A DNA stretch of 47,448 nucleotides from Anaerolineae bacterium (GCA_013178015.1 JABLXR010000033.1:1-47448), one strand, 5' to 3'. Counted from the first letter of the stretch, positions 1 to 47,448 are shown. The notes: a model not told the origin generated them from the sequence alone. Program-made: numbers and translations.

Positions 1-200
1 ACTGGCCACAGCCACCAGCCCAGCACCGGCAGACCCACCAGTAGTCCAGCGATGAATCCTGCGATCAGGAACACCATCGCCGGATTGCCAGAGGTGGAGC
101 TAAGGCCACCCGCCCGTGGCCTCCGGGTCGGTCGCAGGGGGCGAGGTCCGGCACCTGCCCCGACCGCGTGAGTGCTGCTCCAAGTGGCCGAACTGCTCAT
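1..200 (-). CDS. Small membrane protein, C-terminus cut by window edge
   Basis: An open frame runs from an ATG at 198-200 to the left edge (66 codons visible). A good ribosome binding site (GGGAGGA) lies 6-7 bases before the ATG, and the gene begins 16 bases after the stop of the M24 peptidase, so the two are probably co-transcribed. Residues 1-40 are Ser/Gly/Arg/Pro rich and hydrophilic; residues 41-63 form one hydrophobic helix (starts AMVFLIAGFI, ends near GWWLWP). I do not recognise a family. It could be a single-pass or larger membrane protein. That it is a gene rests on the ribosome binding site, the spacing and the clean helix; its function is unknown. Confidence 0.55.
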   Translation of the reverse strand, partial: MSSSATWSSTHAVGAGAGPRPLRPTRRPRAGGLSSTSGNPAMVFLIAGFIAGLLVGLPVLGWWLWP

Positions 201-216
201 GTGCTGTCCTCCCAGC

Positions 217-1299
217 CTATATGGCTAGCCAAGGTTCTTTGGAGGCACGGGTCAGAACGCGCGCTCTCCCTGCTTCGATCACTACCACGTCCTCAATTCG
301 TATTCCGCCCCAGTCGGGCAGGTATACTCCCGGCTCCACGGTGCAGACGTTTCCCTTCTCCAGAACGGCATCGGACCGTTGGGACACTCTGGGGGCCTCA
401 TGGACGGCCAGCCCGACTCCGTGCCCCAACCCATGCCCGAATTGGTCGCCGTAGCCGGAAGCCTGGATCACAGAACGGGCCAAGGCGTCGGCGTCTTTGG
501 CTGCCATACCGGCCTTCATGCCGTTCTCGGCCGCCAGCTGCGCCTCGAGCACCAGATTGTAGAGAGACTGAAATCGGTCACTGGGGGGGCCCATCCAGAG
601 CGTACGGGTGAGGTCGGCGCAGTAACCATCCACCCTGGCTCCGATGTCCACGACGATGGGCTCCTCTGCGGAGATGGCGCGATCGGTAGGACGAGCGTGG
701 GCCATAGCACCGTTGGTGCCCGCCGCCACGATGGGATCGAAAGCCATCGCCTCGCCGCCATGGGTGCGCACGTAGGATTCCACGAACCAGGCAGCATCGC
801 GCTCGCTCACCCCTGGGCGCAACCAGCCGCGCAGGGCCATGAGGGTCTCGTCGGTGAGGCGAACCGCTCGCTCGATGACGGCGATCTCCTCCGACGTCTT
901 CACCGCCCGAAAGGCCTCGACCACGTCCGACAGAGGCCGCAGCACCACCCCCTCGGGCAGAGCGTGCACCCAGCGGTGATGCTGTGAGACGCTGACGTGG
1001 TCGGCCTCGATGCCGACGACCTGAAGCCCCTGCTGCCCCACCATCTCGGCAAGGGCCTCTTGCCACTCGCCTCGCACCTCCCGTAAGGCGAGGCCGTTCA
1101 CCTCGCGGCGCGCCTGCTCCGTGTATCGGGGGTCCACTGCCAGTTCAGCACCGTCCTCCCAGATCAGGAGCAGACCTACATCTCCGGTGAACCCCACCAA
1201 GTACCGCATGTTGAGTGGGTGTGTGACCAGGAACCCGTCCACCTCAAGGGAGCCAAAGCGTTCCCGCACGCACTCCACACCGGCCGGCGCAACCGCCAC
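217..1299 (-). CDS. M24-family metallopeptidase (Xaa-Pro aminopeptidase-like)
   Basis: This is a cytoplasmic two-metal aminopeptidase of the creatinase/aminopeptidase P fold, likely to release N-terminal residues before proline. The 360 residues match the short bacterial Xaa-Pro peptidase form: an N-terminal creatinase domain (about 1-130) and a pita-bread catalytic domain (about 140-355). The expected metal ligands are all present: D218 (VVDIGA), D229 (CADLTRT), H293 (GHGLGHGVG), E322 (VEPG) and E336 (RIEDVV), plus H300 of the catalytic region. The start is a GTG at 1299, with GGGAGGA about seven bases upstream; an overlapping ATG is out of frame. It may equally be annotated as a Xaa-Pro dipeptidase, since the two cannot be told apart by motif. 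It heads a short operon with the membrane protein at the left edge. Confidence 0.9.
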   Translation of the reverse strand: MAVAPAGVECVRERFGSLEVDGFLVTHPLNMRYLVGFTGDVGLLLIWEDGAELAVDPRYTEQARREVNGLALREVRGEWQEALAEMVGQQGLQVVGIEADHVSVSQHHRWVHALPEGVVLRPLSDVVEAFRAVKTSEEIAVIERAVRLTDETLMALRGWLRPGVSERDAAWFVESYVRTHGGEAMAFDPIVAAGTNGAMAHARPTDRAISAEEPIVVDIGARVDGYCADLTRTLWMGPPSDRFQSLYNLVLEAQLAAENGMKAGMAAKDADALARSVIQASGYGDQFGHGLGHGVGLAVHEAPRVSQRSDAVLEKGNVCTVEPGVYLPDWGGIRIEDVVVIEAGRARVLTRASKEPWLAI

Positions 1300-1340
1300 C
1301 CCATCTTCCTCCCTGTAAGGCTCTGCCTCCAGTTGTGCAA

Positions 1341-1369
1341 GTTATATGCCATGCTGAGTCGCGGCTCAA
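1341..1369 (-). promoter_or_regulatory. Candidate sigma-70-type promoter for the M24 peptidase
   Basis: On the minus strand TTGAGC (1364-1369) and TATAAC (1341-1346) are separated by exactly 17 bases, about 40 bases before the GTG start of the peptidase. Both hexamers are close to consensus and the A+T content is locally high in a G+C-rich setting. Confidence 0.5.
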
Positions 1370-1385
1370 ACGGCAGGACCGGCGT

Positions 1386-1414
1386 TTGTGGCAGGCCCGG
1401 CAAACGGGTATCAT
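1386..1414 (+). promoter_or_regulatory. Candidate promoter for the oxoamine synthase
   Basis: TTGTGG (1386-1391) and TATCAT (1409-1414) are spaced by 17 bases and lie 47 bases before the ATG at 1462. The -10 box differs from consensus at one position; the -35 box is weak. It sits back to back with the candidate promoter of the divergent peptidase gene. Confidence 0.35.
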
Positions 1415-1461
1415 GTGGCCCGAATCCGCAACTCGAAGACAATCCCCGAGCGGAGGTGCCC

Positions 1462-2640
1462 ATGGACGTCCTCGCCAAGTGCTATGACTTCACCATAGCC
1501 CGAGAGGCCATGGCCGGCGGCTACTATCCCTATTTTATCCCCCTGGAGGACACCGAGGGGACGGAGGTGGTGATAGATGGCCGCCGTCTGATCATGATAG
1601 GGTCCAACAACTACCTGGGCCTGACGACGGACTCTCGTGTCCGACGGGCGGCCATGGAGGCAGTAGAGAGGTACGGCCCCTCCTGTACTGGTTCCCGCTT
1701 CCTGAACGGGACCCTCAATCTGCACGTGGATCTGGAGCGGCGGTTGGCGGAGTTCGTGGGTAAGGAGGCAGCCCTCGTCTTCTCCACGGGGTACCAGGTC
1801 AACCTGGGCACGATCTCCGCCCTGGTCGGTCGGGGCGACGTGGTCATCACGGATAGAGATGATCACGCCAGCATCATAGATGGCTGTCTTCTGTCGCGCG
1901 GGGAGATGAAGCGCTTCCTGCACAACGACCTGGACAGCCTGGAGAAGGTCCTTGCCTCCTGCGGGGACTCAGTGGGAAAGCTGGTAGTAGTCGACGGGGT
2001 CTATAGCATGGGCGGGGACATCGCCCCGCTGCCCGAGATCATCGCGCTCTGCAAGCGTTACGGAGCCCGGCTCATGGTGGACGACGCTCACAGCATCGGA
2101 GTGCTGGGAGAGGGCAGGGGTACCGCAGCGCACTTCGGCGTGACGGACGATGTTGACTTGATCATGGGCACTTTCTCCAAGTCCTTCGCTTCTCTGGGGG
2201 GCTTCATCGCCGGGGACGATCAGGTGATCCACTACATCCAGCACTTCGCCCGAAGCCTGATCTTCAGCGCCAGTGCCCCGGCATCGAACGTGGCGGCGGC
2301 GGCCATGGCTCTCACCATCATGATCGAGGAACCCCAGAGGCGCCAGAGGCTGCTCGCCCTGGCCGAGCACATGCGCAGCGAGTATGTGCGCATGGGCTAC
2401 AACATCGGGAACAGCCAGACTCCGGTCATTCCCATCTACATCGGGGACGACGAGGCCACGCTGGCCATGTGGAAGGCGCTTTTCGAGGCCGGCGTCTACA
2501 CCAACTGCGTCATCCCGCCGGGGGTGCCGCCGGGCAAGTCGCTCTTGCGGACGTCGTACATGGCCACGCACACGGACGAGCAGATGGAGCGGGTGCTGGA
2601 GACGTTCTACGGGGTGGGGAAGGCGGTGGGGCTGATCTAG
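1462..2640 (+). CDS. Alpha-oxoamine synthase family PLP enzyme (serine palmitoyltransferase / KBL / BioF-like)
   Basis: This PLP enzyme condenses an amino acid with an acyl-CoA with loss of CO2. The frame is open further upstream, but the ATG at 1462 follows GCGGAGGTGCC, an adequate ribosome binding site, and gives the 392 residues normal for the family. Visible features are the N-terminal NNYLGL motif (49-54), TGSRFLNGT (76-84), H135 in DDHASIID that stacks on the cofactor, DDAHS (207-211) with the PLP-ring Asp, and the Schiff-base lysine K240 in GTFSKSFASLGG. Phrases such as YYPYFIPLE and GTFSKSFASLGGFIAG resemble bacterial serine palmitoyltransferases more than BioF, so a lipid role is possible. 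No biotin or threonine-degradation gene lies nearby to decide it. It is monocistronic and ends before a strong inverted repeat. Confidence 0.85.
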   Translation: MDVLAKCYDFTIAREAMAGGYYPYFIPLEDTEGTEVVIDGRRLIMIGSNNYLGLTTDSRVRRAAMEAVERYGPSCTGSRFLNGTLNLHVDLERRLAEFVGKEAALVFSTGYQVNLGTISALVGRGDVVITDRDDHASIIDGCLLSRGEMKRFLHNDLDSLEKVLASCGDSVGKLVVVDGVYSMGGDIAPLPEIIALCKRYGARLMVDDAHSIGVLGEGRGTAAHFGVTDDVDLIMGTFSKSFASLGGFIAGDDQVIHYIQHFARSLIFSASAPASNVAAAAMALTIMIEEPQRRQRLLALAEHMRSEYVRMGYNIGNSQTPVIPIYIGDDEATLAMWKALFEAGVYTNCVIPPGVPPGKSLLRTSYMATHTDEQMERVLETFYGVGKAVGLI

Positions 2641-2758
2641 AGGACCAGCCGGGGGTCTGCCGGTCGGTACTACCGCCAGGCCGGGCATGAGCTGGCACGA
2701 ATCGCCGTTGCCAGGCTACGGGGGGATACCGGCGGCTCGCGAAGCCGATTGCCGCCAG

Positions 2759-2810
2759 CCCTTGAAGACGTCGGGCCGCTCCTAGGAAGATGGCGCGACG
2801 TCTTCAAGGG
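2759..2810. terminator. Bidirectional terminator-like 15-bp inverted repeat
   Basis: Bases 2759-2773 and 2796-2810 are perfect reverse complements (15 bp; core CTTGAAGACGTCG) with a 22-base loop. The repeat lies between the 3' end of the oxoamine synthase (plus) and the 3' end of tRNA-Ser (minus), so it can stop transcription from both sides. There is no clear T-run, so it could also be a protein-binding or repeat element. Confidence 0.5.
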
Positions 2811-2819
2811 ATAGAGAGG

Positions 2820-2906
2820 CGGGAAGGGTGGGATTCGAACCCACGGTGGAGTCACCCCCACAACGCTTTTCGAGAGCGCCCCGATCAACCGCTCCGGCAC
2901 CTTCCC
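2820..2906 (-). tRNA. tRNA-Ser, anticodon CGA (reads UCG)
   Basis: The minus strand folds as a class II tRNA. A 7-bp acceptor stem pairs GGGAAGG (2900-2906) with CCTTCCC (2821-2827), and the discriminator base at 2820 is G, as in serine tRNAs. The anticodon loop is CTCGAAA with anticodon CGA on a CGCT/AGCG stem, a long variable arm follows, and the T arm carries GGTTCGAATCC. CCA is not encoded. It starts five bases after the tadA stop and is probably co-transcribed with it. Confidence 0.95.
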
Positions 2907-2911
2907 ATATG

Positions 2912-3385
2912 TCATTCTTCCGACGTTGCCGACCTGAGCCCGGAGAAGAACTCCTTCAGCACTGCGGCTACTTCGGCCGCCAGGACTCCCCGCACCACCT
3001 CCACCCTGTGGTTCAGGAACGGGGCCCTTAGCACATCCAGCAGGCTTCCAGCGGCCCCTGCCTTTGGGTCATCCACGGCGTACACCAGCCGCCCTAGCCT
3101 CGCCTGAAGCATGGCTCCGGCGCACATCAGGCAGGGCTCCATGGTGCAGTACAGAGTGGCCCCCGAGAGCCTCCAGGTGCCCAGCCGTCCAGCTGCCTGC
3201 CGCAGAGCCAGGATCTCAGCGTGGGCGGTCGGGTCCGGCCTGCACTCCTTCTCGTTGTGGCCCCGGCCGATCACCTGACCGTCCAGCACTACCACGGCCC
3301 CGACGGGCACGTCGCCGTGAGGAGGAGCTAACAGCGCCTCCCTCAAGGCCTCGGCCATGAACTGCCTGTCAGCCTCTGATACCAT
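2912..3385 (-). CDS. tadA: tRNA-specific adenosine deaminase TadA
   Basis: TadA converts A34 to inosine in tRNA-Arg(ACG), needed to read CGN codons. The product has 157 residues from the ATG at 3385, the usual length; the frame stays open upstream but those codons encode an atypical Arg/Gly-rich stretch. The zinc-deaminase signature is complete: H55 and E57 in TAHAEI, and C85 and C88 in EPCLMCAGA. GHNEKE (42-47) and DPKAG also match the family. The ribosome binding site is poor, and a TTG five codons upstream sits too close to its GGAGG to be a better start. It is followed after five bases by tRNA-Ser. Confidence 0.93.
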   Translation of the reverse strand: MVSEADRQFMAEALREALLAPPHGDVPVGAVVVLDGQVIGRGHNEKECRPDPTAHAEILALRQAAGRLGTWRLSGATLYCTMEPCLMCAGAMLQARLGRLVYAVDDPKAGAAGSLLDVLRAPFLNHRVEVVRGVLAAEVAAVLKEFFSGLRSATSEE

Positions 3386-4635
3386 CTTACTACGAGACAA
3401 ACCCTCCGGCAATACGCCGGCGACGGCCAAGAATGCGGGCGAAGGGCCCCGACGCCCGGTACCCCTCCGGGCTGGACCCGGAGCTACGACCGAGCGAACC
3501 CGAGCTGCACCGGCTGAGTAACCTCCCGGGCGGCCGACGATCGGCCCTTCGTGCGGCGCCGCGGCCATCCCGCCACTGGCGGATCGCCCGACCCAATGCT
3601 CGTTCGGACGCTACACGCAGCCACAAGCGCCAGAGCACCGAGAAGCACTATACCCCCGCGCGGAGTAGGGGGCCAACGACGACGGCCACCGCGGATTGGC
3701 CTGCTCCTGCTCCGGTTGCCGCCTTGCCAAGATCCTGGCTTGCCGAAGCTGTTGCTCTACGTCTGCAAGTACAGGGCCGTAAAATAGTAATCACTTAGCT
3801 CTTTGACTATAATACTTCGCGTGACAAACAATGCCTGGGTGACCATGGGCAGAACTCATGACATGTCCCCAGCACTGGACATAAGCGCATAGATGAGTGG
3901 CCCGTACCGATGAGATGGGGCGGTAGCAGACCCTTGCCACTCTGCGATGCGGTGCTGCTCATGCGGTCGACGGCCGGCGATCGCGCCCAGGGCCGGGTCT
4001 GCGCCCAGTGGCGTCGGCCGCAGGCCGGGCGAGAGCGTCGCCTCTCCTTGGGCGCCGGGGCGGACGCCGCGACTGGCGCGCCCGCCGCCTTGACGCCCGT
4101 CCCGGTGGAACGCGCCGGGCTTAGGCCCGTGTAGGCGTTAGTGTACAGCTCCACGCTTACCGCCATGCAGCCTAACATGCCTGGCGGCTGCCGAACGCGC
4201 CTGGCGGTGGCGTGCGAGCCCGGCCGGTGGGATTGACCGCCGCTGCACCGCCCAGGCGTCGGCCTCAGCCACATCGGCAGGTATGCAAGATAATACACAT
4301 TAGCTTAAATACGCCCCCGACGTTTCGCCGGCGCCTTCTACCCTCCTCTGCCCGGCCAGCGCTCGCCTCGGGCAGTTCCCATGGCGGCACGGTCCACCCC
4401 CCGAGTGCGACAGCCCGGCGCCGGCTCAGGCGGGATGATGCCGGGCTCTCCGATCGAGATCCGCACCCGGCGTGCCGGCTGCTAGCATTTCGCGTAGCGC
4501 CAGAGGCTGCACCCGAAGCGGGTGGCCCCAAGCGCTCCCCCAGCAATGCCGCGACTGGCCTCCTGACCGTGTGAGCATAACGACCCACCCTGGGCGGGAT
4601 AGTGCCCGACTCCCGGACCGGGCTCCAGCTAAGCC
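3386..4635. other. 1.25-kb stretch with no convincing gene
   Basis: Open frames here on both strands are short, Arg/Pro/Ser rich and without recognisable domains, as expected from chance in G+C-rich DNA. Two A+T-rich islands stand out, about 3778-3835 (with TATAAT at 3808-3813 but no good -35 box) and 4278-4312. Between them are small palindromes such as GGGCTTAGGCCC near 4118. I searched by eye for the SRP RNA core and RNase P signatures, often near tadA, and found neither. It may be decayed coding sequence, an unrecognised RNA, or spacer. Confidence 0.5.
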
Positions 4636-5838
4636 TCAGGGCCGCCGCGTGCTTTCCCGCGATGGCGCCGCCGCGGCAAGGCCCGCACCGCCCCCCTTGC
4701 TGCCGAACACCTCGGCCTCCACCTCTCTCACCAGCTGAACGAAGTAGCGGAAGTTCTCGTACGGCACGTCCGTGGGCACACCGTGGTCCACGTTGGGGAT
4801 GTAGCCGCCGCTCCTCAGAAGCTGCGGCACCTTCGCCAGCACTTCGCGTTCCACCGCTGCCTTGTCCCGGGCCAGTTCCCGCTTGTCTATCCCCCCGATG
4901 AGGCCCAGCCTCTGCCCGTACCGCTCCCGCAGGGCCACGGGGTCCATCCCCGCAGCGATCTCCAGAGGGAAGACACTGTCTATCCCCGCCTCCAGCCAGA
5001 TAGGGATCAGCTCGTTGATATTGCCGTCGCTGTCCATGCTGACTACGGGCACGCCCGCGTCCCTGATGAAGGAGACGATCCTCCGGTAGCCAGGGAGCAT
5101 GAACCGGCGCACCATGGCCGGAGAGATCATGGAGGCGGTCTTGTAGGCCATGTCCTCATGGAGCATCACCCAATCCACCTCCACGTCCGCCAGGGCCCGT
5201 CGCGTGGCCTCGATGACGAAGTCGGCCACGAACTCCATCATCTCGTGCATGAGCCCCGGATCGTCGTACATGCACACCGACATCGCCTCCAGGCCCATCC
5301 AGTCCCGCACCTTGGAGAACATGGAGGGTATCACCAACCGCACCGGGTAGTCCCGATCCTTGATGCTGGCGGCGTACTGGGACCAATCGGAGGGATACCG
5401 TTCGGGGTGGCCGGCGTCGTGTCTCTCGATGATACGCAGGTAGTCGTGCCGCGTCTTGACCGGGAACTCGATCCAGGTGCGGGTCTGGAAGCCCGGCTCC
5501 GGCTGCTCGCGGAAGTCCAGGCGCTTGGCCCCCAGCTCGTCTATCCAGATCTGATACCGCTCGTCCTGCTCCAGGATTCGCTCCTCGAATCGCGGCAAGG
5601 GGCCATAGTCCACCGGCAGGTCTTCGCTGCGGTCGAAGCCGAGGTAGTCGCGCACCTTCCGCCAGGATTCCCGCCACGCCTCCTTCGAGTCGCTGCTGCC
5701 CAGCTCGGCCGGCAGGCCCTCCTGGAACCAGCGGTGTAGAGTGGCCTGGCGGAGGGCGCCGGAACGGCACCAGAAGAAGACCCCCTGCGGATCGCCGAAG
5801 GTCATAGTCTGGCGGAATCGCTGTCGGGCGTTGAGCAT
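4636..5838 (-). CDS. URO-D-family protein (MtaA/cobalamin methyltransferase-like), paralogue 1
   Basis: This is a 400-residue protein of the uroporphyrinogen decarboxylase fold. True HemE needs an N-terminal RQAGRY motif, which is absent; the C-terminal half instead resembles methyltransferases of the MtaA/MtbA/CmuA branch. Visible features are HEDMAYK (227-233), ISPAMVRRFMLPGYRRI (238-254), DSDGN (269-273), EAGID (283-287) and PLEIAAGMD (291-299). In the methyltransferase branch such acidic, His and Cys positions bind zinc and a thiol substrate; a clear HxCxnC site is not evident here, so the substrate is open. The start ATG has GGGGAGG about nine bases upstream. It is the last gene of the long minus-strand run, 28 bases after a TIM-barrel isomerase. 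The last 25 residues are Gly/Ala rich and probably disordered. Confidence 0.8.
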   Translation of the reverse strand: MLNARQRFRQTMTFGDPQGVFFWCRSGALRQATLHRWFQEGLPAELGSSDSKEAWRESWRKVRDYLGFDRSEDLPVDYGPLPRFEERILEQDERYQIWIDELGAKRLDFREQPEPGFQTRTWIEFPVKTRHDYLRIIERHDAGHPERYPSDWSQYAASIKDRDYPVRLVIPSMFSKVRDWMGLEAMSVCMYDDPGLMHEMMEFVADFVIEATRRALADVEVDWVMLHEDMAYKTASMISPAMVRRFMLPGYRRIVSFIRDAGVPVVSMDSDGNINELIPIWLEAGIDSVFPLEIAAGMDPVALRERYGQRLGLIGGIDKRELARDKAAVEREVLAKVPQLLRSGGYIPNVDHGVPTDVPYENFRYFVQLVREVEAEVFGSKGGGAGLAAAAPSRESTRRP

Positions 5839-5866
5839 CTGGTCGAACCTCCCCAGCTCTACAGGG

Positions 5867-6712
5867 TTACGTGATGTCGAATATGGCCGATATGGCGGCG
5901 CTGGTCTCGAAGATCAGCCTCTCTCCATGGTACCGGTAGGCCGGTAACACCTCGGACGTGATGTACCCGTCGTATCCTATGCCCCGCAGGGCCGCCGCTA
6001 CTCTGGGCCAGTTCACGGCTCCCTGAAGGAGCCCGGCAAAGCCGTCCAGACCACCCAACTCTGGGCGGTAGTCCTTGACGTGTACCCGCTTGATGCGCGG
6101 GCCCAGGATTTCGATCCAGTGCTCCGGGTAGCCCACCAACATGGCGTTAGCTACGTCCAGATACACGCCCGCGTGCGGGCTGTTCAGCTCGTCCACGAAG
6201 CGGGCCATCTCCAAAGGGCTAAGCAGGAACTTGTTGGGGACGTTCTCCAGGGCGAGCACCGTGTCCGCCTCCTCCGCCAGAGGAAGCAGACCGCTCAGCG
6301 CCGCCTGGACCCGCTCGTAGACCACGTCGCACCGGACGATCTCCGGCTCTTTGCCGAACAGCGAGTCGTCAACGGCGCCAGGGATCACCAGTACCGCCCC
6401 GATGCCCAGCAGGCCGGCGACCTCGATCAGACGCCCGACCACGGCGACGGCCTGGGCTCGGCGAGCTGCATCCGCGGTGCTGAGGCAGTACTCCCACTGC
6501 TGGCGGGAGTAGATGGAGCTGATCTCCAGGCCCAGGTCGCGCACCATCCGGCCAAAGGCGAGCAGCTCCCGGTCTGAGCTGGTGGGGTTGAGGTCGAGAC
6601 CCGGCTCCAGGTTGAGCTCCACGGCGTCGTATCCGGCCCGACGGGCCAGGCTGCAGCGTTCCCGGCTGCTCATGCTCTCGGGGAAGGCACGCAGGGTGAT
6701 GGACTTCTTCAT
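5867..6712 (-). CDS. Sugar phosphate isomerase/epimerase-like TIM-barrel protein 1
   Basis: This AP-endonuclease-2-superfamily (xylose isomerase-like) enzyme probably interconverts a ketose, keto-sugar or inosose by a metal-assisted proton shift. From the ATG at 6712 (AAGGAG eight bases upstream) it has 281 residues; the frame is open 95 codons further but that part translates repeat DNA. The four predicted metal ligands are E156 (ALENVP), D186 (YLDVAN), H211 (RVHVKDY) and E254 (TSEVLP). It lies downstream of an oxidoreductase across a 285-base repeat-bearing spacer and upstream of URO-D paralogue 1. The family covers many substrates, so the reaction is not assigned. Confidence 0.85.
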   Translation of the reverse strand: MKKSITLRAFPESMSSRERCSLARRAGYDAVELNLEPGLDLNPTSSDRELLAFGRMVRDLGLEISSIYSRQQWEYCLSTADAARRAQAVAVVGRLIEVAGLLGIGAVLVIPGAVDDSLFGKEPEIVRCDVVYERVQAALSGLLPLAEEADTVLALENVPNKFLLSPLEMARFVDELNSPHAGVYLDVANAMLVGYPEHWIEILGPRIKRVHVKDYRPELGGLDGFAGLLQGAVNWPRVAAALRGIGYDGYITSEVLPAYRYHGERLIFETSAAISAIFDIT

Positions 6713-6759
6713 GGGGTCGTGGTTCTCCTTGCGGGCGATGCGGGGGCGATGCCCTGCCC

Positions 6760-6888
6760 GAGGGCGAACACGAGTCTGAGGGCGAACACGAGGTTCGCCC
6801 CTACGACAGGCACGATGGCCAACCAGGGGTGCGCTGCGTGCGCCGGTGCCGGCCCGAGGGCGAACACGAGGTTCGCCCCTACGACAGG
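6760..6888. repeat. Dispersed short repeat with GGGCGAAC hairpin, 2.5 copies
   Basis: A 33-base unit occurs at 6778-6810 and again, identical, at 6856-6888, and its first 15 bases (GAGGGCGAACACGAG) occur once more at 6760-6774. Each full unit holds an 8-bp hairpin, GGGCGAAC-ACGAG-GTTCGCCC, followed by CCTACGACAGG. The copies lie between two genes of the long operon and do not code. Similar GGGGCGAACC-type repeats are, to my knowledge, widespread in some Chloroflexota genomes. Confidence 0.8.
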
Positions 6889-6997
6889 GGCGTTGTCTCG
6901 TACGGGCAGAGTCCGTGGCTGTCCAGGGCGCAGGCAGAGTTCGCTCGTGCAACAGCGGCCGCGAGATCGCCGCTTGCGGCCCCATGGCTTCCCCCAT

Positions 6998-8116
6998 TCA
7001 GCGGGCACCGCTCTCACCACCGATGTGCAGCCGCTCCAGGGGATGCTCGCGCGAAGCCAGAGGGAGAGCCACTCGCCTGCCATGGATGGCCGAGGCGTAA
7101 GCGGCCAGAATCATCTCCAGGGCCACCCGTCCGTCGGCGCCGCTCGACACCGGTTCCCTCCCTTCCTCGACGGCCCGGACCAGGTCCCAGGCCAGCCATC
7201 GATTGGTCTGCACCAGCCTCTGCTCCACTGGCAGGGCTTCCCAGCTTGGGACCTCCACTGCCTCCCAGCGGCTCTGGTCGCCTGGAGCCCATAGCCCCGA
7301 GCGGAGCCAGTACACCTCCCGCCGGTTGCTTCCTCGGATAGACAGGATCCCTTCCGAGCCGTACAGATCCACCCCCATACGCCGGGCCCCGCCGGGCAGG
7401 CCCCGGAAGGAGCGAAACTGCCCCCTGACGCCGCCGTCGAACCCGTAGACCGCCAGCACCTGATCCCCGGCCATGGGCCCTATGCCCTCCGGGCCGAGCC
7501 GAACGTCTTTCGGAGCGAGAGGGCGGCCGCCCACGGTCACGTCCGCCATGCACCAGGAGGGACGCCCGGCGAAGAAGCACATTAGGTCGAGGAAATGGGT
7601 GCCCAGCACCATCAGGTCTTCGCCCCCGCCCCTCACATCTTCCTTGCCCGCCGCCTGCATGGTGAGGAGGCGCCCGATGGCCCCGTCCTGCACCATCTGC
7701 CGAGCCGCCAGCACCGGTGGCGTCACCCGCGCCTGATGCGCAATGGCGATTCTGGTTCCCGCCTGGAGGCAAGCCTCTAGCATGGCATCGGCCTCGGCCG
7801 GGCTGCGGGCCAGCGGCTTCTCGCACAGCACCCCACGGACACCGGCCTCGGCACAGGCGATCGCCATGTCGGCGTGGCAGTCCAGCCAGCGTGGGGCTAC
7901 CGCCACCAGATCGGGCCGCTCCGCTGCCAGCATCTGCCGGTAGTCAGCATACGCGGCCCGGGCGCCTGTGCGCTCGGCAGCACTCGCCCGCCCGGCCTCG
8001 TCCTCGTCGGCGATGGCGACGTAGTCCACATCCGGGAGCCCGACCCAGCTCATTTCCAGACTGTGACCGTAGTCGCCTCGCCCCGTGCGGCCTATAGTCG
8101 CAGCGCGGTAGCCCAT
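6998..8116 (-). CDS. Gfo/Idh/MocA-family oxidoreductase 1
   Basis: This 372-residue NAD(P)-dependent sugar or inositol dehydrogenase family member has an N-terminal Rossmann domain (about 1-125) and a C-terminal substrate domain. The family EKP motif is at 99-101 (LCEKPLARS), and GTHFLDLMCFF supplies the usual C-terminal His region. The dinucleotide loop is atypical: where GxGxxG is expected the protein reads IGRTGRGDYGHS. This may be a family variant or may mean that the protein does not bind cofactor in the ordinary way. Its ribosome binding site (AGGGGAG) is good. It follows TIM-barrel isomerase 2 by 88 bases. A dehydrogenase-isomerase pairing is common in 3-keto-sugar and inositol catabolism; the substrate here is unknown. 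Confidence 0.85.
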   Translation of the reverse strand: MGYRAATIGRTGRGDYGHSLEMSWVGLPDVDYVAIADEDEAGRASAAERTGARAAYADYRQMLAAERPDLVAVAPRWLDCHADMAIACAEAGVRGVLCEKPLARSPAEADAMLEACLQAGTRIAIAHQARVTPPVLAARQMVQDGAIGRLLTMQAAGKEDVRGGGEDLMVLGTHFLDLMCFFAGRPSWCMADVTVGGRPLAPKDVRLGPEGIGPMAGDQVLAVYGFDGGVRGQFRSFRGLPGGARRMGVDLYGSEGILSIRGSNRREVYWLRSGLWAPGDQSRWEAVEVPSWEALPVEQRLVQTNRWLAWDLVRAVEEGREPVSSGADGRVALEMILAAYASAIHGRRVALPLASREHPLERLHIGGESGAR

Positions 8117-8204
8117 CTCTCGCTCTCCCCTAGGACCGACCGTTGGTGCGTGCCACGCGACCGTTCCTATAGCGCCCTGTAAGTTACGACATACTTAGTT
8201 CTAA

Positions 8205-9032
8205 TCACCCTATCGTCCCCGCACCGAAGTACCGCCGCAGCTGTGCCACGCTCTCCCGGGCGATGGTCTCCGGGTCCGGGCTGAAGTCGAACACCTCGAC
8301 CGACAGGTAGCGCGAGTAGCCCACCTCTCGGAGGGCAGAGGCGATGGCCGCGTAGTCAGCTCCCCCCATGCCCGGTCCCCGCCCGTTGTCGTCGTTGGCG
8401 TGGAAGTGGGCCAGGTGCCGGCCGGAGCGGCGGATGAGGTCTGGAATGGGCGCCTCGTCGTGGCTGGCGCTGCGTACGTCCAGCATCATCTGCAGGTTGG
8501 GGTGGCTAACCTCCTCCACCATCTGCAGGGCTTCGGCGGCGCGGGTGAGGAAGTCGGTGAGCGTGTGGCTGAGGGGTTCCAGGCAAAAGGTGACGCCTCT
8601 CTCTGCGGCCCGATCCAGCGCCCCCGCCAGCGTATCCACCGCATAGCCCCACGCCTCCACCGGGCTCAGCCCGGGAAGGACGTTGCGGTGCTTGGCCGAG
8701 CCCAGGACAATGATGGAGCCACCCACATCGCCGCAAAAGTCGGCCAGCGACCGCAGATAGGCGCTGGTGCGGGCCCTGATGGAGGGATCGGAGTGGTTGA
8801 GGTAGATGCCCTCCGGCCCCCGGGTGACGGTGTGCAGGCCGACGACTTCCAGCCCCGTTCCCTCGGCGATGGACCGGATCCGCCGGCGCTGCCCGCTGGT
8901 TATGTCACATACGGAGTCGGCGAAGGTCCAGGGGGCTATCTCCACCCCGTCGTAGCCCACCTCGGCCACGAGCCAGCACACTCGCTCAAAGTCCCAGTCC
9001 TGGAAGGTATCGTTACAGATGGCTGTCTTCAT
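8205..9032 (-). CDS. Sugar phosphate isomerase/epimerase-like TIM-barrel protein 2
   Basis: This 275-residue member of the xylose isomerase-like TIM-barrel family retains all four metal ligands: E152 (CLEPLSH), D185 (MLDVRS), H211 (AHFHAND) and E246 (SVEVFDF). The HFHANDDNGRGPG stretch is typical of the ketose epimerase and 3-keto-sugar-processing subgroup. The start ATG follows GGGGAGGCCG. It sits between an amidohydrolase (upstream) and oxidoreductase 1 (downstream). Substrate and exact reaction cannot be read from motifs. Confidence 0.87.
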   Translation of the reverse strand: MKTAICNDTFQDWDFERVCWLVAEVGYDGVEIAPWTFADSVCDITSGQRRRIRSIAEGTGLEVVGLHTVTRGPEGIYLNHSDPSIRARTSAYLRSLADFCGDVGGSIIVLGSAKHRNVLPGLSPVEAWGYAVDTLAGALDRAAERGVTFCLEPLSHTLTDFLTRAAEALQMVEEVSHPNLQMMLDVRSASHDEAPIPDLIRRSGRHLAHFHANDDNGRGPGMGGADYAAIASALREVGYSRYLSVEVFDFSPDPETIARESVAQLRRYFGAGTIG

Positions 9033-9093
9033 CGGCCTCCCCAGTTCCCGTCAATGACCGCCGTCAGGCGCGTGCCCTTCGAGCCGAAACCTC

Positions 9094-10068
9094 TCACCTG
9101 ATGCGGAAGAGCTGGCGGGCATTGCCGCCCAGGATCCGCTCCTTGTCCGCCGCCGGAACGTCCATACCCTCGATCAGTCGGAGGAACAACCCGATGTCCA
9201 CCCAGGGGTGGTCGCTGCCGAAGACGAGGCGGTCGGCGCCGGCGAAGTCGTAGGCGAAGCGGATGGCCTCGGGGGCGGGCGACACGGTGTCCAAGTAGAC
9301 GCGCCGGTAATAGTGGCGCGCCGGCTGGGTGATGTTCTCCCTGCCCCGGCCCATGACTTCGGTCTGGTTCTCAATCCTCCCCCACAGGTAGGGCAGGATG
9401 CCGCCACAGTGAGGCTGGACCACCTTCAGCCGCCGGTGGCGCTCCAACACTCCCCCCAGGATGAGCCGCAGAGTGGCGAAGCTCTGCTCCACCATCAGGC
9501 CCACCATGGGGATCATGGAGTAGTCCTTGATGGCCGCCCCCCACGAGGGCACGATGGGGTGGATGACCACCGGTACGTCCAGCTCCGCCGCGCGGGCGTA
9601 GAGGGCGTCGTAGGTGCGGGCGTCCACCGGGTCGTTGCCGATGCGGGAGTAGAGCATGAGCCCCCGCAGGTCCAACTCACGCACCGCCCGATCCATCTCC
9701 GCCAGCGCCGCCGGCACGTCCTGCCAGGGCAAGCAGGCCAGCCCGGCCAACCGGTCGGGGTGATCGCCCACCACGGCGGCCAGGTAGTCGTTGGCCACTC
9801 GGGCCGCCTCCAGCGCCACCGATGGGTGGAGCGCCTCGGGACCCGGCATGTTGACGCTGATTACGCTCACGTCTATGCCGCTGGCGTCCATGTCGCGCAG
9901 CTTGCGCTCGATGCTGTAGACCTCCGGATCGAGGCTGAAGCTCTGCACGTCGCCGTAGGTGACCAGGTAGCGATCGCCTTGGCGAACGGCGCGAGGCTGG
10001 CCGGGGTTACGAGCTAACACCTCGGCATACTCGCGGGGGAACACGTGGGTCTGGCAGTCTATGCGCAT
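9094..10068 (-). CDS. Amidohydrolase-2 family metal hydrolase/decarboxylase
   Basis: This 324-residue TIM-barrel hydrolase belongs to the ACMSD/amidohydrolase-2 group (PF04909 type), whose members hydrolyse lactones or amides or decarboxylate aromatic acids. The ATG at 10068 follows AGAGGA at good spacing; upstream codons overlap the next gene and look non-coding. Metal-site candidates are H8, H170 (VIHPIVPS), H220 (QPHCGG) and D286 (GSDHPW). The usual HxH at the N-terminus reads Q6-T-H8, so one histidine is replaced by glutamine. In a sugar locus it could open a lactone formed by a Gfo/Idh/MocA dehydrogenase, which is an inference from position. Confidence 0.85.
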   Translation of the reverse strand: MRIDCQTHVFPREYAEVLARNPGQPRAVRQGDRYLVTYGDVQSFSLDPEVYSIERKLRDMDASGIDVSVISVNMPGPEALHPSVALEAARVANDYLAAVVGDHPDRLAGLACLPWQDVPAALAEMDRAVRELDLRGLMLYSRIGNDPVDARTYDALYARAAELDVPVVIHPIVPSWGAAIKDYSMIPMVGLMVEQSFATLRLILGGVLERHRRLKVVQPHCGGILPYLWGRIENQTEVMGRGRENITQPARHYYRRVYLDTVSPAPEAIRFAYDFAGADRLVFGSDHPWVDIGLFLRLIEGMDVPAADKERILGGNARQLFRIR

Positions 10069-10090
10069 GACGCGTCCTCTCGATGAGTCA

Positions 10091-10882
10091 TCACAGCCGT
10101 GCCAGCAGAGCGCCCAACTGGCGCAGGGCACTCATGGTGTTGTCCGCCCCCCGCCAGTGCTCCACCGTGAGCGGCCCTTGGTAGCCGTCGGCCAGTAGGG
10201 CTCGGATAGCCGTCTCGTAGGTCTCACCGGCCCCGGCCAGGGGAAGCTCGGGGTTAGGCTTCACGTGCACGTCACGAGTGATGCCGCGGGCGTACCCGTA
10301 GCCCTGCCTAGGCGGCTCACCGGCACGCCAGGCGACGTCGATCTCCCAGACGATGCCGGCCGCAGGGGAGTCGCCCAGCGCCTGGAGCACGTGCCGTAGC
10401 TCCTGGGCCGTCCGGGCCAGAGTGGAGCCCACCGCCTCAAGGCAGAGGACCACGCCCTCGGCCTCCGCCCGACGTACCAGTGGGGCACAGCGATCCACCA
10501 CTAGATCCAGGTGCTCATCCAGCCGAGAGGGCTCGTACTCGACCACGCCCTTACGCTGGAAGGGGAAGACGCGGATGAGATCGGTGCCGAAGGTGTGAGC
10601 CAGTTCGATCATCCGAGGCAGCGAGGCGACGTTGCGCGCCACCTCCTGCGGGTCCTCCACGCTGCACTTGCCGACGGCAGAGTACACGGCGCTCACGCTC
10701 GCCCCGTGCTGGGCGAGGATCGCCTTCATGCGGTCCACATCCGCCGCCGACAGGTCCTCCAGGTTCTTGCCCCAGAGGCGCGAGCGCAAGGCCACTGACC
10801 GCGCCCCGGCCTCGACCCCCAAGCGCACCGACTCCTCGAAGTCGTCCGCCATCTCGGGGGCGATGTACGCCAGCTCAGTCAC
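10091..10882 (-). CDS. Sugar phosphate isomerase/epimerase-like TIM-barrel protein 3
   Basis: The best start is the GTG at 10882: AAGGAGG lies six bases before it, and the upstream gene ends inside it (8-base overlap, GTGACTGA). That gives 263 residues. Metal ligands of the xylose isomerase-like barrel are present as E149 (CLEAVGS), D182 (WEIDVAW), H206 (DVHVKPN) and E241 (LTVEHWRG). An earlier in-frame ATG lies inside the previous gene and has no ribosome binding site. The overlap with oxidoreductase 2 indicates translational coupling, so the two proteins probably act on the same intermediate. Confidence 0.87.
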   Translation of the reverse strand: MTELAYIAPEMADDFEESVRLGVEAGARSVALRSRLWGKNLEDLSAADVDRMKAILAQHGASVSAVYSAVGKCSVEDPQEVARNVASLPRMIELAHTFGTDLIRVFPFQRKGVVEYEPSRLDEHLDLVVDRCAPLVRRAEAEGVVLCLEAVGSTLARTAQELRHVLQALGDSPAAGIVWEIDVAWRAGEPPRQGYGYARGITRDVHVKPNPELPLAGAGETYETAIRALLADGYQGPLTVEHWRGADNTMSALRQLGALLARL

Positions 10883-11873
10883 GTTCCACCTCCTTGTCCA
10901 GCCGAATCTCACGCCCTGTGGTAGAGGATTGCTCCACCGCCTTCAGCACCTGCACCGTGTGCCGGGCTTCCGTGCCGGGCACCGGGCAGGGGCCGCTCCC
11001 CTCCAGGTAGGTCAGGAACTCGGCCCACTCGCGCACCTTGTCGTCCTCAGTTTCCACCGGCCTCTCGGTCCATTGCTCGTCCAGCCCCACCCAGAGCCGC
11101 TTGCGCTCGCAGCGGAGCATGCCCCCGGTGCAGGTAAGCTCCACCATGTCCTTGGGGGCTCCGCGCCGGTAGCCGGTGACCAGAGACACCGTGTGGGCGC
11201 CGTTGGCGTGCTGCAGCAACGCCATCGAGGCGTCGTCGGCGTCCATCTGCTCCGGGGTGTGGAAGCGGAGGGCGCTAGACCCCTTGACCGCCACCACCGG
11301 GCTCCCGGCGAACCACATTAGGGTGTTGACGCTGTGGATGCCGTTGGCCTGCCACATTCCCCCTCCACGCCCACGCTCCAGGTGCCAGCCGCGACGCTTG
11401 TCGATGCCCCAGTTCTTGCTGAAGGTGGAGATGGCGAAGACCAGATCGCCCACCTCTCCCGAATCCAGGATGGCCTTGGCCGCCTGGCAGCCGTCGTAAT
11501 AGCGGTAGCTGTGCCCTACCGAGAGCTTCACTCCGGCCCGCTCCACCGCCTCCAGGATCTCGTCGCACTCGCCCACGTTGGCGGCCATGGGCTTCTCCAG
11601 AAGGATGTCTTTCCCCGCCTGGGCTGCCATCACGGCGTAGGAAGCGTGGAGGTCGTGAGGCAGGGAGATGACGACGCAGTTCACGTCCCCCGCAGCCAGC
11701 AGGTCCTCGGCCCGGCTATAGGCCATCGCTCCGTATTGCTCCGCGAAGGGCCGGCGCTGCTCCTCTACCACATCCGCCACGGCCACCAGCTTGGCCCGGT
11801 CGGGGAAGCGCCCGATGGCGCGGGCGTGGGCTCGGGCGACTCCGCCACAACCGATGATGCCGACGTTCACCAT
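10875..11873 (-). CDS. Gfo/Idh/MocA-family oxidoreductase 2
   Basis: This 332-residue NAD(P)-dependent dehydrogenase has a canonical N-terminal dinucleotide loop (GIIGCGGVARAHA, from residue 5), the EKP motif (LLEKPMA, 92-98) and the C-terminal signature GIHSVNTLMWF that carries the catalytic-region His. It is closer to classical inositol and hexose dehydrogenases of the family than the other copy in this locus. The start ATG follows GAGGAGAG. The 3' end overlaps TIM-barrel isomerase 3 by 8 bases. Substrate unknown. Confidence 0.9.
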   Translation of the reverse strand: MVNVGIIGCGGVARAHARAIGRFPDRAKLVAVADVVEEQRRPFAEQYGAMAYSRAEDLLAAGDVNCVVISLPHDLHASYAVMAAQAGKDILLEKPMAANVGECDEILEAVERAGVKLSVGHSYRYYDGCQAAKAILDSGEVGDLVFAISTFSKNWGIDKRRGWHLERGRGGGMWQANGIHSVNTLMWFAGSPVVAVKGSSALRFHTPEQMDADDASMALLQHANGAHTVSLVTGYRRGAPKDMVELTCTGGMLRCERKRLWVGLDEQWTERPVETEDDKVREWAEFLTYLEGSGPCPVPGTEARHTVQVLKAVEQSSTTGREIRLDKEVERD

Positions 11874-11903
11874 GTGTATCTCTCCTCTGCCGCCGGCCCG
11901 CCC

Positions 11904-12983
11904 TCAAGCACAGACCAGCGGATACTGTCCCAGGTCCACCACCAGGCGGTGGAGGAAGTCCATGGTCTCCACCGAGATGTCCGGCCCCACCGAGTGGGCT
12001 CCCACCACCAGCCCCCCTTCTCGGGCGGCGCTGAGAACGTGAAGGAAGTGCCTCTCCAGCTCGTTTCGATCCCCCCGAGGCAGGACGTGGGCGTTGTCCA
12101 GTCCACCCACGAAGGCGAGCCGATCACCGTACCTCTCCCGCAACGCCACCACGTCCATGCCGGCCTTGGGCTCCACCGGGTTCAGGGTGTCTATGCCGGC
12201 ATCGAGCAGCATGTCTAGGATGGCCTCCACGTTGCCGTCGCAGTGAAGCCCGACGCTGGCCACACCAGCCTCCCGGAAGGCGGCGCTCATCCTGCTGTAG
12301 CAGGGCAGGAACACCCGCTCGAACGTCCGAGGGGAGAACATCGGGCCGTGGTTGGAGCCCATGTCGTCGTAGATCCAGATGGCGGTGTCGTAGAGGTCGT
12401 AAAGACGTAGCGCCTGCAACCCCACGGCAGTGATGTGCTCGCTCACGCGCAGCGAAAGCTCCCGAGCGAAGGCCTCATCCTCAACCAAGTCGATCAGCCA
12501 CTGTGTGGCGCCGCGGAAGTTGCCTGCCCGGAGGTAGGGGCCACCCACCTTGACGAAGACGTACTTTCGCTGCCTCAGCGCCTCCACCTCGGCCCGGGAT
12601 GGGAAGCGGGAGTCGAGCAGAGGCGACTCAAACTCGAGCCTGTCGGCTCCTGACTTGTCGGGTAGCGCCACTTCCAGAGTCATGGGCGGGCTCAGCCAGG
12701 CATCGCCCTTATGACGCCGCTCTATGGCTCCCCAGCCGTCGCGCACGATCTGGTAGGCGCCCTCATCGGCCAGAACGGCGCGTTGGCTGGGGAAAGGGGT
12801 CTCGTCGGGGATGACCCGGCCCATGTCGATCTCGTAGTAGTCCTCGATGTCCTGGCCGGCGGCACCCCCTCCCCGCTGCCGCCAGGCCTCCTCGAACTGG
12901 GGCCAGAAGCTGTTGAAGTACCAGGGGACCCGATCGGGCTGGCGGAAGTCCAGGGCCGCTCGAACCCGCTCCACGCTATTCAT
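11904..12983 (-). CDS. URO-D-family protein, paralogue 2
   Basis: This 359-residue protein has the uroporphyrinogen decarboxylase fold. Visible motifs are the N-terminal RVRAALDFRQPDRVPW (6-21), typical of the family's methyltransferase-like branch, YDDMGS (205-210), HCDGN (247-251), DAGIDTLNPVEPKAGMD (261-277) and RLAFVGG. The HemE RQAGRY motif is missing. H247 and C248 in the DGN motif are a possible thiol/metal site that the other three copies in this locus do not share. The ribosome binding site is GGAGG, six bases from the ATG. It lies between URO-D paralogue 3 and oxidoreductase 2 with 30-base gaps on both sides, consistent with one operon. Confidence 0.82.
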   Translation of the reverse strand: MNSVERVRAALDFRQPDRVPWYFNSFWPQFEEAWRQRGGGAAGQDIEDYYEIDMGRVIPDETPFPSQRAVLADEGAYQIVRDGWGAIERRHKGDAWLSPPMTLEVALPDKSGADRLEFESPLLDSRFPSRAEVEALRQRKYVFVKVGGPYLRAGNFRGATQWLIDLVEDEAFARELSLRVSEHITAVGLQALRLYDLYDTAIWIYDDMGSNHGPMFSPRTFERVFLPCYSRMSAAFREAGVASVGLHCDGNVEAILDMLLDAGIDTLNPVEPKAGMDVVALRERYGDRLAFVGGLDNAHVLPRGDRNELERHFLHVLSAAREGGLVVGAHSVGPDISVETMDFLHRLVVDLGQYPLVCA

Positions 12984-13013
12984 CGAGGACCTCCGTTTGG
13001 GCGCGGATGCCCG

Positions 13014-14114
13014 CTATCCCCCGAACGAGCGGACCAGCTCGACGAAGTGGGCGTAGTGGGCGAAGGGGATGTCGGGCATCACCAGGTCGTCCAGGGCAGG
13101 GATGAAGCCGCCCTGCTCCACCAGCCAGGGCACCTTGGCGTAGAACTCCTCCTCGATAGCCTCCGGGCCCCGCTGGAAGGCCTCCCGGCTCAGGTTCCCC
13201 AGCAGAAGGATGTCAGAGCCGAACTCCCGCCGTAGGCGCACGGCGTCCATGCCGGCGGCGCACTCCAGCGGGGCGAACGTGTTGTACCCGGCCTCCAGCA
13301 TGGACGGGATCAGGGCCTCCACGTTGCCACTGCTGTAGAAGCCGATGCAGTCCACCCCACTGGCACGGAGGAAGTCGTTCACCTTGCGGTGGTGCGGCAT
13401 CCAGAAGCGGCGGTACATGGCCGGGGAAATGAGAGACTTGTCCTTGTAACCCAGGCCATCATCGGAGACGAAGACGTAGTCTACACGAGCCAGGCTGACC
13501 ATCTCCCGTAGCAGGTCGATCAGGAAGTCGGCCCAGAAGCTGAACATCGCCTCGACGAGAGCCGGCCGGTCGTGGAGGGCGACCAGGAACTCCTCCAGCC
13601 CCATGGTGTACCCGTTCTTGGAGGCGCGCCCGGGCCCCCAGTACTGGAAGAGGCCGTAGAGGCCGCTGGTCGAGCGCGAATGGGCGATCAAGTCCTCACC
13701 CCAAGTCTTGGGGTAGCGCCTGAGGTCCCGGCCATCGTAGCGCCGGCTGAGGGCCGCCCAGTCGGCCTCGTCCTTCACCAGGCCGCCCACGTAGTAGTAC
13801 ACGACGGGGCTCACCGACTGCCGCTTCAGAGTGCGGACGGTGAAGCCGTAACGGTCTACAGTAGTGACCCACTCCTCGTCTTCGGCTACCTTCCGCGGTA
13901 CGAAGTTCGGAATGGGATCCTCATCCAGCCGCACGCTGCCGGACAGCAGCCGGTGATCGAAACCGAAGTAGCTGTCGGGAGTAGCGCCGAGGGGGAAGCC
14001 CTGTTGGCACCAGAGCCTGACCGCCTGCTCGCTGAAGCCTTCCAGGTCCCAGAATGGCAGCCGGTCCGGCTGCTGGAAGTGCATGACGTGGTAGAATCGT
14101 TCTCTGGCGTTCAT
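13014..14114 (-). CDS. URO-D-family protein, paralogue 3
   Basis: From the ATG at 14114 this is a 366-residue URO-D-family protein; the frame continues upstream only into the dispersed hairpin repeat. Visible motifs are MNARERFYHVMHFQQPDRLP (1-20), SDDGLGYKDK (217-226), SGN (262-264, where paralogue 1 has DGN), EAGYNTFAPLECAAGMD (274-290) and ILLLGN. The first 20 residues and the PLE-AAGMD region match paralogue 1 closely, so the two look like relatives within the locus. The ribosome binding site is weak (GGAGCTGC). Methyl transfer is the likely chemistry by family analogy only; the change of Asp to Ser in the DGN motif may shift function. Confidence 0.82.
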   Translation of the reverse strand: MNARERFYHVMHFQQPDRLPFWDLEGFSEQAVRLWCQQGFPLGATPDSYFGFDHRLLSGSVRLDEDPIPNFVPRKVAEDEEWVTTVDRYGFTVRTLKRQSVSPVVYYYVGGLVKDEADWAALSRRYDGRDLRRYPKTWGEDLIAHSRSTSGLYGLFQYWGPGRASKNGYTMGLEEFLVALHDRPALVEAMFSFWADFLIDLLREMVSLARVDYVFVSDDGLGYKDKSLISPAMYRRFWMPHHRKVNDFLRASGVDCIGFYSSGNVEALIPSMLEAGYNTFAPLECAAGMDAVRLRREFGSDILLLGNLSREAFQRGPEAIEEEFYAKVPWLVEQGGFIPALDDLVMPDIPFAHYAHFVELVRSFGG

Positions 14115-14147
14115 GGTCTCTGCAGCAGCTCCGATAGCGCAGTGTGT

Positions 14148-14218
14148 GCCACAGAGGCACAGAGACACTGAGACGAAGGAACGGTGTCCTACCCTCTGCG
14201 TCTCCGTGTCTCAGTGGC
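14148..14218. repeat. Dispersed hairpin repeat (CACAGAGGCACAGAGAC family), copy 1
   Basis: An imperfect 71-base inverted repeat: the left arm starts GCCACAGAGGCACAGAGAC and the right arm ends CTCCGTGTCTCAGTGGC. It fills the gap between the SGNH hydrolase and URO-D paralogue 3. A second member of the same family lies about 0.9 kb away at 15055-15125. Such 'cacagagacacagag' elements recur in many environmental genomes; here they mark intergenic gaps inside an operon. Confidence 0.75.
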
Positions 14219-14229
14219 AACCGCTGGGG

Positions 14230-14988
14230 TCATGGGAAGAAGGGCGCCTTGGTACTGACTACCCCGTAGTCCGCCTTGAGGGCCGACTCGTCCCGCCAAC
14301 GGGGGGCCGTCCTCTCGATCTCCCGCGTGTGCCGGGCCAGGCCGGAGCAGTTCTGGGCCAGCACCTCGAAGATGCAGTTGGCGATGACCCGGTGCCCCAG
14401 ATCGTTCTGATGCACGCCGTCGTAGTGGACCATCCAGTCCGCCCCGCCGCTGGCGGTCAGCACGTCGGCGTACAGGCAGTCCTCCTTGGCTGCCACTGCG
14501 ACCGTGGCCTGATTGAACTGGTGCAGCAGCTCCAGGCTGCCATTGCTCCAGATGGGAGCCCCACGGGCGAAGTCAATGACGTAATAGGGCCCTACCAGCA
14601 CCATCAGAGGCTGGACATGGAGACGCACCTGGCGGACGATGTTGGTCATCTCCTCAGCGAAGAGCTCCACCGGCGTGCCGGCGCGGGAGTCGTTCAGCCC
14701 GTAGGCGATCACGAGCAGGTCGGGCCGGTGGGCGATGACGTGCTTGTCCAGCCGTTCCAGAGCGGCGGGACGGCCGCTCTCGACGTAGTGAGCACTACGG
14801 GCGGAGACTACGTTGCCGCCGATGGCCGAGTTGACCAGCACCACCGGCTCCGCCTGGAGGTCGTTGATGAGCGCAGCCAGGATGGAGGCCCAGCAGCGCT
14901 CGGGCCTGGTGGACCAGCCGCCGGCCGCGGTGCTCTCGCCCAGCACCACTAGCTTCCGGAACTCCTCCGGGTGCCAATCTCGCTTCAA
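14230..14988 (-). CDS. SGNH/GDSL-family hydrolase
   Basis: This is a serine esterase or deacetylase of the SGNH superfamily. The likely start is the TTG at 14988, preceded at ideal distance by GAGAGGAGG; an in-frame ATG 19 codons upstream has no such site. That gives 252 residues. Block I is VVLGESTAAGG with nucleophile S19 (GES instead of GDS), block II is IGGNV, block III is GLND, and block V is DGVHQNDLGH with the catalytic Asp and His. No signal peptide is visible, so it probably acts in the cytoplasm on an imported substrate, for example removing acetyl or another acyl group from a sugar (inference from neighbours). Confidence 0.85.
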   Translation of the reverse strand: MKRDWHPEEFRKLVVLGESTAAGGWSTRPERCWASILAALINDLQAEPVVLVNSAIGGNVVSARSAHYVESGRPAALERLDKHVIAHRPDLLVIAYGLNDSRAGTPVELFAEEMTNIVRQVRLHVQPLMVLVGPYYVIDFARGAPIWSNGSLELLHQFNQATVAVAAKEDCLYADVLTASGGADWMVHYDGVHQNDLGHRVIANCIFEVLAQNCSGLARHTREIERTAPRWRDESALKADYGVVSTKAPFFP

Positions 14989-15054
14989 CCCAGTCCTCCT
15001 CTCCGAACAGGTGCTTCCACTCTTCCGCCTGCGATTGGACCGCACCGGAGACTA

Positions 15055-15125
15055 GCCACGGAGGCACAGAGGCTCAGGGAAGGGGATACCATGCATTGCC
15101 TCTGTCTCTCCATGTCTCTGCGGCC
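15055..15125. repeat. Dispersed hairpin repeat (CACAGAGGCACAGAGAC family), copy 2
   Basis: An imperfect inverted repeat in the gap between URO-D paralogue 4 and the SGNH hydrolase. The left arm starts GCCACGGAGGCACAGAGGC and the right arm ends CCATGTCTCTGCGGCC. It is clearly related to the copy at 14148-14218 in sequence and length (71 bases), with a variable centre. Confidence 0.7.
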
Positions 15126-15136
15126 GGTCCTCTGAA

Positions 15137-16204
15137 TCATGGCAAGCATGCGGGTATCGGGATCCGGCCGTGCCGCTCGATGGCCCGGGCGATGGCGGGG
15201 ACGGTCTGGCGCCAGTCGCCGGGCACGTCCTCGAAGACGCCCAGCATGAATCGGTCCCCCGGCGCCGACTGGCGGATGATGTCCACCGCCGCCTCCTCCA
15301 CTGCCTGGGGGCCCCAGTGATGCAGAGACGACGGGAAGTTCATGAGGATCACCTTGCCCGGCCACGCGCGGCGCGCCTCCGCCAGGGTGAGATCACCCTC
15401 GGGCGGGGGAGTGAAGGACTCGATGAAGTCCAGCCTCGAGCGCCCTATGGCCTCAGTCAGAGGCCCCTGTTTGGCGTCCAGGTGGGCTCCCACGTGCTTG
15501 CCCCGGCGGTGCATGACGTCGGCGCAATGGTTCCAGTGGGGTAGGACGTACTCCTCGAACCGGGGCCGGCCCATGACCTCGGCGCTGACGTTGCCATCGC
15601 AAATCACGCTGGCTGCCGGCGACTCCGCCGCCACCTCGCATCGCACCCGAAAGTCGTCCGCCAGGGCCTCATATAGGCGGAGCACCTGGAGGCGGCGGTC
15701 GGCCCACTCGTAGGCGAACCGCTCCACCCCGATGATCTCATAGATGATCTCCTGCAACGGCGACCAGCCCAAGCGCACCCGCTCCACGATGTCACCCCCG
15801 TCTCCGGCCACGGCGTCATCGTAGGCCCGGTACTTGGGGGTATAGGCGCGGGCCCGGATCATGACCTCGATGGCCTCGTAGTCTTGGGGGCCGCTGAACC
15901 AGAGCTTCTCGTGCCAGGTGGTGCCGGGAGCGGGCCGGTCCACCTTGCAGACATCTCCGGCCGGGGTGTGCACGGTGGTCTTCTCCCGCCAGACGCCATC
16001 CGCGCCCCGATAGCGGAGGACCTCCTCGGCAAGATCCTGGTAGCTCTCGTTCCACACCGACATCTTGTTGATGATGCACAGCCCCTGGTTGCGAAGCTGA
16101 CGCTCCACCTCACACCGGGGGATCTTGTTGTAGAAGGCGACGAAGGGAATGCGGTCGGGCATTTCGCCCCGGAGGACGGCCAGGAACCGATCCCGCGGTG
16201 TCAT
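15137..16204 (-). CDS. URO-D-family protein, paralogue 4 (divergent)
   Basis: This 355-residue protein starts like the family (MTPRDRFLAVLRGEMPDRIPF), but its C-terminal half differs from the other three copies. CDGN occurs early, in the context ICDGNVSAEVMGRPRFEEYVL (from 201), and the position where the others have DGN/SGN reads GAHLDAKQG (239-247), followed by ESFTPPPEGD (262-271) in place of PLE-AAGMD. This resembles URO-D-fold proteins with altered metal or substrate sites seen in sugar loci. The start overlaps the stop of the sialidase-like gene by four bases (ATGA), so the two are translationally coupled. Function unknown; methyltransferase or lyase activity is a guess from the fold. 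Confidence 0.8.
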   Translation of the reverse strand: MTPRDRFLAVLRGEMPDRIPFVAFYNKIPRCEVERQLRNQGLCIINKMSVWNESYQDLAEEVLRYRGADGVWREKTTVHTPAGDVCKVDRPAPGTTWHEKLWFSGPQDYEAIEVMIRARAYTPKYRAYDDAVAGDGGDIVERVRLGWSPLQEIIYEIIGVERFAYEWADRRLQVLRLYEALADDFRVRCEVAAESPAASVICDGNVSAEVMGRPRFEEYVLPHWNHCADVMHRRGKHVGAHLDAKQGPLTEAIGRSRLDFIESFTPPPEGDLTLAEARRAWPGKVILMNFPSSLHHWGPQAVEEAAVDIIRQSAPGDRFMLGVFEDVPGDWRQTVPAIARAIERHGRIPIPACLP

Positions 16205-17370
16205 CCTAGAGCCTCTCCGGTCACCCAGCTGACCGGGACGGACACGTACTTAATGCACTGCCGTCCGGCGTAGGTGTAGGAGGCATGCAGTCTGCCATCC
16301 TTCGACTGCAGCAGGCACGGGTAGGAGTTCTCCCGGTTCAGACGCTTGTTGGCCTCCCCGGCGAAGTTGTCGCCCGTGTCCAGGTGGCGCATGTAGGGCC
16401 AGGTGTCGCCGCCGTCTTCGGAGATGGCGATGGTCACCGGGTAGCGCTCCTTGGGCCAGACCGTCAGGCCGGGATCGTCGTTGGCGCTCACGCAGTTGAA
16501 GATGATGGCGATGCGGCCGTCCGCCAGTCCGATGGCATGCACGGAGGCGTTGTTGTTGGGCAAGACGGTGCGCTCTGGCCTCGTCCAGGTGCGCCCGAAG
16601 TCGTCGGACCGGCTGCGGTAGATGCGGTCGGCAGCGCGGCTGCGGAAGAAGGCTAGCAGCCGGCCAGGCTCCACCTCAATCACCGATGGGTGCACCCGAC
16701 CGCGAGCCTCGGGAACCGGGTGCTCGGTCCAAGTCTCTCCCTGATCGGAGGACACCTGCATGACGGAGTAATCGGTGCCCCTGCCAGCACTGGGCAAGCT
16801 GTAGTACATGGGGAGCAGCCAGTCGCCGTTGCTGAGCACGGCCACTGTATGGCGGCAGAAGGAGCCGGGCCGGTCGAAGATGGGGGAGGCCCGTCCCCAG
16901 GTGCGGCCGCCATCAGAGGAGACGCGGCGCATGATGGCCGCCGTCTCCTGCAGCGAAAAGGAACCGCTGGCCTTTCCCGCCGCCACTTGTCGCTCCCACT
17001 CCTCTCGGCTGACCCCGCGAGTCTCCTGGGAGGTATAGCAGGCCCACACTTCGCCCGTTGGCGTGATGAACAGGAACGGGTTCTGCTCCGAACGCTGGTT
17101 GGGCTCCGACAGCCGCACCGGCGCACTCCAGCGCGACTGATCGCGCCCCAGCCGGGAGAGGTACACCTTGATGTCGCTGGCGCCCTCGTCGGAGCCGCCG
17201 AACCACACGCAGAGCAGGTCGCCGTCGTCCAACTCGGCCAGATAGGAAGCATGGTTGGAGCGGCATCCGGTGGGCACCAAGGCCTCCACCCGGTCCGAGT
17301 CCGCCGGCGGGCGGTACAAGACCCCACCCTGAACCATGCCTCTCAGGTCAAGCACCTCGCGGTCTCCCAT
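16201..17370 (-). CDS. Sialidase-like BNR-repeat glycosidase (COG4692 type)
   Basis: This is a six-bladed beta-propeller protein with at least four Asp-box repeats of the S-x-D-x-G-x-T-W type: SSDGGRTWG, SSDQGETWTE, SDDFGRTWTR and SEDGGDTWPY. The most likely start is the ATG at 17370, nine bases after AAGGGGG, giving 389 residues; an ATG three codons earlier lies too close to that site. There is no signal peptide, so it acts inside the cell. Family members release sialic acid or other exo-linked residues, or act as lyases; the sialidase label is structural and not proof of substrate. It is coupled to URO-D paralogue 4. Confidence 0.82.
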   Translation of the reverse strand: MGDREVLDLRGMVQGGVLYRPPADSDRVEALVPTGCRSNHASYLAELDDGDLLCVWFGGSDEGASDIKVYLSRLGRDQSRWSAPVRLSEPNQRSEQNPFLFITPTGEVWACYTSQETRGVSREEWERQVAAGKASGSFSLQETAAIMRRVSSDGGRTWGRASPIFDRPGSFCRHTVAVLSNGDWLLPMYYSLPSAGRGTDYSVMQVSSDQGETWTEHPVPEARGRVHPSVIEVEPGRLLAFFRSRAADRIYRSRSDDFGRTWTRPERTVLPNNNASVHAIGLADGRIAIIFNCVSANDDPGLTVWPKERYPVTIAISEDGGDTWPYMRHLDTGDNFAGEANKRLNRENSYPCLLQSKDGRLHASYTYAGRQCIKYVSVPVSWVTGEALG

Positions 17371-17436
17371 TGTTGGCATCCCCCTTCTTGGTGTCGTCAC
17401 CACTGGCTGGGATTCAGACGATCAGGCGCGAAGGTT

Positions 17437-17799
17437 TCAGGCATCGAGGTGCTGGTCCGCCGGATCAAAGGGCGGCACTCCCATCACGACACAGGTCAGC
17501 TCGCCCTCAGCGTGGTGGGTGGCACCGGGTCGCACCATGACCACGTCACCCATCTCTAGCGGCACCGGCTCGCCATCCACCATCAGCCGGCCGCTCCCCT
17601 CGAGAACGTAGTAGTACTCCGTGGTTGTCCGGTGAAAATGCGGGCGGGCCCCGCTCATGGTCGTCACGTGGATGCTGGCCGGGGACCCATCGGCCCCGGT
17701 GATCAGGCGGCGGCGGGAGCCGCAGATGTCCCACTCCAGCTCCACGTCGCTCGGGCTCCGCTTCAGATAGCTGCTGACCAAGCCGGTCCTGTTGCTCAC
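17437..17799 (-). CDS. Small cupin-domain protein
   Basis: This 120-residue single-domain cupin carries motif 1 as HFHRTTTEYYYVLEG (H54, H56, E61) and motif 2 around PGATHHAEG (H95 or H96), the usual Mn/Fe/Zn site. The start is a GTG at 17799 with AAGGGG upstream, embedded in the last codons of the permease. Small cupins in sugar operons often bind or isomerise sugars (mannose-6-phosphate or ketose isomerase-like) or sense ligands; which applies is not shown. It is followed by the sialidase-like gene after 66 bases. Confidence 0.85.
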   Translation of the reverse strand: MSNRTGLVSSYLKRSPSDVELEWDICGSRRRLITGADGSPASIHVTTMSGARPHFHRTTTEYYYVLEGSGRLMVDGEPVPLEMGDVVMVRPGATHHAEGELTCVVMGVPPFDPADQHLDA

Positions 17800-17803
17800 T
17801 GTG

Positions 17804-18670
17804 TCACCCCTTAAGGCCGGTGAGGGCGATCCCCTGGATGAAGGTCTTCTGCACGAAGAAGAACACGACCACGATGGGGAGCAGGGCTAGCACGGAGCCG
17901 CACATCAACCAGTCGAACCGGGTGCCGTAGCGGCCCGTGAACCACCGAATCCCCACCGCCAGCGTAAGGCTGTTGGGCGTGCGCAGGAAGACCAGCGGGC
18001 GCACGAACTCGTTCCAGGTGCCGATGAAGGTGAAGATGGCCACGGTGGCGATGGCGGGCTTGGACAGCGGCAGCACGATGCTGGTAAGGATGTTCACCTT
18101 GTTCGCGCCGTCCATGATGGCCGCCTCGTCCAGCTCCTTGGGCAGGGTGAGGAAGTACTGACGCAGGATAAAGATGGAGAAGGCCGACCCGAACATGGCC
18201 GGCACCCAGAGGGCGTAGAGCTTGTCCAGCCAACCAAACTTCCAGAACAGGACGAACTGGGGCACCAAGTAGACGTGGAAGGGGATCATCAGCGTGGCCA
18301 GCACCATGAGGAACAGCTTGTCCCGTCCTGGGAAGCGGGTCCGGGCGAAGCCATAGGCGGCCAGGGTGCTGGATATGGTGTTGCCGGTGACGCTGAGGAC
18401 CGTCACGGTGATGGAATTCCTCACCCAGTAGGCGAACGGCCCCTGTTCCCACATCTCGGCGTAATTCCCCCAGCGAGGCGGGTTGGGGATCCATATCGGA
18501 GGGAAGGTGGCGATCTCGGACATGGAGAGCAGCGAGGTTCTTACCATCCAGAAGAAGGGGAAGGCGAAAATGAGGCTGCCAGCGATCAAGAGCAGGTAGA
18601 CCAACAGCCGCTCGACGAGCCGCGCTCCCATCGCCCAGCTGGAGTGCTTCCTGGTTACTGTAGCTGCCAT
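17804..18670 (-). CDS. Carbohydrate ABC transporter permease, MalG/UgpE type
   Basis: This inner-membrane subunit belongs to a CUT1-family sugar importer. The 288 residues from the ATG at 18670 (GGAG five bases upstream) contain six hydrophobic segments, the first about residues 24-44. The ATPase-contacting EAA loop reads ELDEAAIMDGANKVNIL followed by VLPLSKP. A GTG seven codons upstream is an alternative start without a ribosome binding site. It follows the MalF-type permease and precedes the cupin; the stop is five bases from the cupin start. Confidence 0.93.
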   Translation of the reverse strand: MAATVTRKHSSWAMGARLVERLLVYLLLIAGSLIFAFPFFWMVRTSLLSMSEIATFPPIWIPNPPRWGNYAEMWEQGPFAYWVRNSITVTVLSVTGNTISSTLAAYGFARTRFPGRDKLFLMVLATLMIPFHVYLVPQFVLFWKFGWLDKLYALWVPAMFGSAFSIFILRQYFLTLPKELDEAAIMDGANKVNILTSIVLPLSKPAIATVAIFTFIGTWNEFVRPLVFLRTPNSLTLAVGIRWFTGRYGTRFDWLMCGSVLALLPIVVVFFFVQKTFIQGIALTGLKG

Positions 18671-18718
18671 TCTCTCTCCATCCTCCGCCACTGGCGGCCG
18701 TGATCCCGGCTCATGCGG

Positions 18719-19660
18719 TTACTGGAACTCGTAGTAGACCCAGTAGCGTTGGAGCCAGAACTGCAGGGCGGTGAACGTCATGATCATTCCCATGAGCACC
18801 CAGGCAATGGCGGAGGCGTAGCCCATGCGGAACCACTCCCAACCCGCCCAGTAGAGGAACAGCAATAGAAAGACAGTCGCGTCGCCGGGGCCACCCTGAG
18901 TCATGACCAGGGCGGGGGTGAAGACCTGGAACGAGCTTATGATCCCCAACACGGCCGTCAGGAAGAAGTACGGTGTCATCAGAGGGATGGTGACGTGTCG
19001 GACACGGTGCCAGCGACCGGCGCCATCAATCTCGGCCGCCTCGTAAAGCGATTCCGGCACACCCTGAAGGCCGGCCAGGTATAGGACCATCTCCGTCCCG
19101 ATGGTCCAGAAGCCCATGATAATGAGAGCGGGCATAGCCCACCGAGTGCTGACGAGCCAGTTGGGTCCCTCAATGCCAAAGAGAGCCAGCCCGCGGTTGA
19201 TGATCCCGCTGGGCTGGAAGAGCCAGATCCAGATGATGGCGGAAGCAACACCCGACGTCACCGAGGGCAGGTAGTAGGCAGTGCGGTAGATCGGCATTCC
19301 CCTCACCTTCTGGTTGAGGAGCACTGCCACCACGAAGGCCAGTATCATCTGCCCGGGGACGTGGAACACGGTATAGTAGACAGTGTTGATGATGCCTTTG
19401 CGCAGGAGCGGCTCCGTCTGCAGTAGATCTCGGTAGTTCTGCAGCCCGATGAAGTTCACCTCCCGGCCTAGGCTCCAGTCGGTGAAGCTAAGGGCGAAAG
19501 AGGCCAGGAAGGGAAGAAACTCGAAGGCTAGGAATCCGACCAGCCAGGGGACCACGAAGAGGAACCCGCTCACTTCCTGCCAGCGGAACCGAGCTTGCCC
19601 TTTGCGTGCCGCCAGAGGGCGGACCGCAGCGGTCGGTACCGAGGTCAGTTGCTCCTGCAT
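18719..19660 (-). CDS. Carbohydrate ABC transporter permease, MalF/UgpA type
   Basis: This is the partner permease of the CUT1 importer, 313 residues with six predicted membrane segments after a 30-residue cytoplasmic tail. The EAA motif reads SLYEAAEIDGAGRWHRVRH followed by VTIPLMTP. The start ATG has GAGGAG seven bases upstream. The gene is 312 bases after the solute-binding protein gene, a spacer that carries palindromic DNA. No ABC ATPase is encoded in the window, so a shared MsiK/MalK-type ATPase elsewhere is expected. Confidence 0.93.
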   Translation of the reverse strand: MQEQLTSVPTAAVRPLAARKGQARFRWQEVSGFLFVVPWLVGFLAFEFLPFLASFALSFTDWSLGREVNFIGLQNYRDLLQTEPLLRKGIINTVYYTVFHVPGQMILAFVVAVLLNQKVRGMPIYRTAYYLPSVTSGVASAIIWIWLFQPSGIINRGLALFGIEGPNWLVSTRWAMPALIIMGFWTIGTEMVLYLAGLQGVPESLYEAAEIDGAGRWHRVRHVTIPLMTPYFFLTAVLGIISSFQVFTPALVMTQGGPGDATVFLLLFLYWAGWEWFRMGYASAIAWVLMGMIMTFTALQFWLQRYWVYYEFQ

Positions 19661-19972
19661 TGCTTACTCCTCACCTGGCCGGCCCCGCGCCTGGCCGGCA
19701 TCAGGGTGGGGGACAGGCCATTGGCCACCCAGTCTGTCCCCCGAGACGACGACCGCCGCCCGCACGCCACCAGCCATGCGCCAGGCGCTGAGAGCGGGGG
19801 CCCCGGGCGGCGCGGGGGCCTGCCCCTATCAGGCATCGCGCTGCAGGGGGCATGCCCCCGTGCCGGCCCCGGAGGAGACCCTCACTCCCGGTCCCCTGCC
19901 CGTCCCCGTGGAAGAGGGGGAGGTATGGCTCGCCCTCCTCCACGGGGGAAGAGCAGGCGGATGGGGTCAGCC
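19661..19972. repeat. Spacer with G+C-rich palindromes, possible dispersed repeat
   Basis: No gene is seen in this 312-base gap. Near its right end CCCGTGGAAGAGGGGGAGG (about 19902-19922) is followed by an imperfect complement, CCTCCTCCACGGGG, preceded by CTCACTCCCGGTCCCCTGCC, a pattern like the 'ccctcacccc...ctctccc' repeats of environmental bacteria. Other palindromes (GGGGGCATGCCCCC near 19848) could form hairpins that set the ratio of binding protein to permease mRNA. Confidence 0.45.
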
Positions 19973-21454
19973 CTACGCCCCCTCGAACCAGACGGAGGTC
20001 TTGCGGCTGAGCCCCTCCAGCGGGAAGCCCCAGTCAAACTGCCAGGGGACGATCTCGTCCTTGTACCGTTCGAGCACGGCTGCGGCCGCCTCGCACCCAG
20101 CGAACAGGGCTTCCTTCGCCGGGACCTCGCCCGTCCAGGCTTTGTCATACTCGGAGCGGAAGGCGCGGTTGGCCTCGCCCCAGTGATCGTGCCACATCAT
20201 GGGAATGGGCTCGTAGGTGTCTCGGTTCCTGAGCACCTGGGTCTTGTTCAGCGGCGGTGGAGCCAAGAAGGCTTCGCTGTTGGCCCACTTCTTGTTCACC
20301 GGGAACGAGGGCGCGTTCCTAGCCACGAACTCCTGCATCTCGTCGCCCAGCATGAGCATGATGTACTCGACAGCGTACCGCGCTGTGCCCCGGTCGGCGG
20401 CCTTGTAGAACACACCGTTGCCGTCGTTGTTCATCTGGAAGGTCTGGATTCCGGTCACCGGGTCCTTTGGCGTGGGCATGACCGACCACTCGAAGCGGTC
20501 GCCTATCTGCCGGGCCAGGCCGCCGGTGTTGTGCACGCCGTACGGGAACATGCCTACTCTGCCCGTAGCGAACAGGTTGGTCACCCCTTCGCCCAGCAGT
20601 GCCTGGACCTCGCCGGGCTTCGGTGACACCTGCAGCCCGTAGATCAGGTCTATCCAGGCCTCGAACATCTCAGGGCCGCGAGCTTCGCACATGCCTGACC
20701 GCAGCTTGTCCTTGGTCCAGTAAGTGGCTCCAGCGGCCCACATGTGCTCGCCCACGCCGTACCAGATGCCGGGCCCTACCGCCCAGACGCCGTATTGCTG
20801 CTTGTCCGGGTTGGTCAGGGCTATCGCCGCCTCCACCATGTCGTTCCAGGTCCAGTCATCATTGGGCTCGGCTACCCCGGCTTCCTCGAACATGGTCTTG
20901 TTGTAGAGCCAGCCGCTCACGCTCTCGTTGAGCGGGAGAACCTTCAGCTCTCCGTCGGGCGTGTACATCTGGTCGGGAGCATAGTAGAACTGAGTCCTGT
21001 CCCAGCCGAACTCCTCGGCCGTGTCGTTTATGGTGAGGAGGTACTTGGCGGCGAAGTCCAGTGAACCGGCCGGGTTGCCCTGGATCACGTCCGCAGCAGT
21101 GTCGGTGAGGATCTGGGCCCGTACGATGTCTGCCATGCCTCCGGGGCCGCTGGTCCCACCGGAGCCCATGTGCCAGACTTCTACTGTGACCTCCGGATGC
21201 ATAGCCTGGAACTTCTCCGTCATCAGGTCGTAGAAGTCCTTGCGAGGCCCGTCGTTCCAGTCCGTGCACACGGTAAGCTTGATGGGCCCCTCCGCCGCTT
21301 TGGGCACCTCAACCACCACTGTCTCCCTAACGATCACTGTCTCCTTGACTACCTGAGGTTCAGCAGCAGGGGCGCAAGCCGCCGCCGCTGCGCCGACACC
21401 GGCCAATGCACTGAGACGAAACAGGTCACGTCGGCTGAACCTTCGCTCCTTCAT
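19973..21454 (-). CDS. Extracellular solute-binding lipoprotein (family 1, sugar ABC importer)
   Basis: This is the substrate-binding protein of the importer. From the ATG at 21454 (AAAGGAG seven bases upstream) it has 493 residues. The N-terminus holds a twin-arginine signal (SRRDLFRL, 7-14), a hydrophobic stretch, and an AAAC lipobox with C27, so it is probably exported folded and anchored by lipid. A linker rich in ETV/VVVEVP (about 36-50), typical of Chloroflexota binding proteins, precedes the mature domain that starts LTVCTDWNDG. Trp- and Tyr-rich stretches such as GIWYGVGEHMWAAGATYW suggest stacking on a sugar ring. It is the first gene of the long operon. Confidence 0.9.
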   Translation of the reverse strand: MKERRFSRRDLFRLSALAGVGAAAAACAPAAEPQVVKETVIVRETVVVEVPKAAEGPIKLTVCTDWNDGPRKDFYDLMTEKFQAMHPEVTVEVWHMGSGGTSGPGGMADIVRAQILTDTAADVIQGNPAGSLDFAAKYLLTINDTAEEFGWDRTQFYYAPDQMYTPDGELKVLPLNESVSGWLYNKTMFEEAGVAEPNDDWTWNDMVEAAIALTNPDKQQYGVWAVGPGIWYGVGEHMWAAGATYWTKDKLRSGMCEARGPEMFEAWIDLIYGLQVSPKPGEVQALLGEGVTNLFATGRVGMFPYGVHNTGGLARQIGDRFEWSVMPTPKDPVTGIQTFQMNNDGNGVFYKAADRGTARYAVEYIMLMLGDEMQEFVARNAPSFPVNKKWANSEAFLAPPPLNKTQVLRNRDTYEPIPMMWHDHWGEANRAFRSEYDKAWTGEVPAKEALFAGCEAAAAVLERYKDEIVPWQFDWGFPLEGLSRKTSVWFEGA

Positions 21455-21852
21455 CGCCCTTCTCCTTTGGCACATCAAGATGGCCGCGAGTCCTTGGCGC
21501 CGGACGTCGTGTCCTGGCGTGCCACCTCAATCTTGGAACCACGCCTTTTGGCTGGGGGGCACTACATCCGGCCAGGGTCGGCCGAGCCCCCCGCTCTAGC
21601 TTAGGCCTCGACACCAACGGGTTGTACCGTCTACTACCACCTCCTTCCTGCTGCGCAGCGGGAGCAGTACCGGTGCTGATAGACCAGGGGCGAGGTCACC
21701 CCTCCCGGTCGGCACGAACGCCGCTAGCGCCTGGTCACCGGATGCCGCGACCTTCGGCGCTGTGGTAACATTATGCTCGATAGGGGCGTGCCATTGCTTG
21801 CCATCATCCTGCCAAGCTCTGCCGACCTGCTGCGCTCGACGGAGGTGAATGG
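21455..21852. other. Divergent control region between binding protein and regulator genes
   Basis: This 398-base region separates the start of the long minus-strand operon from the plus-strand regulator, so it must hold promoters for both. I see no strong paired -35/-10 on either strand; TATGCT (21772-21777, plus) is a possible -10 for the regulator without a good -35. Short imperfect palindromes (AGGGGCGAGGTCACCCCT near 21687) are candidate operators. No coding sequence is supported. Confidence 0.4.
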
Positions 21853-23043
21853 GTGAGTTTCACGGTGGAGGATGTCAAGGAGGCTCTCGGCTGTCTGTAC
21901 GATCCACTTGACCTCTCCCGCGTCGCTCTGTGTCGCCACTTCCCCGACGTAGCACGCCAGACAGACAGCCAGCGGCGCGCTCAGGCCATGCGGTCGATCC
22001 TGATGAACGCGGTGGAAGCGCTTCAGCCTCGCGCTGCTCAGCTGCCCCTGACGCCCTCCTTGCGCGGGTACGAGCTCCTATCGCTCCATTACGTCCAAAG
22101 GCTGTCGCTCACCGAAGCCGCCGATGAGTTGAACGTGAGCATAAGACAAGCATACCGGGACCTGGCTCAGGGGCTGGATAAGGTCACCCAATACCTGCTC
22201 GAGCTGGCGGAGCGGAAGCAGGAGGAGCGACCCGAGAGCGCAGATGCATTCAGGTATGAGATAGAGAGGGTGGCGGCGAAACGAACGGCAGTCGACCTCG
22301 CCGAGGTCCTGGGCGCGGCCGTGCGAACGCTGGGGCCCATGACCGCCGCGGCAGGGATCGCCGTCGACCTCACAGGCGAGGCAGACCCGGGCCAGGTAGC
22401 GAGCGAAGCGTCGCTGCTCAGGCAGCTGCTGCTCAGCGTGCTGAGCTGGGCAGTGCGGCACTGCTGCGGCCCCACGGTAACGGTGCACAGCCGCTCCGAC
22501 CGGAGGTACGTCTGGGTGACGGTGCGATTCGCCACTGACGCTTCCCCGCTACCCCAGCTGGGTGGAGAACTGGAGTACCTCTGCCAATGCCTCGACATCC
22601 AGGCGGATGCTGGCCAAGAGTCGGGTCTTGCAGTCCTCACCCTGAGAGTGCCCCGAGGTGCCAGGCATTCTGTGCTGGTGATAGAGGACAACCCGGCCGT
22701 GGTGGAGCTATATCGCCGCATGCTTCAGGGGACGGGAGCCTACGAGGTCGCTGCGGCGCCCGCCCCCGCTGAAGCAGTCAGCGTGGCCCAGTCCCTCGAT
22801 CCGGACGTCATCATCCTGGACGTCCTCATGCCCGGGGACGACGGATGGGCGCTGCTGCGTTCGCTGCGAGGGCATGAGACCACGTCTCACATTCCCGTAG
22901 TCGTGTGCTCGGTGTTCGACGAGCCCGAGCTGGCATCCAGCCTGGGTGCGGCCGCGTTTCTGCGGAAGCCCATATCGAGCGACGCCCTGGTGCAAGCGCT
23001 TGACTCCTGCCTCTCTGGGCAGGGCGCTGCCTCTCACACGTAG
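21853..23043 (+). CDS. HTH / degenerate kinase-like / receiver response regulator
   Basis: This 396-residue protein has three parts. Residues 1-120 include a sigma-70 region 4-like helix-turn-helix (LSLTEAADELNVSIRQAYRDL). Residues about 135-275 look like a histidine-kinase ATPase fold with no clear N, G1 or G2 boxes, so it is probably inactive. Residues 280-390 form a receiver domain with the acidic pocket (VLVIEDN), phospho-acceptor Asp in VIILDVLMPGDDGW and the conserved Lys in FLRKPIS. The start is a GTG with GGAGGTG five bases upstream. It is transcribed away from the sugar operon and converges with the hybrid kinase, whose stop it overlaps by 10 bases. It is a likely regulator of the neighbouring genes. 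Confidence 0.8.
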   Translation: MSFTVEDVKEALGCLYDPLDLSRVALCRHFPDVARQTDSQRRAQAMRSILMNAVEALQPRAAQLPLTPSLRGYELLSLHYVQRLSLTEAADELNVSIRQAYRDLAQGLDKVTQYLLELAERKQEERPESADAFRYEIERVAAKRTAVDLAEVLGAAVRTLGPMTAAAGIAVDLTGEADPGQVASEASLLRQLLLSVLSWAVRHCCGPTVTVHSRSDRRYVWVTVRFATDASPLPQLGGELEYLCQCLDIQADAGQESGLAVLTLRVPRGARHSVLVIEDNPAVVELYRRMLQGTGAYEVAAAPAPAEAVSVAQSLDPDVIILDVLMPGDDGWALLRSLRGHETTSHIPVVVCSVFDEPELASSLGAAAFLRKPISSDALVQALDSCLSGQGAASHT

Positions 23044-25175
23044 CTAGGCCTGATGCTCTCCAGCACCGACCGCATCAGGCTATGTACCTCGTCGGCGCGG
23101 AAGCCCCTGCCCAGACTCAGCAGGAGCTCGTGACCATTGGTGCCCACCGCATCCACAGCTGGGCCGGCGCCAGTCACGGCCGCTATGCGCACGTCGTTGC
23201 CGGGAACCTCGCGCCGTATGGCCTCCGCCACCGTGAAGCCATCTGCCACAGGCATCACCAAGTCTAGGAGAACCAGCCCCGGCCGATACTTCTGGACCGC
23301 TGCTAGTGCCCCTCTCTCGTCGTGCGCAGCGTGCACCCGCCTATCCGGGGCGACACTCTCCAGGGCCCGACGCATGAAGGCAACGAAGCTACGATCATCA
23401 TCTACCACCAAGACGTCGCGCCCAGCAGGCAGTCCCCTAAGCGCTTCGGCCAACTGCTCCAAGGAGAGCGGCTTGGCGAAGGAGTGATCGAAGCGCTCGT
23501 CCTGACGCAGCCAGTGCTCGCAGGGCAGCGGCAGGCTCAAGAGTGGCACGCCCTTGGGGACCAGCGCCGAGACGCTCTGTCGCACAGGCCCAGGAGCGGC
23601 CGAGTTCACCACCACCGCATGAGGCCGTCGCTGGTGAAGCAGTACCTCCGCCTCGTCGGAGCTCGCGGACCACAGCACCTCATACCCCTCAAGGTGCCGA
23701 CGGAGGTAGGCAGCGGCCAACGGGCTCTCGTCCAACACCAGGATACAGGGCAGGCGGTGCCCGCCTGGCAGACCAGCCTCGCTTCCTCGGGCAAGGCGTG
23801 ACACGCTGCGAGGGCTGATGGGCAGAGCGAAGTGGAAGGTGCTGCCGCTCCCCAGTCTGCTCTCGCACCATATCCTTCCATCGTGCAGCTGAATGAGCCT
23901 CTTGGCAATGGCCAGACCCAACCCCTTGCCCTGCGTCCTGCCCCCTTCGGACAGGTTCACCTGGTAGAAGGCGTCGAAGATGTGGGGAATCTGCTCCTCT
24001 GCTATGCCGACCCCGGTGTCGCTCACCGAGACCACCACCTCTCGACCCACCACGCGAGCCGCCAGGTGGATCGTCCCCTCGTCGGTGAACCGAGCAGCAT
24101 TGGTGAGAAGGTTGAGCACCACCTGGCTGATGCGCCCCTGATCCAGGTAGAGCTCCGGGAGGTCCGGTTCGATGGAGGTCGTCAGGGTCACCGGGCGCCC
24201 CTGAAGCATGGCCTTAACCGTTGTGACCGCCTCTTCGAGGACAGGCGCCAAGCTGGCCCGGGTGCGGGATATGGGCATGCTCAAGGCATCAATGCGCGCC
24301 AGGTCCAGGATGTCGTCCACCAGATCGGCCAGGTACCGGGCCGCCCGCCGGATCTCGGCCACGTCGCGGCAGAGCCTGGGAGAGTCGAAAGCGCCTGCGT
24401 AAAGCTCGGGCGAACGTGTCATCACGTCGGTGAACCCGAGGATGACACTCAGGGGGGTCCGCAACTCGTGGCTGACTGTGGCGGCGAACTGAGCCTTCAG
24501 TCGCTGCCCCTCGTCAGCTTCCCGCCGAGCAATCTCGAGCTCACGGTTGCTGCTCTGCAGCAGGTGGTTAGTGAGCTGCAGCGTCTTCACGGCCCGGTTC
24601 AGCTCTGCCTGGCGCTCCTGCACCTGTCGAGCTAGATCGCAGGCGGTGGCGGCCATCTGCCAGGCGGCCTCCAGGTGAGCGCGAAGCTCGCGGAAGCCAA
24701 GCGAGATGACGCCACCGGTGAGCATCAGAGAGAGCACCAGCAGCCGGGTCTCCAGATCGGGCAGCGGGCGCAGAGCCAGAACCGGCACCAGAAGGGCGAG
24801 GGACCAGGCTAGGGCCGCGTCGGGATGTACTACCGCCCCCGCAGTGACCACCGCGATAGGTAGCAGGAACCAGCCCTGCCCGAAGCTCATGAACCCGGCC
24901 AGGAGCACGATGGTGAGGGACTGAAGGACCACAAGAGCAATACCGGCCGCGATGGGCCGCTGGCATGCCTGCCGGTAGACGCGAAGGTACCCCAGCGCCA
25001 GGCCTACGTAGGTTGCCAGCAGCGGGAGACTGGGCAGGCCGACCGCCAGGAGAAGCCAGTAGGTCATGGCCCCCAGGCTCACAAGCGCCAACATCCGGAC
25101 AGCGCCGGCCCGCAATCCTATCCAGCTTGCCTGAGCGAACCGTCTATCCTCTGACGTTCCTCCGGGAGTTGGCAT
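23034..25175 (-). CDS. Hybrid histidine kinase with two C-terminal receiver-like domains
   Basis: This 713-residue membrane sensor kinase has five to six hydrophobic segments (about 27-165) and a coiled-coil linker (about 165-230). Its HisKA domain has H238 in ATVSHELRTPLSVILGF, and its HATPase domain shows NLLTNAARFTDEG, DTGVGIAEEQ and GKGLGLAIAKRL. Two receiver-like domains follow. The first (LVLDES...) lacks the phospho-acceptor Asp, reading VVVNSAAPG at that place. The second keeps VLVVDDD and LVLLDLVMPVADGF but lacks the usual KP lysine. The start at 25175 follows GGAGG by seven bases; an ATG two codons earlier lies too close. It probably signals to the adjacent regulator, whose gene it meets tail to tail. 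Confidence 0.87.
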   Translation of the reverse strand: MPTPGGTSEDRRFAQASWIGLRAGAVRMLALVSLGAMTYWLLLAVGLPSLPLLATYVGLALGYLRVYRQACQRPIAAGIALVVLQSLTIVLLAGFMSFGQGWFLLPIAVVTAGAVVHPDAALAWSLALLVPVLALRPLPDLETRLLVLSLMLTGGVISLGFRELRAHLEAAWQMAATACDLARQVQERQAELNRAVKTLQLTNHLLQSSNRELEIARREADEGQRLKAQFAATVSHELRTPLSVILGFTDVMTRSPELYAGAFDSPRLCRDVAEIRRAARYLADLVDDILDLARIDALSMPISRTRASLAPVLEEAVTTVKAMLQGRPVTLTTSIEPDLPELYLDQGRISQVVLNLLTNAARFTDEGTIHLAARVVGREVVVSVSDTGVGIAEEQIPHIFDAFYQVNLSEGGRTQGKGLGLAIAKRLIQLHDGRIWCESRLGSGSTFHFALPISPRSVSRLARGSEAGLPGGHRLPCILVLDESPLAAAYLRRHLEGYEVLWSASSDEAEVLLHQRRPHAVVVNSAAPGPVRQSVSALVPKGVPLLSLPLPCEHWLRQDERFDHSFAKPLSLEQLAEALRGLPAGRDVLVVDDDRSFVAFMRRALESVAPDRRVHAAHDERGALAAVQKYRPGLVLLDLVMPVADGFTVAEAIRREVPGNDVRIAAVTGAGPAVDAVGTNGHELLLSLGRGFRADEVHSLMRSVLESIRPSYV

Positions 25176-25377
25176 GTGCATGCCTCCGAAGCACCCCAGT
25201 ACGCTGCAGCAGTCCCATCGTACCCCCGATGGTCCATTGGTGCACCTGGGAGATTGCCGCAGTTGCCCAGGGTCAGGGCAGCGATCTCGTCAGCACCATT
25301 ACCATCCGCCCTTCGCCGAGCTCGGGGAAACCGAGGATCAACGCGAGCGTCAGCGCAGTCACATACCCCAGACTAGC

Positions 25378-25407
25378 TTAGCATCGCCCGCCTCCTGGGA
25401 GTATACT
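25378..25407 (+). promoter_or_regulatory. Candidate promoter for the first GH4 glycosidase
   Basis: TTAGCA (25378-25383) and TATACT (25402-25407) are spaced by 18 bases, 36 bases before the ATG. The rest of the 261-base gap up to the kinase start shows no gene. Confidence 0.45.
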
Positions 25408-25442
25408 CCGGCCGCAGCCAACCCCAATGGAGGTACACCCTC

Positions 25443-26768
25443 ATGCCCAAGATCACCTTCATCGGCGCCGGTAGCCTTGGCTTCACCCGCGGCTTGGTGC
25501 GCGATGTCCTCACCTTCCCTCTGCTCGAGGGGTCCACCATCAGCCTAATGGACATAGACGACGAGCGCCTGGATTTCGCATACCGCGCCGTCAGCCGTAT
25601 CGTCGAGGCCGGGGGCTATCCGGCCAGGATAGAGGCCACCACCGACCGCGCTGAGGCCCTCGCCGGGGCCGATGCCGTCCTTTGCACCATCCTAGCCGCG
25701 CCGGTGAGCGTCTGGCGCCACGACATCGAAATCCCAATGAAGTACGGTGTGGACATCAACGTGGGCGACACGCGAGGCCCAGCGGGCATCTTCCGGGCCC
25801 TGCGCACCATCCCAGTGATGCTGGATATCGTCAAGGACATGGAACGTATATGCCCTAAAGCTATCCTCCTCAACTACACCAACCCTATGGCCATGCTGTG
25901 TCGGGCCATGCAGAGGGAGTCGTTCATCAAGCTTTCGGGGCTATGCCACAGCGTGCAGGGCACGGCAGAGATGCTGGCCCAGTGGATCGGGGCGCCTATG
26001 GACGAGATCACCTACACCTGCGCCGGGATCAACCACCAGTCCTTCTTCCTGGAGTACCGCTGGAAGGGCGAGGATGCCTACCCTCTCATCCGCAGGGCGG
26101 TCGAGAGGCCAGAGATCTACAACCACGAGATCGTCCGCAACGAGCTCTTCCGCTTCACCGGCTACTACGTCACCGAGTCCAGCGGCCATAACTCGGAGTA
26201 CAACTGGTGGTTCCGCAAGCGGCCCGACCTGATCGAGAAGTACTGCATTGACGGAACCGGCTGGAACCCGGGCGAGCACGCCTACGTGCTGAAGCGCTAT
26301 CTGGAGCGGGAGGGCACCTGGCGCGACGACTTTCGCACCTGGATCGATCCCAGCCACCCGATCTCCCTTGAGCGGGGCCACGAATACGCCGCCCACATCA
26401 TCAATGCCTACCTGGGCGGCGAGCCCTACCGCTTTAATGGCAATGTGCCCAACACCGGCATCATCACCAACCTGCCGCCCGAAGTCTGCGTGGAGGTGCC
26501 CGTGTACGCCGACCGCAACGGGTTCAACCCCATTCATGTAGGTGCCCTGCCGCCGCAGTGCGCTGCGCTCGTGAGCGCTAATGTGGCTTCCGAGGAGATG
26601 GCGGTGGAAGCAGCGCTCACGGGGGATCCAGTGCTGGCTTACCAGGCCATTGCTTACGACCCCCTGACCGCAGCTGTCCTATCCTTAGCCGAGATCAAGG
26701 AGATGGTTCGAGAGCTGTTCCAAGTCAACGAGCCTCACCTCCCCCAGTTCCACAGTGTGACCCTATAG
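25443..26768 (+). CDS. GH4 family glycosidase (alpha-galactosidase MelA-like)
   Basis: GH4 enzymes cleave glycosidic bonds by an NAD- and Mn-dependent oxidation-elimination route in the cytoplasm. The 441 residues carry the N-terminal Rossmann motif [14 protein letters not shown] (4-17), LMDID (35-39), NYTNPMAM (144-151), the metal ligands C168 (GLCHSVQG) and H198 (CAGINHQS), and EVCVEVPVY near the C-terminus. The start ATG has GGAGG nine bases upstream. The motifs fit the MelA/AglA subgroup (alpha-galactosidase, alpha-glucosidase or alpha-glucuronidase), but they do not fix the sugar. It stands alone on the plus strand and converges with the lactate permease gene. Confidence 0.9.
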
Positions 26769-26782
26769 GACCTTCGTATATC

Positions 26783-26818
26783 GCCGGGCGGGCCGGAGCA
26801 CCGTGGCTCGTCCGGCGG
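26783..26818. terminator. Hairpin between convergent genes
   Basis: The 50-base gap between the GH4 gene (plus) and the lactate permease gene (minus) holds an imperfect G+C-rich hairpin around ACCGTG, with GGGCCGGAGC on the left and GCTCGTCCGGC on the right. It could end transcription from both sides. No T-run is seen. Confidence 0.35.
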
Positions 26819-28384
26819 CTAGGCCAGGGCCAGCGTCGCTGCTCCCACTAGAGCAGCTATCACCAGCGCCAGCGGGGCGGTTCGTCGCAGCACCTCGCCC
26901 TCGCATCCGGCAGCACCTACAGAGGCACAGCCCACCACCAGCTTTGCCGGAGCAACCATGCTACCAAGCGCCCCGCCGGTGGTCTGGGCAGCCAGGAGCC
27001 AAGAGGCGCCCAATCCCAGAAGCGTTGCCATACTCTCCTGGAGGGGTCCGAAGAGCACGTTGGAGCTGGTGTTGCTCCCAGTGGTGAAGGCCCCCAGCAT
27101 TCCCACCATGGGCGACACTGCGGGGAAGGCCCGGCCAAGTAGAGCGCTGGCCGCTCGGGCCAGCTCCTGGACCATGCCAGTGTGGTCCATCACCATAGCC
27201 ACCCCGATCATGGAGAGGATCCCGGCCGAGGCGGGCGCAGCCGCGGTGAGCGTCCGCCTGGCCGCACGCTCCAGGTCGCCGCGGGCCAGCCGCCCCACGC
27301 CTCTGAAGACGGGGACTGCCAATGCCAGAGCCACGACCATAGCCGTGCCGGGGTGCGACAACCAGTTCATGCTCTTGGTCTCCCCGGCTGGAGTGATCCA
27401 GCCTCTTCGAGTGGAGACTTCGGGCAGCGCCACCGCGAATGAAGGCCTCTGCAGCGCCTCGGCCACAGAGGGCACGAAGGCGGGCAGAGCCAGAATCCCG
27501 GCCGCCAGGAGGTAGGGGCCGAGGCCCAGTAACACTGCGAAGCCTGCTGGGGCAGCCGGGTTCCGACTGCCCTCCTGCAGGTGTGGTGCGCCCTTTCGAC
27601 CGAGAAGTAGCACTCCCGCCGCCAGGCCGGCGGCTCCGCCGCCGAGGGCGGCCAGTGGCCTCAAACCGGACAGGACCAAGAGCCCCTGGACGCCCGCCAT
27701 TGCCAGTCCTACTCCGGTGACCCGCGCCATCCGCCCCTGCAAGCCTACCAGGCGGGCCACCGCCCAACCGGAGACCACGCAGCTGAGTCCCAAAAGGAGA
27801 GCGGCCGAGAGCACTAAGTCTCGAGCCGATGCGCTTACGACCGACACTAGAGCCTCGAAAACCACTCCCATGTCGCCAAAGGTGACTGACCAAGCGTGTC
27901 CCACCGCGGTAGCCGCCACCGCGGTCACCGGCGACAGACCGAGAGCTACTAGCATGGGAGCGATCACGGCCAAAGGCACGCCGAACCCAGCGATGCCCTC
28001 CAGGACCCCGCTCAAGCACCAGGCGAAGAGCAGGGCGGCAGCCGGTCTGTCATCCATCAGTCCCAGAAGCCAACGCTCCAGCCCCTCAATGCCGCCCGCT
28101 GCCTGTACCACCCGGTAGAGCAGCAACGCAGCCCAGATTATGTAAAGAATGTAGAGAGATAGAGCAACTCCTCGCGCCTGCGAGACCCAGAACACCTGCC
28201 AAGTGAGGCCGAAGTGCAGCCACCCCGCCACCACACTCACCGCGAGTCCGGCAGCTCCGGCCTGGGCGCTGCTCCAGCGCCGCCAGAGCATGAGGGCCAG
28301 GACAGCCACGATGGGCGCGGAGGCCCACAGAGCTTCCCCGCTCACCGCGGCTCTCCCATGGATCCCAGCGGGCGCCGACTCCAT
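26819..28384 (-). CDS. L-lactate permease family transporter (LctP)
   Basis: This 521-residue inner-membrane protein has about 13 hydrophobic segments and the marks of the LctP/LldP family: GVLEGIAGFGVPLAV near 130-145, GHAWSVTFGDMG, and the C-terminal TTGSNTSSNVLFG followed by GGALGSM. Members import lactate or glycolate with protons. The ATG at 28384 has no ribosome binding site; a GTG at 28345 with GGGAGAG six bases upstream is an equally good start. It begins 27 bases after the second GH4 gene, so both are probably in one transcript, an unusual pairing. Confidence 0.88.
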   Translation of the reverse strand: MESAPAGIHGRAAVSGEALWASAPIVAVLALMLWRRWSSAQAGAAGLAVSVVAGWLHFGLTWQVFWVSQARGVALSLYILYIIWAALLLYRVVQAAGGIEGLERWLLGLMDDRPAAALLFAWCLSGVLEGIAGFGVPLAVIAPMLVALGLSPVTAVAATAVGHAWSVTFGDMGVVFEALVSVVSASARDLVLSAALLLGLSCVVSGWAVARLVGLQGRMARVTGVGLAMAGVQGLLVLSGLRPLAALGGGAAGLAAGVLLLGRKGAPHLQEGSRNPAAPAGFAVLLGLGPYLLAAGILALPAFVPSVAEALQRPSFAVALPEVSTRRGWITPAGETKSMNWLSHPGTAMVVALALAVPVFRGVGRLARGDLERAARRTLTAAAPASAGILSMIGVAMVMDHTGMVQELARAASALLGRAFPAVSPMVGMLGAFTTGSNTSSNVLFGPLQESMATLLGLGASWLLAAQTTGGALGSMVAPAKLVVGCASVGAAGCEGEVLRRTAPLALVIAALVGAATLALA

Positions 28385-28411
28385 GACCGGCGACGGCGTG
28401 GTCGGGGCAAA

Positions 28412-29827
28412 CTAGCCCTCGAATTGTGGGATGTAGTCGCCGTGGGCGGCGATGAGCTCGTCCACCAGGGCGTAGATCTGATCCAGCGTGAGCTCGGCGG
28501 CCGTATGAGGGTCGAGCATGGCAGCGTGATAGACGTAGTCCCGGCGGCGTTCCAGGCTGGCCCGGACCGTCAGGTCCTGCACGTTGATGCTGGTGCGCAT
28601 TAGGGCTGCCAGCTGGGGTGGCAGTTCCCCCACCCTCACCGGCTGCACACCGTTGCCATCTACCAGACAGGGCACCTCAACGCAGCAGCCCCGAGGGAGG
28701 TTGTCTATCAACCCGTGGTTCATGACGTTGCCATAGACTACAGTAGGCTGGTTGGTCTCAACGGCGTGGATGATTAGCGTCCCGTACTCGCCCGAGTGGG
28801 CCGGAGTCCCTCCCTTCTGCTGTTCCTCCCACTGCTGACGCATCTCGGCGGCCCGCTCTGGGTCGGAGGCCGCCACGCGCTCGATCCGGCGTCGCATCCT
28901 CTCCCTTTCGTAGCGCCTGATCTCCTCGGGGTCGGGCGACTCCAGGGCCACCCTCATTTCCTCCCAGTCGGCTATCTGGGCCTCACACCGGCGGGGATAC
29001 TCGTCCAGCGGCACGCCAAACTGCTCGATGAGGTCCGGCCGATCTCGGCGGATGAAATGGGGCACGTACTCGGCGAAATGCTCGCTGGACTCGGTGACGA
29101 AGTAGCCAAGGCGCCGCATCATCTCGAAGCGCACCCGATCGTCATCCGGGGCCCGCCCCTCCTCGACCAGCCGCTTCAGCCTAGGATACAGGTCCTCCCC
29201 CCTGCTCTCGAACCGGGTATAGAAGGCCATGTGGTTTATCCCGGCGCAGAAGTAGGTCAGGTCCTCGTAAGGGATGCCCAGGAGCCGGCCCAGGTAGGCT
29301 GCGGTCCCCTGAACGCTATGACACAGCCCCACCGTCCGGATCGAGGTGGCGGCGTTCAGGGCCCAGCAGAGCATGGCCATGGGATTGGTGTAGTTGATGA
29401 GGAGGGCCCGCGGGCAGCCCTCCTCCATGTCCCTGGCGATGTCGAGCAGCACCGGAATGGTGCGCAGGGCGCGCATGATGCCGCCGATTCCCAGGGTATC
29501 GCCGATGGTCTGACGTAGCCCGTACTTCTTGGGGATCTCGAAATCCACCACCGTAGCCGGGCGGTAGCCGCCTACCTGGATCATGTTGACCACGTAGTCT
29601 GCCCCATGCAGGGCGCGGCGCCGTTCAGTAGTCGCCTCGATTCGAGGCCGGGCTCCTGCTTGCTCTGCCACCCGGTGGGCGACGATCTCCGATGTGCGCA
29701 GCCTCTCGGGGTCTATGTCCATGAGGGCAATGGTTACGTCGTGCAGTTCCGGGAAAGTGAAGGTGTCTCGCAGCAGATTGCGGGCGAATACCGTGCTACC
29801 AGCGCCGATGAATGCTACCTTGGCCAT
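28412..29827 (-). CDS. GH4 family glycosidase 2 (alpha-glucosidase/galactosidase/glucuronidase-like)
   Basis: From the ATG at 29827 (AAGGGGG upstream at good spacing) this is a 471-residue NAD/Mn-dependent GH4 enzyme. The motifs are VAFIGAGSTVFARN (4-17), LMDIDPERL (35-43), NYTNPMAM, metal ligands C169 (GLCHSVQG) and H199 (CAGINHMAFY), and GCCVEVPCLVDGNGVQP. A charged insert (about 300-350, with repeated RYERERMRRRIERV-like Arg/Glu helices) separates it from the other GH4 protein and is typical of the longer alpha-galactosidase/glucuronidase subgroup. It starts 100 bases after trpA ends; whether it shares the trp transcript is unclear. Confidence 0.9.
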   Translation of the reverse strand: MAKVAFIGAGSTVFARNLLRDTFTFPELHDVTIALMDIDPERLRTSEIVAHRVAEQAGARPRIEATTERRRALHGADYVVNMIQVGGYRPATVVDFEIPKKYGLRQTIGDTLGIGGIMRALRTIPVLLDIARDMEEGCPRALLINYTNPMAMLCWALNAATSIRTVGLCHSVQGTAAYLGRLLGIPYEDLTYFCAGINHMAFYTRFESRGEDLYPRLKRLVEEGRAPDDDRVRFEMMRRLGYFVTESSEHFAEYVPHFIRRDRPDLIEQFGVPLDEYPRRCEAQIADWEEMRVALESPDPEEIRRYERERMRRRIERVAASDPERAAEMRQQWEEQQKGGTPAHSGEYGTLIIHAVETNQPTVVYGNVMNHGLIDNLPRGCCVEVPCLVDGNGVQPVRVGELPPQLAALMRTSINVQDLTVRASLERRRDYVYHAAMLDPHTAAELTLDQIYALVDELIAAHGDYIPQFEG

Positions 29828-29927
29828 GAACCATCCCCCTTGCCACCACGGGCTCGATCGCCAGCCCCATTCCCCTGGCGCAGAACGGCATCCCGGAGAA
29901 ATCGGTGCCGGACGGGGCCGCTCCGGG

Positions 29928-30740
29928 CTACCCGGGGTAGGTGCCCTCCAGGAGGTCACGGGCAAAGCGGCGCACCTCCTGCACCGACCCGTCCGAGCTG
30001 GCGATCCTGGCTATCAGTGCGCTTCCGACGATAGCGGCATCGGCCAGACCGCGCAAGGCCCGAACCTGAGCCGCATGCCCTATCCCAAACCCGAGTGCCA
30101 ACGGACTGCCGGATTCGCGCCTCACTCTCCGCACCAGATCCGGCACGTCCTCGGGCAAGGGCTCTCGCGCTCCCGTCACTCCCTGCCTGGTGACTACGTA
30201 TAGAAAGCCGGTGGCCCGACGGTCCTGCAGCCGTATCCTTGCCGGTGGGGTCGTAGGAGCCACCAGCGGCACTACCCCCAAGCCGGCCTCGCGGCAGGGG
30301 CCGTCAAGCTCCTCCGCCTCCTCCAGAGGGAGATCCGGCACGATGAGACCGTCCACCCCTGCCTGCACCGACGCACGCACGAACGGCATCGGCCCGTACT
30401 GGAGCATGGGGTTGAAGTACCCCATGAAGAGCAGTGGAATGCGCCTATCGTGCTGACGCAGAGCAGTCGCTACCTGAAGGCATACCTCTGTCGTCACCCC
30501 GTTGCCCAGAGCGACGGAGGCCGCCGCCTGTATCGTGGGTCCGTCCGCCAACGGATCGCTGAACGGGATGCCCAGCTCGATGCCGTCCACACCCAGTTCC
30601 ATGAGGGCCTGGCCCATCTCGACCGTGGCGGCCACCGACGGGAAGCCCACGGTCAGGTAGAGCAAGAGGGCCAGCCGGCCTTCCTCCCGGCATGCGTGCA
30701 GCCGCTGCCGCAGTCTGGTCACGGTACCTTCACTGCCCAT
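29928..30740 (-). CDS. trpA: Tryptophan synthase alpha subunit
   Basis: TrpA splits indole-3-glycerol phosphate to indole and glyceraldehyde phosphate. The ATG at 30740, preceded by GGAGGGTGGTC, gives 270 residues. Catalytic Glu lies in [19 protein letters not shown] and catalytic Asp in [24 protein letters not shown] and [10 protein letters not shown] form the phosphate site. It overlaps the end of trpB by 11 bases and is the last trp gene. Confidence 0.96.
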
Positions 30741-31980
30741 GACCACCCTCCAGTGCCGCGCCCGCCGTCTCCAAGTCCTTGTCGCCCCTTCCAGATAGGT
30801 TGACGAGGACCGCCATGCTCGAGGACAGCTCCTGGGCCAGAGAGATCGCCACGGCCACGGCATGGGCGGATTCTAGTGCTGGGATGATGCCCTCCAACTG
30901 ACAGAGCAGGCGGAATGCGTCTAGGGCCTGCCGGTCGGTGGCGTACGTGTACTCCACCCGGCCCGTCTCGCGGAGATAGGCGTGTTCCGGCCCTACGCCC
31001 GGGTAGTCGAGACCGGCGGACACGGAGTGAGTGTCGAGTACCTGCCCATCGGGCGACTGCAGAACGTAGGACCTGGTCCCGTGTAGCACACCCACCCTTC
31101 CCCGTAGGGGGTCGGCGAAGCGGGAGGCGTGCCGCCCAGTGTCTATCCCTGCGCCACCGGCTTCCACCCCTACCATCCGCACCGGGTCATTCAGGAAGGG
31201 ATGGAACAGGCCGATGGAGTTCGACCCGCCCCCTACGCAAGCCACCAGGACGTCCGGCAGACGGCCCAGAGCCTCAAGGGACTGAGTTCGAGCCTCCCGA
31301 CCGATCACGGACTGAAACTCCCGCACCATGAGCGGATAGGGGTGCGGGCCCAACGCCGATCCCAGCAGGTAGTGAGTCCGCCGTACGTTGGTAACCCAGT
31401 CGCGGATGGCCTCGTTGATCGCTTCTTTCAGCGTGGCGGAGCCGACGTCCACGGGCCGCACATCGGCCCCCAGGAGTTGCATGCGCCGGACGTTGGGCGC
31501 CTGGCGCAACATGTCCGTACGGCCCATGTACACGGTGCACTCCATCCCCAGCAGTGCCGCCACGGTCGCCGTCGCCACGCCGTGCTGCCCGGCACCGGTC
31601 TCGGCCACTAGCCTGCCCTTGCCCATGCGCTCCGCCAGTAGGCCCTGCCCCAGGGCGTTGTTGATCTTGTGCGCCCCGGTGTGAGTCAGGTCCTCTCGCT
31701 TGAGGAATATGTCCCCTAACCCAGAGTGCCGGCTGAGCCGAGAGGCATGGTACAGCGGAGTCGGCCTGCCGACGTAGTCCCGCAGCAGCGAGGCGAGCCG
31801 GAGCTGGAACTGCTGATCCTCCCGGGCGCATGCGAAGGCATCGGCCACCTCGTCCAGGGCCGGGACCAGTGACTCCGGCACATAACGACCTCCATAACGA
31901 CCATACCAGCCGGTTTCTCCAGAGCTCTCTCTCCGGCCGCTGCCGGGTACAGCGGCAAGCTCTCTCACTTCAGCTCTCAC
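30730..31980 (-). CDS. trpB: Tryptophan synthase beta subunit
   Basis: TrpB is the PLP enzyme that joins indole and serine. The product has 416 residues from a GTG at 31980, with AAGGAG eight bases upstream. The Schiff-base lysine is in [14 protein letters not shown], the phosphate-binding glycines in [12 protein letters not shown], and [10 protein letters not shown] and [13 protein letters not shown] are family signatures. It is the TrpB1 type that pairs with TrpA. It overlaps trpF and trpA by 11 bases each, which suggests translational coupling. Confidence 0.97.
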
Positions 31981-32629
31981 GGTCAGCGCTCCTTACTGCA
32001 TGTACGAACAGAGCCATCTGCTCTTCGTCCTTGATCCCCGGGGCCTGCTCCACCCCGCTGGCCACGTCCACAGCGTATGGATGTACTTCTCCTATGGCCT
32101 GGGCGACGTTAGCCGCGCTCAGCCCACCGGCCAGGATGAGCCGCCCGGTGCGAGCTAGTCTCGATGCCAGTGCCCAGTCCGCCCGCAAGCCCGTGCCACC
32201 GAGGCTGGTCGGATGATAGCCATCGAGGAGATGAGCGTAGACCCCTTCCACCTGCTCCAGCCCGGGCGGCTCCTCCCCCGGCCGGCATCTCAGAGCCAGG
32301 ATCGCGGGCACCGGCAGTCGAGCCATTGACGGCGCATTTGTGAAGGCCCGCCCCAGGTGCATCTGCACCAGGTCCAGCCCACACTGCTGCACGATGCCCT
32401 CCACCGTCTTTCGGTCCATGGGCCCAAACACGCCTACCAGGCGTACGGGCGGAGATCCCGAACGCCGTGCTTCATCGTGAGCCGCCTCGACGAGGCCGCG
32501 GGCTCGGGCCGGGCTGATGCAGCGGGGCGTGCCCGGGACGAAGTTGAGTCCCAGGTAGTCCACTCCCAGCCTGACCGCCAAGCGTACGTCCTCCTCTCGG
32601 CGGAACCCGCAGAACTTCACTCTGGTCAT
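31970..32629 (-). CDS. trpF: Phosphoribosylanthranilate isomerase
   Basis: TrpF performs the Amadori rearrangement of phosphoribosylanthranilate. The protein has 219 residues, a little over the usual length. The catalytic Cys is in [11 protein letters not shown] (a Phe where Ile is common), the catalytic Asp in [10 protein letters not shown] before GGTGL, and [12 protein letters not shown] binds phosphate. The start ATG lies two bases after the trpC stop, with GGGAGG upstream. Confidence 0.94.
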
Positions 32630-32631
32630 GC

Positions 32632-33423
32632 CTAAGCCTCCCGCAGGCAGCGAAGGGTCTGGACGACGTCGTGGCTTCGCACAAGCGACTCGCCCACCAG
32701 CACCGCGTCCGCCCCGGCGCGGGCGACGGTGCGCACGTCATCGGGGCTCTTGATCCCGCTCTCGCTCACGACCACGCCCAGGCGGGCGGCACGCGGGCCC
32801 AGCCGGATCGTCGTCGTCAAGTCCACCCCGAACGTGCGGAGGTCGCGGTTGTTGATGCCGATCACTTTCGGCCGGAGCGCTGCCACCCTATCCAGCTCGG
32901 CCTCATCGTGGATCTCGACGAGAGCGCTCATGCCCAGTCCGGTTGCCAGGCCGTACAGCGACTCTAGCTCTTCGTCGGTGAGGCAGGCGGCAATTAGGAG
33001 TACCGCATCGGCGCCTGCCGCTCGGGCCTGGTAGACCTGGTAGGGAGTCAGGATGAAGTCCTTGAGCAGGACCGGAAGTCGGCTCTCCCCCGTCAGCGCC
33101 CTCCGCACCTCGATGAGGTCAGCTATGCTTCCGGCGAAATGATCCGGCTCGGTGATCACCGAGACCGCTGCCGCGCCGCCCGAGACGTAGGCCCGGGCCA
33201 GAGCGGCCGGCTGTAGGTCGGGGCGGATGTCGCCGGCCGAGGGCGATCGCCGCTTCACCTCTGCGATGATCGAGACCCCGGGAAGTGTAGTCAGAGCTGT
33301 CGCCAAGTCCTGCGAAGGGACGCATACGGCGCAGGCCTCGGCGCGGACGCGCTCCTCGGCCTCTGTGCCGATCAGGGCCCTCAGGCTCTCCCTGCGCTGC
33401 TGGGCTATCCTCTCCAGGATCAA
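32632..33423 (-). CDS. trpC: Indole-3-glycerol phosphate synthase
   Basis: TrpC closes the indole ring. The product has 263 residues from a TTG at 33423, with GGAGG seven to eight bases upstream; the preceding trpD stop overlaps it (TTGA, 4 bases). Family motifs are EVKRRSPSAGDI with the catalytic Lys, LLKDFILTPYQVYQARAAGADAVLL (second Lys), IGINNRDLRTF, SESGI and AVLVGESLV. Confidence 0.95.
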   Translation of the reverse strand: MILERIAQQRRESLRALIGTEAEERVRAEACAVCVPSQDLATALTTLPGVSIIAEVKRRSPSAGDIRPDLQPAALARAYVSGGAAAVSVITEPDHFAGSIADLIEVRRALTGESRLPVLLKDFILTPYQVYQARAAGADAVLLIAACLTDEELESLYGLATGLGMSALVEIHDEAELDRVAALRPKVIGINNRDLRTFGVDLTTTIRLGPRAARLGVVVSESGIKSPDDVRTVARAGADAVLVGESLVRSHDVVQTLRCLREA

Positions 33424-34454
33424 GGTGCCGCCTCCGTCAGAGTCCGCGATAGGGAGATCAGCGCTTCCAGCCTCTCGGCAGCGTGCCCAGTGTCTATGGA
33501 CTGCGTCGCCAGGGGCAGGGCTTCGCCGATGCTGTCTGCCTGCCCGGCGACATAGAGTGCAGCAGCGGCGTTGAGAACCACGATATCGCGCTGGGGGCCA
33601 CGCTCCCCAGACAAGACGCTCCGGGCGATGCCGGCATTGGTGGCGGGGTCCCCGCCCAGCAGATCCGACCGGGAGGCTCGGGGCAGGCCCAGGCCCTCAG
33701 GGTACAGGCGGTAAGTTCGCACTTCGCCGTTGTGCATCTCCGAGATGACGCTGCCACCTGCGGTGGTGAGCTCGTCGAGGCCGTCATCCCCGTGAACCAC
33801 CAGGGCTCTGGATACACCCAGCCCTGCCATCACGGTGGCGATGATTTCGGTCAGTGAACGGTCAAAGACCCCCACGACCTGAAACGGTACCTGAGCCGGA
33901 TTGGCAAGGGGGCCGAGAAGGTTGAACACGGTGCGGACCCCTAGTTCGCGCCGTGGTCCCATGGCGTGCGCCATGGCGGGGTGAAGCATGGGTGCAAACA
34001 TGAATCCGATCCCCACCTGGTCCACACAGCGGGCCACCTGCTCCGCCGTCAGAGAGAGATTGACCCCCAATGCCTCCAGCACGTCAGCGCTGCCACACGT
34101 GCTGGAGATGCTCCGATTGCCATGTTTGGCCACCGGCACCCCGGCACCGGCCACCACGAAGGCGCTGATGGTCGAGATGTTGAACGTCCCGGCCATGTCC
34201 CCGCCGGTTCCGCAGGTGTCCACACAGCCATGCCGGACCGGCGTAACCGCGGTGGCACTAGCGCGCATGGCGCGGGCGCACCCCAGTATCTCGTCCGCCG
34301 TCTCTCCCTTGGTCCTCAGCGAGGCCAGGAAAGCACCGATCTGGGCCTGGGTAGCGCTCCCGGTGAAGATGTCGCCCATGGCTGCTTCCGCTTCGTCACT
34401 GCTGAGGCTCTCCAGGCGCATCATCCTGCCCACAGCGTGTCTTATGGCGTCCAT
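33420..34454 (-). CDS. trpD: Anthranilate phosphoribosyltransferase
   Basis: TrpD transfers phosphoribose from PRPP to anthranilate. The protein has 344 residues. The PRPP-binding DTCGTGGDMAGTFNIST is followed by KHGNRSISSTCGSADVLEALG, and FAPMLHPAMAHAMGPRRELG binds anthranilate. It is separate from trpG (no fusion). The start ATG directly follows the trpG stop (TAGATG), with ATAGGAG as ribosome binding site. Confidence 0.96.
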   Translation of the reverse strand: MDAIRHAVGRMMRLESLSSDEAEAAMGDIFTGSATQAQIGAFLASLRTKGETADEILGCARAMRASATAVTPVRHGCVDTCGTGGDMAGTFNISTISAFVVAGAGVPVAKHGNRSISSTCGSADVLEALGVNLSLTAEQVARCVDQVGIGFMFAPMLHPAMAHAMGPRRELGVRTVFNLLGPLANPAQVPFQVVGVFDRSLTEIIATVMAGLGVSRALVVHGDDGLDELTTAGGSVISEMHNGEVRTYRLYPEGLGLPRASRSDLLGGDPATNAGIARSVLSGERGPQRDIVVLNAAAALYVAGQADSIGEALPLATQSIDTGHAAERLEALISLSRTLTEAAP

Positions 34455-35111
34455 CTACTCACTCCTATCAGGTGCCGAGCACACCGGCGTGCCGATGGGC
34501 TCAGGTGTACCCATCGCCGCTCGACCGGAGCCAACGCGCGCGTGCGGCTGACTGACGTTGAGGAAGTTGCGCAGCAGGTCTTTGCCCCCCTCGGTGAGAA
34601 TGGACTCGGGGTGGAACTGAACCCCGTAAGTGGGGTGCCTGCGGTGCTCGAGGCCCATGATCTCGCCATCCTCCGACCAGGCCGTGATCTTGAGTGCCGG
34701 AGGCACCGGGGGCAGCACCGCCAGGGAGTGGTACCGGGTGGCCACAAAGGGGCTGCTGAGGCCAGCGAGGATGCCATCGCCCCGGTGTCGTACCTGGGAG
34801 GTCTTGCCGTGCATCAGCCGCTTGGCGCCAGCGACGAGGCCTCCGAAGGCGCGTCCCAAGCACTGGTGCCCCAGACAGACGCCCAGAATGGGCACTTCGC
34901 CGCTTAGCGCCAGGATCAGGTCCAGGCTGACGCCGGCGTCGTGAGGAGTGCCCGGGCCGGGGGAGATCACCACATGGGAGGGGCTGAGGGCCCGAGCCTG
35001 CTCTACGGTGATCTGGTCGTTGCGGTGGACCACGAGCTCGGCGCCCAGTTCCCCGAGGTATTGCACCAAGTTGTAGGTAAACGAGTCGTAGTTGTCTATT
35101 ACCAGTATCAC
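34455..35111 (-). CDS. trpG: Anthranilate synthase component II (glutamine amidotransferase)
   Basis: TrpG supplies ammonia to TrpE. The 218 residues start at a GTG at 35111 (GAGGAGG upstream). The class I amidotransferase triad is present: Cys in LGVCLGHQ, and His and Glu in GVQFHPESI. The N-terminus [20 protein letters not shown] is typical. A tail of about 25 residues after the domain (ending APDRSE) is Pro/Gly/Arg rich and unusual for the family. In some bacteria the same subunit also serves folate synthesis. Confidence 0.95.
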
Positions 35112-35121
35112 TTCTGCCTCC

Positions 35122-36558
35122 TCAGGCGGTTCCGGCCAGATCCAGGGCCGATAGGAGAGCCGCCGCCTTACTCAATGTCTCCTGGTACTCCGATGCGGGC
35201 ACGGAGTCGGCGACAATGCCGGCGCCGGCTTGAACATAGGCCCTGCCGCCGGTCATGAGCAGGGTACGGAGGGTGATGCAGGTGTCCAGGTTGCCATTGG
35301 CGTCCAGGTAACCTACAGCTCCGCCGTAGGGGCCGCGGCGGGTCGGTTCGAGCTCATCAATGATCTCCATGGCCCGCACCTTGGGTGCACCGCTGAGAGT
35401 GCCCGCTGGCAGACATGCCGCCAGCAGATCGACGGCGTCGCGGTCCTCCCGCAGCCGCCCCTCTACGGTCGAGGCCAGGTGCATGACATGGGAGAAGCGC
35501 TCCACATAGAGCAGCCGGGGCACCGAGACCGTCCCGTACTGGCAGACACGACCTAGGTCATTGCGGGCGAGGTCCACCAGCATGATGTGCTCGGCCCGTT
35601 CCTTAGGATCGACGCTCAGGTCCTCCTCCAGACGCGCATCCTCCTCCGTTGTGCGACCCCGCTTGCGCGTGCCGGCGAGGGGGCGCTGCTCGGCCAGGCC
35701 GTCGCGCAGCCGCACGAACATCTCCGGCGAGGAGCCCACTAGCGCCAGGTCATCCCTGAACCGGAAGTGGAACATGTAAGGTGAAGGGTTGAGCCGCCTC
35801 AAGGCCCGGTACACCTGGAAGGGCGTAGCCCGAAGCGGCCGAGAGAGCCTCTGTGAGAGGACCACTTGGAGGATGTCACCAGCCCTGATGTACTCCTTCG
35901 CCCGCAGTACCATATCCTGATACCGCTCTGGAGTGAGGTTGGCCTCGTCCTCATCCTGCCTGGAATTCGGCCTGGGCTCAGGTGGGGCAGTGGGACGAGC
36001 CGGGCGCTGCAAGCGGTCCAGCGCAGCCACCAGCCGTTCTTCCGCACTGAGGCGTTCGTCGCCACGGACCATGATGTGGAGCACGTTGCGGGCGTGGTCG
36101 AGCGCATATAGCACCCCCGGAACCAGGAGGATAGCGGCCGGAACGGCCAGGTCATCGGGAGGCGGCTTCGGGAGCCTTTCGTGTGCCCGGACTAGGTCGT
36201 ATCCGACGTACCCCACCAGGCCAGAAGCGAACGGCGGCAGCGAGGTGGCCCCAGTGTACTGGCAGAGCCGCAGCAGGGGCCTCAGCCCCCCGAGGCCTGG
36301 TTGGGGCTCGAGCCACTGCCCGGAGGACGATTGCACCTTCCATCCCTCACTGCACGCGGTTACCGTCAGCAGCGGCTCGCAGCCCACGAATGAGTACCTG
36401 CCCACCTGCTGCCCGCGTTCCACGCTCTCCAGAAGGAAGGAGCCGTCCTCGCGCTCCACCCGCAGGAACAGAGCAGCTATGGTCTCTAAGTCGAAAGGCA
36501 CCTCCCGGTGCAGCATCTCACCCAGCGCCTGCCTCTGTAACGTTTCTGTGTCGAACAT
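35122..36558 (-). CDS. trpE: Anthranilate synthase component I
   Basis: TrpE makes anthranilate from chorismate. The ATG at 36558 follows GGGAGG at seven bases and gives 478 residues. The feedback site motif appears as FLLESVERG near 45; catalytic regions are [29 protein letters not shown] and [17 protein letters not shown]. It is the first structural gene and directly follows the T-box leader. Confidence 0.96.
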
Positions 36559-36932
36559 CACGCCACCTCCCGGAAACAAAGAGAGCCCTCGTCCCTAGGG
36601 ACGAGGGCTCAAGCGCCACTCGCGGTGCCACCCCAGTTAGGCACGGTCCTGCTGCGGAAAAACGAAAGCCCGCAGTGAAGACACTGCGGGCGCAGCAGGC
36701 CAGCCTCACTCTGCGAGTACAGGGTCCTCCTACAGGGGGCCCAATACCCCGCTCCCAGATAACGGTGGAGTCTCCGTCTACCCTACTCCGAAGCCCTCGG
36801 GCTCCGTTTCAGTTCGCAGCTCCCGGGTCCATTCTGTCTCGGCGCCGACATCGGGCTCTCACCTGCCCCCGACTCTCTGAGCCCCGCTTCGAGACGTACT
36901 AGTCCCGCTCTCCGCCTTGTCGCTATACGATT
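36559..36932 (-). promoter_or_regulatory. T-box riboswitch, tRNA-Trp specific, upstream of trpE
   Basis: This 374-base leader carries all main parts of a T-box. Stem I includes AGAGAGTCGGGGGCAGGTGA. A specifier loop reads GAATGGACC, where the triplet TGG at 36829-36831 is the Trp codon in the usual GAA-NNN-ACC frame, followed by GGAGCTGCGAACTGAAACGG. A strong stem III holds CCCGCAGTG-TCTT-CACTGCGGG. The T-box proper, GGGTGGCACCGCG, is at 36621-36633, followed by a terminator. Uncharged tRNA-Trp should pair with the specifier and the TGGC bulge to form the antiterminator and allow trp transcription when tryptophan is short. Confidence 0.95.
36574..36610 (-). terminator. Intrinsic terminator of the trp T-box leader
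   Basis: Bases 36583-36610 are a perfect 28-base palindrome (arms of 14, GAGCCCTCGTCCCT and its complement), followed on the minus strand by TCTTTGTTT (36574-36582). It directly follows the T-box sequence and competes with the antiterminator. The trpE ribosome binding site starts just after it. Confidence 0.92.
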
Positions 36933-36938
36933 GGCGCG

Positions 36939-36967
36939 AGTATACGCTTCCCCCTCGCTTCTGTCAA
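36939..36967 (-). promoter_or_regulatory. Sigma-70-type promoter of the trp operon
   Basis: TTGACA (36962-36967) and TATACT (36939-36944) are spaced by exactly 17 bases on the minus strand. The start point should be near 36932, just before stem I of the T-box. It is the best promoter in the window. Bases 36968-37210 upstream, up to the end of the permease gene, show no gene. Confidence 0.88.
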
Positions 36968-37210
36968 GCAGCGCAGAAGGCTGATTCCGGCAGACGAGCC
37001 CTAGGGCGTGACTCCCCCGGCGCATCCCGGAGCTGGGGCCTGCAGAGGCGGCTCGTCGCTTCGCTGAGGTGGACGGGGACAAATCCAGCTCCCCGGGCCT
37101 GGGTTCGCGCCGGTGTCGTCCCCTCCGACTCTCCCGTCTACCGCGAGGCCCTGGCCGCCTTCGACGGTGGCGGTCGACCGACAGCAAGGTCGGAGGCGCC
37201 GGCGTTCGTC

Positions 37211-38362
37211 TTACCGCGAGTAGGGATCGGCTGCGTCCCGCAGGCCGTCGCCCATGAAGTTGAAGGCCAGCACTGCCACCACCACGGCGATGCCGGGGTA
37301 GAGCAGCCATGGCGCCTCGTTCAGCACCCGGATGGCCTGCGCTTCCTTGAGGAGCACACCCCAGCTGATGGCAGGTGGCTGCAGCCCCAGGCCAATGAAA
37401 GAGAGGCTCGTTTCGCCCAGTATCATGCCGGGGATCGACAGGCTGAGGTCCGCGATCAGGTAGCTGGCGAAGGAGGGCACCATGTGGCGGAACACGATGC
37501 GCAGCTCCTTTGCACCCAGCAGCCGGGCCGCCATCACGAAGTCCTCCTCTCGCAGGGACATGAACTTGCTGCGTACCACCCGTGCAAGCCCGGTCCATCC
37601 CAGGAGGGAGAGTATGACCACAATGGCGAAGTAGTTCTGTACCACCGACCACGTGGGCGGCAGGGCGGCGCTCAGCCCCATCCACAGCGGCAGGGTGGGC
37701 ACCGAACGCATGAACTCGATGACACGCTGCAGGGTGATGTCGAATACCCCACCGTAGTAGCCTGACAACCCTCCGAGGAGGATTCCCAGGACGAAGGATA
37801 TGGCGATGCCCAACAGGCCCACGGATAGGGAGATGCGCCCGCCGTAGATGAGGCGCGAGAGCATGTCCCGTCCCTGCTTGTCGGTCCCCAGAAGGAAAAC
37901 GGTCCCTCCTTCGTCTGTCCCGATCAGGTGAACATCGGTGTCGATCAGGCCCAATAGCTTGTAGGGGGCGCCACGGACGAAGAAGCGGATCGGGTACACG
38001 ACCGAGGTGTCCACCTCATACTCGACGCGCAGGGTCTCCATATTGAGCGTTCCCGTCATAGCGTACGTGAACGGAGGCAGGTGGAAGTTGCCCTCACTGT
38101 CCACGAAGTGGAGCTTCTGGGGCGGCGCGTAGATGAACCGCTTGTCGCTCTGGGTGGCGTTGTAAGGAGAGAAGAACTCGGCAAAGACGACCATCGTGTA
38201 CATGATGCCGAGCACCACGGCGGAGATCACCGCCAGCCTGTGCTTCCGGAAGCGCCACCAGACAAGCTTCCACTGAGAGGCAACGAAGATGGACTCCGCC
38301 GCCTCGGTTTCCACCGTCTCGATCGCTTGCCCGTCTTCGGCCCGGATCTCTAGGTCTGCCAT
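37211..38362 (-). CDS. Oligopeptide-type ABC transporter permease (DppC/OppC-like) with large periplasmic insert
   Basis: This 383-residue inner-membrane subunit of a peptide/nickel/opine-family importer is longer than the usual 280-300. After a soluble tail of about 40 residues comes TM1 (LAVISAVVLGIMYTMVVFAEFF). A polar segment of about 90 residues (with FTYAMTGTLNMETLRVEYEV and RFFVRGAPYKLLGLI) precedes the family motif LLGTDKQGRDMLSRLIYG. Five more membrane segments and the EAA loop (FVMAARLLGAKELRIVFRHMVPS) follow. It starts four bases after the DppB-like stop. No binding protein or ATPase gene is next to it, so these partners must be elsewhere. Confidence 0.9.
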   Translation of the reverse strand: MADLEIRAEDGQAIETVETEAAESIFVASQWKLVWWRFRKHRLAVISAVVLGIMYTMVVFAEFFSPYNATQSDKRFIYAPPQKLHFVDSEGNFHLPPFTYAMTGTLNMETLRVEYEVDTSVVYPIRFFVRGAPYKLLGLIDTDVHLIGTDEGGTVFLLGTDKQGRDMLSRLIYGGRISLSVGLLGIAISFVLGILLGGLSGYYGGVFDITLQRVIEFMRSVPTLPLWMGLSAALPPTWSVVQNYFAIVVILSLLGWTGLARVVRSKFMSLREEDFVMAARLLGAKELRIVFRHMVPSFASYLIADLSLSIPGMILGETSLSFIGLGLQPPAISWGVLLKEAQAIRVLNEAPWLLYPGIAVVVAVLAFNFMGDGLRDAADPYSR

Positions 38363-38366
38363 CTTC

Positions 38367-39353
38367 CTACACCGACTCCTTTATCCTCGGGTCAACCACT
38401 GCCAGCAGCAGATCGGATATCAGGGTGCCCACAACCGTTAGAGCACTCAGGATGAGAACAATGCTTCCGGCCAGGAACATGTCCTGGTTCAGCAGCGCGC
38501 CGAGGAAGATCGGAGACAGCGTGGGTATGCCTAGCACGAACGACGTAAGCAGCTCACCGGCGAACAGCCCTGGCAGCACCCAGCCAATGGTGGATACCGC
38601 CGGAATCATCGCCACCCGGAAAGGATACTTATACAGGAGCCGCCTCTCGGTGAGGCCTTTGGCCCGCGCCGTCAAGACGTATGGCTTGCGGATCTCGTCC
38701 AGGAGGTTAGCGCGCATGGTGCGGATGAGCCCGGCCGTACCCGCCGTTCCCGTGATGAGGGCCGGAATCCACAGGTGCTTCAGGAGGTCCGCCACCTTGC
38801 CGAAACTCCATGGCGCCATGATGTACTCGGGGGAGAACAGGCCCACTATCACTTCTCCAGTGGAGTTGAAGTAGATCCAGAGGGCCAGCAGGGCGAGCAG
38901 GAAGTTGGGGACAGCCAGGCCCACGAACCCTAAGAAGGTAGCCAGATAGTCCGGGGGCGAGTACTGGTTGGTGGCGGAGTAGACTCCAATGGGCAGCCCT
39001 ACTACCCACACGAAGATGAAGGACACCAGCGAAATGCTGAAGCTCCAGGGCAGTCGGTCTTTGATCAACGTGGCCACAGGTTTGTTCCACTGCAGAGAAC
39101 GACCGAGGTCGCCCTTGAGCACGCCCCCCATCCACTTGGCATACTGCATGTAGATGGGCTGGCCCAAGCCGTACCTCGCTCGAAGAGCGTCAACCTCCGA
39201 CTGGTCCACCAGCTCGCCCATGGCCGCAAGCTGTGCCACGTAGGACGTGACGAAGTCGCCCGGCGGCAGCTGAATGATGATGAACGAGATCACGGAGACG
39301 GCAAACAGAGTCACTACCATATAGGTTAGGCGGCGGACCACGTACCGAAGCAT
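38367..39353 (-). CDS. Oligopeptide-type ABC transporter permease (DppB/OppB-like)
   Basis: From the ATG at 39353 (AGGGGG upstream) this has 328 residues. The N-terminus MLRYVVRRLTYMVVTLFAVS leads into TM1, followed by IQLPPGDF, the periplasmic RARYGLGQPIYMQYAKWM, further membrane segments, and the EAA loop with YVLTARAKGLTERRLLYKYPFR. The C-terminus VVDPRIKESV is typical of DppB. It precedes the DppC-like gene and likely has its own promoter, since the next gene upstream is divergent. Confidence 0.92.
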   Translation of the reverse strand: MLRYVVRRLTYMVVTLFAVSVISFIIIQLPPGDFVTSYVAQLAAMGELVDQSEVDALRARYGLGQPIYMQYAKWMGGVLKGDLGRSLQWNKPVATLIKDRLPWSFSISLVSFIFVWVVGLPIGVYSATNQYSPPDYLATFLGFVGLAVPNFLLALLALWIYFNSTGEVIVGLFSPEYIMAPWSFGKVADLLKHLWIPALITGTAGTAGLIRTMRANLLDEIRKPYVLTARAKGLTERRLLYKYPFRVAMIPAVSTIGWVLPGLFAGELLTSFVLGIPTLSPIFLGALLNQDMFLAGSIVLILSALTVVGTLISDLLLAVVDPRIKESV

Positions 39354-39467
39354 CTGCACCCCCTGATACCGATGTGCGAGACAGGAGACAGCCCAGTCCT
39401 CCCCCGTCGCTGCCCTCAGCAGCAGTCGGGCCGGCCACACCTGCCGCAGCCGACGAGTACCTGCCGA

Positions 39468-39548
39468 CCTGCTATTCCTAGTTTACACGATTGCTGCTGT
39501 CTTCCCAAGGTGCAGCAGTAGCAGGTTGGATTCCACAACGATAGCAGG
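39468..39548. repeat. Short repeats beside a tyrosine recombinase gene
   Basis: CCTGCTAT (39468-39475), GTAGCAGG (39518-39525) and ATAGCAGG (39541-39548) form one exact inverted pair plus a one-mismatch middle copy. They lie in the 367-base gap between the divergent permease and recombinase genes, which holds no convincing gene. They could be recombinase or regulator sites, or chance. Confidence 0.3.
39480..39508 (-). promoter_or_regulatory. Candidate promoter for the DppB/DppC-like permeases
   Basis: TTGGGA (39503-39508) and TAAACT (39480-39485) on the minus strand are 17 bases apart, about 127 bases before the DppB-like start. Each box matches consensus at four of six positions. Confidence 0.35.
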
Positions 39549-39720
39549 CGGGGGAGATCGAAGGTCTCCAGGGGCGGCGGGGAGCCCTCGGTCTGCGGAT
39601 CAGGCGTGCTGGGGTGATGGCAGCTCGACCGGCGATGGCTGGTCGCGGTGTCACTGGCATGGCACTTGCGGCACCTGTAGCCCGCACGCCCCGCAGCGAG
39701 GGATGTCCTAGGAGACGTCA

Positions 39721-40776
39721 ATGCCTTCAGGGCCCGGCAGAGGCAACCCCGACGATGAACTGAATGGGGCAATCCAGGCCTACCTCGATACCCTGCAACA
39801 GGAACCGAACACCCTGCGCACCTACTCCAGCGGGCTCCATGCGCTGGTCACCTTTCTCTCTCAGCACCAAGCTGTAGAAACCCCACTCCTTCGCTTGTCG
39901 TCGCTGGACACTGATGTCCTCGCCTCGTTCCAGGGCTATCTTCTGAACCGAGGTTACTCCCGCTTCACCGTGCGCACCTACATGGCAGCCGCCCTCGCTT
40001 TCCTCGACTACCTCCTGACCCATGACCTGCTACCGGCGTCTTTCTCCCTGGACAAGGCCAAAGCCCGACTCCGCCGCCCCAGGCGCGGGGACCCTTACCC
40101 CGCCCCCGTTCCGGACCCGGCCCTGCCGCTGGTGATTAGGCACTACGACCAGATGCCGCTTCCTTCGGGGGAGGGACAGCAAGCGAGGCTTGGCCGTCTC
40201 CGGGTTCTGCGCAGCCGCGCCATAGTCCACACCCTCTACTCATCAGCAGGCCGCATCGCTGAAGTTACCTCCCTTGACCGTCGTGATGTCGCTGACGGGC
40301 GGCAGTCAGAGGTTGTGGTTGTGGGCAAGGGTGGCAAGCAGAGGTTCGTCTATCTCACAAGGCTGGCGTGTAGGGCAATCCAAGACTATGTGACAGAACG
40401 AAACGACGCCTTTCAGCCCCTTTTCATCTCTCATGGCCGAGACTACGGCTCCCGGCTCAGCAAGGTTAGCATCTGGCGGACGGTCAAGCTCGCCGCCCGC
40501 GCCTACAACTTGGAGGTATCTCCCCACGATTTCCGCCACTTCCGCGCCCGACAAATGCTGGACGAAGGGGCACCGCTGGAGGCAATCCAGGAAATACTCG
40601 GGCACTCCGACATCAGCACCACTCGCAAGGTGTATGCCATCTACTCACGCCATTCGGTGCGCCAGATCTTCGCCCGGTCCACTCTGGCGCCCGAGGAAGC
40701 CTTGGAGAAGGTAGACCCGGAGCTGTTGGCGGAGCACGGCGATCTTGACCCCGGCCGAGGACCTGCTCCCCACTGA
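39721..40776 (+). CDS. Tyrosine recombinase/integrase (XerC/XerD-like)
   Basis: This 351-residue site-specific recombinase has an N-terminal SAM-like core-binding domain (about 14-105, with NTLRTYSSGLHAL) and a C-terminal catalytic domain. The catalytic set is complete: R178 (SSAGRIAEV), K206 (GKGGKQR), H269 and R272 (SPHDFRHFRA), H295 (LGHSDISTT) and nucleophile Y305. GGAG lies six bases before the ATG. The motifs fit the XerC/D group, but the catalytic domain has an extra segment (about 120-160), and no other mobile-element gene is near. It may be a chromosomal Xer paralogue or a relic of an integrated element. Confidence 0.88.
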   Translation: MPSGPGRGNPDDELNGAIQAYLDTLQQEPNTLRTYSSGLHALVTFLSQHQAVETPLLRLSSLDTDVLASFQGYLLNRGYSRFTVRTYMAAALAFLDYLLTHDLLPASFSLDKAKARLRRPRRGDPYPAPVPDPALPLVIRHYDQMPLPSGEGQQARLGRLRVLRSRAIVHTLYSSAGRIAEVTSLDRRDVADGRQSEVVVVGKGGKQRFVYLTRLACRAIQDYVTERNDAFQPLFISHGRDYGSRLSKVSIWRTVKLAARAYNLEVSPHDFRHFRARQMLDEGAPLEAIQEILGHSDISTTRKVYAIYSRHSVRQIFARSTLAPEEALEKVDPELLAEHGDLDPGRGPAPH

Positions 40777-40912
40777 GCTTCCCTTGAGCCTGCCACGCCC
40801 GCCCATCTCGCCCCGGACTCCACCCAACTAGACCGCCCACCGCTCTGCGGCTACACTACCGACATGCACCGGCAGCCCCGGGTTAGTCAGCACCGTAGTC
40901 GGGAGTCATGGC

Positions 40913-41827
40913 ATGGAACTGGGCATTGTTGGCCTCGGACGAATGGGCAGGAACATCGCCCTCCGCCTGGCGCGGGCGGGGCACCACATCGTAGCCTACA
41001 ACCGTACCACCGAGAGGGCTCTGGAGCTGGCCGCCGCTGAGCCCAACGTGGAGGCGGCCCGGACTTACAGCGAGCTCTCCGATCGCCTGAGCCCGCCAAG
41101 GATCGCTTGGGTTATGGTCCCCGCAGGCACCCCTACCGAAGACACGATAGACGACCTGCTCCAGGTGTTCGCCCCTGGCGACATGGTCGTGGACGGCGGC
41201 AACTCCAACTACAAGGACACCATCCGCCGCGCGAGCAGATTGGCCCGCGCCGGGCTGGACCTGGTGGACGTGGGCACCAGTGGCGGCGTCTGGGGCCTGG
41301 AGAACGGCTACAGCCTCATGGTCGGCGGCCCGCAGGCTGCCGTCGTGAGGCTTAGGCCGGCATTGGAGACATTGGCACCGGCGCCCGATCGGGGCTGGGG
41401 TCACGTAGGCCCAAGCGGTGCCGGGCACTTCGTCAAGATGGTGCACAACGGCATCGAGTACGGCATGATGCAGGCTTACGCCGAGGGCTTTGAGTTGCTG
41501 CATGCCAAGAGCGACTTCGACCTCGACCTCCGCCAGATCGCCGGCATCTGGGGTCACGGTAGTGTGGTCAGATCCTGGCTGCTGAGCCTGATCGAGGAAG
41601 GCCTGGCTGAGGGCCAGGAGTTGGACGCCGTTCGCGGGTGGGTAGCGGACTCGGGCGAGGGCCGCTGGACCGTCAAGGAGGCTATTGATCTGGACGTACC
41701 CGCGCCGGTGATCACGCTGTCACTGCTCATGCGGTTCGTCAGCAGGCAGGACGAAAGCTATGCCGCCAAGCTGCTGGCGGTGATGCGCAGCCAGTTCGGA
41801 GGCCATGCCATCAGGACCCCAGAGTAG
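40913..41827 (+). CDS. gnd: 6-phosphogluconate dehydrogenase, short form
   Basis: This enzyme converts 6-phosphogluconate to ribulose 5-phosphate and CO2 with reduction of NAD(P). The 304 residues match the short bacterial Gnd (YqeC/GndA type), in contrast to the 470-residue form. Visible features are the nucleotide loop GIVGLGRMGRNIA (4-16), VDGGNSNYKDT, and the catalytic Lys with its Asn in GAGHFVKMVHNGIEYGMMQ. The ribosome binding site GGGAG lies about nine bases before the ATG. It is followed after 118 bases by zwf, so both oxidative pentose-phosphate dehydrogenases are together. The cofactor may be NAD or NADP. Confidence 0.93.
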   Translation: MELGIVGLGRMGRNIALRLARAGHHIVAYNRTTERALELAAAEPNVEAARTYSELSDRLSPPRIAWVMVPAGTPTEDTIDDLLQVFAPGDMVVDGGNSNYKDTIRRASRLARAGLDLVDVGTSGGVWGLENGYSLMVGGPQAAVVRLRPALETLAPAPDRGWGHVGPSGAGHFVKMVHNGIEYGMMQAYAEGFELLHAKSDFDLDLRQIAGIWGHGSVVRSWLLSLIEEGLAEGQELDAVRGWVADSGEGRWTVKEAIDLDVPAPVITLSLLMRFVSRQDESYAAKLLAVMRSQFGGHAIRTPE

Positions 41828-41945
41828 CATGCGCCCCGCCGCGCTCACCCCAGCGGGGCGCCAGGCCTCATGCGAGGCCAACGACTGCCGTTCCGGGGTC
41901 GGTCCTCGCGTTCCGTCATGAGCGCTAGCAAGGAGATGGCAGCCG

Positions 41946-43445
41946 ATGTCTCTTTCCGAAGAGCGCGCTGAGCCGACGGCGATAGTAGTCTTCGGAGCCT
42001 CCGGAGACCTTACTCGGCGCAAGATCATCCCCGCGCTTCACAGTCTCCGCTGTGCAGGCCAAATCCCGCGCTTCTGCCGCCTGATAGGAGTGGCACGCAC
42101 ACCGCTATCTGACGACGAGTTTCGGGAGCAGCTGCTGCGCGGCGTGGAGGAATATGCCCGGCTCAGACCCGACATCTGCGATAGCTGGCCGGAGTTCTCC
42201 GCCAGACACTCGTACCTCTCGGGCGACTACGACGATCCGGACACCTACCGGAAGCTATCCGCGATACTTGGCCAGGCCAGAGAGGAGTGCCCCGAGTCGG
42301 GCGGATACCTGTACTATCTCGCCACTCCGCCGGTGGCATTCGGGACCATAGCCGAGCGCCTGGGCGAAGCTGGGCTCAACCGACATCCTAGCGGGTGGAC
42401 CGCCATCGTGGTCGAGAAGCCCTTTGGCCATGACCTCGAGGGGGCGCGCGCGCTCAACCGGCGCCTCCACGCCGTCTTCCCTGAGGAAAGCGTCTTTCGT
42501 ATCGACCACTACCTAGGCAAGGAGACGGTACAGAACATCCTGGCGTTCCGCTTCGCCAATGCCATCTTCGAGCCCCTCTGGAACCGCAACTACATCGCCA
42601 ACGTTCAGATCACCGCGGCGGAGAACCTGGGCGTCGAAGGCCGAGGCCAGTACTACGACCGGGCCGGAGTGGTGAGAGACATGCTCCAGAATCACCTTCT
42701 CCAACTGCTGTCGCTCCTGGCCATGGAGCCTCCCACCCGGCTAGACGCCAAGCTGCTGCGTGACGAGAAAGCCAAGGTACTGAATGCCGTGCGACCCGTC
42801 TCCCTGGACGAGGTGGTCCTGGGACAATACCAGGGGTATAGGGAGGAGAGCGGCGTTGCCCCCGATTCCCGCACACCCACCTTCGTGGCCGCCCAGCTTT
42901 GTGTGGAGAACTGGCGCTGGCAGGGCGTTCCCTTCTACCTCCGCACGGGCAAGCGCCTGGCCAAGAAGGTCACCGAGCTCATCCTCGAGTTCCGCGATGT
43001 GCCTCACCTCTTCCTTCCCGGCCGACGGTCTGCGCCCAACCGGCTTACCCTCTGCATCCAGCCTGACGAAGGCATCCACCTGCACTTCCAGACCAAGGCT
43101 CCCGGCGCCGGGATGCAGACCTCGCCGGTTGACATGGAGTTCCACTATGAGTCAGAGTTCGGCGAAAGAGCGCTGGCGGATGCGTACGAGCGCCTGCTCC
43201 TGGATGCCATCGCTGGGGATCCCTCGCTCTTCGCCCGAAGCGACGAGATTGAGCAGTCTTGGGCTCTGGTTGAACCAATCCTGGAGGCATGGGAGACGGA
43301 TCATGACAGGCAGCCGATCCAGTACGAGTGCGGCACCTGGGGCCCGGCCGAGGCGGAGGAACTGGTAGCTCGCCGAGGGTTTCGCTGGCGACAAGATTGC
43401 GGTCACCACGAAGCCCCTAGCTGCGAGGTCGTGCTGCCCGAATGA
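41946..43445 (+). CDS. zwf: Glucose-6-phosphate 1-dehydrogenase
   Basis: Zwf oxidises glucose 6-phosphate to 6-phosphogluconolactone and makes NADPH. The 499 residues are the normal length. The nucleotide-binding motif is [13 protein letters not shown] (14-26), the active-site signature is [14 protein letters not shown], and [12 protein letters not shown] precedes it. AAGGAG lies 10-11 bases before the ATG. No 6-phosphogluconolactonase gene lies between it and gnd. It converges with the peroxiredoxin gene across 77 bases. Confidence 0.97.
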
Positions 43446-43522
43446 GCTGCCAGCCAGAGGTGACCGTCAGCGAGCCGCGGGCAGAAGCAGCATAGTATCG
43501 ACTGTGGCCTGTGGCCCTATAC

Positions 43523-43981
43523 CTAGGGTTGGTCCAGTGCCACAGCCATGGTGGCAGTCTCGTCCGGTCGCACACTCCATTCGGCGCGAAGAATCCGACC
43601 CTCCTCGTCCACCGCGAAGTGGCTGCGGATGATGCCCTCGGTCTCCCGTCCGAACGCCTTCTTCCGCCCCCAGGCGTCATACGCCATGGCCACCCGATGG
43701 TCTGGGTCCGACAGCAGGACGAAGGGAAGGTTGTGACGCTGCCGGAAGCGAGCCAGCTCCTCCGGCGAATCGGGGCTGATGCCGATCACCACGGTGGCCT
43801 GAACCTGAATCCGCGGGTAGAGGTCGCGTATGGAGCAGGCTTGACGCGTGCACCCCGAGGTGCCCGCCTTGGGGAAGAAGTACACCACCACCTTCTGCCC
43901 GCGGAAGTCCGACAGGCTGACCTGCTCCCCTCTATCCGACGTCAGCGTGAAATCAGGTGCCGGGTCTCCGTACTTGAGCAT
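43523..43981 (-). CDS. bcp: Thiol peroxidase of the Bcp/PrxQ family
   Basis: This enzyme reduces peroxides with thioredoxin or a similar donor. From the ATG at 43981 (AAGGAGG seven to eight bases upstream) it has 152 residues. The peroxidatic C44 and likely resolving C49 lie in TSGCTRQACSIRD, five residues apart as in two-Cys PrxQ proteins. DFTLTSDRGEQVSLSDFRGQ and the FFPKAG strand complete the thioredoxin fold. The frame runs far upstream, but that part overlaps the glutamate synthase gene. The 88-base gap makes co-transcription possible. Confidence 0.93.
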   Translation of the reverse strand: MLKYGDPAPDFTLTSDRGEQVSLSDFRGQKVVVYFFPKAGTSGCTRQACSIRDLYPRIQVQATVVIGISPDSPEELARFRQRHNLPFVLLSDPDHRVAMAYDAWGRKKAFGRETEGIIRSHFAVDEEGRILRAEWSVRPDETATMAVALDQP

Positions 43982-44069
43982 GCCGCTGTCCTCCTTGGTG
44001 CCTTCCAGCCACATCCCATGGTGCACCAGATCGGCTTTGCGATCAACCCTAGCTCCCCGAGCCGGCGGC

Positions 44070-44822
44070 TTAGCACTCTCCCACTGTGCTGACGTAAAGG
44101 CGTCCGTAAGGTCGATAAGTGAGGGGAACCAGCTTGGTGTAACTGTCTGAGACCAGGCTGTCCGGATCGAGGCAGAACTCCCAGCAATACGGCTCCAGAT
44201 GGCGGCGCAGCTCCTCCCGGTCGGCATCGGTGAGCTCCTCTCTCCCTGCTCCCTTCCCAAGCCGGTGCTCAGGCACGGAGCCGCGCACGTAGATCGTCCC
44301 CCCGTGCATGCCCGTGCCCAGCCAGTTGCCTACTGGTCTCTGCCGCCCCTGGTCGGTCAGCCCCAGCACGATCAGAACGCCGCCGGCCATGTACTCCCCC
44401 AGGAAGTCCCCGGCAGCACCACCCACCACGATCGCCGGTCCGTTGCCCGGCTGCGCCTTCATGTGGATTCCCACTCGGTAGCCCACATCGCCGCGCACCC
44501 AGATGCGCCCACCCCGCAAGCTATGACCCAAGATGTCGCCCGCCGATCCATGGATGGCGATCAGGCCTGAGTTCATCGTATTGCCCACCGCGTTCTGGGC
44601 ATTGCCCAGCACCCGAACGGTCGGACCATCCATGAAGGCACCCAGGTCTTCGCCTGGTGTCCCTTCCAGGGTGAGGCTGAGCTCTCCCCCGAGCCCGGTT
44701 CCGATGTAGCGGTGGCCCAATACCTCAGTCACCCGCACTGCCCGCTCCCCAGCCGCCGCCGCCTCCGCCAGCAGCCGGTTCAGAGAGACATGATCCAGTC
44801 CGCGAGCGCTGACAGTTAGCAC
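44070..44822 (-). CDS. Glutamate synthase GXGXG-domain subunit (GltB domain 3)
   Basis: This right-handed beta-helix protein corresponds to the C-terminal domain of the large glutamate synthase subunit. The likely start is a GTG at 44822, seven bases after AGGGGGG and 22 bases after the central-subunit stop, giving 250 residues. Repeated glycine turns (GLGGELSLTLEG, VGNTMNSGLIAIHGSAGDILG, GGRIWVRGDVGYRVG, GGAAGDFLGEYMAGGVLIVLG) make the helix. A C-terminal tail carries two Cys (PYCWEFCLDPD). It is the third gene of a split glutamate synthase, as found in archaea and some thermophilic and Chloroflexota-like bacteria. Confidence 0.9.
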   Translation of the reverse strand: MLTVSARGLDHVSLNRLLAEAAAAGERAVRVTEVLGHRYIGTGLGGELSLTLEGTPGEDLGAFMDGPTVRVLGNAQNAVGNTMNSGLIAIHGSAGDILGHSLRGGRIWVRGDVGYRVGIHMKAQPGNGPAIVVGGAAGDFLGEYMAGGVLIVLGLTDQGRQRPVGNWLGTGMHGGTIYVRGSVPEHRLGKGAGREELTDADREELRRHLEPYCWEFCLDPDSLVSDSYTKLVPLTYRPYGRLYVSTVGEC

Positions 44823-44844
44823 AGTCGTTCCCCCCTGGTGAGCG

Positions 44845-46353
44845 TCACTCGCGCCCGGCCGCCTGCACCCCAAGGACAGCCAGTGTCTCTGCATCCAGTC
44901 CCACCGCCCTGAGGCGTTCCCGATTCCCCCGCAGGCTCTCCACGGCATTGATGCCCAGGGCGCCTAGCACCTCGCGTAGCTCCGTGGCCCAGGCCCGGAT
45001 CAGGTTGCCCACGCGCTCCACCCCCTCCTCCAGGTCCTGCCGCGCCGCCAGCTTCGGGTCCTGGGTGGTGAGCCCCCAGGCGCAGCGCCCGGTGTGGCAC
45101 GCCTGGCACAACGTGCACCCCAGGCTCACCAGCGCTGCTGTGCCCACCGCCACCGCGTCTGCCCCCAAAGCCAGAGCTTTGACCATGTCCCCACTGGAAC
45201 GGATGCCGCCTGACGCGACCAGGGTGACCTCGTTGCGAATCCCCTCCTCTCGCAGCCGATCGTCCACGGCTGCCAGGGCCAGCTCCAGCGGTATTCCCAT
45301 GTGGTTGCGCACCACCTTGGGCGCCGCCCCCGTCCCACCCCGGAACCCATCTACAGTAACGAAGTCGGCACCGGCCCGGACGGCACCGCTGGCGATGGCG
45401 GCCACGTGGTGCACCGCCGCAATCTTCACTCCCACCGGCTTGGCAAAGCCGGTAGCCTGCTTGACCGCGCCCACCAGCTGGGCCAGGTCTTCTATGGAGT
45501 AGATGTCGTGGTGCGGAGCTGGCGAGAGCGCATCGGCACCCTCGGGGATCATGCGGGTGGCGGCGATCTCCGCCGTCACCTTCTCCCCCGGCAAATGACC
45601 CCCGATCCCGGGCTTGGCGCCCTGACCCATCTTGATCTCCACTGCCGCTGCCCGCTCTAGGTACCGTGGGTGAACCCCGAACCGCCCGGATGCCACTTGC
45701 ACCACAGTGCTGGGCCCGAACTCGTACAGCTCCTCGTGCAGTCCGCCCTCCCCGCAGTTCCACAGGGTGCCCGTCTCCTGCGCGGCGCGCGCTAGGATTC
45801 GGTGCACGTTCAGGTTCACGGCGCCCAGGGACATCGCCCCCAGCAGGATGGGGACCTCCAGCCGGATCTGCGGGGGCAGGGGGTGCGCCAGTCGAAGCGT
45901 ACCCTCAGGCCTCGCCTCCACCTGCAGGGCGGAAGGCTTGGCGCCCAGGAAGGTGACTACCTCCATGGGCTCACGCAGGGGATCGATGGAGGGGTTGGTG
46001 ACCTGGCTAGCGTCCAGAAGCAGGTGGTCCCAGATGGACTGATAGGCCAGGTCGTTGCCAGCCCCCGCCAGTAACATGCCGCCAGTCTGAGCCTGTCGCA
46101 TCAGGTCGTGGCGGAGGGAGACCGACCAGTACGGGTTATGCCGGTGTGCCACCTGGTTCGGTACTACCCTGAGCGCACCCGTAGGACAGAAGGTGACGCA
46201 TCGCGCGCAGGCCACGCAGCGGGAGTGACGCGCCACCGGCCTTCCTGACTCCATGGAGATCACGCCGAAGGAGCACTCCCGAGCGCAGCGCCCGCATGCA
46301 CTGCACCCCTCGCCGACCTGCACCAGGAAGTCGGGCAGGAGGTAGTTCCTCAA
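44845..46353 (-). CDS. Glutamate synthase central (FMN) subunit with N-terminal ferredoxin domain
   Basis: This subunit forms glutamate from 2-oxoglutarate and ammonia at an FMN site. Residues 1-60 are a two-cluster ferredoxin (C17, C20, C23, C27 and C46, C49, C52, C56), and residues 100-450 are the FMN barrel, with GAMSLGAVN, GEGGLH, IKMGQGAKPGIGGHLPG, and GGTGAAP. The 3Fe-4S ligands C413, C419 and C424 keep the C-x5-C-x4-C spacing of GltB. At 502 residues it is the archaeal-type GltS. It overlaps the amidotransferase gene by four bases (ATGA). The ferredoxin domain suggests electrons from ferredoxin or a separate reductase; no gltD is visible. Confidence 0.94.
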   Translation of the reverse strand: MRNYLLPDFLVQVGEGCSACGRCARECSFGVISMESGRPVARHSRCVACARCVTFCPTGALRVVPNQVAHRHNPYWSVSLRHDLMRQAQTGGMLLAGAGNDLAYQSIWDHLLLDASQVTNPSIDPLREPMEVVTFLGAKPSALQVEARPEGTLRLAHPLPPQIRLEVPILLGAMSLGAVNLNVHRILARAAQETGTLWNCGEGGLHEELYEFGPSTVVQVASGRFGVHPRYLERAAAVEIKMGQGAKPGIGGHLPGEKVTAEIAATRMIPEGADALSPAPHHDIYSIEDLAQLVGAVKQATGFAKPVGVKIAAVHHVAAIASGAVRAGADFVTVDGFRGGTGAAPKVVRNHMGIPLELALAAVDDRLREEGIRNEVTLVASGGIRSSGDMVKALALGADAVAVGTAALVSLGCTLCQACHTGRCAWGLTTQDPKLAARQDLEEGVERVGNLIRAWATELREVLGALGINAVESLRGNRERLRAVGLDAETLAVLGVQAAGRE

Positions 46354-47448
46354 GCGGACACCCCCTGAGAGAGAAGCCGCCCCTCCGCCGGGAAGCCGGC
46401 CTTAGGAGCCCATATGCAGTCCAGGTTCGGCGCCACGGACCTGATGGCCGACTCCTCCGAGGCGAGGTAGAACCTGAATCCCTCGCGGGCCGCCATCAGA
46501 GGGCGAAGCTTGGCCCGGTCGGTAAGCCCGATCATTCCACGGCTGTGCCCAATGATGATACTGAAGGGACCGTTGGCCATCGCGCTTCCGTACACCTGAC
46601 GAAGAGCGGTGTACAACTCCCTTCGGTCCGGGTCCGACATGCGCTCGATCTGCTCCCAGAATGGAGGCGCCAGGATGGCGTAGAGTAGGCGCCACGGGAG
46701 TCGGTGTCGACGTACCAGCAAGTCCACCAGGTAGACGAGCACCTCGGTGTCCGTCCGCAGAGTGCACCGGTAGCCGAACATCTCCACGTAGCGGCGGTTG
46801 ATGCCGTAAGAGGATATCTCGCCGTTGTGCACCACCGACCACTCGAGCAGGCTGAACGGGTGGGCGCCGCCCCACCAGGCTACGGTGTTGGTGGGAAATC
46901 GACCATGCCCGATCCACTGATAGGCCCGGTACTCCTCCAGGCGGAAGAAGTTGGCGATGTCCTCCGGGTAGCCTACCCCCTTGAACACCCCCAGGTTCTT
47001 CCCGCACGACACCACCCACGAGCCCGGCAGCTCCATGTTCACCCGCATCACCAGGCGGACCACGTAATCTTCTTCCGAGAGCCCTCCCAGGTTCGCCGGA
47101 GGCACCTGGACGAAGTACCGCCACATGTCCGGAGCCACCCCGATCCCGGGAGTAGGTCGGGTGTAGATGCGCTCGCTGCGCACGAGGAAGGTGGCCGCAG
47201 ACAGGAGCTGCTCCACTGCGCTGCGGTGGTCGTCGCGGTCGTAGATAACGTGAATGGCATAGGAATCGGCCATCTCGGGGTAGATGCCATAGGCGGCGAA
47301 GCCTCCTCCCAGCCCATTGCTGCGGTCGTGCATGGCCGCCATCAGGTCGCCGATCACCTGGCCCGGCACCATCCCCCCTGATTCGTCCAGCACGCCGCCA
47401 GTGGCACAACCAGCCGGCACGTATGGGTACTGGCTCTTGCTCGCAGAC
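46350..47448 (-). CDS. Glutamate synthase glutaminase subunit (class II amidotransferase), start outside window
   Basis: This class II glutamine amidotransferase domain corresponds to the N-terminal part of GltB and releases ammonia from glutamine. About 366 residues are visible and the frame is open to the right edge. The likely catalytic Cys is in PAGCATGGV; a GTG four codons before it has no ribosome binding site, so the true start, or a propeptide, probably lies beyond the window. Typical motifs are RSNGLGGGFAAYGIYPE, GHGRFPTNTVAWWGGAHPFSLLEWSVVHNGEIS and TDTEVLVYLVDLL, split here by short gaps. It is the first gene of the three-part glutamate synthase. Confidence 0.88.
   Translation of the reverse strand, partial: SASKSQYPYVPAGCATGGVLDESGGMVPGQVIGDLMAAMHDRSNGLGGGFAAYGIYPEMADSYAIHVIYDRDDHRSAVEQLLSAATFLVRSERIYTRPTPGIGVAPDMWRYFVQVPPANLGGLSEEDYVVRLVMRVNMELPGSWVVSCGKNLGVFKGVGYPEDIANFFRLEEYRAYQWIGHGRFPTNTVAWWGGAHPFSLLEWSVVHNGEISSYGINRRYVEMFGYRCTLRTDTEVLVYLVDLLVRRHRLPWRLLYAILAPPFWEQIERMSDPDRRELYTALRQVYGSAMANGPFSIIIGHSRGMIGLTDRAKLRPLMAAREGFRFYLASEESAIRSVAPNLDCIWAPKAGFPAEGRLLSQGVSA

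Follow-up and report, generated by a model that had tools for sequence, protein, structure and literature searches.

Four divergent URO-D-fold proteins in a sugar-import operon of an Anaerolineae bacterium and their possible role in corrinoid-dependent demethylation

Genes of the operon

The window analyzed here is a 47,448-nt stretch of DNA from an Anaerolineae bacterium. A run of 16 genes on its minus strand (4636–21478) holds four proteins of the uroporphyrinogen decarboxylase (URO-D) fold, here called P1 to P4 (Table 1). Among the other genes are those for a CUT1 importer, a pair of Gfo/Idh/MocA dehydrogenases, three proteins of the AP_endonuc_2 family and one of the Amidohydro_2 family, an esterase of the GDSL type and a protein resembling sialidases. 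The open reading frames of P1–P4 were verified at the coordinates given in a first-pass annotation of the sequence, which had also recognized a sugar-import operon. The operon is real, but the limit of 16204 set for it falls short, as the importer genes reach 21478. With two MalF/MalG-class permeases and a sugar-type binding protein, the transporter has the makeup of a CUT1 sugar ABC importer. Neighboring genes of the run are separated by 91 nt or less, with one wider gap of 312 nt that sets the binding protein gene apart from the first permease gene. Scans for promoters and terminators yielded no more than they did on shuffled sequence.

Several of the accompanying enzymes are described by their nearest solved relatives. 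For AP2, these are ketose 3-epimerases (D-psicose 3-epimerase, E = 2.7e-24); for the Amidohydro_2 protein, 5-carboxyvanillate and ACMS decarboxylases (E = 1.9e-32); and for the second Gfo/Idh/MocA protein, the glycoside 3-dehydrogenases DgpA1 (E = 4e-27) and DgpA2. The listed reading frame of AP1, extending to 6997, probably begins too early, with the likely start at 6712. Beyond the binding protein gene, a response regulator is probably the controller of the operon, and the adjacent hybrid histidine kinase is probably its partner; a protein 44% identical to the kinase flanks the P2-type locus of another genome (G002). In keeping with the first-pass annotation, no heme genes were identified in the window by ORF, Pfam and curated-model searches.

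Table 1. Features of the operon and the adjacent regulatory genes.
Feature	Coordinates	Strand	Evidence
P1, URO-D-fold, 400 aa, DxD...DH variant of MtaA metal site	4636..5838	-	Pfam URO-D 76 bits
AP1, AP_endonuc_2 (xylose-isomerase-like TIM barrel)	5867..6712	-	PF01261 138 bits
Gfo/Idh/MocA oxidoreductase 1	6998..8116	-	PF01408, PF22725, PF02894
AP2, AP_endonuc_2	8205..9032	-	PF01261 139 bits
Amidohydro_2 protein	9094..10131	-	PF04909 144 bits
AP3, AP_endonuc_2	10091..10912	-	PF01261 87 bits
Gfo/Idh/MocA oxidoreductase 2	10875..11873	-	PF01408 103 bits
P2, URO-D-fold, 359 aa, HxD...H site	11904..12983	-	Pfam 45 bits, mtaA_cmuA 45 bits
P3, URO-D-fold, 384 aa, metal-site residues lost (YxS...DD)	13014..14168	-	Pfam 63 bits
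GDSL-like lipase/esterase	14230..15045	-	PF13472 80 bits
P4, URO-D-fold, 355 aa, HxD...E site	15137..16204	-	Pfam 25.8 bits and AlphaFold
BNR_2 sialidase-like protein	16201..17403	-	PF13088 197 bits; sialidases E = 2e-10 and weaker
Small cupin protein	17437..17799	-	PF07883 48 bits
CUT1-type permease, UgpE/MalG class	17804..18691	-	PF00528; UgpE model 132 bits, under its cut-off
CUT1-type permease, UgpA/MalF class	18719..19660	-	PF00528; UgpA model 96 bits, under its cut-off
Sugar-type substrate-binding protein	19973..21478	-	No Pfam match; sugar-binding proteins E = 1e-11
Response regulator	21853..23043	+	PF00072; comparable pairs flank P2-type loci L058, L068
Hybrid histidine kinase	23034..25181	-	ORF; groups with HK/RR genes

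Family placement, fold and putative metal site of P1–P4

All four proteins exceed the Pfam URO-D (PF01208) cut-off of 23.9 bits. The sequence match of P4 is marginal; its AlphaFold model (pLDDT 86) is clearer, matching UROD structures at Z 23.8 over 295–298 residues. The P1 model (pLDDT 93) matches UROD at Z 25.4. These two models have the UROD/MtaA TIM-barrel fold over their full length, with Z to MtaA of 22.5 for P1 and 21.7 for P4. Since decarboxylase and methyltransferase structures both give Z of 22–25, fold comparison cannot tell one from the other; the modeling suggested in the first-pass annotation thus bears out the URO-D fold but not the choice between activities. CdmB (PDB 9rui) is missing from the fold-match lists, which come from a PDB copy ending in April 2026.

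Against the mtaA_cmuA model (cut-off 235 bits), P1–P3 score 33–45 bits, and P4 is unmatched. Against hemE (TIGR01464, cut-off 303), P1 scores 33.6 bits and P3 17.9, and P2 and P4 are unmatched. A PDB search with the family profile places MtaA (4ay7) at the top with 86 bits, compared to 66 for the best UROD. A profile of 24 members matches CdmB weakly (E = 1e-9 over 140 residues), less well than it matches MtaA. The model scores support placing P1–P4 with the methyltransferases of the family and not with HemE, as had been claimed from the start. Their HemE-like fold (Z 24–25) is all that would favor taking them for uroporphyrinogen decarboxylases or for decayed HemE copies of recent origin, an identity that is extremely improbable. 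Aligned with E. coli HemE, all four have a gap or unrelated residues in the RQAGRY columns, the absence of which had been correctly noted; there is no heme context; and the highest-scoring URO-D protein of the genome reaches 125 bits, versus at least 385 for the true HemE of relatives. Motif and scores together rule this identity out. An origin of P1–P4 in one recent duplication is likewise contradicted by their spread over separate clades: P1 and P3 are in one 10-member clade, P2 is in its sister clade, and P4 is in a distant clade.

At the positions of the MtaA zinc ligands (HxC...C), P1 has DxD...H, P2 has HxD...H, P3 has YxS...D and P4 has HxD...E. In this alignment, the thiol-binding HxC...C ligands are missing from all four proteins; P1, P2 and P4 have Asp/His/Glu sets in their place (D269, D271 and H352 in P1; H247 and D249 in P2; H241, D243 and E325 in P4), and in P3, the site is lost. 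Residues E228, D229, D269, D271, E293, K319, D351 and H352 of P1 are invariant across 50 homologues. Carboxylate ligands would suit an isomerase or lyase reaction equally well.

URO-D and corrinoid genes in this and other genomes

P1–P4 are a sample of an expansion that spans the genome, which encodes about 76 URO-D paralogues with no true HemE among them. Numbers of this kind suggest that the family serves as an important set of metabolic tools. A Pfam search of the genome gave 77 URO-D matches, and P4 and one further P4-type gene escaped that search. With 77 matches in the genome, the occurrence of P1–P4 is not due to chance. Among 73 URO-D proteins of the genome, 68 match the MtaA-type CoM methyltransferase model and 65 match mtaA_cmuA (best 4e-27), whereas only 21 match hemE (best 8e-13); the matches are all weak. 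The repeated association of URO-D genes with CUT1 importers that the first-pass annotation had proposed to look for was found: a CUT1-like permease is within 10 kb of 25 of the 56 URO-D loci, compared to 24% of the genome (p = 6e-4). CUT1 accompanies all four P2-type genes here and also the P2-type genes of three relatives. AP_endonuc_2 genes are not enriched near URO-D genes in this genome (12 of 56 loci versus 21% expected).

No corrinoid protein, RACo reactivase or Ram/RACE gene was found in the window, and the operon is also without an MTII. The lack of a corrinoid protein and reactivase had been remarked upon earlier and is correct for the window, but it is no argument against methyl transfer because both are present elsewhere in the genome. 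A search outside the window turned up about three stand-alone corrinoid proteins and three RACo reactivases, and the genome encodes pterin-binding methyltransferases and CODH/ACS as well. On contig C14, a corrinoid protein occurs together with MttB. A near-identical corrinoid gene is present in at least two copies, and one start of this duplicated gene lies directly behind two URO-Ds, in a CUT1 operon on contig C64. The corrinoid loci C64, C74, C44 and C94 are broken in the assembly. With about 76 URO-Ds and about three stand-alone corrinoid proteins, the partners would need to be shared.

Other genomes were scanned for P1-type genes with a three-member profile, since a profile of eight members of the P1 clade covered too much divergence to be useful. 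P1-type genes are found in many carbohydrate-degrading phyla beside diverse sugar genes. Their neighborhoods across phyla are mostly varied, with any one neighbor family in at most 6 of 80 loci; a CUT1 permease is nearby in only 4 of the 80 and a corrinoid gene in only 3. At three loci in three other genomes (L129, L135 and L145), corrinoid genes directly precede P1-type URO-Ds whose site letters are identical to those of P1 (13/13), and at L129, PFK and FBA adjoin the pair. A P4-type homologue is near MtmB and a corrinoid protein (L248), and MttB is near P2-type genes in three genomes (L097, L237 and L238). RACo is present in 49 of 50 genomes carrying a P1-type gene, which is not decisive because the background in Armatimonadota is already 104/151. 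The exception (G067) has MttB and four URO-Ds (L120). Within Armatimonadota, RACo is found in 11/11 genomes with a P1-type gene versus 93/140 without a known one (p = 0.018). In the class of the window, it is found in all 28 genomes with at least five URO-Ds versus 19 of 32 others (p = 7e-5).

A possible role in demethylation of imported sugars

We propose, with a probability of about 0.5, that the operon of P1–P4 serves corrinoid-dependent demethylation, with a methylated sugar or glycoside taken up from outside as the substrate, and feeds the Wood-Ljungdahl pathway. The corrinoid link is drawn from the homologues and co-occurrence, and the substrate is drawn from the gene context. The CUT1 transporter would bring in a methylated sugar-like compound or glycoside. 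P1, P2 and P4 would be substrate-specific methyltransferases (MTI), with each URO-D presumably removing a different methyl group, and P3 is perhaps a helper or a divergent enzyme. The TIM barrel of each MTI would hold the substrate, and a metal, which we presume to be bound there, would sit at the old zinc position of MtaA, now with Asp/His/Glu ligands, and activate the ether oxygen. The methyl would pass to a corrinoid protein in its Co(I) state, whose gene lies outside the operon in another part of the genome and which RACo would keep reduced. A pterin-binding MTII would move the methyl to tetrahydrofolate, and CODH/ACS would then use it. The demethylated remainder would be degraded by the Gfo/Idh/MocA, AP_endonuc_2, amidohydrolase and esterase proteins.

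The URO-Ds could instead be free of corrinoid, with an Asp/His/Glu-site TIM barrel running new metal-dependent sugar chemistry, namely epimerization, retro-aldol reaction, elimination or decarboxylation of a 3-keto sugar or sugar acid alongside the Gfo/Idh/MocA and AP_endonuc_2 proteins. The invariance of D-x-D...D-H, E228, D229, E293 and K319 among P1-type proteins would be unusual for a thiolate-binding zinc site, and the operon without a corrinoid partner, the many phyla and diverse sugar genes of the P1-type, and the numerical disproportion between URO-Ds and corrinoid proteins all point the same way. We nevertheless consider this unlikely, as P1-type homologues with the same site are directly beside corrinoid genes and a P4-type homologue is near one, RACo co-occurs, and P1–P4 all score as distant MtaA/CmuA-type relatives.

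It is less probable again that P1–P4 are MTIIs that pass a methyl from an MttB- or MtmB-charged corrinoid to a thiol or folate, like MtaA, MtbA and MtgA, the substrates being methylamines or betaine-like compounds and not ethers. MtaA, the nearest solved relative by profile, is itself an MTII, and MttB or MtmB does occur near P2-type and P4-type genes. However, a Pfam search found neither in the operon, the importer is of the sugar type, the thiol-binding ligands are gone, and four different MTIIs within one operon would be odd. We give only a slight chance to corrinoid O-demethylation, as by MtvB/OdmB, in which the methyl would come from the methoxylated aromatic aglycone of a phenolic glycoside from plants and not from a sugar ring. 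Known UroD-superfamily O-demethylases do use methoxylated aromatics (PMC13222342), and the relatives of the second Gfo/Idh/MocA protein (DgpA1/DgpA2) and of the amidohydrolase (5-carboxyvanillate decarboxylase) would fit, but no ring-cleaving or other aromatic-degrading genes were identified in the operon, the sialidase-like and ketose-epimerase-like proteins indicate a carbohydrate, and similarity to CdmB, the one member compared from the O-demethylase side, is weaker than that to MtaA.

For the sugar demethylation that we favor, the closest functional precedents are the corrinoid O-demethylases and dehalogenases of the UroD superfamily, MtvB, OdmB, VdmB, MtoB and CdmB, some of which have no need of zinc (PMC13222342); zinc is not obligatory for CdmB, and the same is reported for a Moorella enzyme (PMC13222342). 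The first-pass annotation named MtaA, MtbA and CmuA as relatives, which holds for the profiles but omits these precedents. P1–P4 share with them the fold superfamily and the proposed MTI role, in which the partners are a stand-alone corrinoid protein, an activating enzyme and an MTII that binds pterin. Here, however, the partner genes are outside the operon, though in the genome; the operon encodes sugar enzymes together with a sugar importer; and the resemblance to CdmB in sequence is weak. MtaA, MtbA and CmuA (TIGR01463, PDB 4ay7) are the best-scoring characterized relatives by profile, and the site positions align, but the ligands are replaced, the scores are far under the family cut-offs, and there is no CoM context. 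Several distinct URO-D methyltransferase paralogues per cluster, linked to corrinoid, also occur in the Type 1 mlp gene clusters of Kountz and Balskus (PMC10418091). Those contain their own corrinoid protein and Ram/RACE, and their link is to methyl-sulfur or methyl-selenium (PMC10418091), whereas the operon here combines sugar enzymes with a CUT1 importer, and the window has neither a corrinoid nor a Ram/RACE gene. The operon resembles the DgpA/DgpBC and other 3-keto-glycoside pathways, a likeness seen at the sequence level, in its DgpA-nearest dehydrogenase and AP_endonuc_2 proteins, but it has four URO-D proteins besides.

In the open-access papers searched, we found no account of corrinoid-dependent sugar demethylation or of this URO-D expansion. 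If the proposal is true, there would be a B12-dependent, oxygen-free route for methylated sugars, and sugar catabolism would be tied to the Wood-Ljungdahl pathway by corrinoid demethylases of imported carbohydrates or glycosides. More tentatively, and more likely wrong than right, a large URO-D-fold group whose metal site is built from carboxylates and histidine (DxD...DH, HxD...H/E) may demethylate carbohydrates or glycosides in anaerobes via shared corrinoid proteins. Genomes of Chloroflexota would then carry dozens of copies each as the result of an expansion, and the P1-type relatives would extend to Armatimonadota, Planctomycetota and related phyla; this part of the URO-D superfamily would thereby gain a function. 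Uncultured anaerobes often encode non-HemE URO-D proteins, which are routinely named after the heme enzyme that they are not. The P1-type signature of ED-MAYK, DxDG, GGIDKR and DH provides a testable marker for the family.

The operon and its four URO-D-fold proteins

The first-pass annotation placed four divergent URO-D-fold proteins without the HemE motif in a sugar-import operon. That finding is real, and it is larger than could be seen from the sequence of the window. All four proteins (P1 to P4) match Pfam URO-D (cut-off 23.9 bits), with P4 marginal by sequence. AlphaFold models of P1 (pLDDT 93) and P4 (pLDDT 86) match uroporphyrinogen decarboxylases over about 300–320 residues with Z-scores of 25.4 and 23.8, respectively, versus 22.5 and 21.7 for MtaA. 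The RQAGRY motif is absent from all four in the alignment, and the hemE model, whose cut-off is 303 bits, gives them no more than 34.

Positions of the operon and of features in the window and at the compared loci
Feature	Sequence	Position	Strand	Remark
P1, URO-D	window	4636-5838	minus	Pfam URO-D 76 bits
P2, URO-D	window	11904-12983	minus	Pfam URO-D 45 bits
P3, URO-D	window	13014-14168	minus	Pfam URO-D 63 bits
P4, URO-D	window	15137-16204	minus	Pfam URO-D 25.8 bits
AP2, AP_endonuc_2	window	8205-9032
Gene run	window	21478 to 4636	minus	16 genes, P1-P4 included
Stretch with direct repeats	window	6713-6997		about 285 bases
Glycosidases and permease	window	25443-29965		next to the operon
Tryptophan genes	window	29928-36579	minus
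P1-clade URO-D	L061	7547-8695
P1-clade URO-D	L063	9295-10464
Three-gene family	L054	256-4747
Corrinoid gene	L101	1-150		contig end
Corrinoid gene	L107	13600-13731		contig end
Corrinoid gene	L095	1-300		contig end
Corrinoid gene	L108	1-300		contig end
MtmB-family gene	L248	6962-8389		314 bits
Long URO-D ORF	L242	8514-10808		764 aa

The run reads binding protein, two CUT1-type permeases, cupin, BNR_2, P4, GDSL, P3, P2, Gfo/Idh/MocA, AP_endonuc_2, Amidohydro_2, AP_endonuc_2, Gfo/Idh/MocA, AP_endonuc_2 and P1, and upstream of it are genes for a response regulator and a histidine kinase. Neighbouring genes are no more than 91 nt apart, apart from a wider gap of 312 nt between the binding-protein gene and the permeases, and one of about 285 nt ahead of AP1, the AP_endonuc_2 protein adjoining P1, if AP1 starts at 6712, as it probably does. 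This spacing suggests a single transcript. The stretch between Gfo/Idh/MocA 1 (6998-8116, the gene nearer to P1) and AP1 holds imperfect 40-nt direct repeats, in frame in a long ORF. Elsewhere in the window, translations indicate an apparent compact tryptophan biosynthesis operon.

Expansion of the family and corrinoid machinery in the genome

The genome (4.57 Mb in 97 contigs, 95% complete) has 77 Pfam URO-D matches, or about 76 different proteins of usable length; P4 and one further P4-type gene fall outside the 77. Since the top score is 125 bits, versus at least 385 bits for the true HemE of classmates, the genome seems to lack HemE. In profile searches of 73 of its URO-Ds, 68 matched the MtaA-type CoM methyltransferase model, 65 the mtaA_cmuA model (best 4e-27) and 21 the hemE model (best 8e-13). 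In a tree restricted to proteins of this genome, P1 and P3 share a ten-member clade, P2 falls in a four-member clade within a larger group that also holds the P1/P3 clade, and P4 belongs to a distant five-member clade. Two near-identical P1-clade genes on separate contigs (L061, L063), joined by very short branches, are a recent duplication. Directly upstream of a P1-clade gene at L054 are three adjacent genes of one family, of which the one checked is an FAD-dependent oxidoreductase (PF12831).

No corrinoid machinery was found within the window, as had been noted for the corrinoid protein and reactivase, and the genome does encode both. On contig C14, MttB adjoins the gene for a corrinoid protein that has both B12 domains. 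A second corrinoid gene is present in at least two near-identical copies at which the assembly is broken at four contig ends (C64, C74, C44 and C94), and on C64 its start comes after two URO-D genes of a CUT1 operon. Three RACo reactivases, pterin-binding methyltransferases and CODH/ACS subunits are also encoded.

The association with sugar import recurs, as a conserved-neighbourhood check proposed earlier now shows. A CUT1-like permease lies within 10 kb of 25 of the genome's 56 URO-D loci versus 24% of the genome (p = 6e-4), and a genome of the same family (G002, L232) has a CUT1 operon with AP_endonuc_2, Gfo/Idh/MocA and four URO-Ds, one of them P2-type at 58% identity. AP_endonuc_2 genes are not enriched near the 56 loci. 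Each of the genome's four P2-type genes lies within a CUT1 operon or adjoins one, and three also have two-component genes nearby; P1-type loci elsewhere have a CUT1 permease in 4 of 80 cases, clearly at L147 and L152. Next to the window's operon, an L-lactate permease-like protein is encoded between two family-4 glycosidases, and at L250 a GH4-like gene follows a CUT1 and P4-like operon.

Homologues and their corrinoid neighbours

A P1-clade profile scanned against 84,980 species genomes found relatives in Armatimonadota, Planctomycetota, Lentisphaerae, Latescibacterota, Aerophobetes, Chloroflexota, Omnitrophota and others. At three loci (L129, L135, L145) the P1-type gene directly follows a stand-alone corrinoid-protein gene with gaps of 6–12 nt, and the three proteins are identical to P1 at 13 conserved positions; at L129, phosphofructokinase and class II aldolase genes precede the pair. 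Of 396 genomes searched by profile within the window's class, 7 have P2-type genes and 28 have P4-type genes. MttB and CUT1 genes occur near P2-type genes at L237 and L238, and likewise at L097 of the own genome. In a classmate (L248), a corrinoid-protein gene lies two genes away from a P4-type gene, and MtmB three genes away. This MtmB-family monomethylamine methyltransferase adjoins the corrinoid protein, and possibly lacks pyrrolysine, since no in-frame stop was seen in its ORF.

Of 50 genomes that carry a P1-type gene, 49 also encode RACo. Within the window's class it occurs in 28/28 genomes with at least five scored URO-D matches, counted among up to 28 listed matches per genome, versus 19/32 others (Fisher p = 7e-5, the genomes not being phylogenetically independent). 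In Armatimonadota, against a high background (104/151), the figures are 11/11 with a known P1-type gene versus 93/140 others (p = 0.018). This co-occurrence points to a corrinoid link without proving one.

Active site, and proposed substrate and function

Site positions were read by alignment to MtaA of Methanosarcina mazei, with zinc ligands H-x-C...C. At these positions P1 has D269-x-D271...H352, P2 H-x-D...H, P3 Y-x-S...D and P4 H-x-D...E. Similarity at the site is low, so each ligand assignment is tentative. E228, D229, D269, D271, G272, E293, K319, D351 and H352 are invariant across 50 P1-type sequences, and among the genome's URO-Ds HxD (23) and HxC (22, MtaA counted in) are equally frequent. 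A harder metal, one that activates an oxygen rather than a thiolate, would fit an Asp/His site. Lack of the zinc triad need not speak against methyl transfer: CdmB, of the same superfamily, is active without zinc (PMC13222342).

We favour, at about even odds, the reading of P1, P2 and P4 as corrinoid methyltransferases, with P3 perhaps a helper or a divergent enzyme. The main rival is corrinoid-free metal chemistry by the URO-D proteins. The defining motifs of HemE and MtaA were both tested and are not present in P1 to P4, and features of the class of substrate-specific methyltransferases that charge corrinoid proteins are found only genome-wide and through homologues; therefore, assignment to any named family cannot be claimed. 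In the open-access papers searched, we found no earlier description of such a system.

As to what a corrinoid methyltransferase would act on, the closest relatives of the binding protein are sugar-binding proteins, those of Gfo/Idh/MocA 2 (10875-11873) the glycoside 3-dehydrogenases DgpA1 and DgpA2, those of AP2 ketose 3-epimerases and those of the amidohydrolase 5-carboxyvanillate and ACMS decarboxylases; the BNR_2 protein has distant similarity to sialidases. A methylated sugar or glycoside would fit as the imported substrate, and a methoxylated phenolic glycoside is a serious alternative to it. We speculate that several URO-Ds per operon may serve several methyl positions.

At another URO-D locus (L242), an ORF of about twice the usual length matches URO-D and heads a run of four adjacent URO-Ds; its length suggests that it may be a double-domain fusion.
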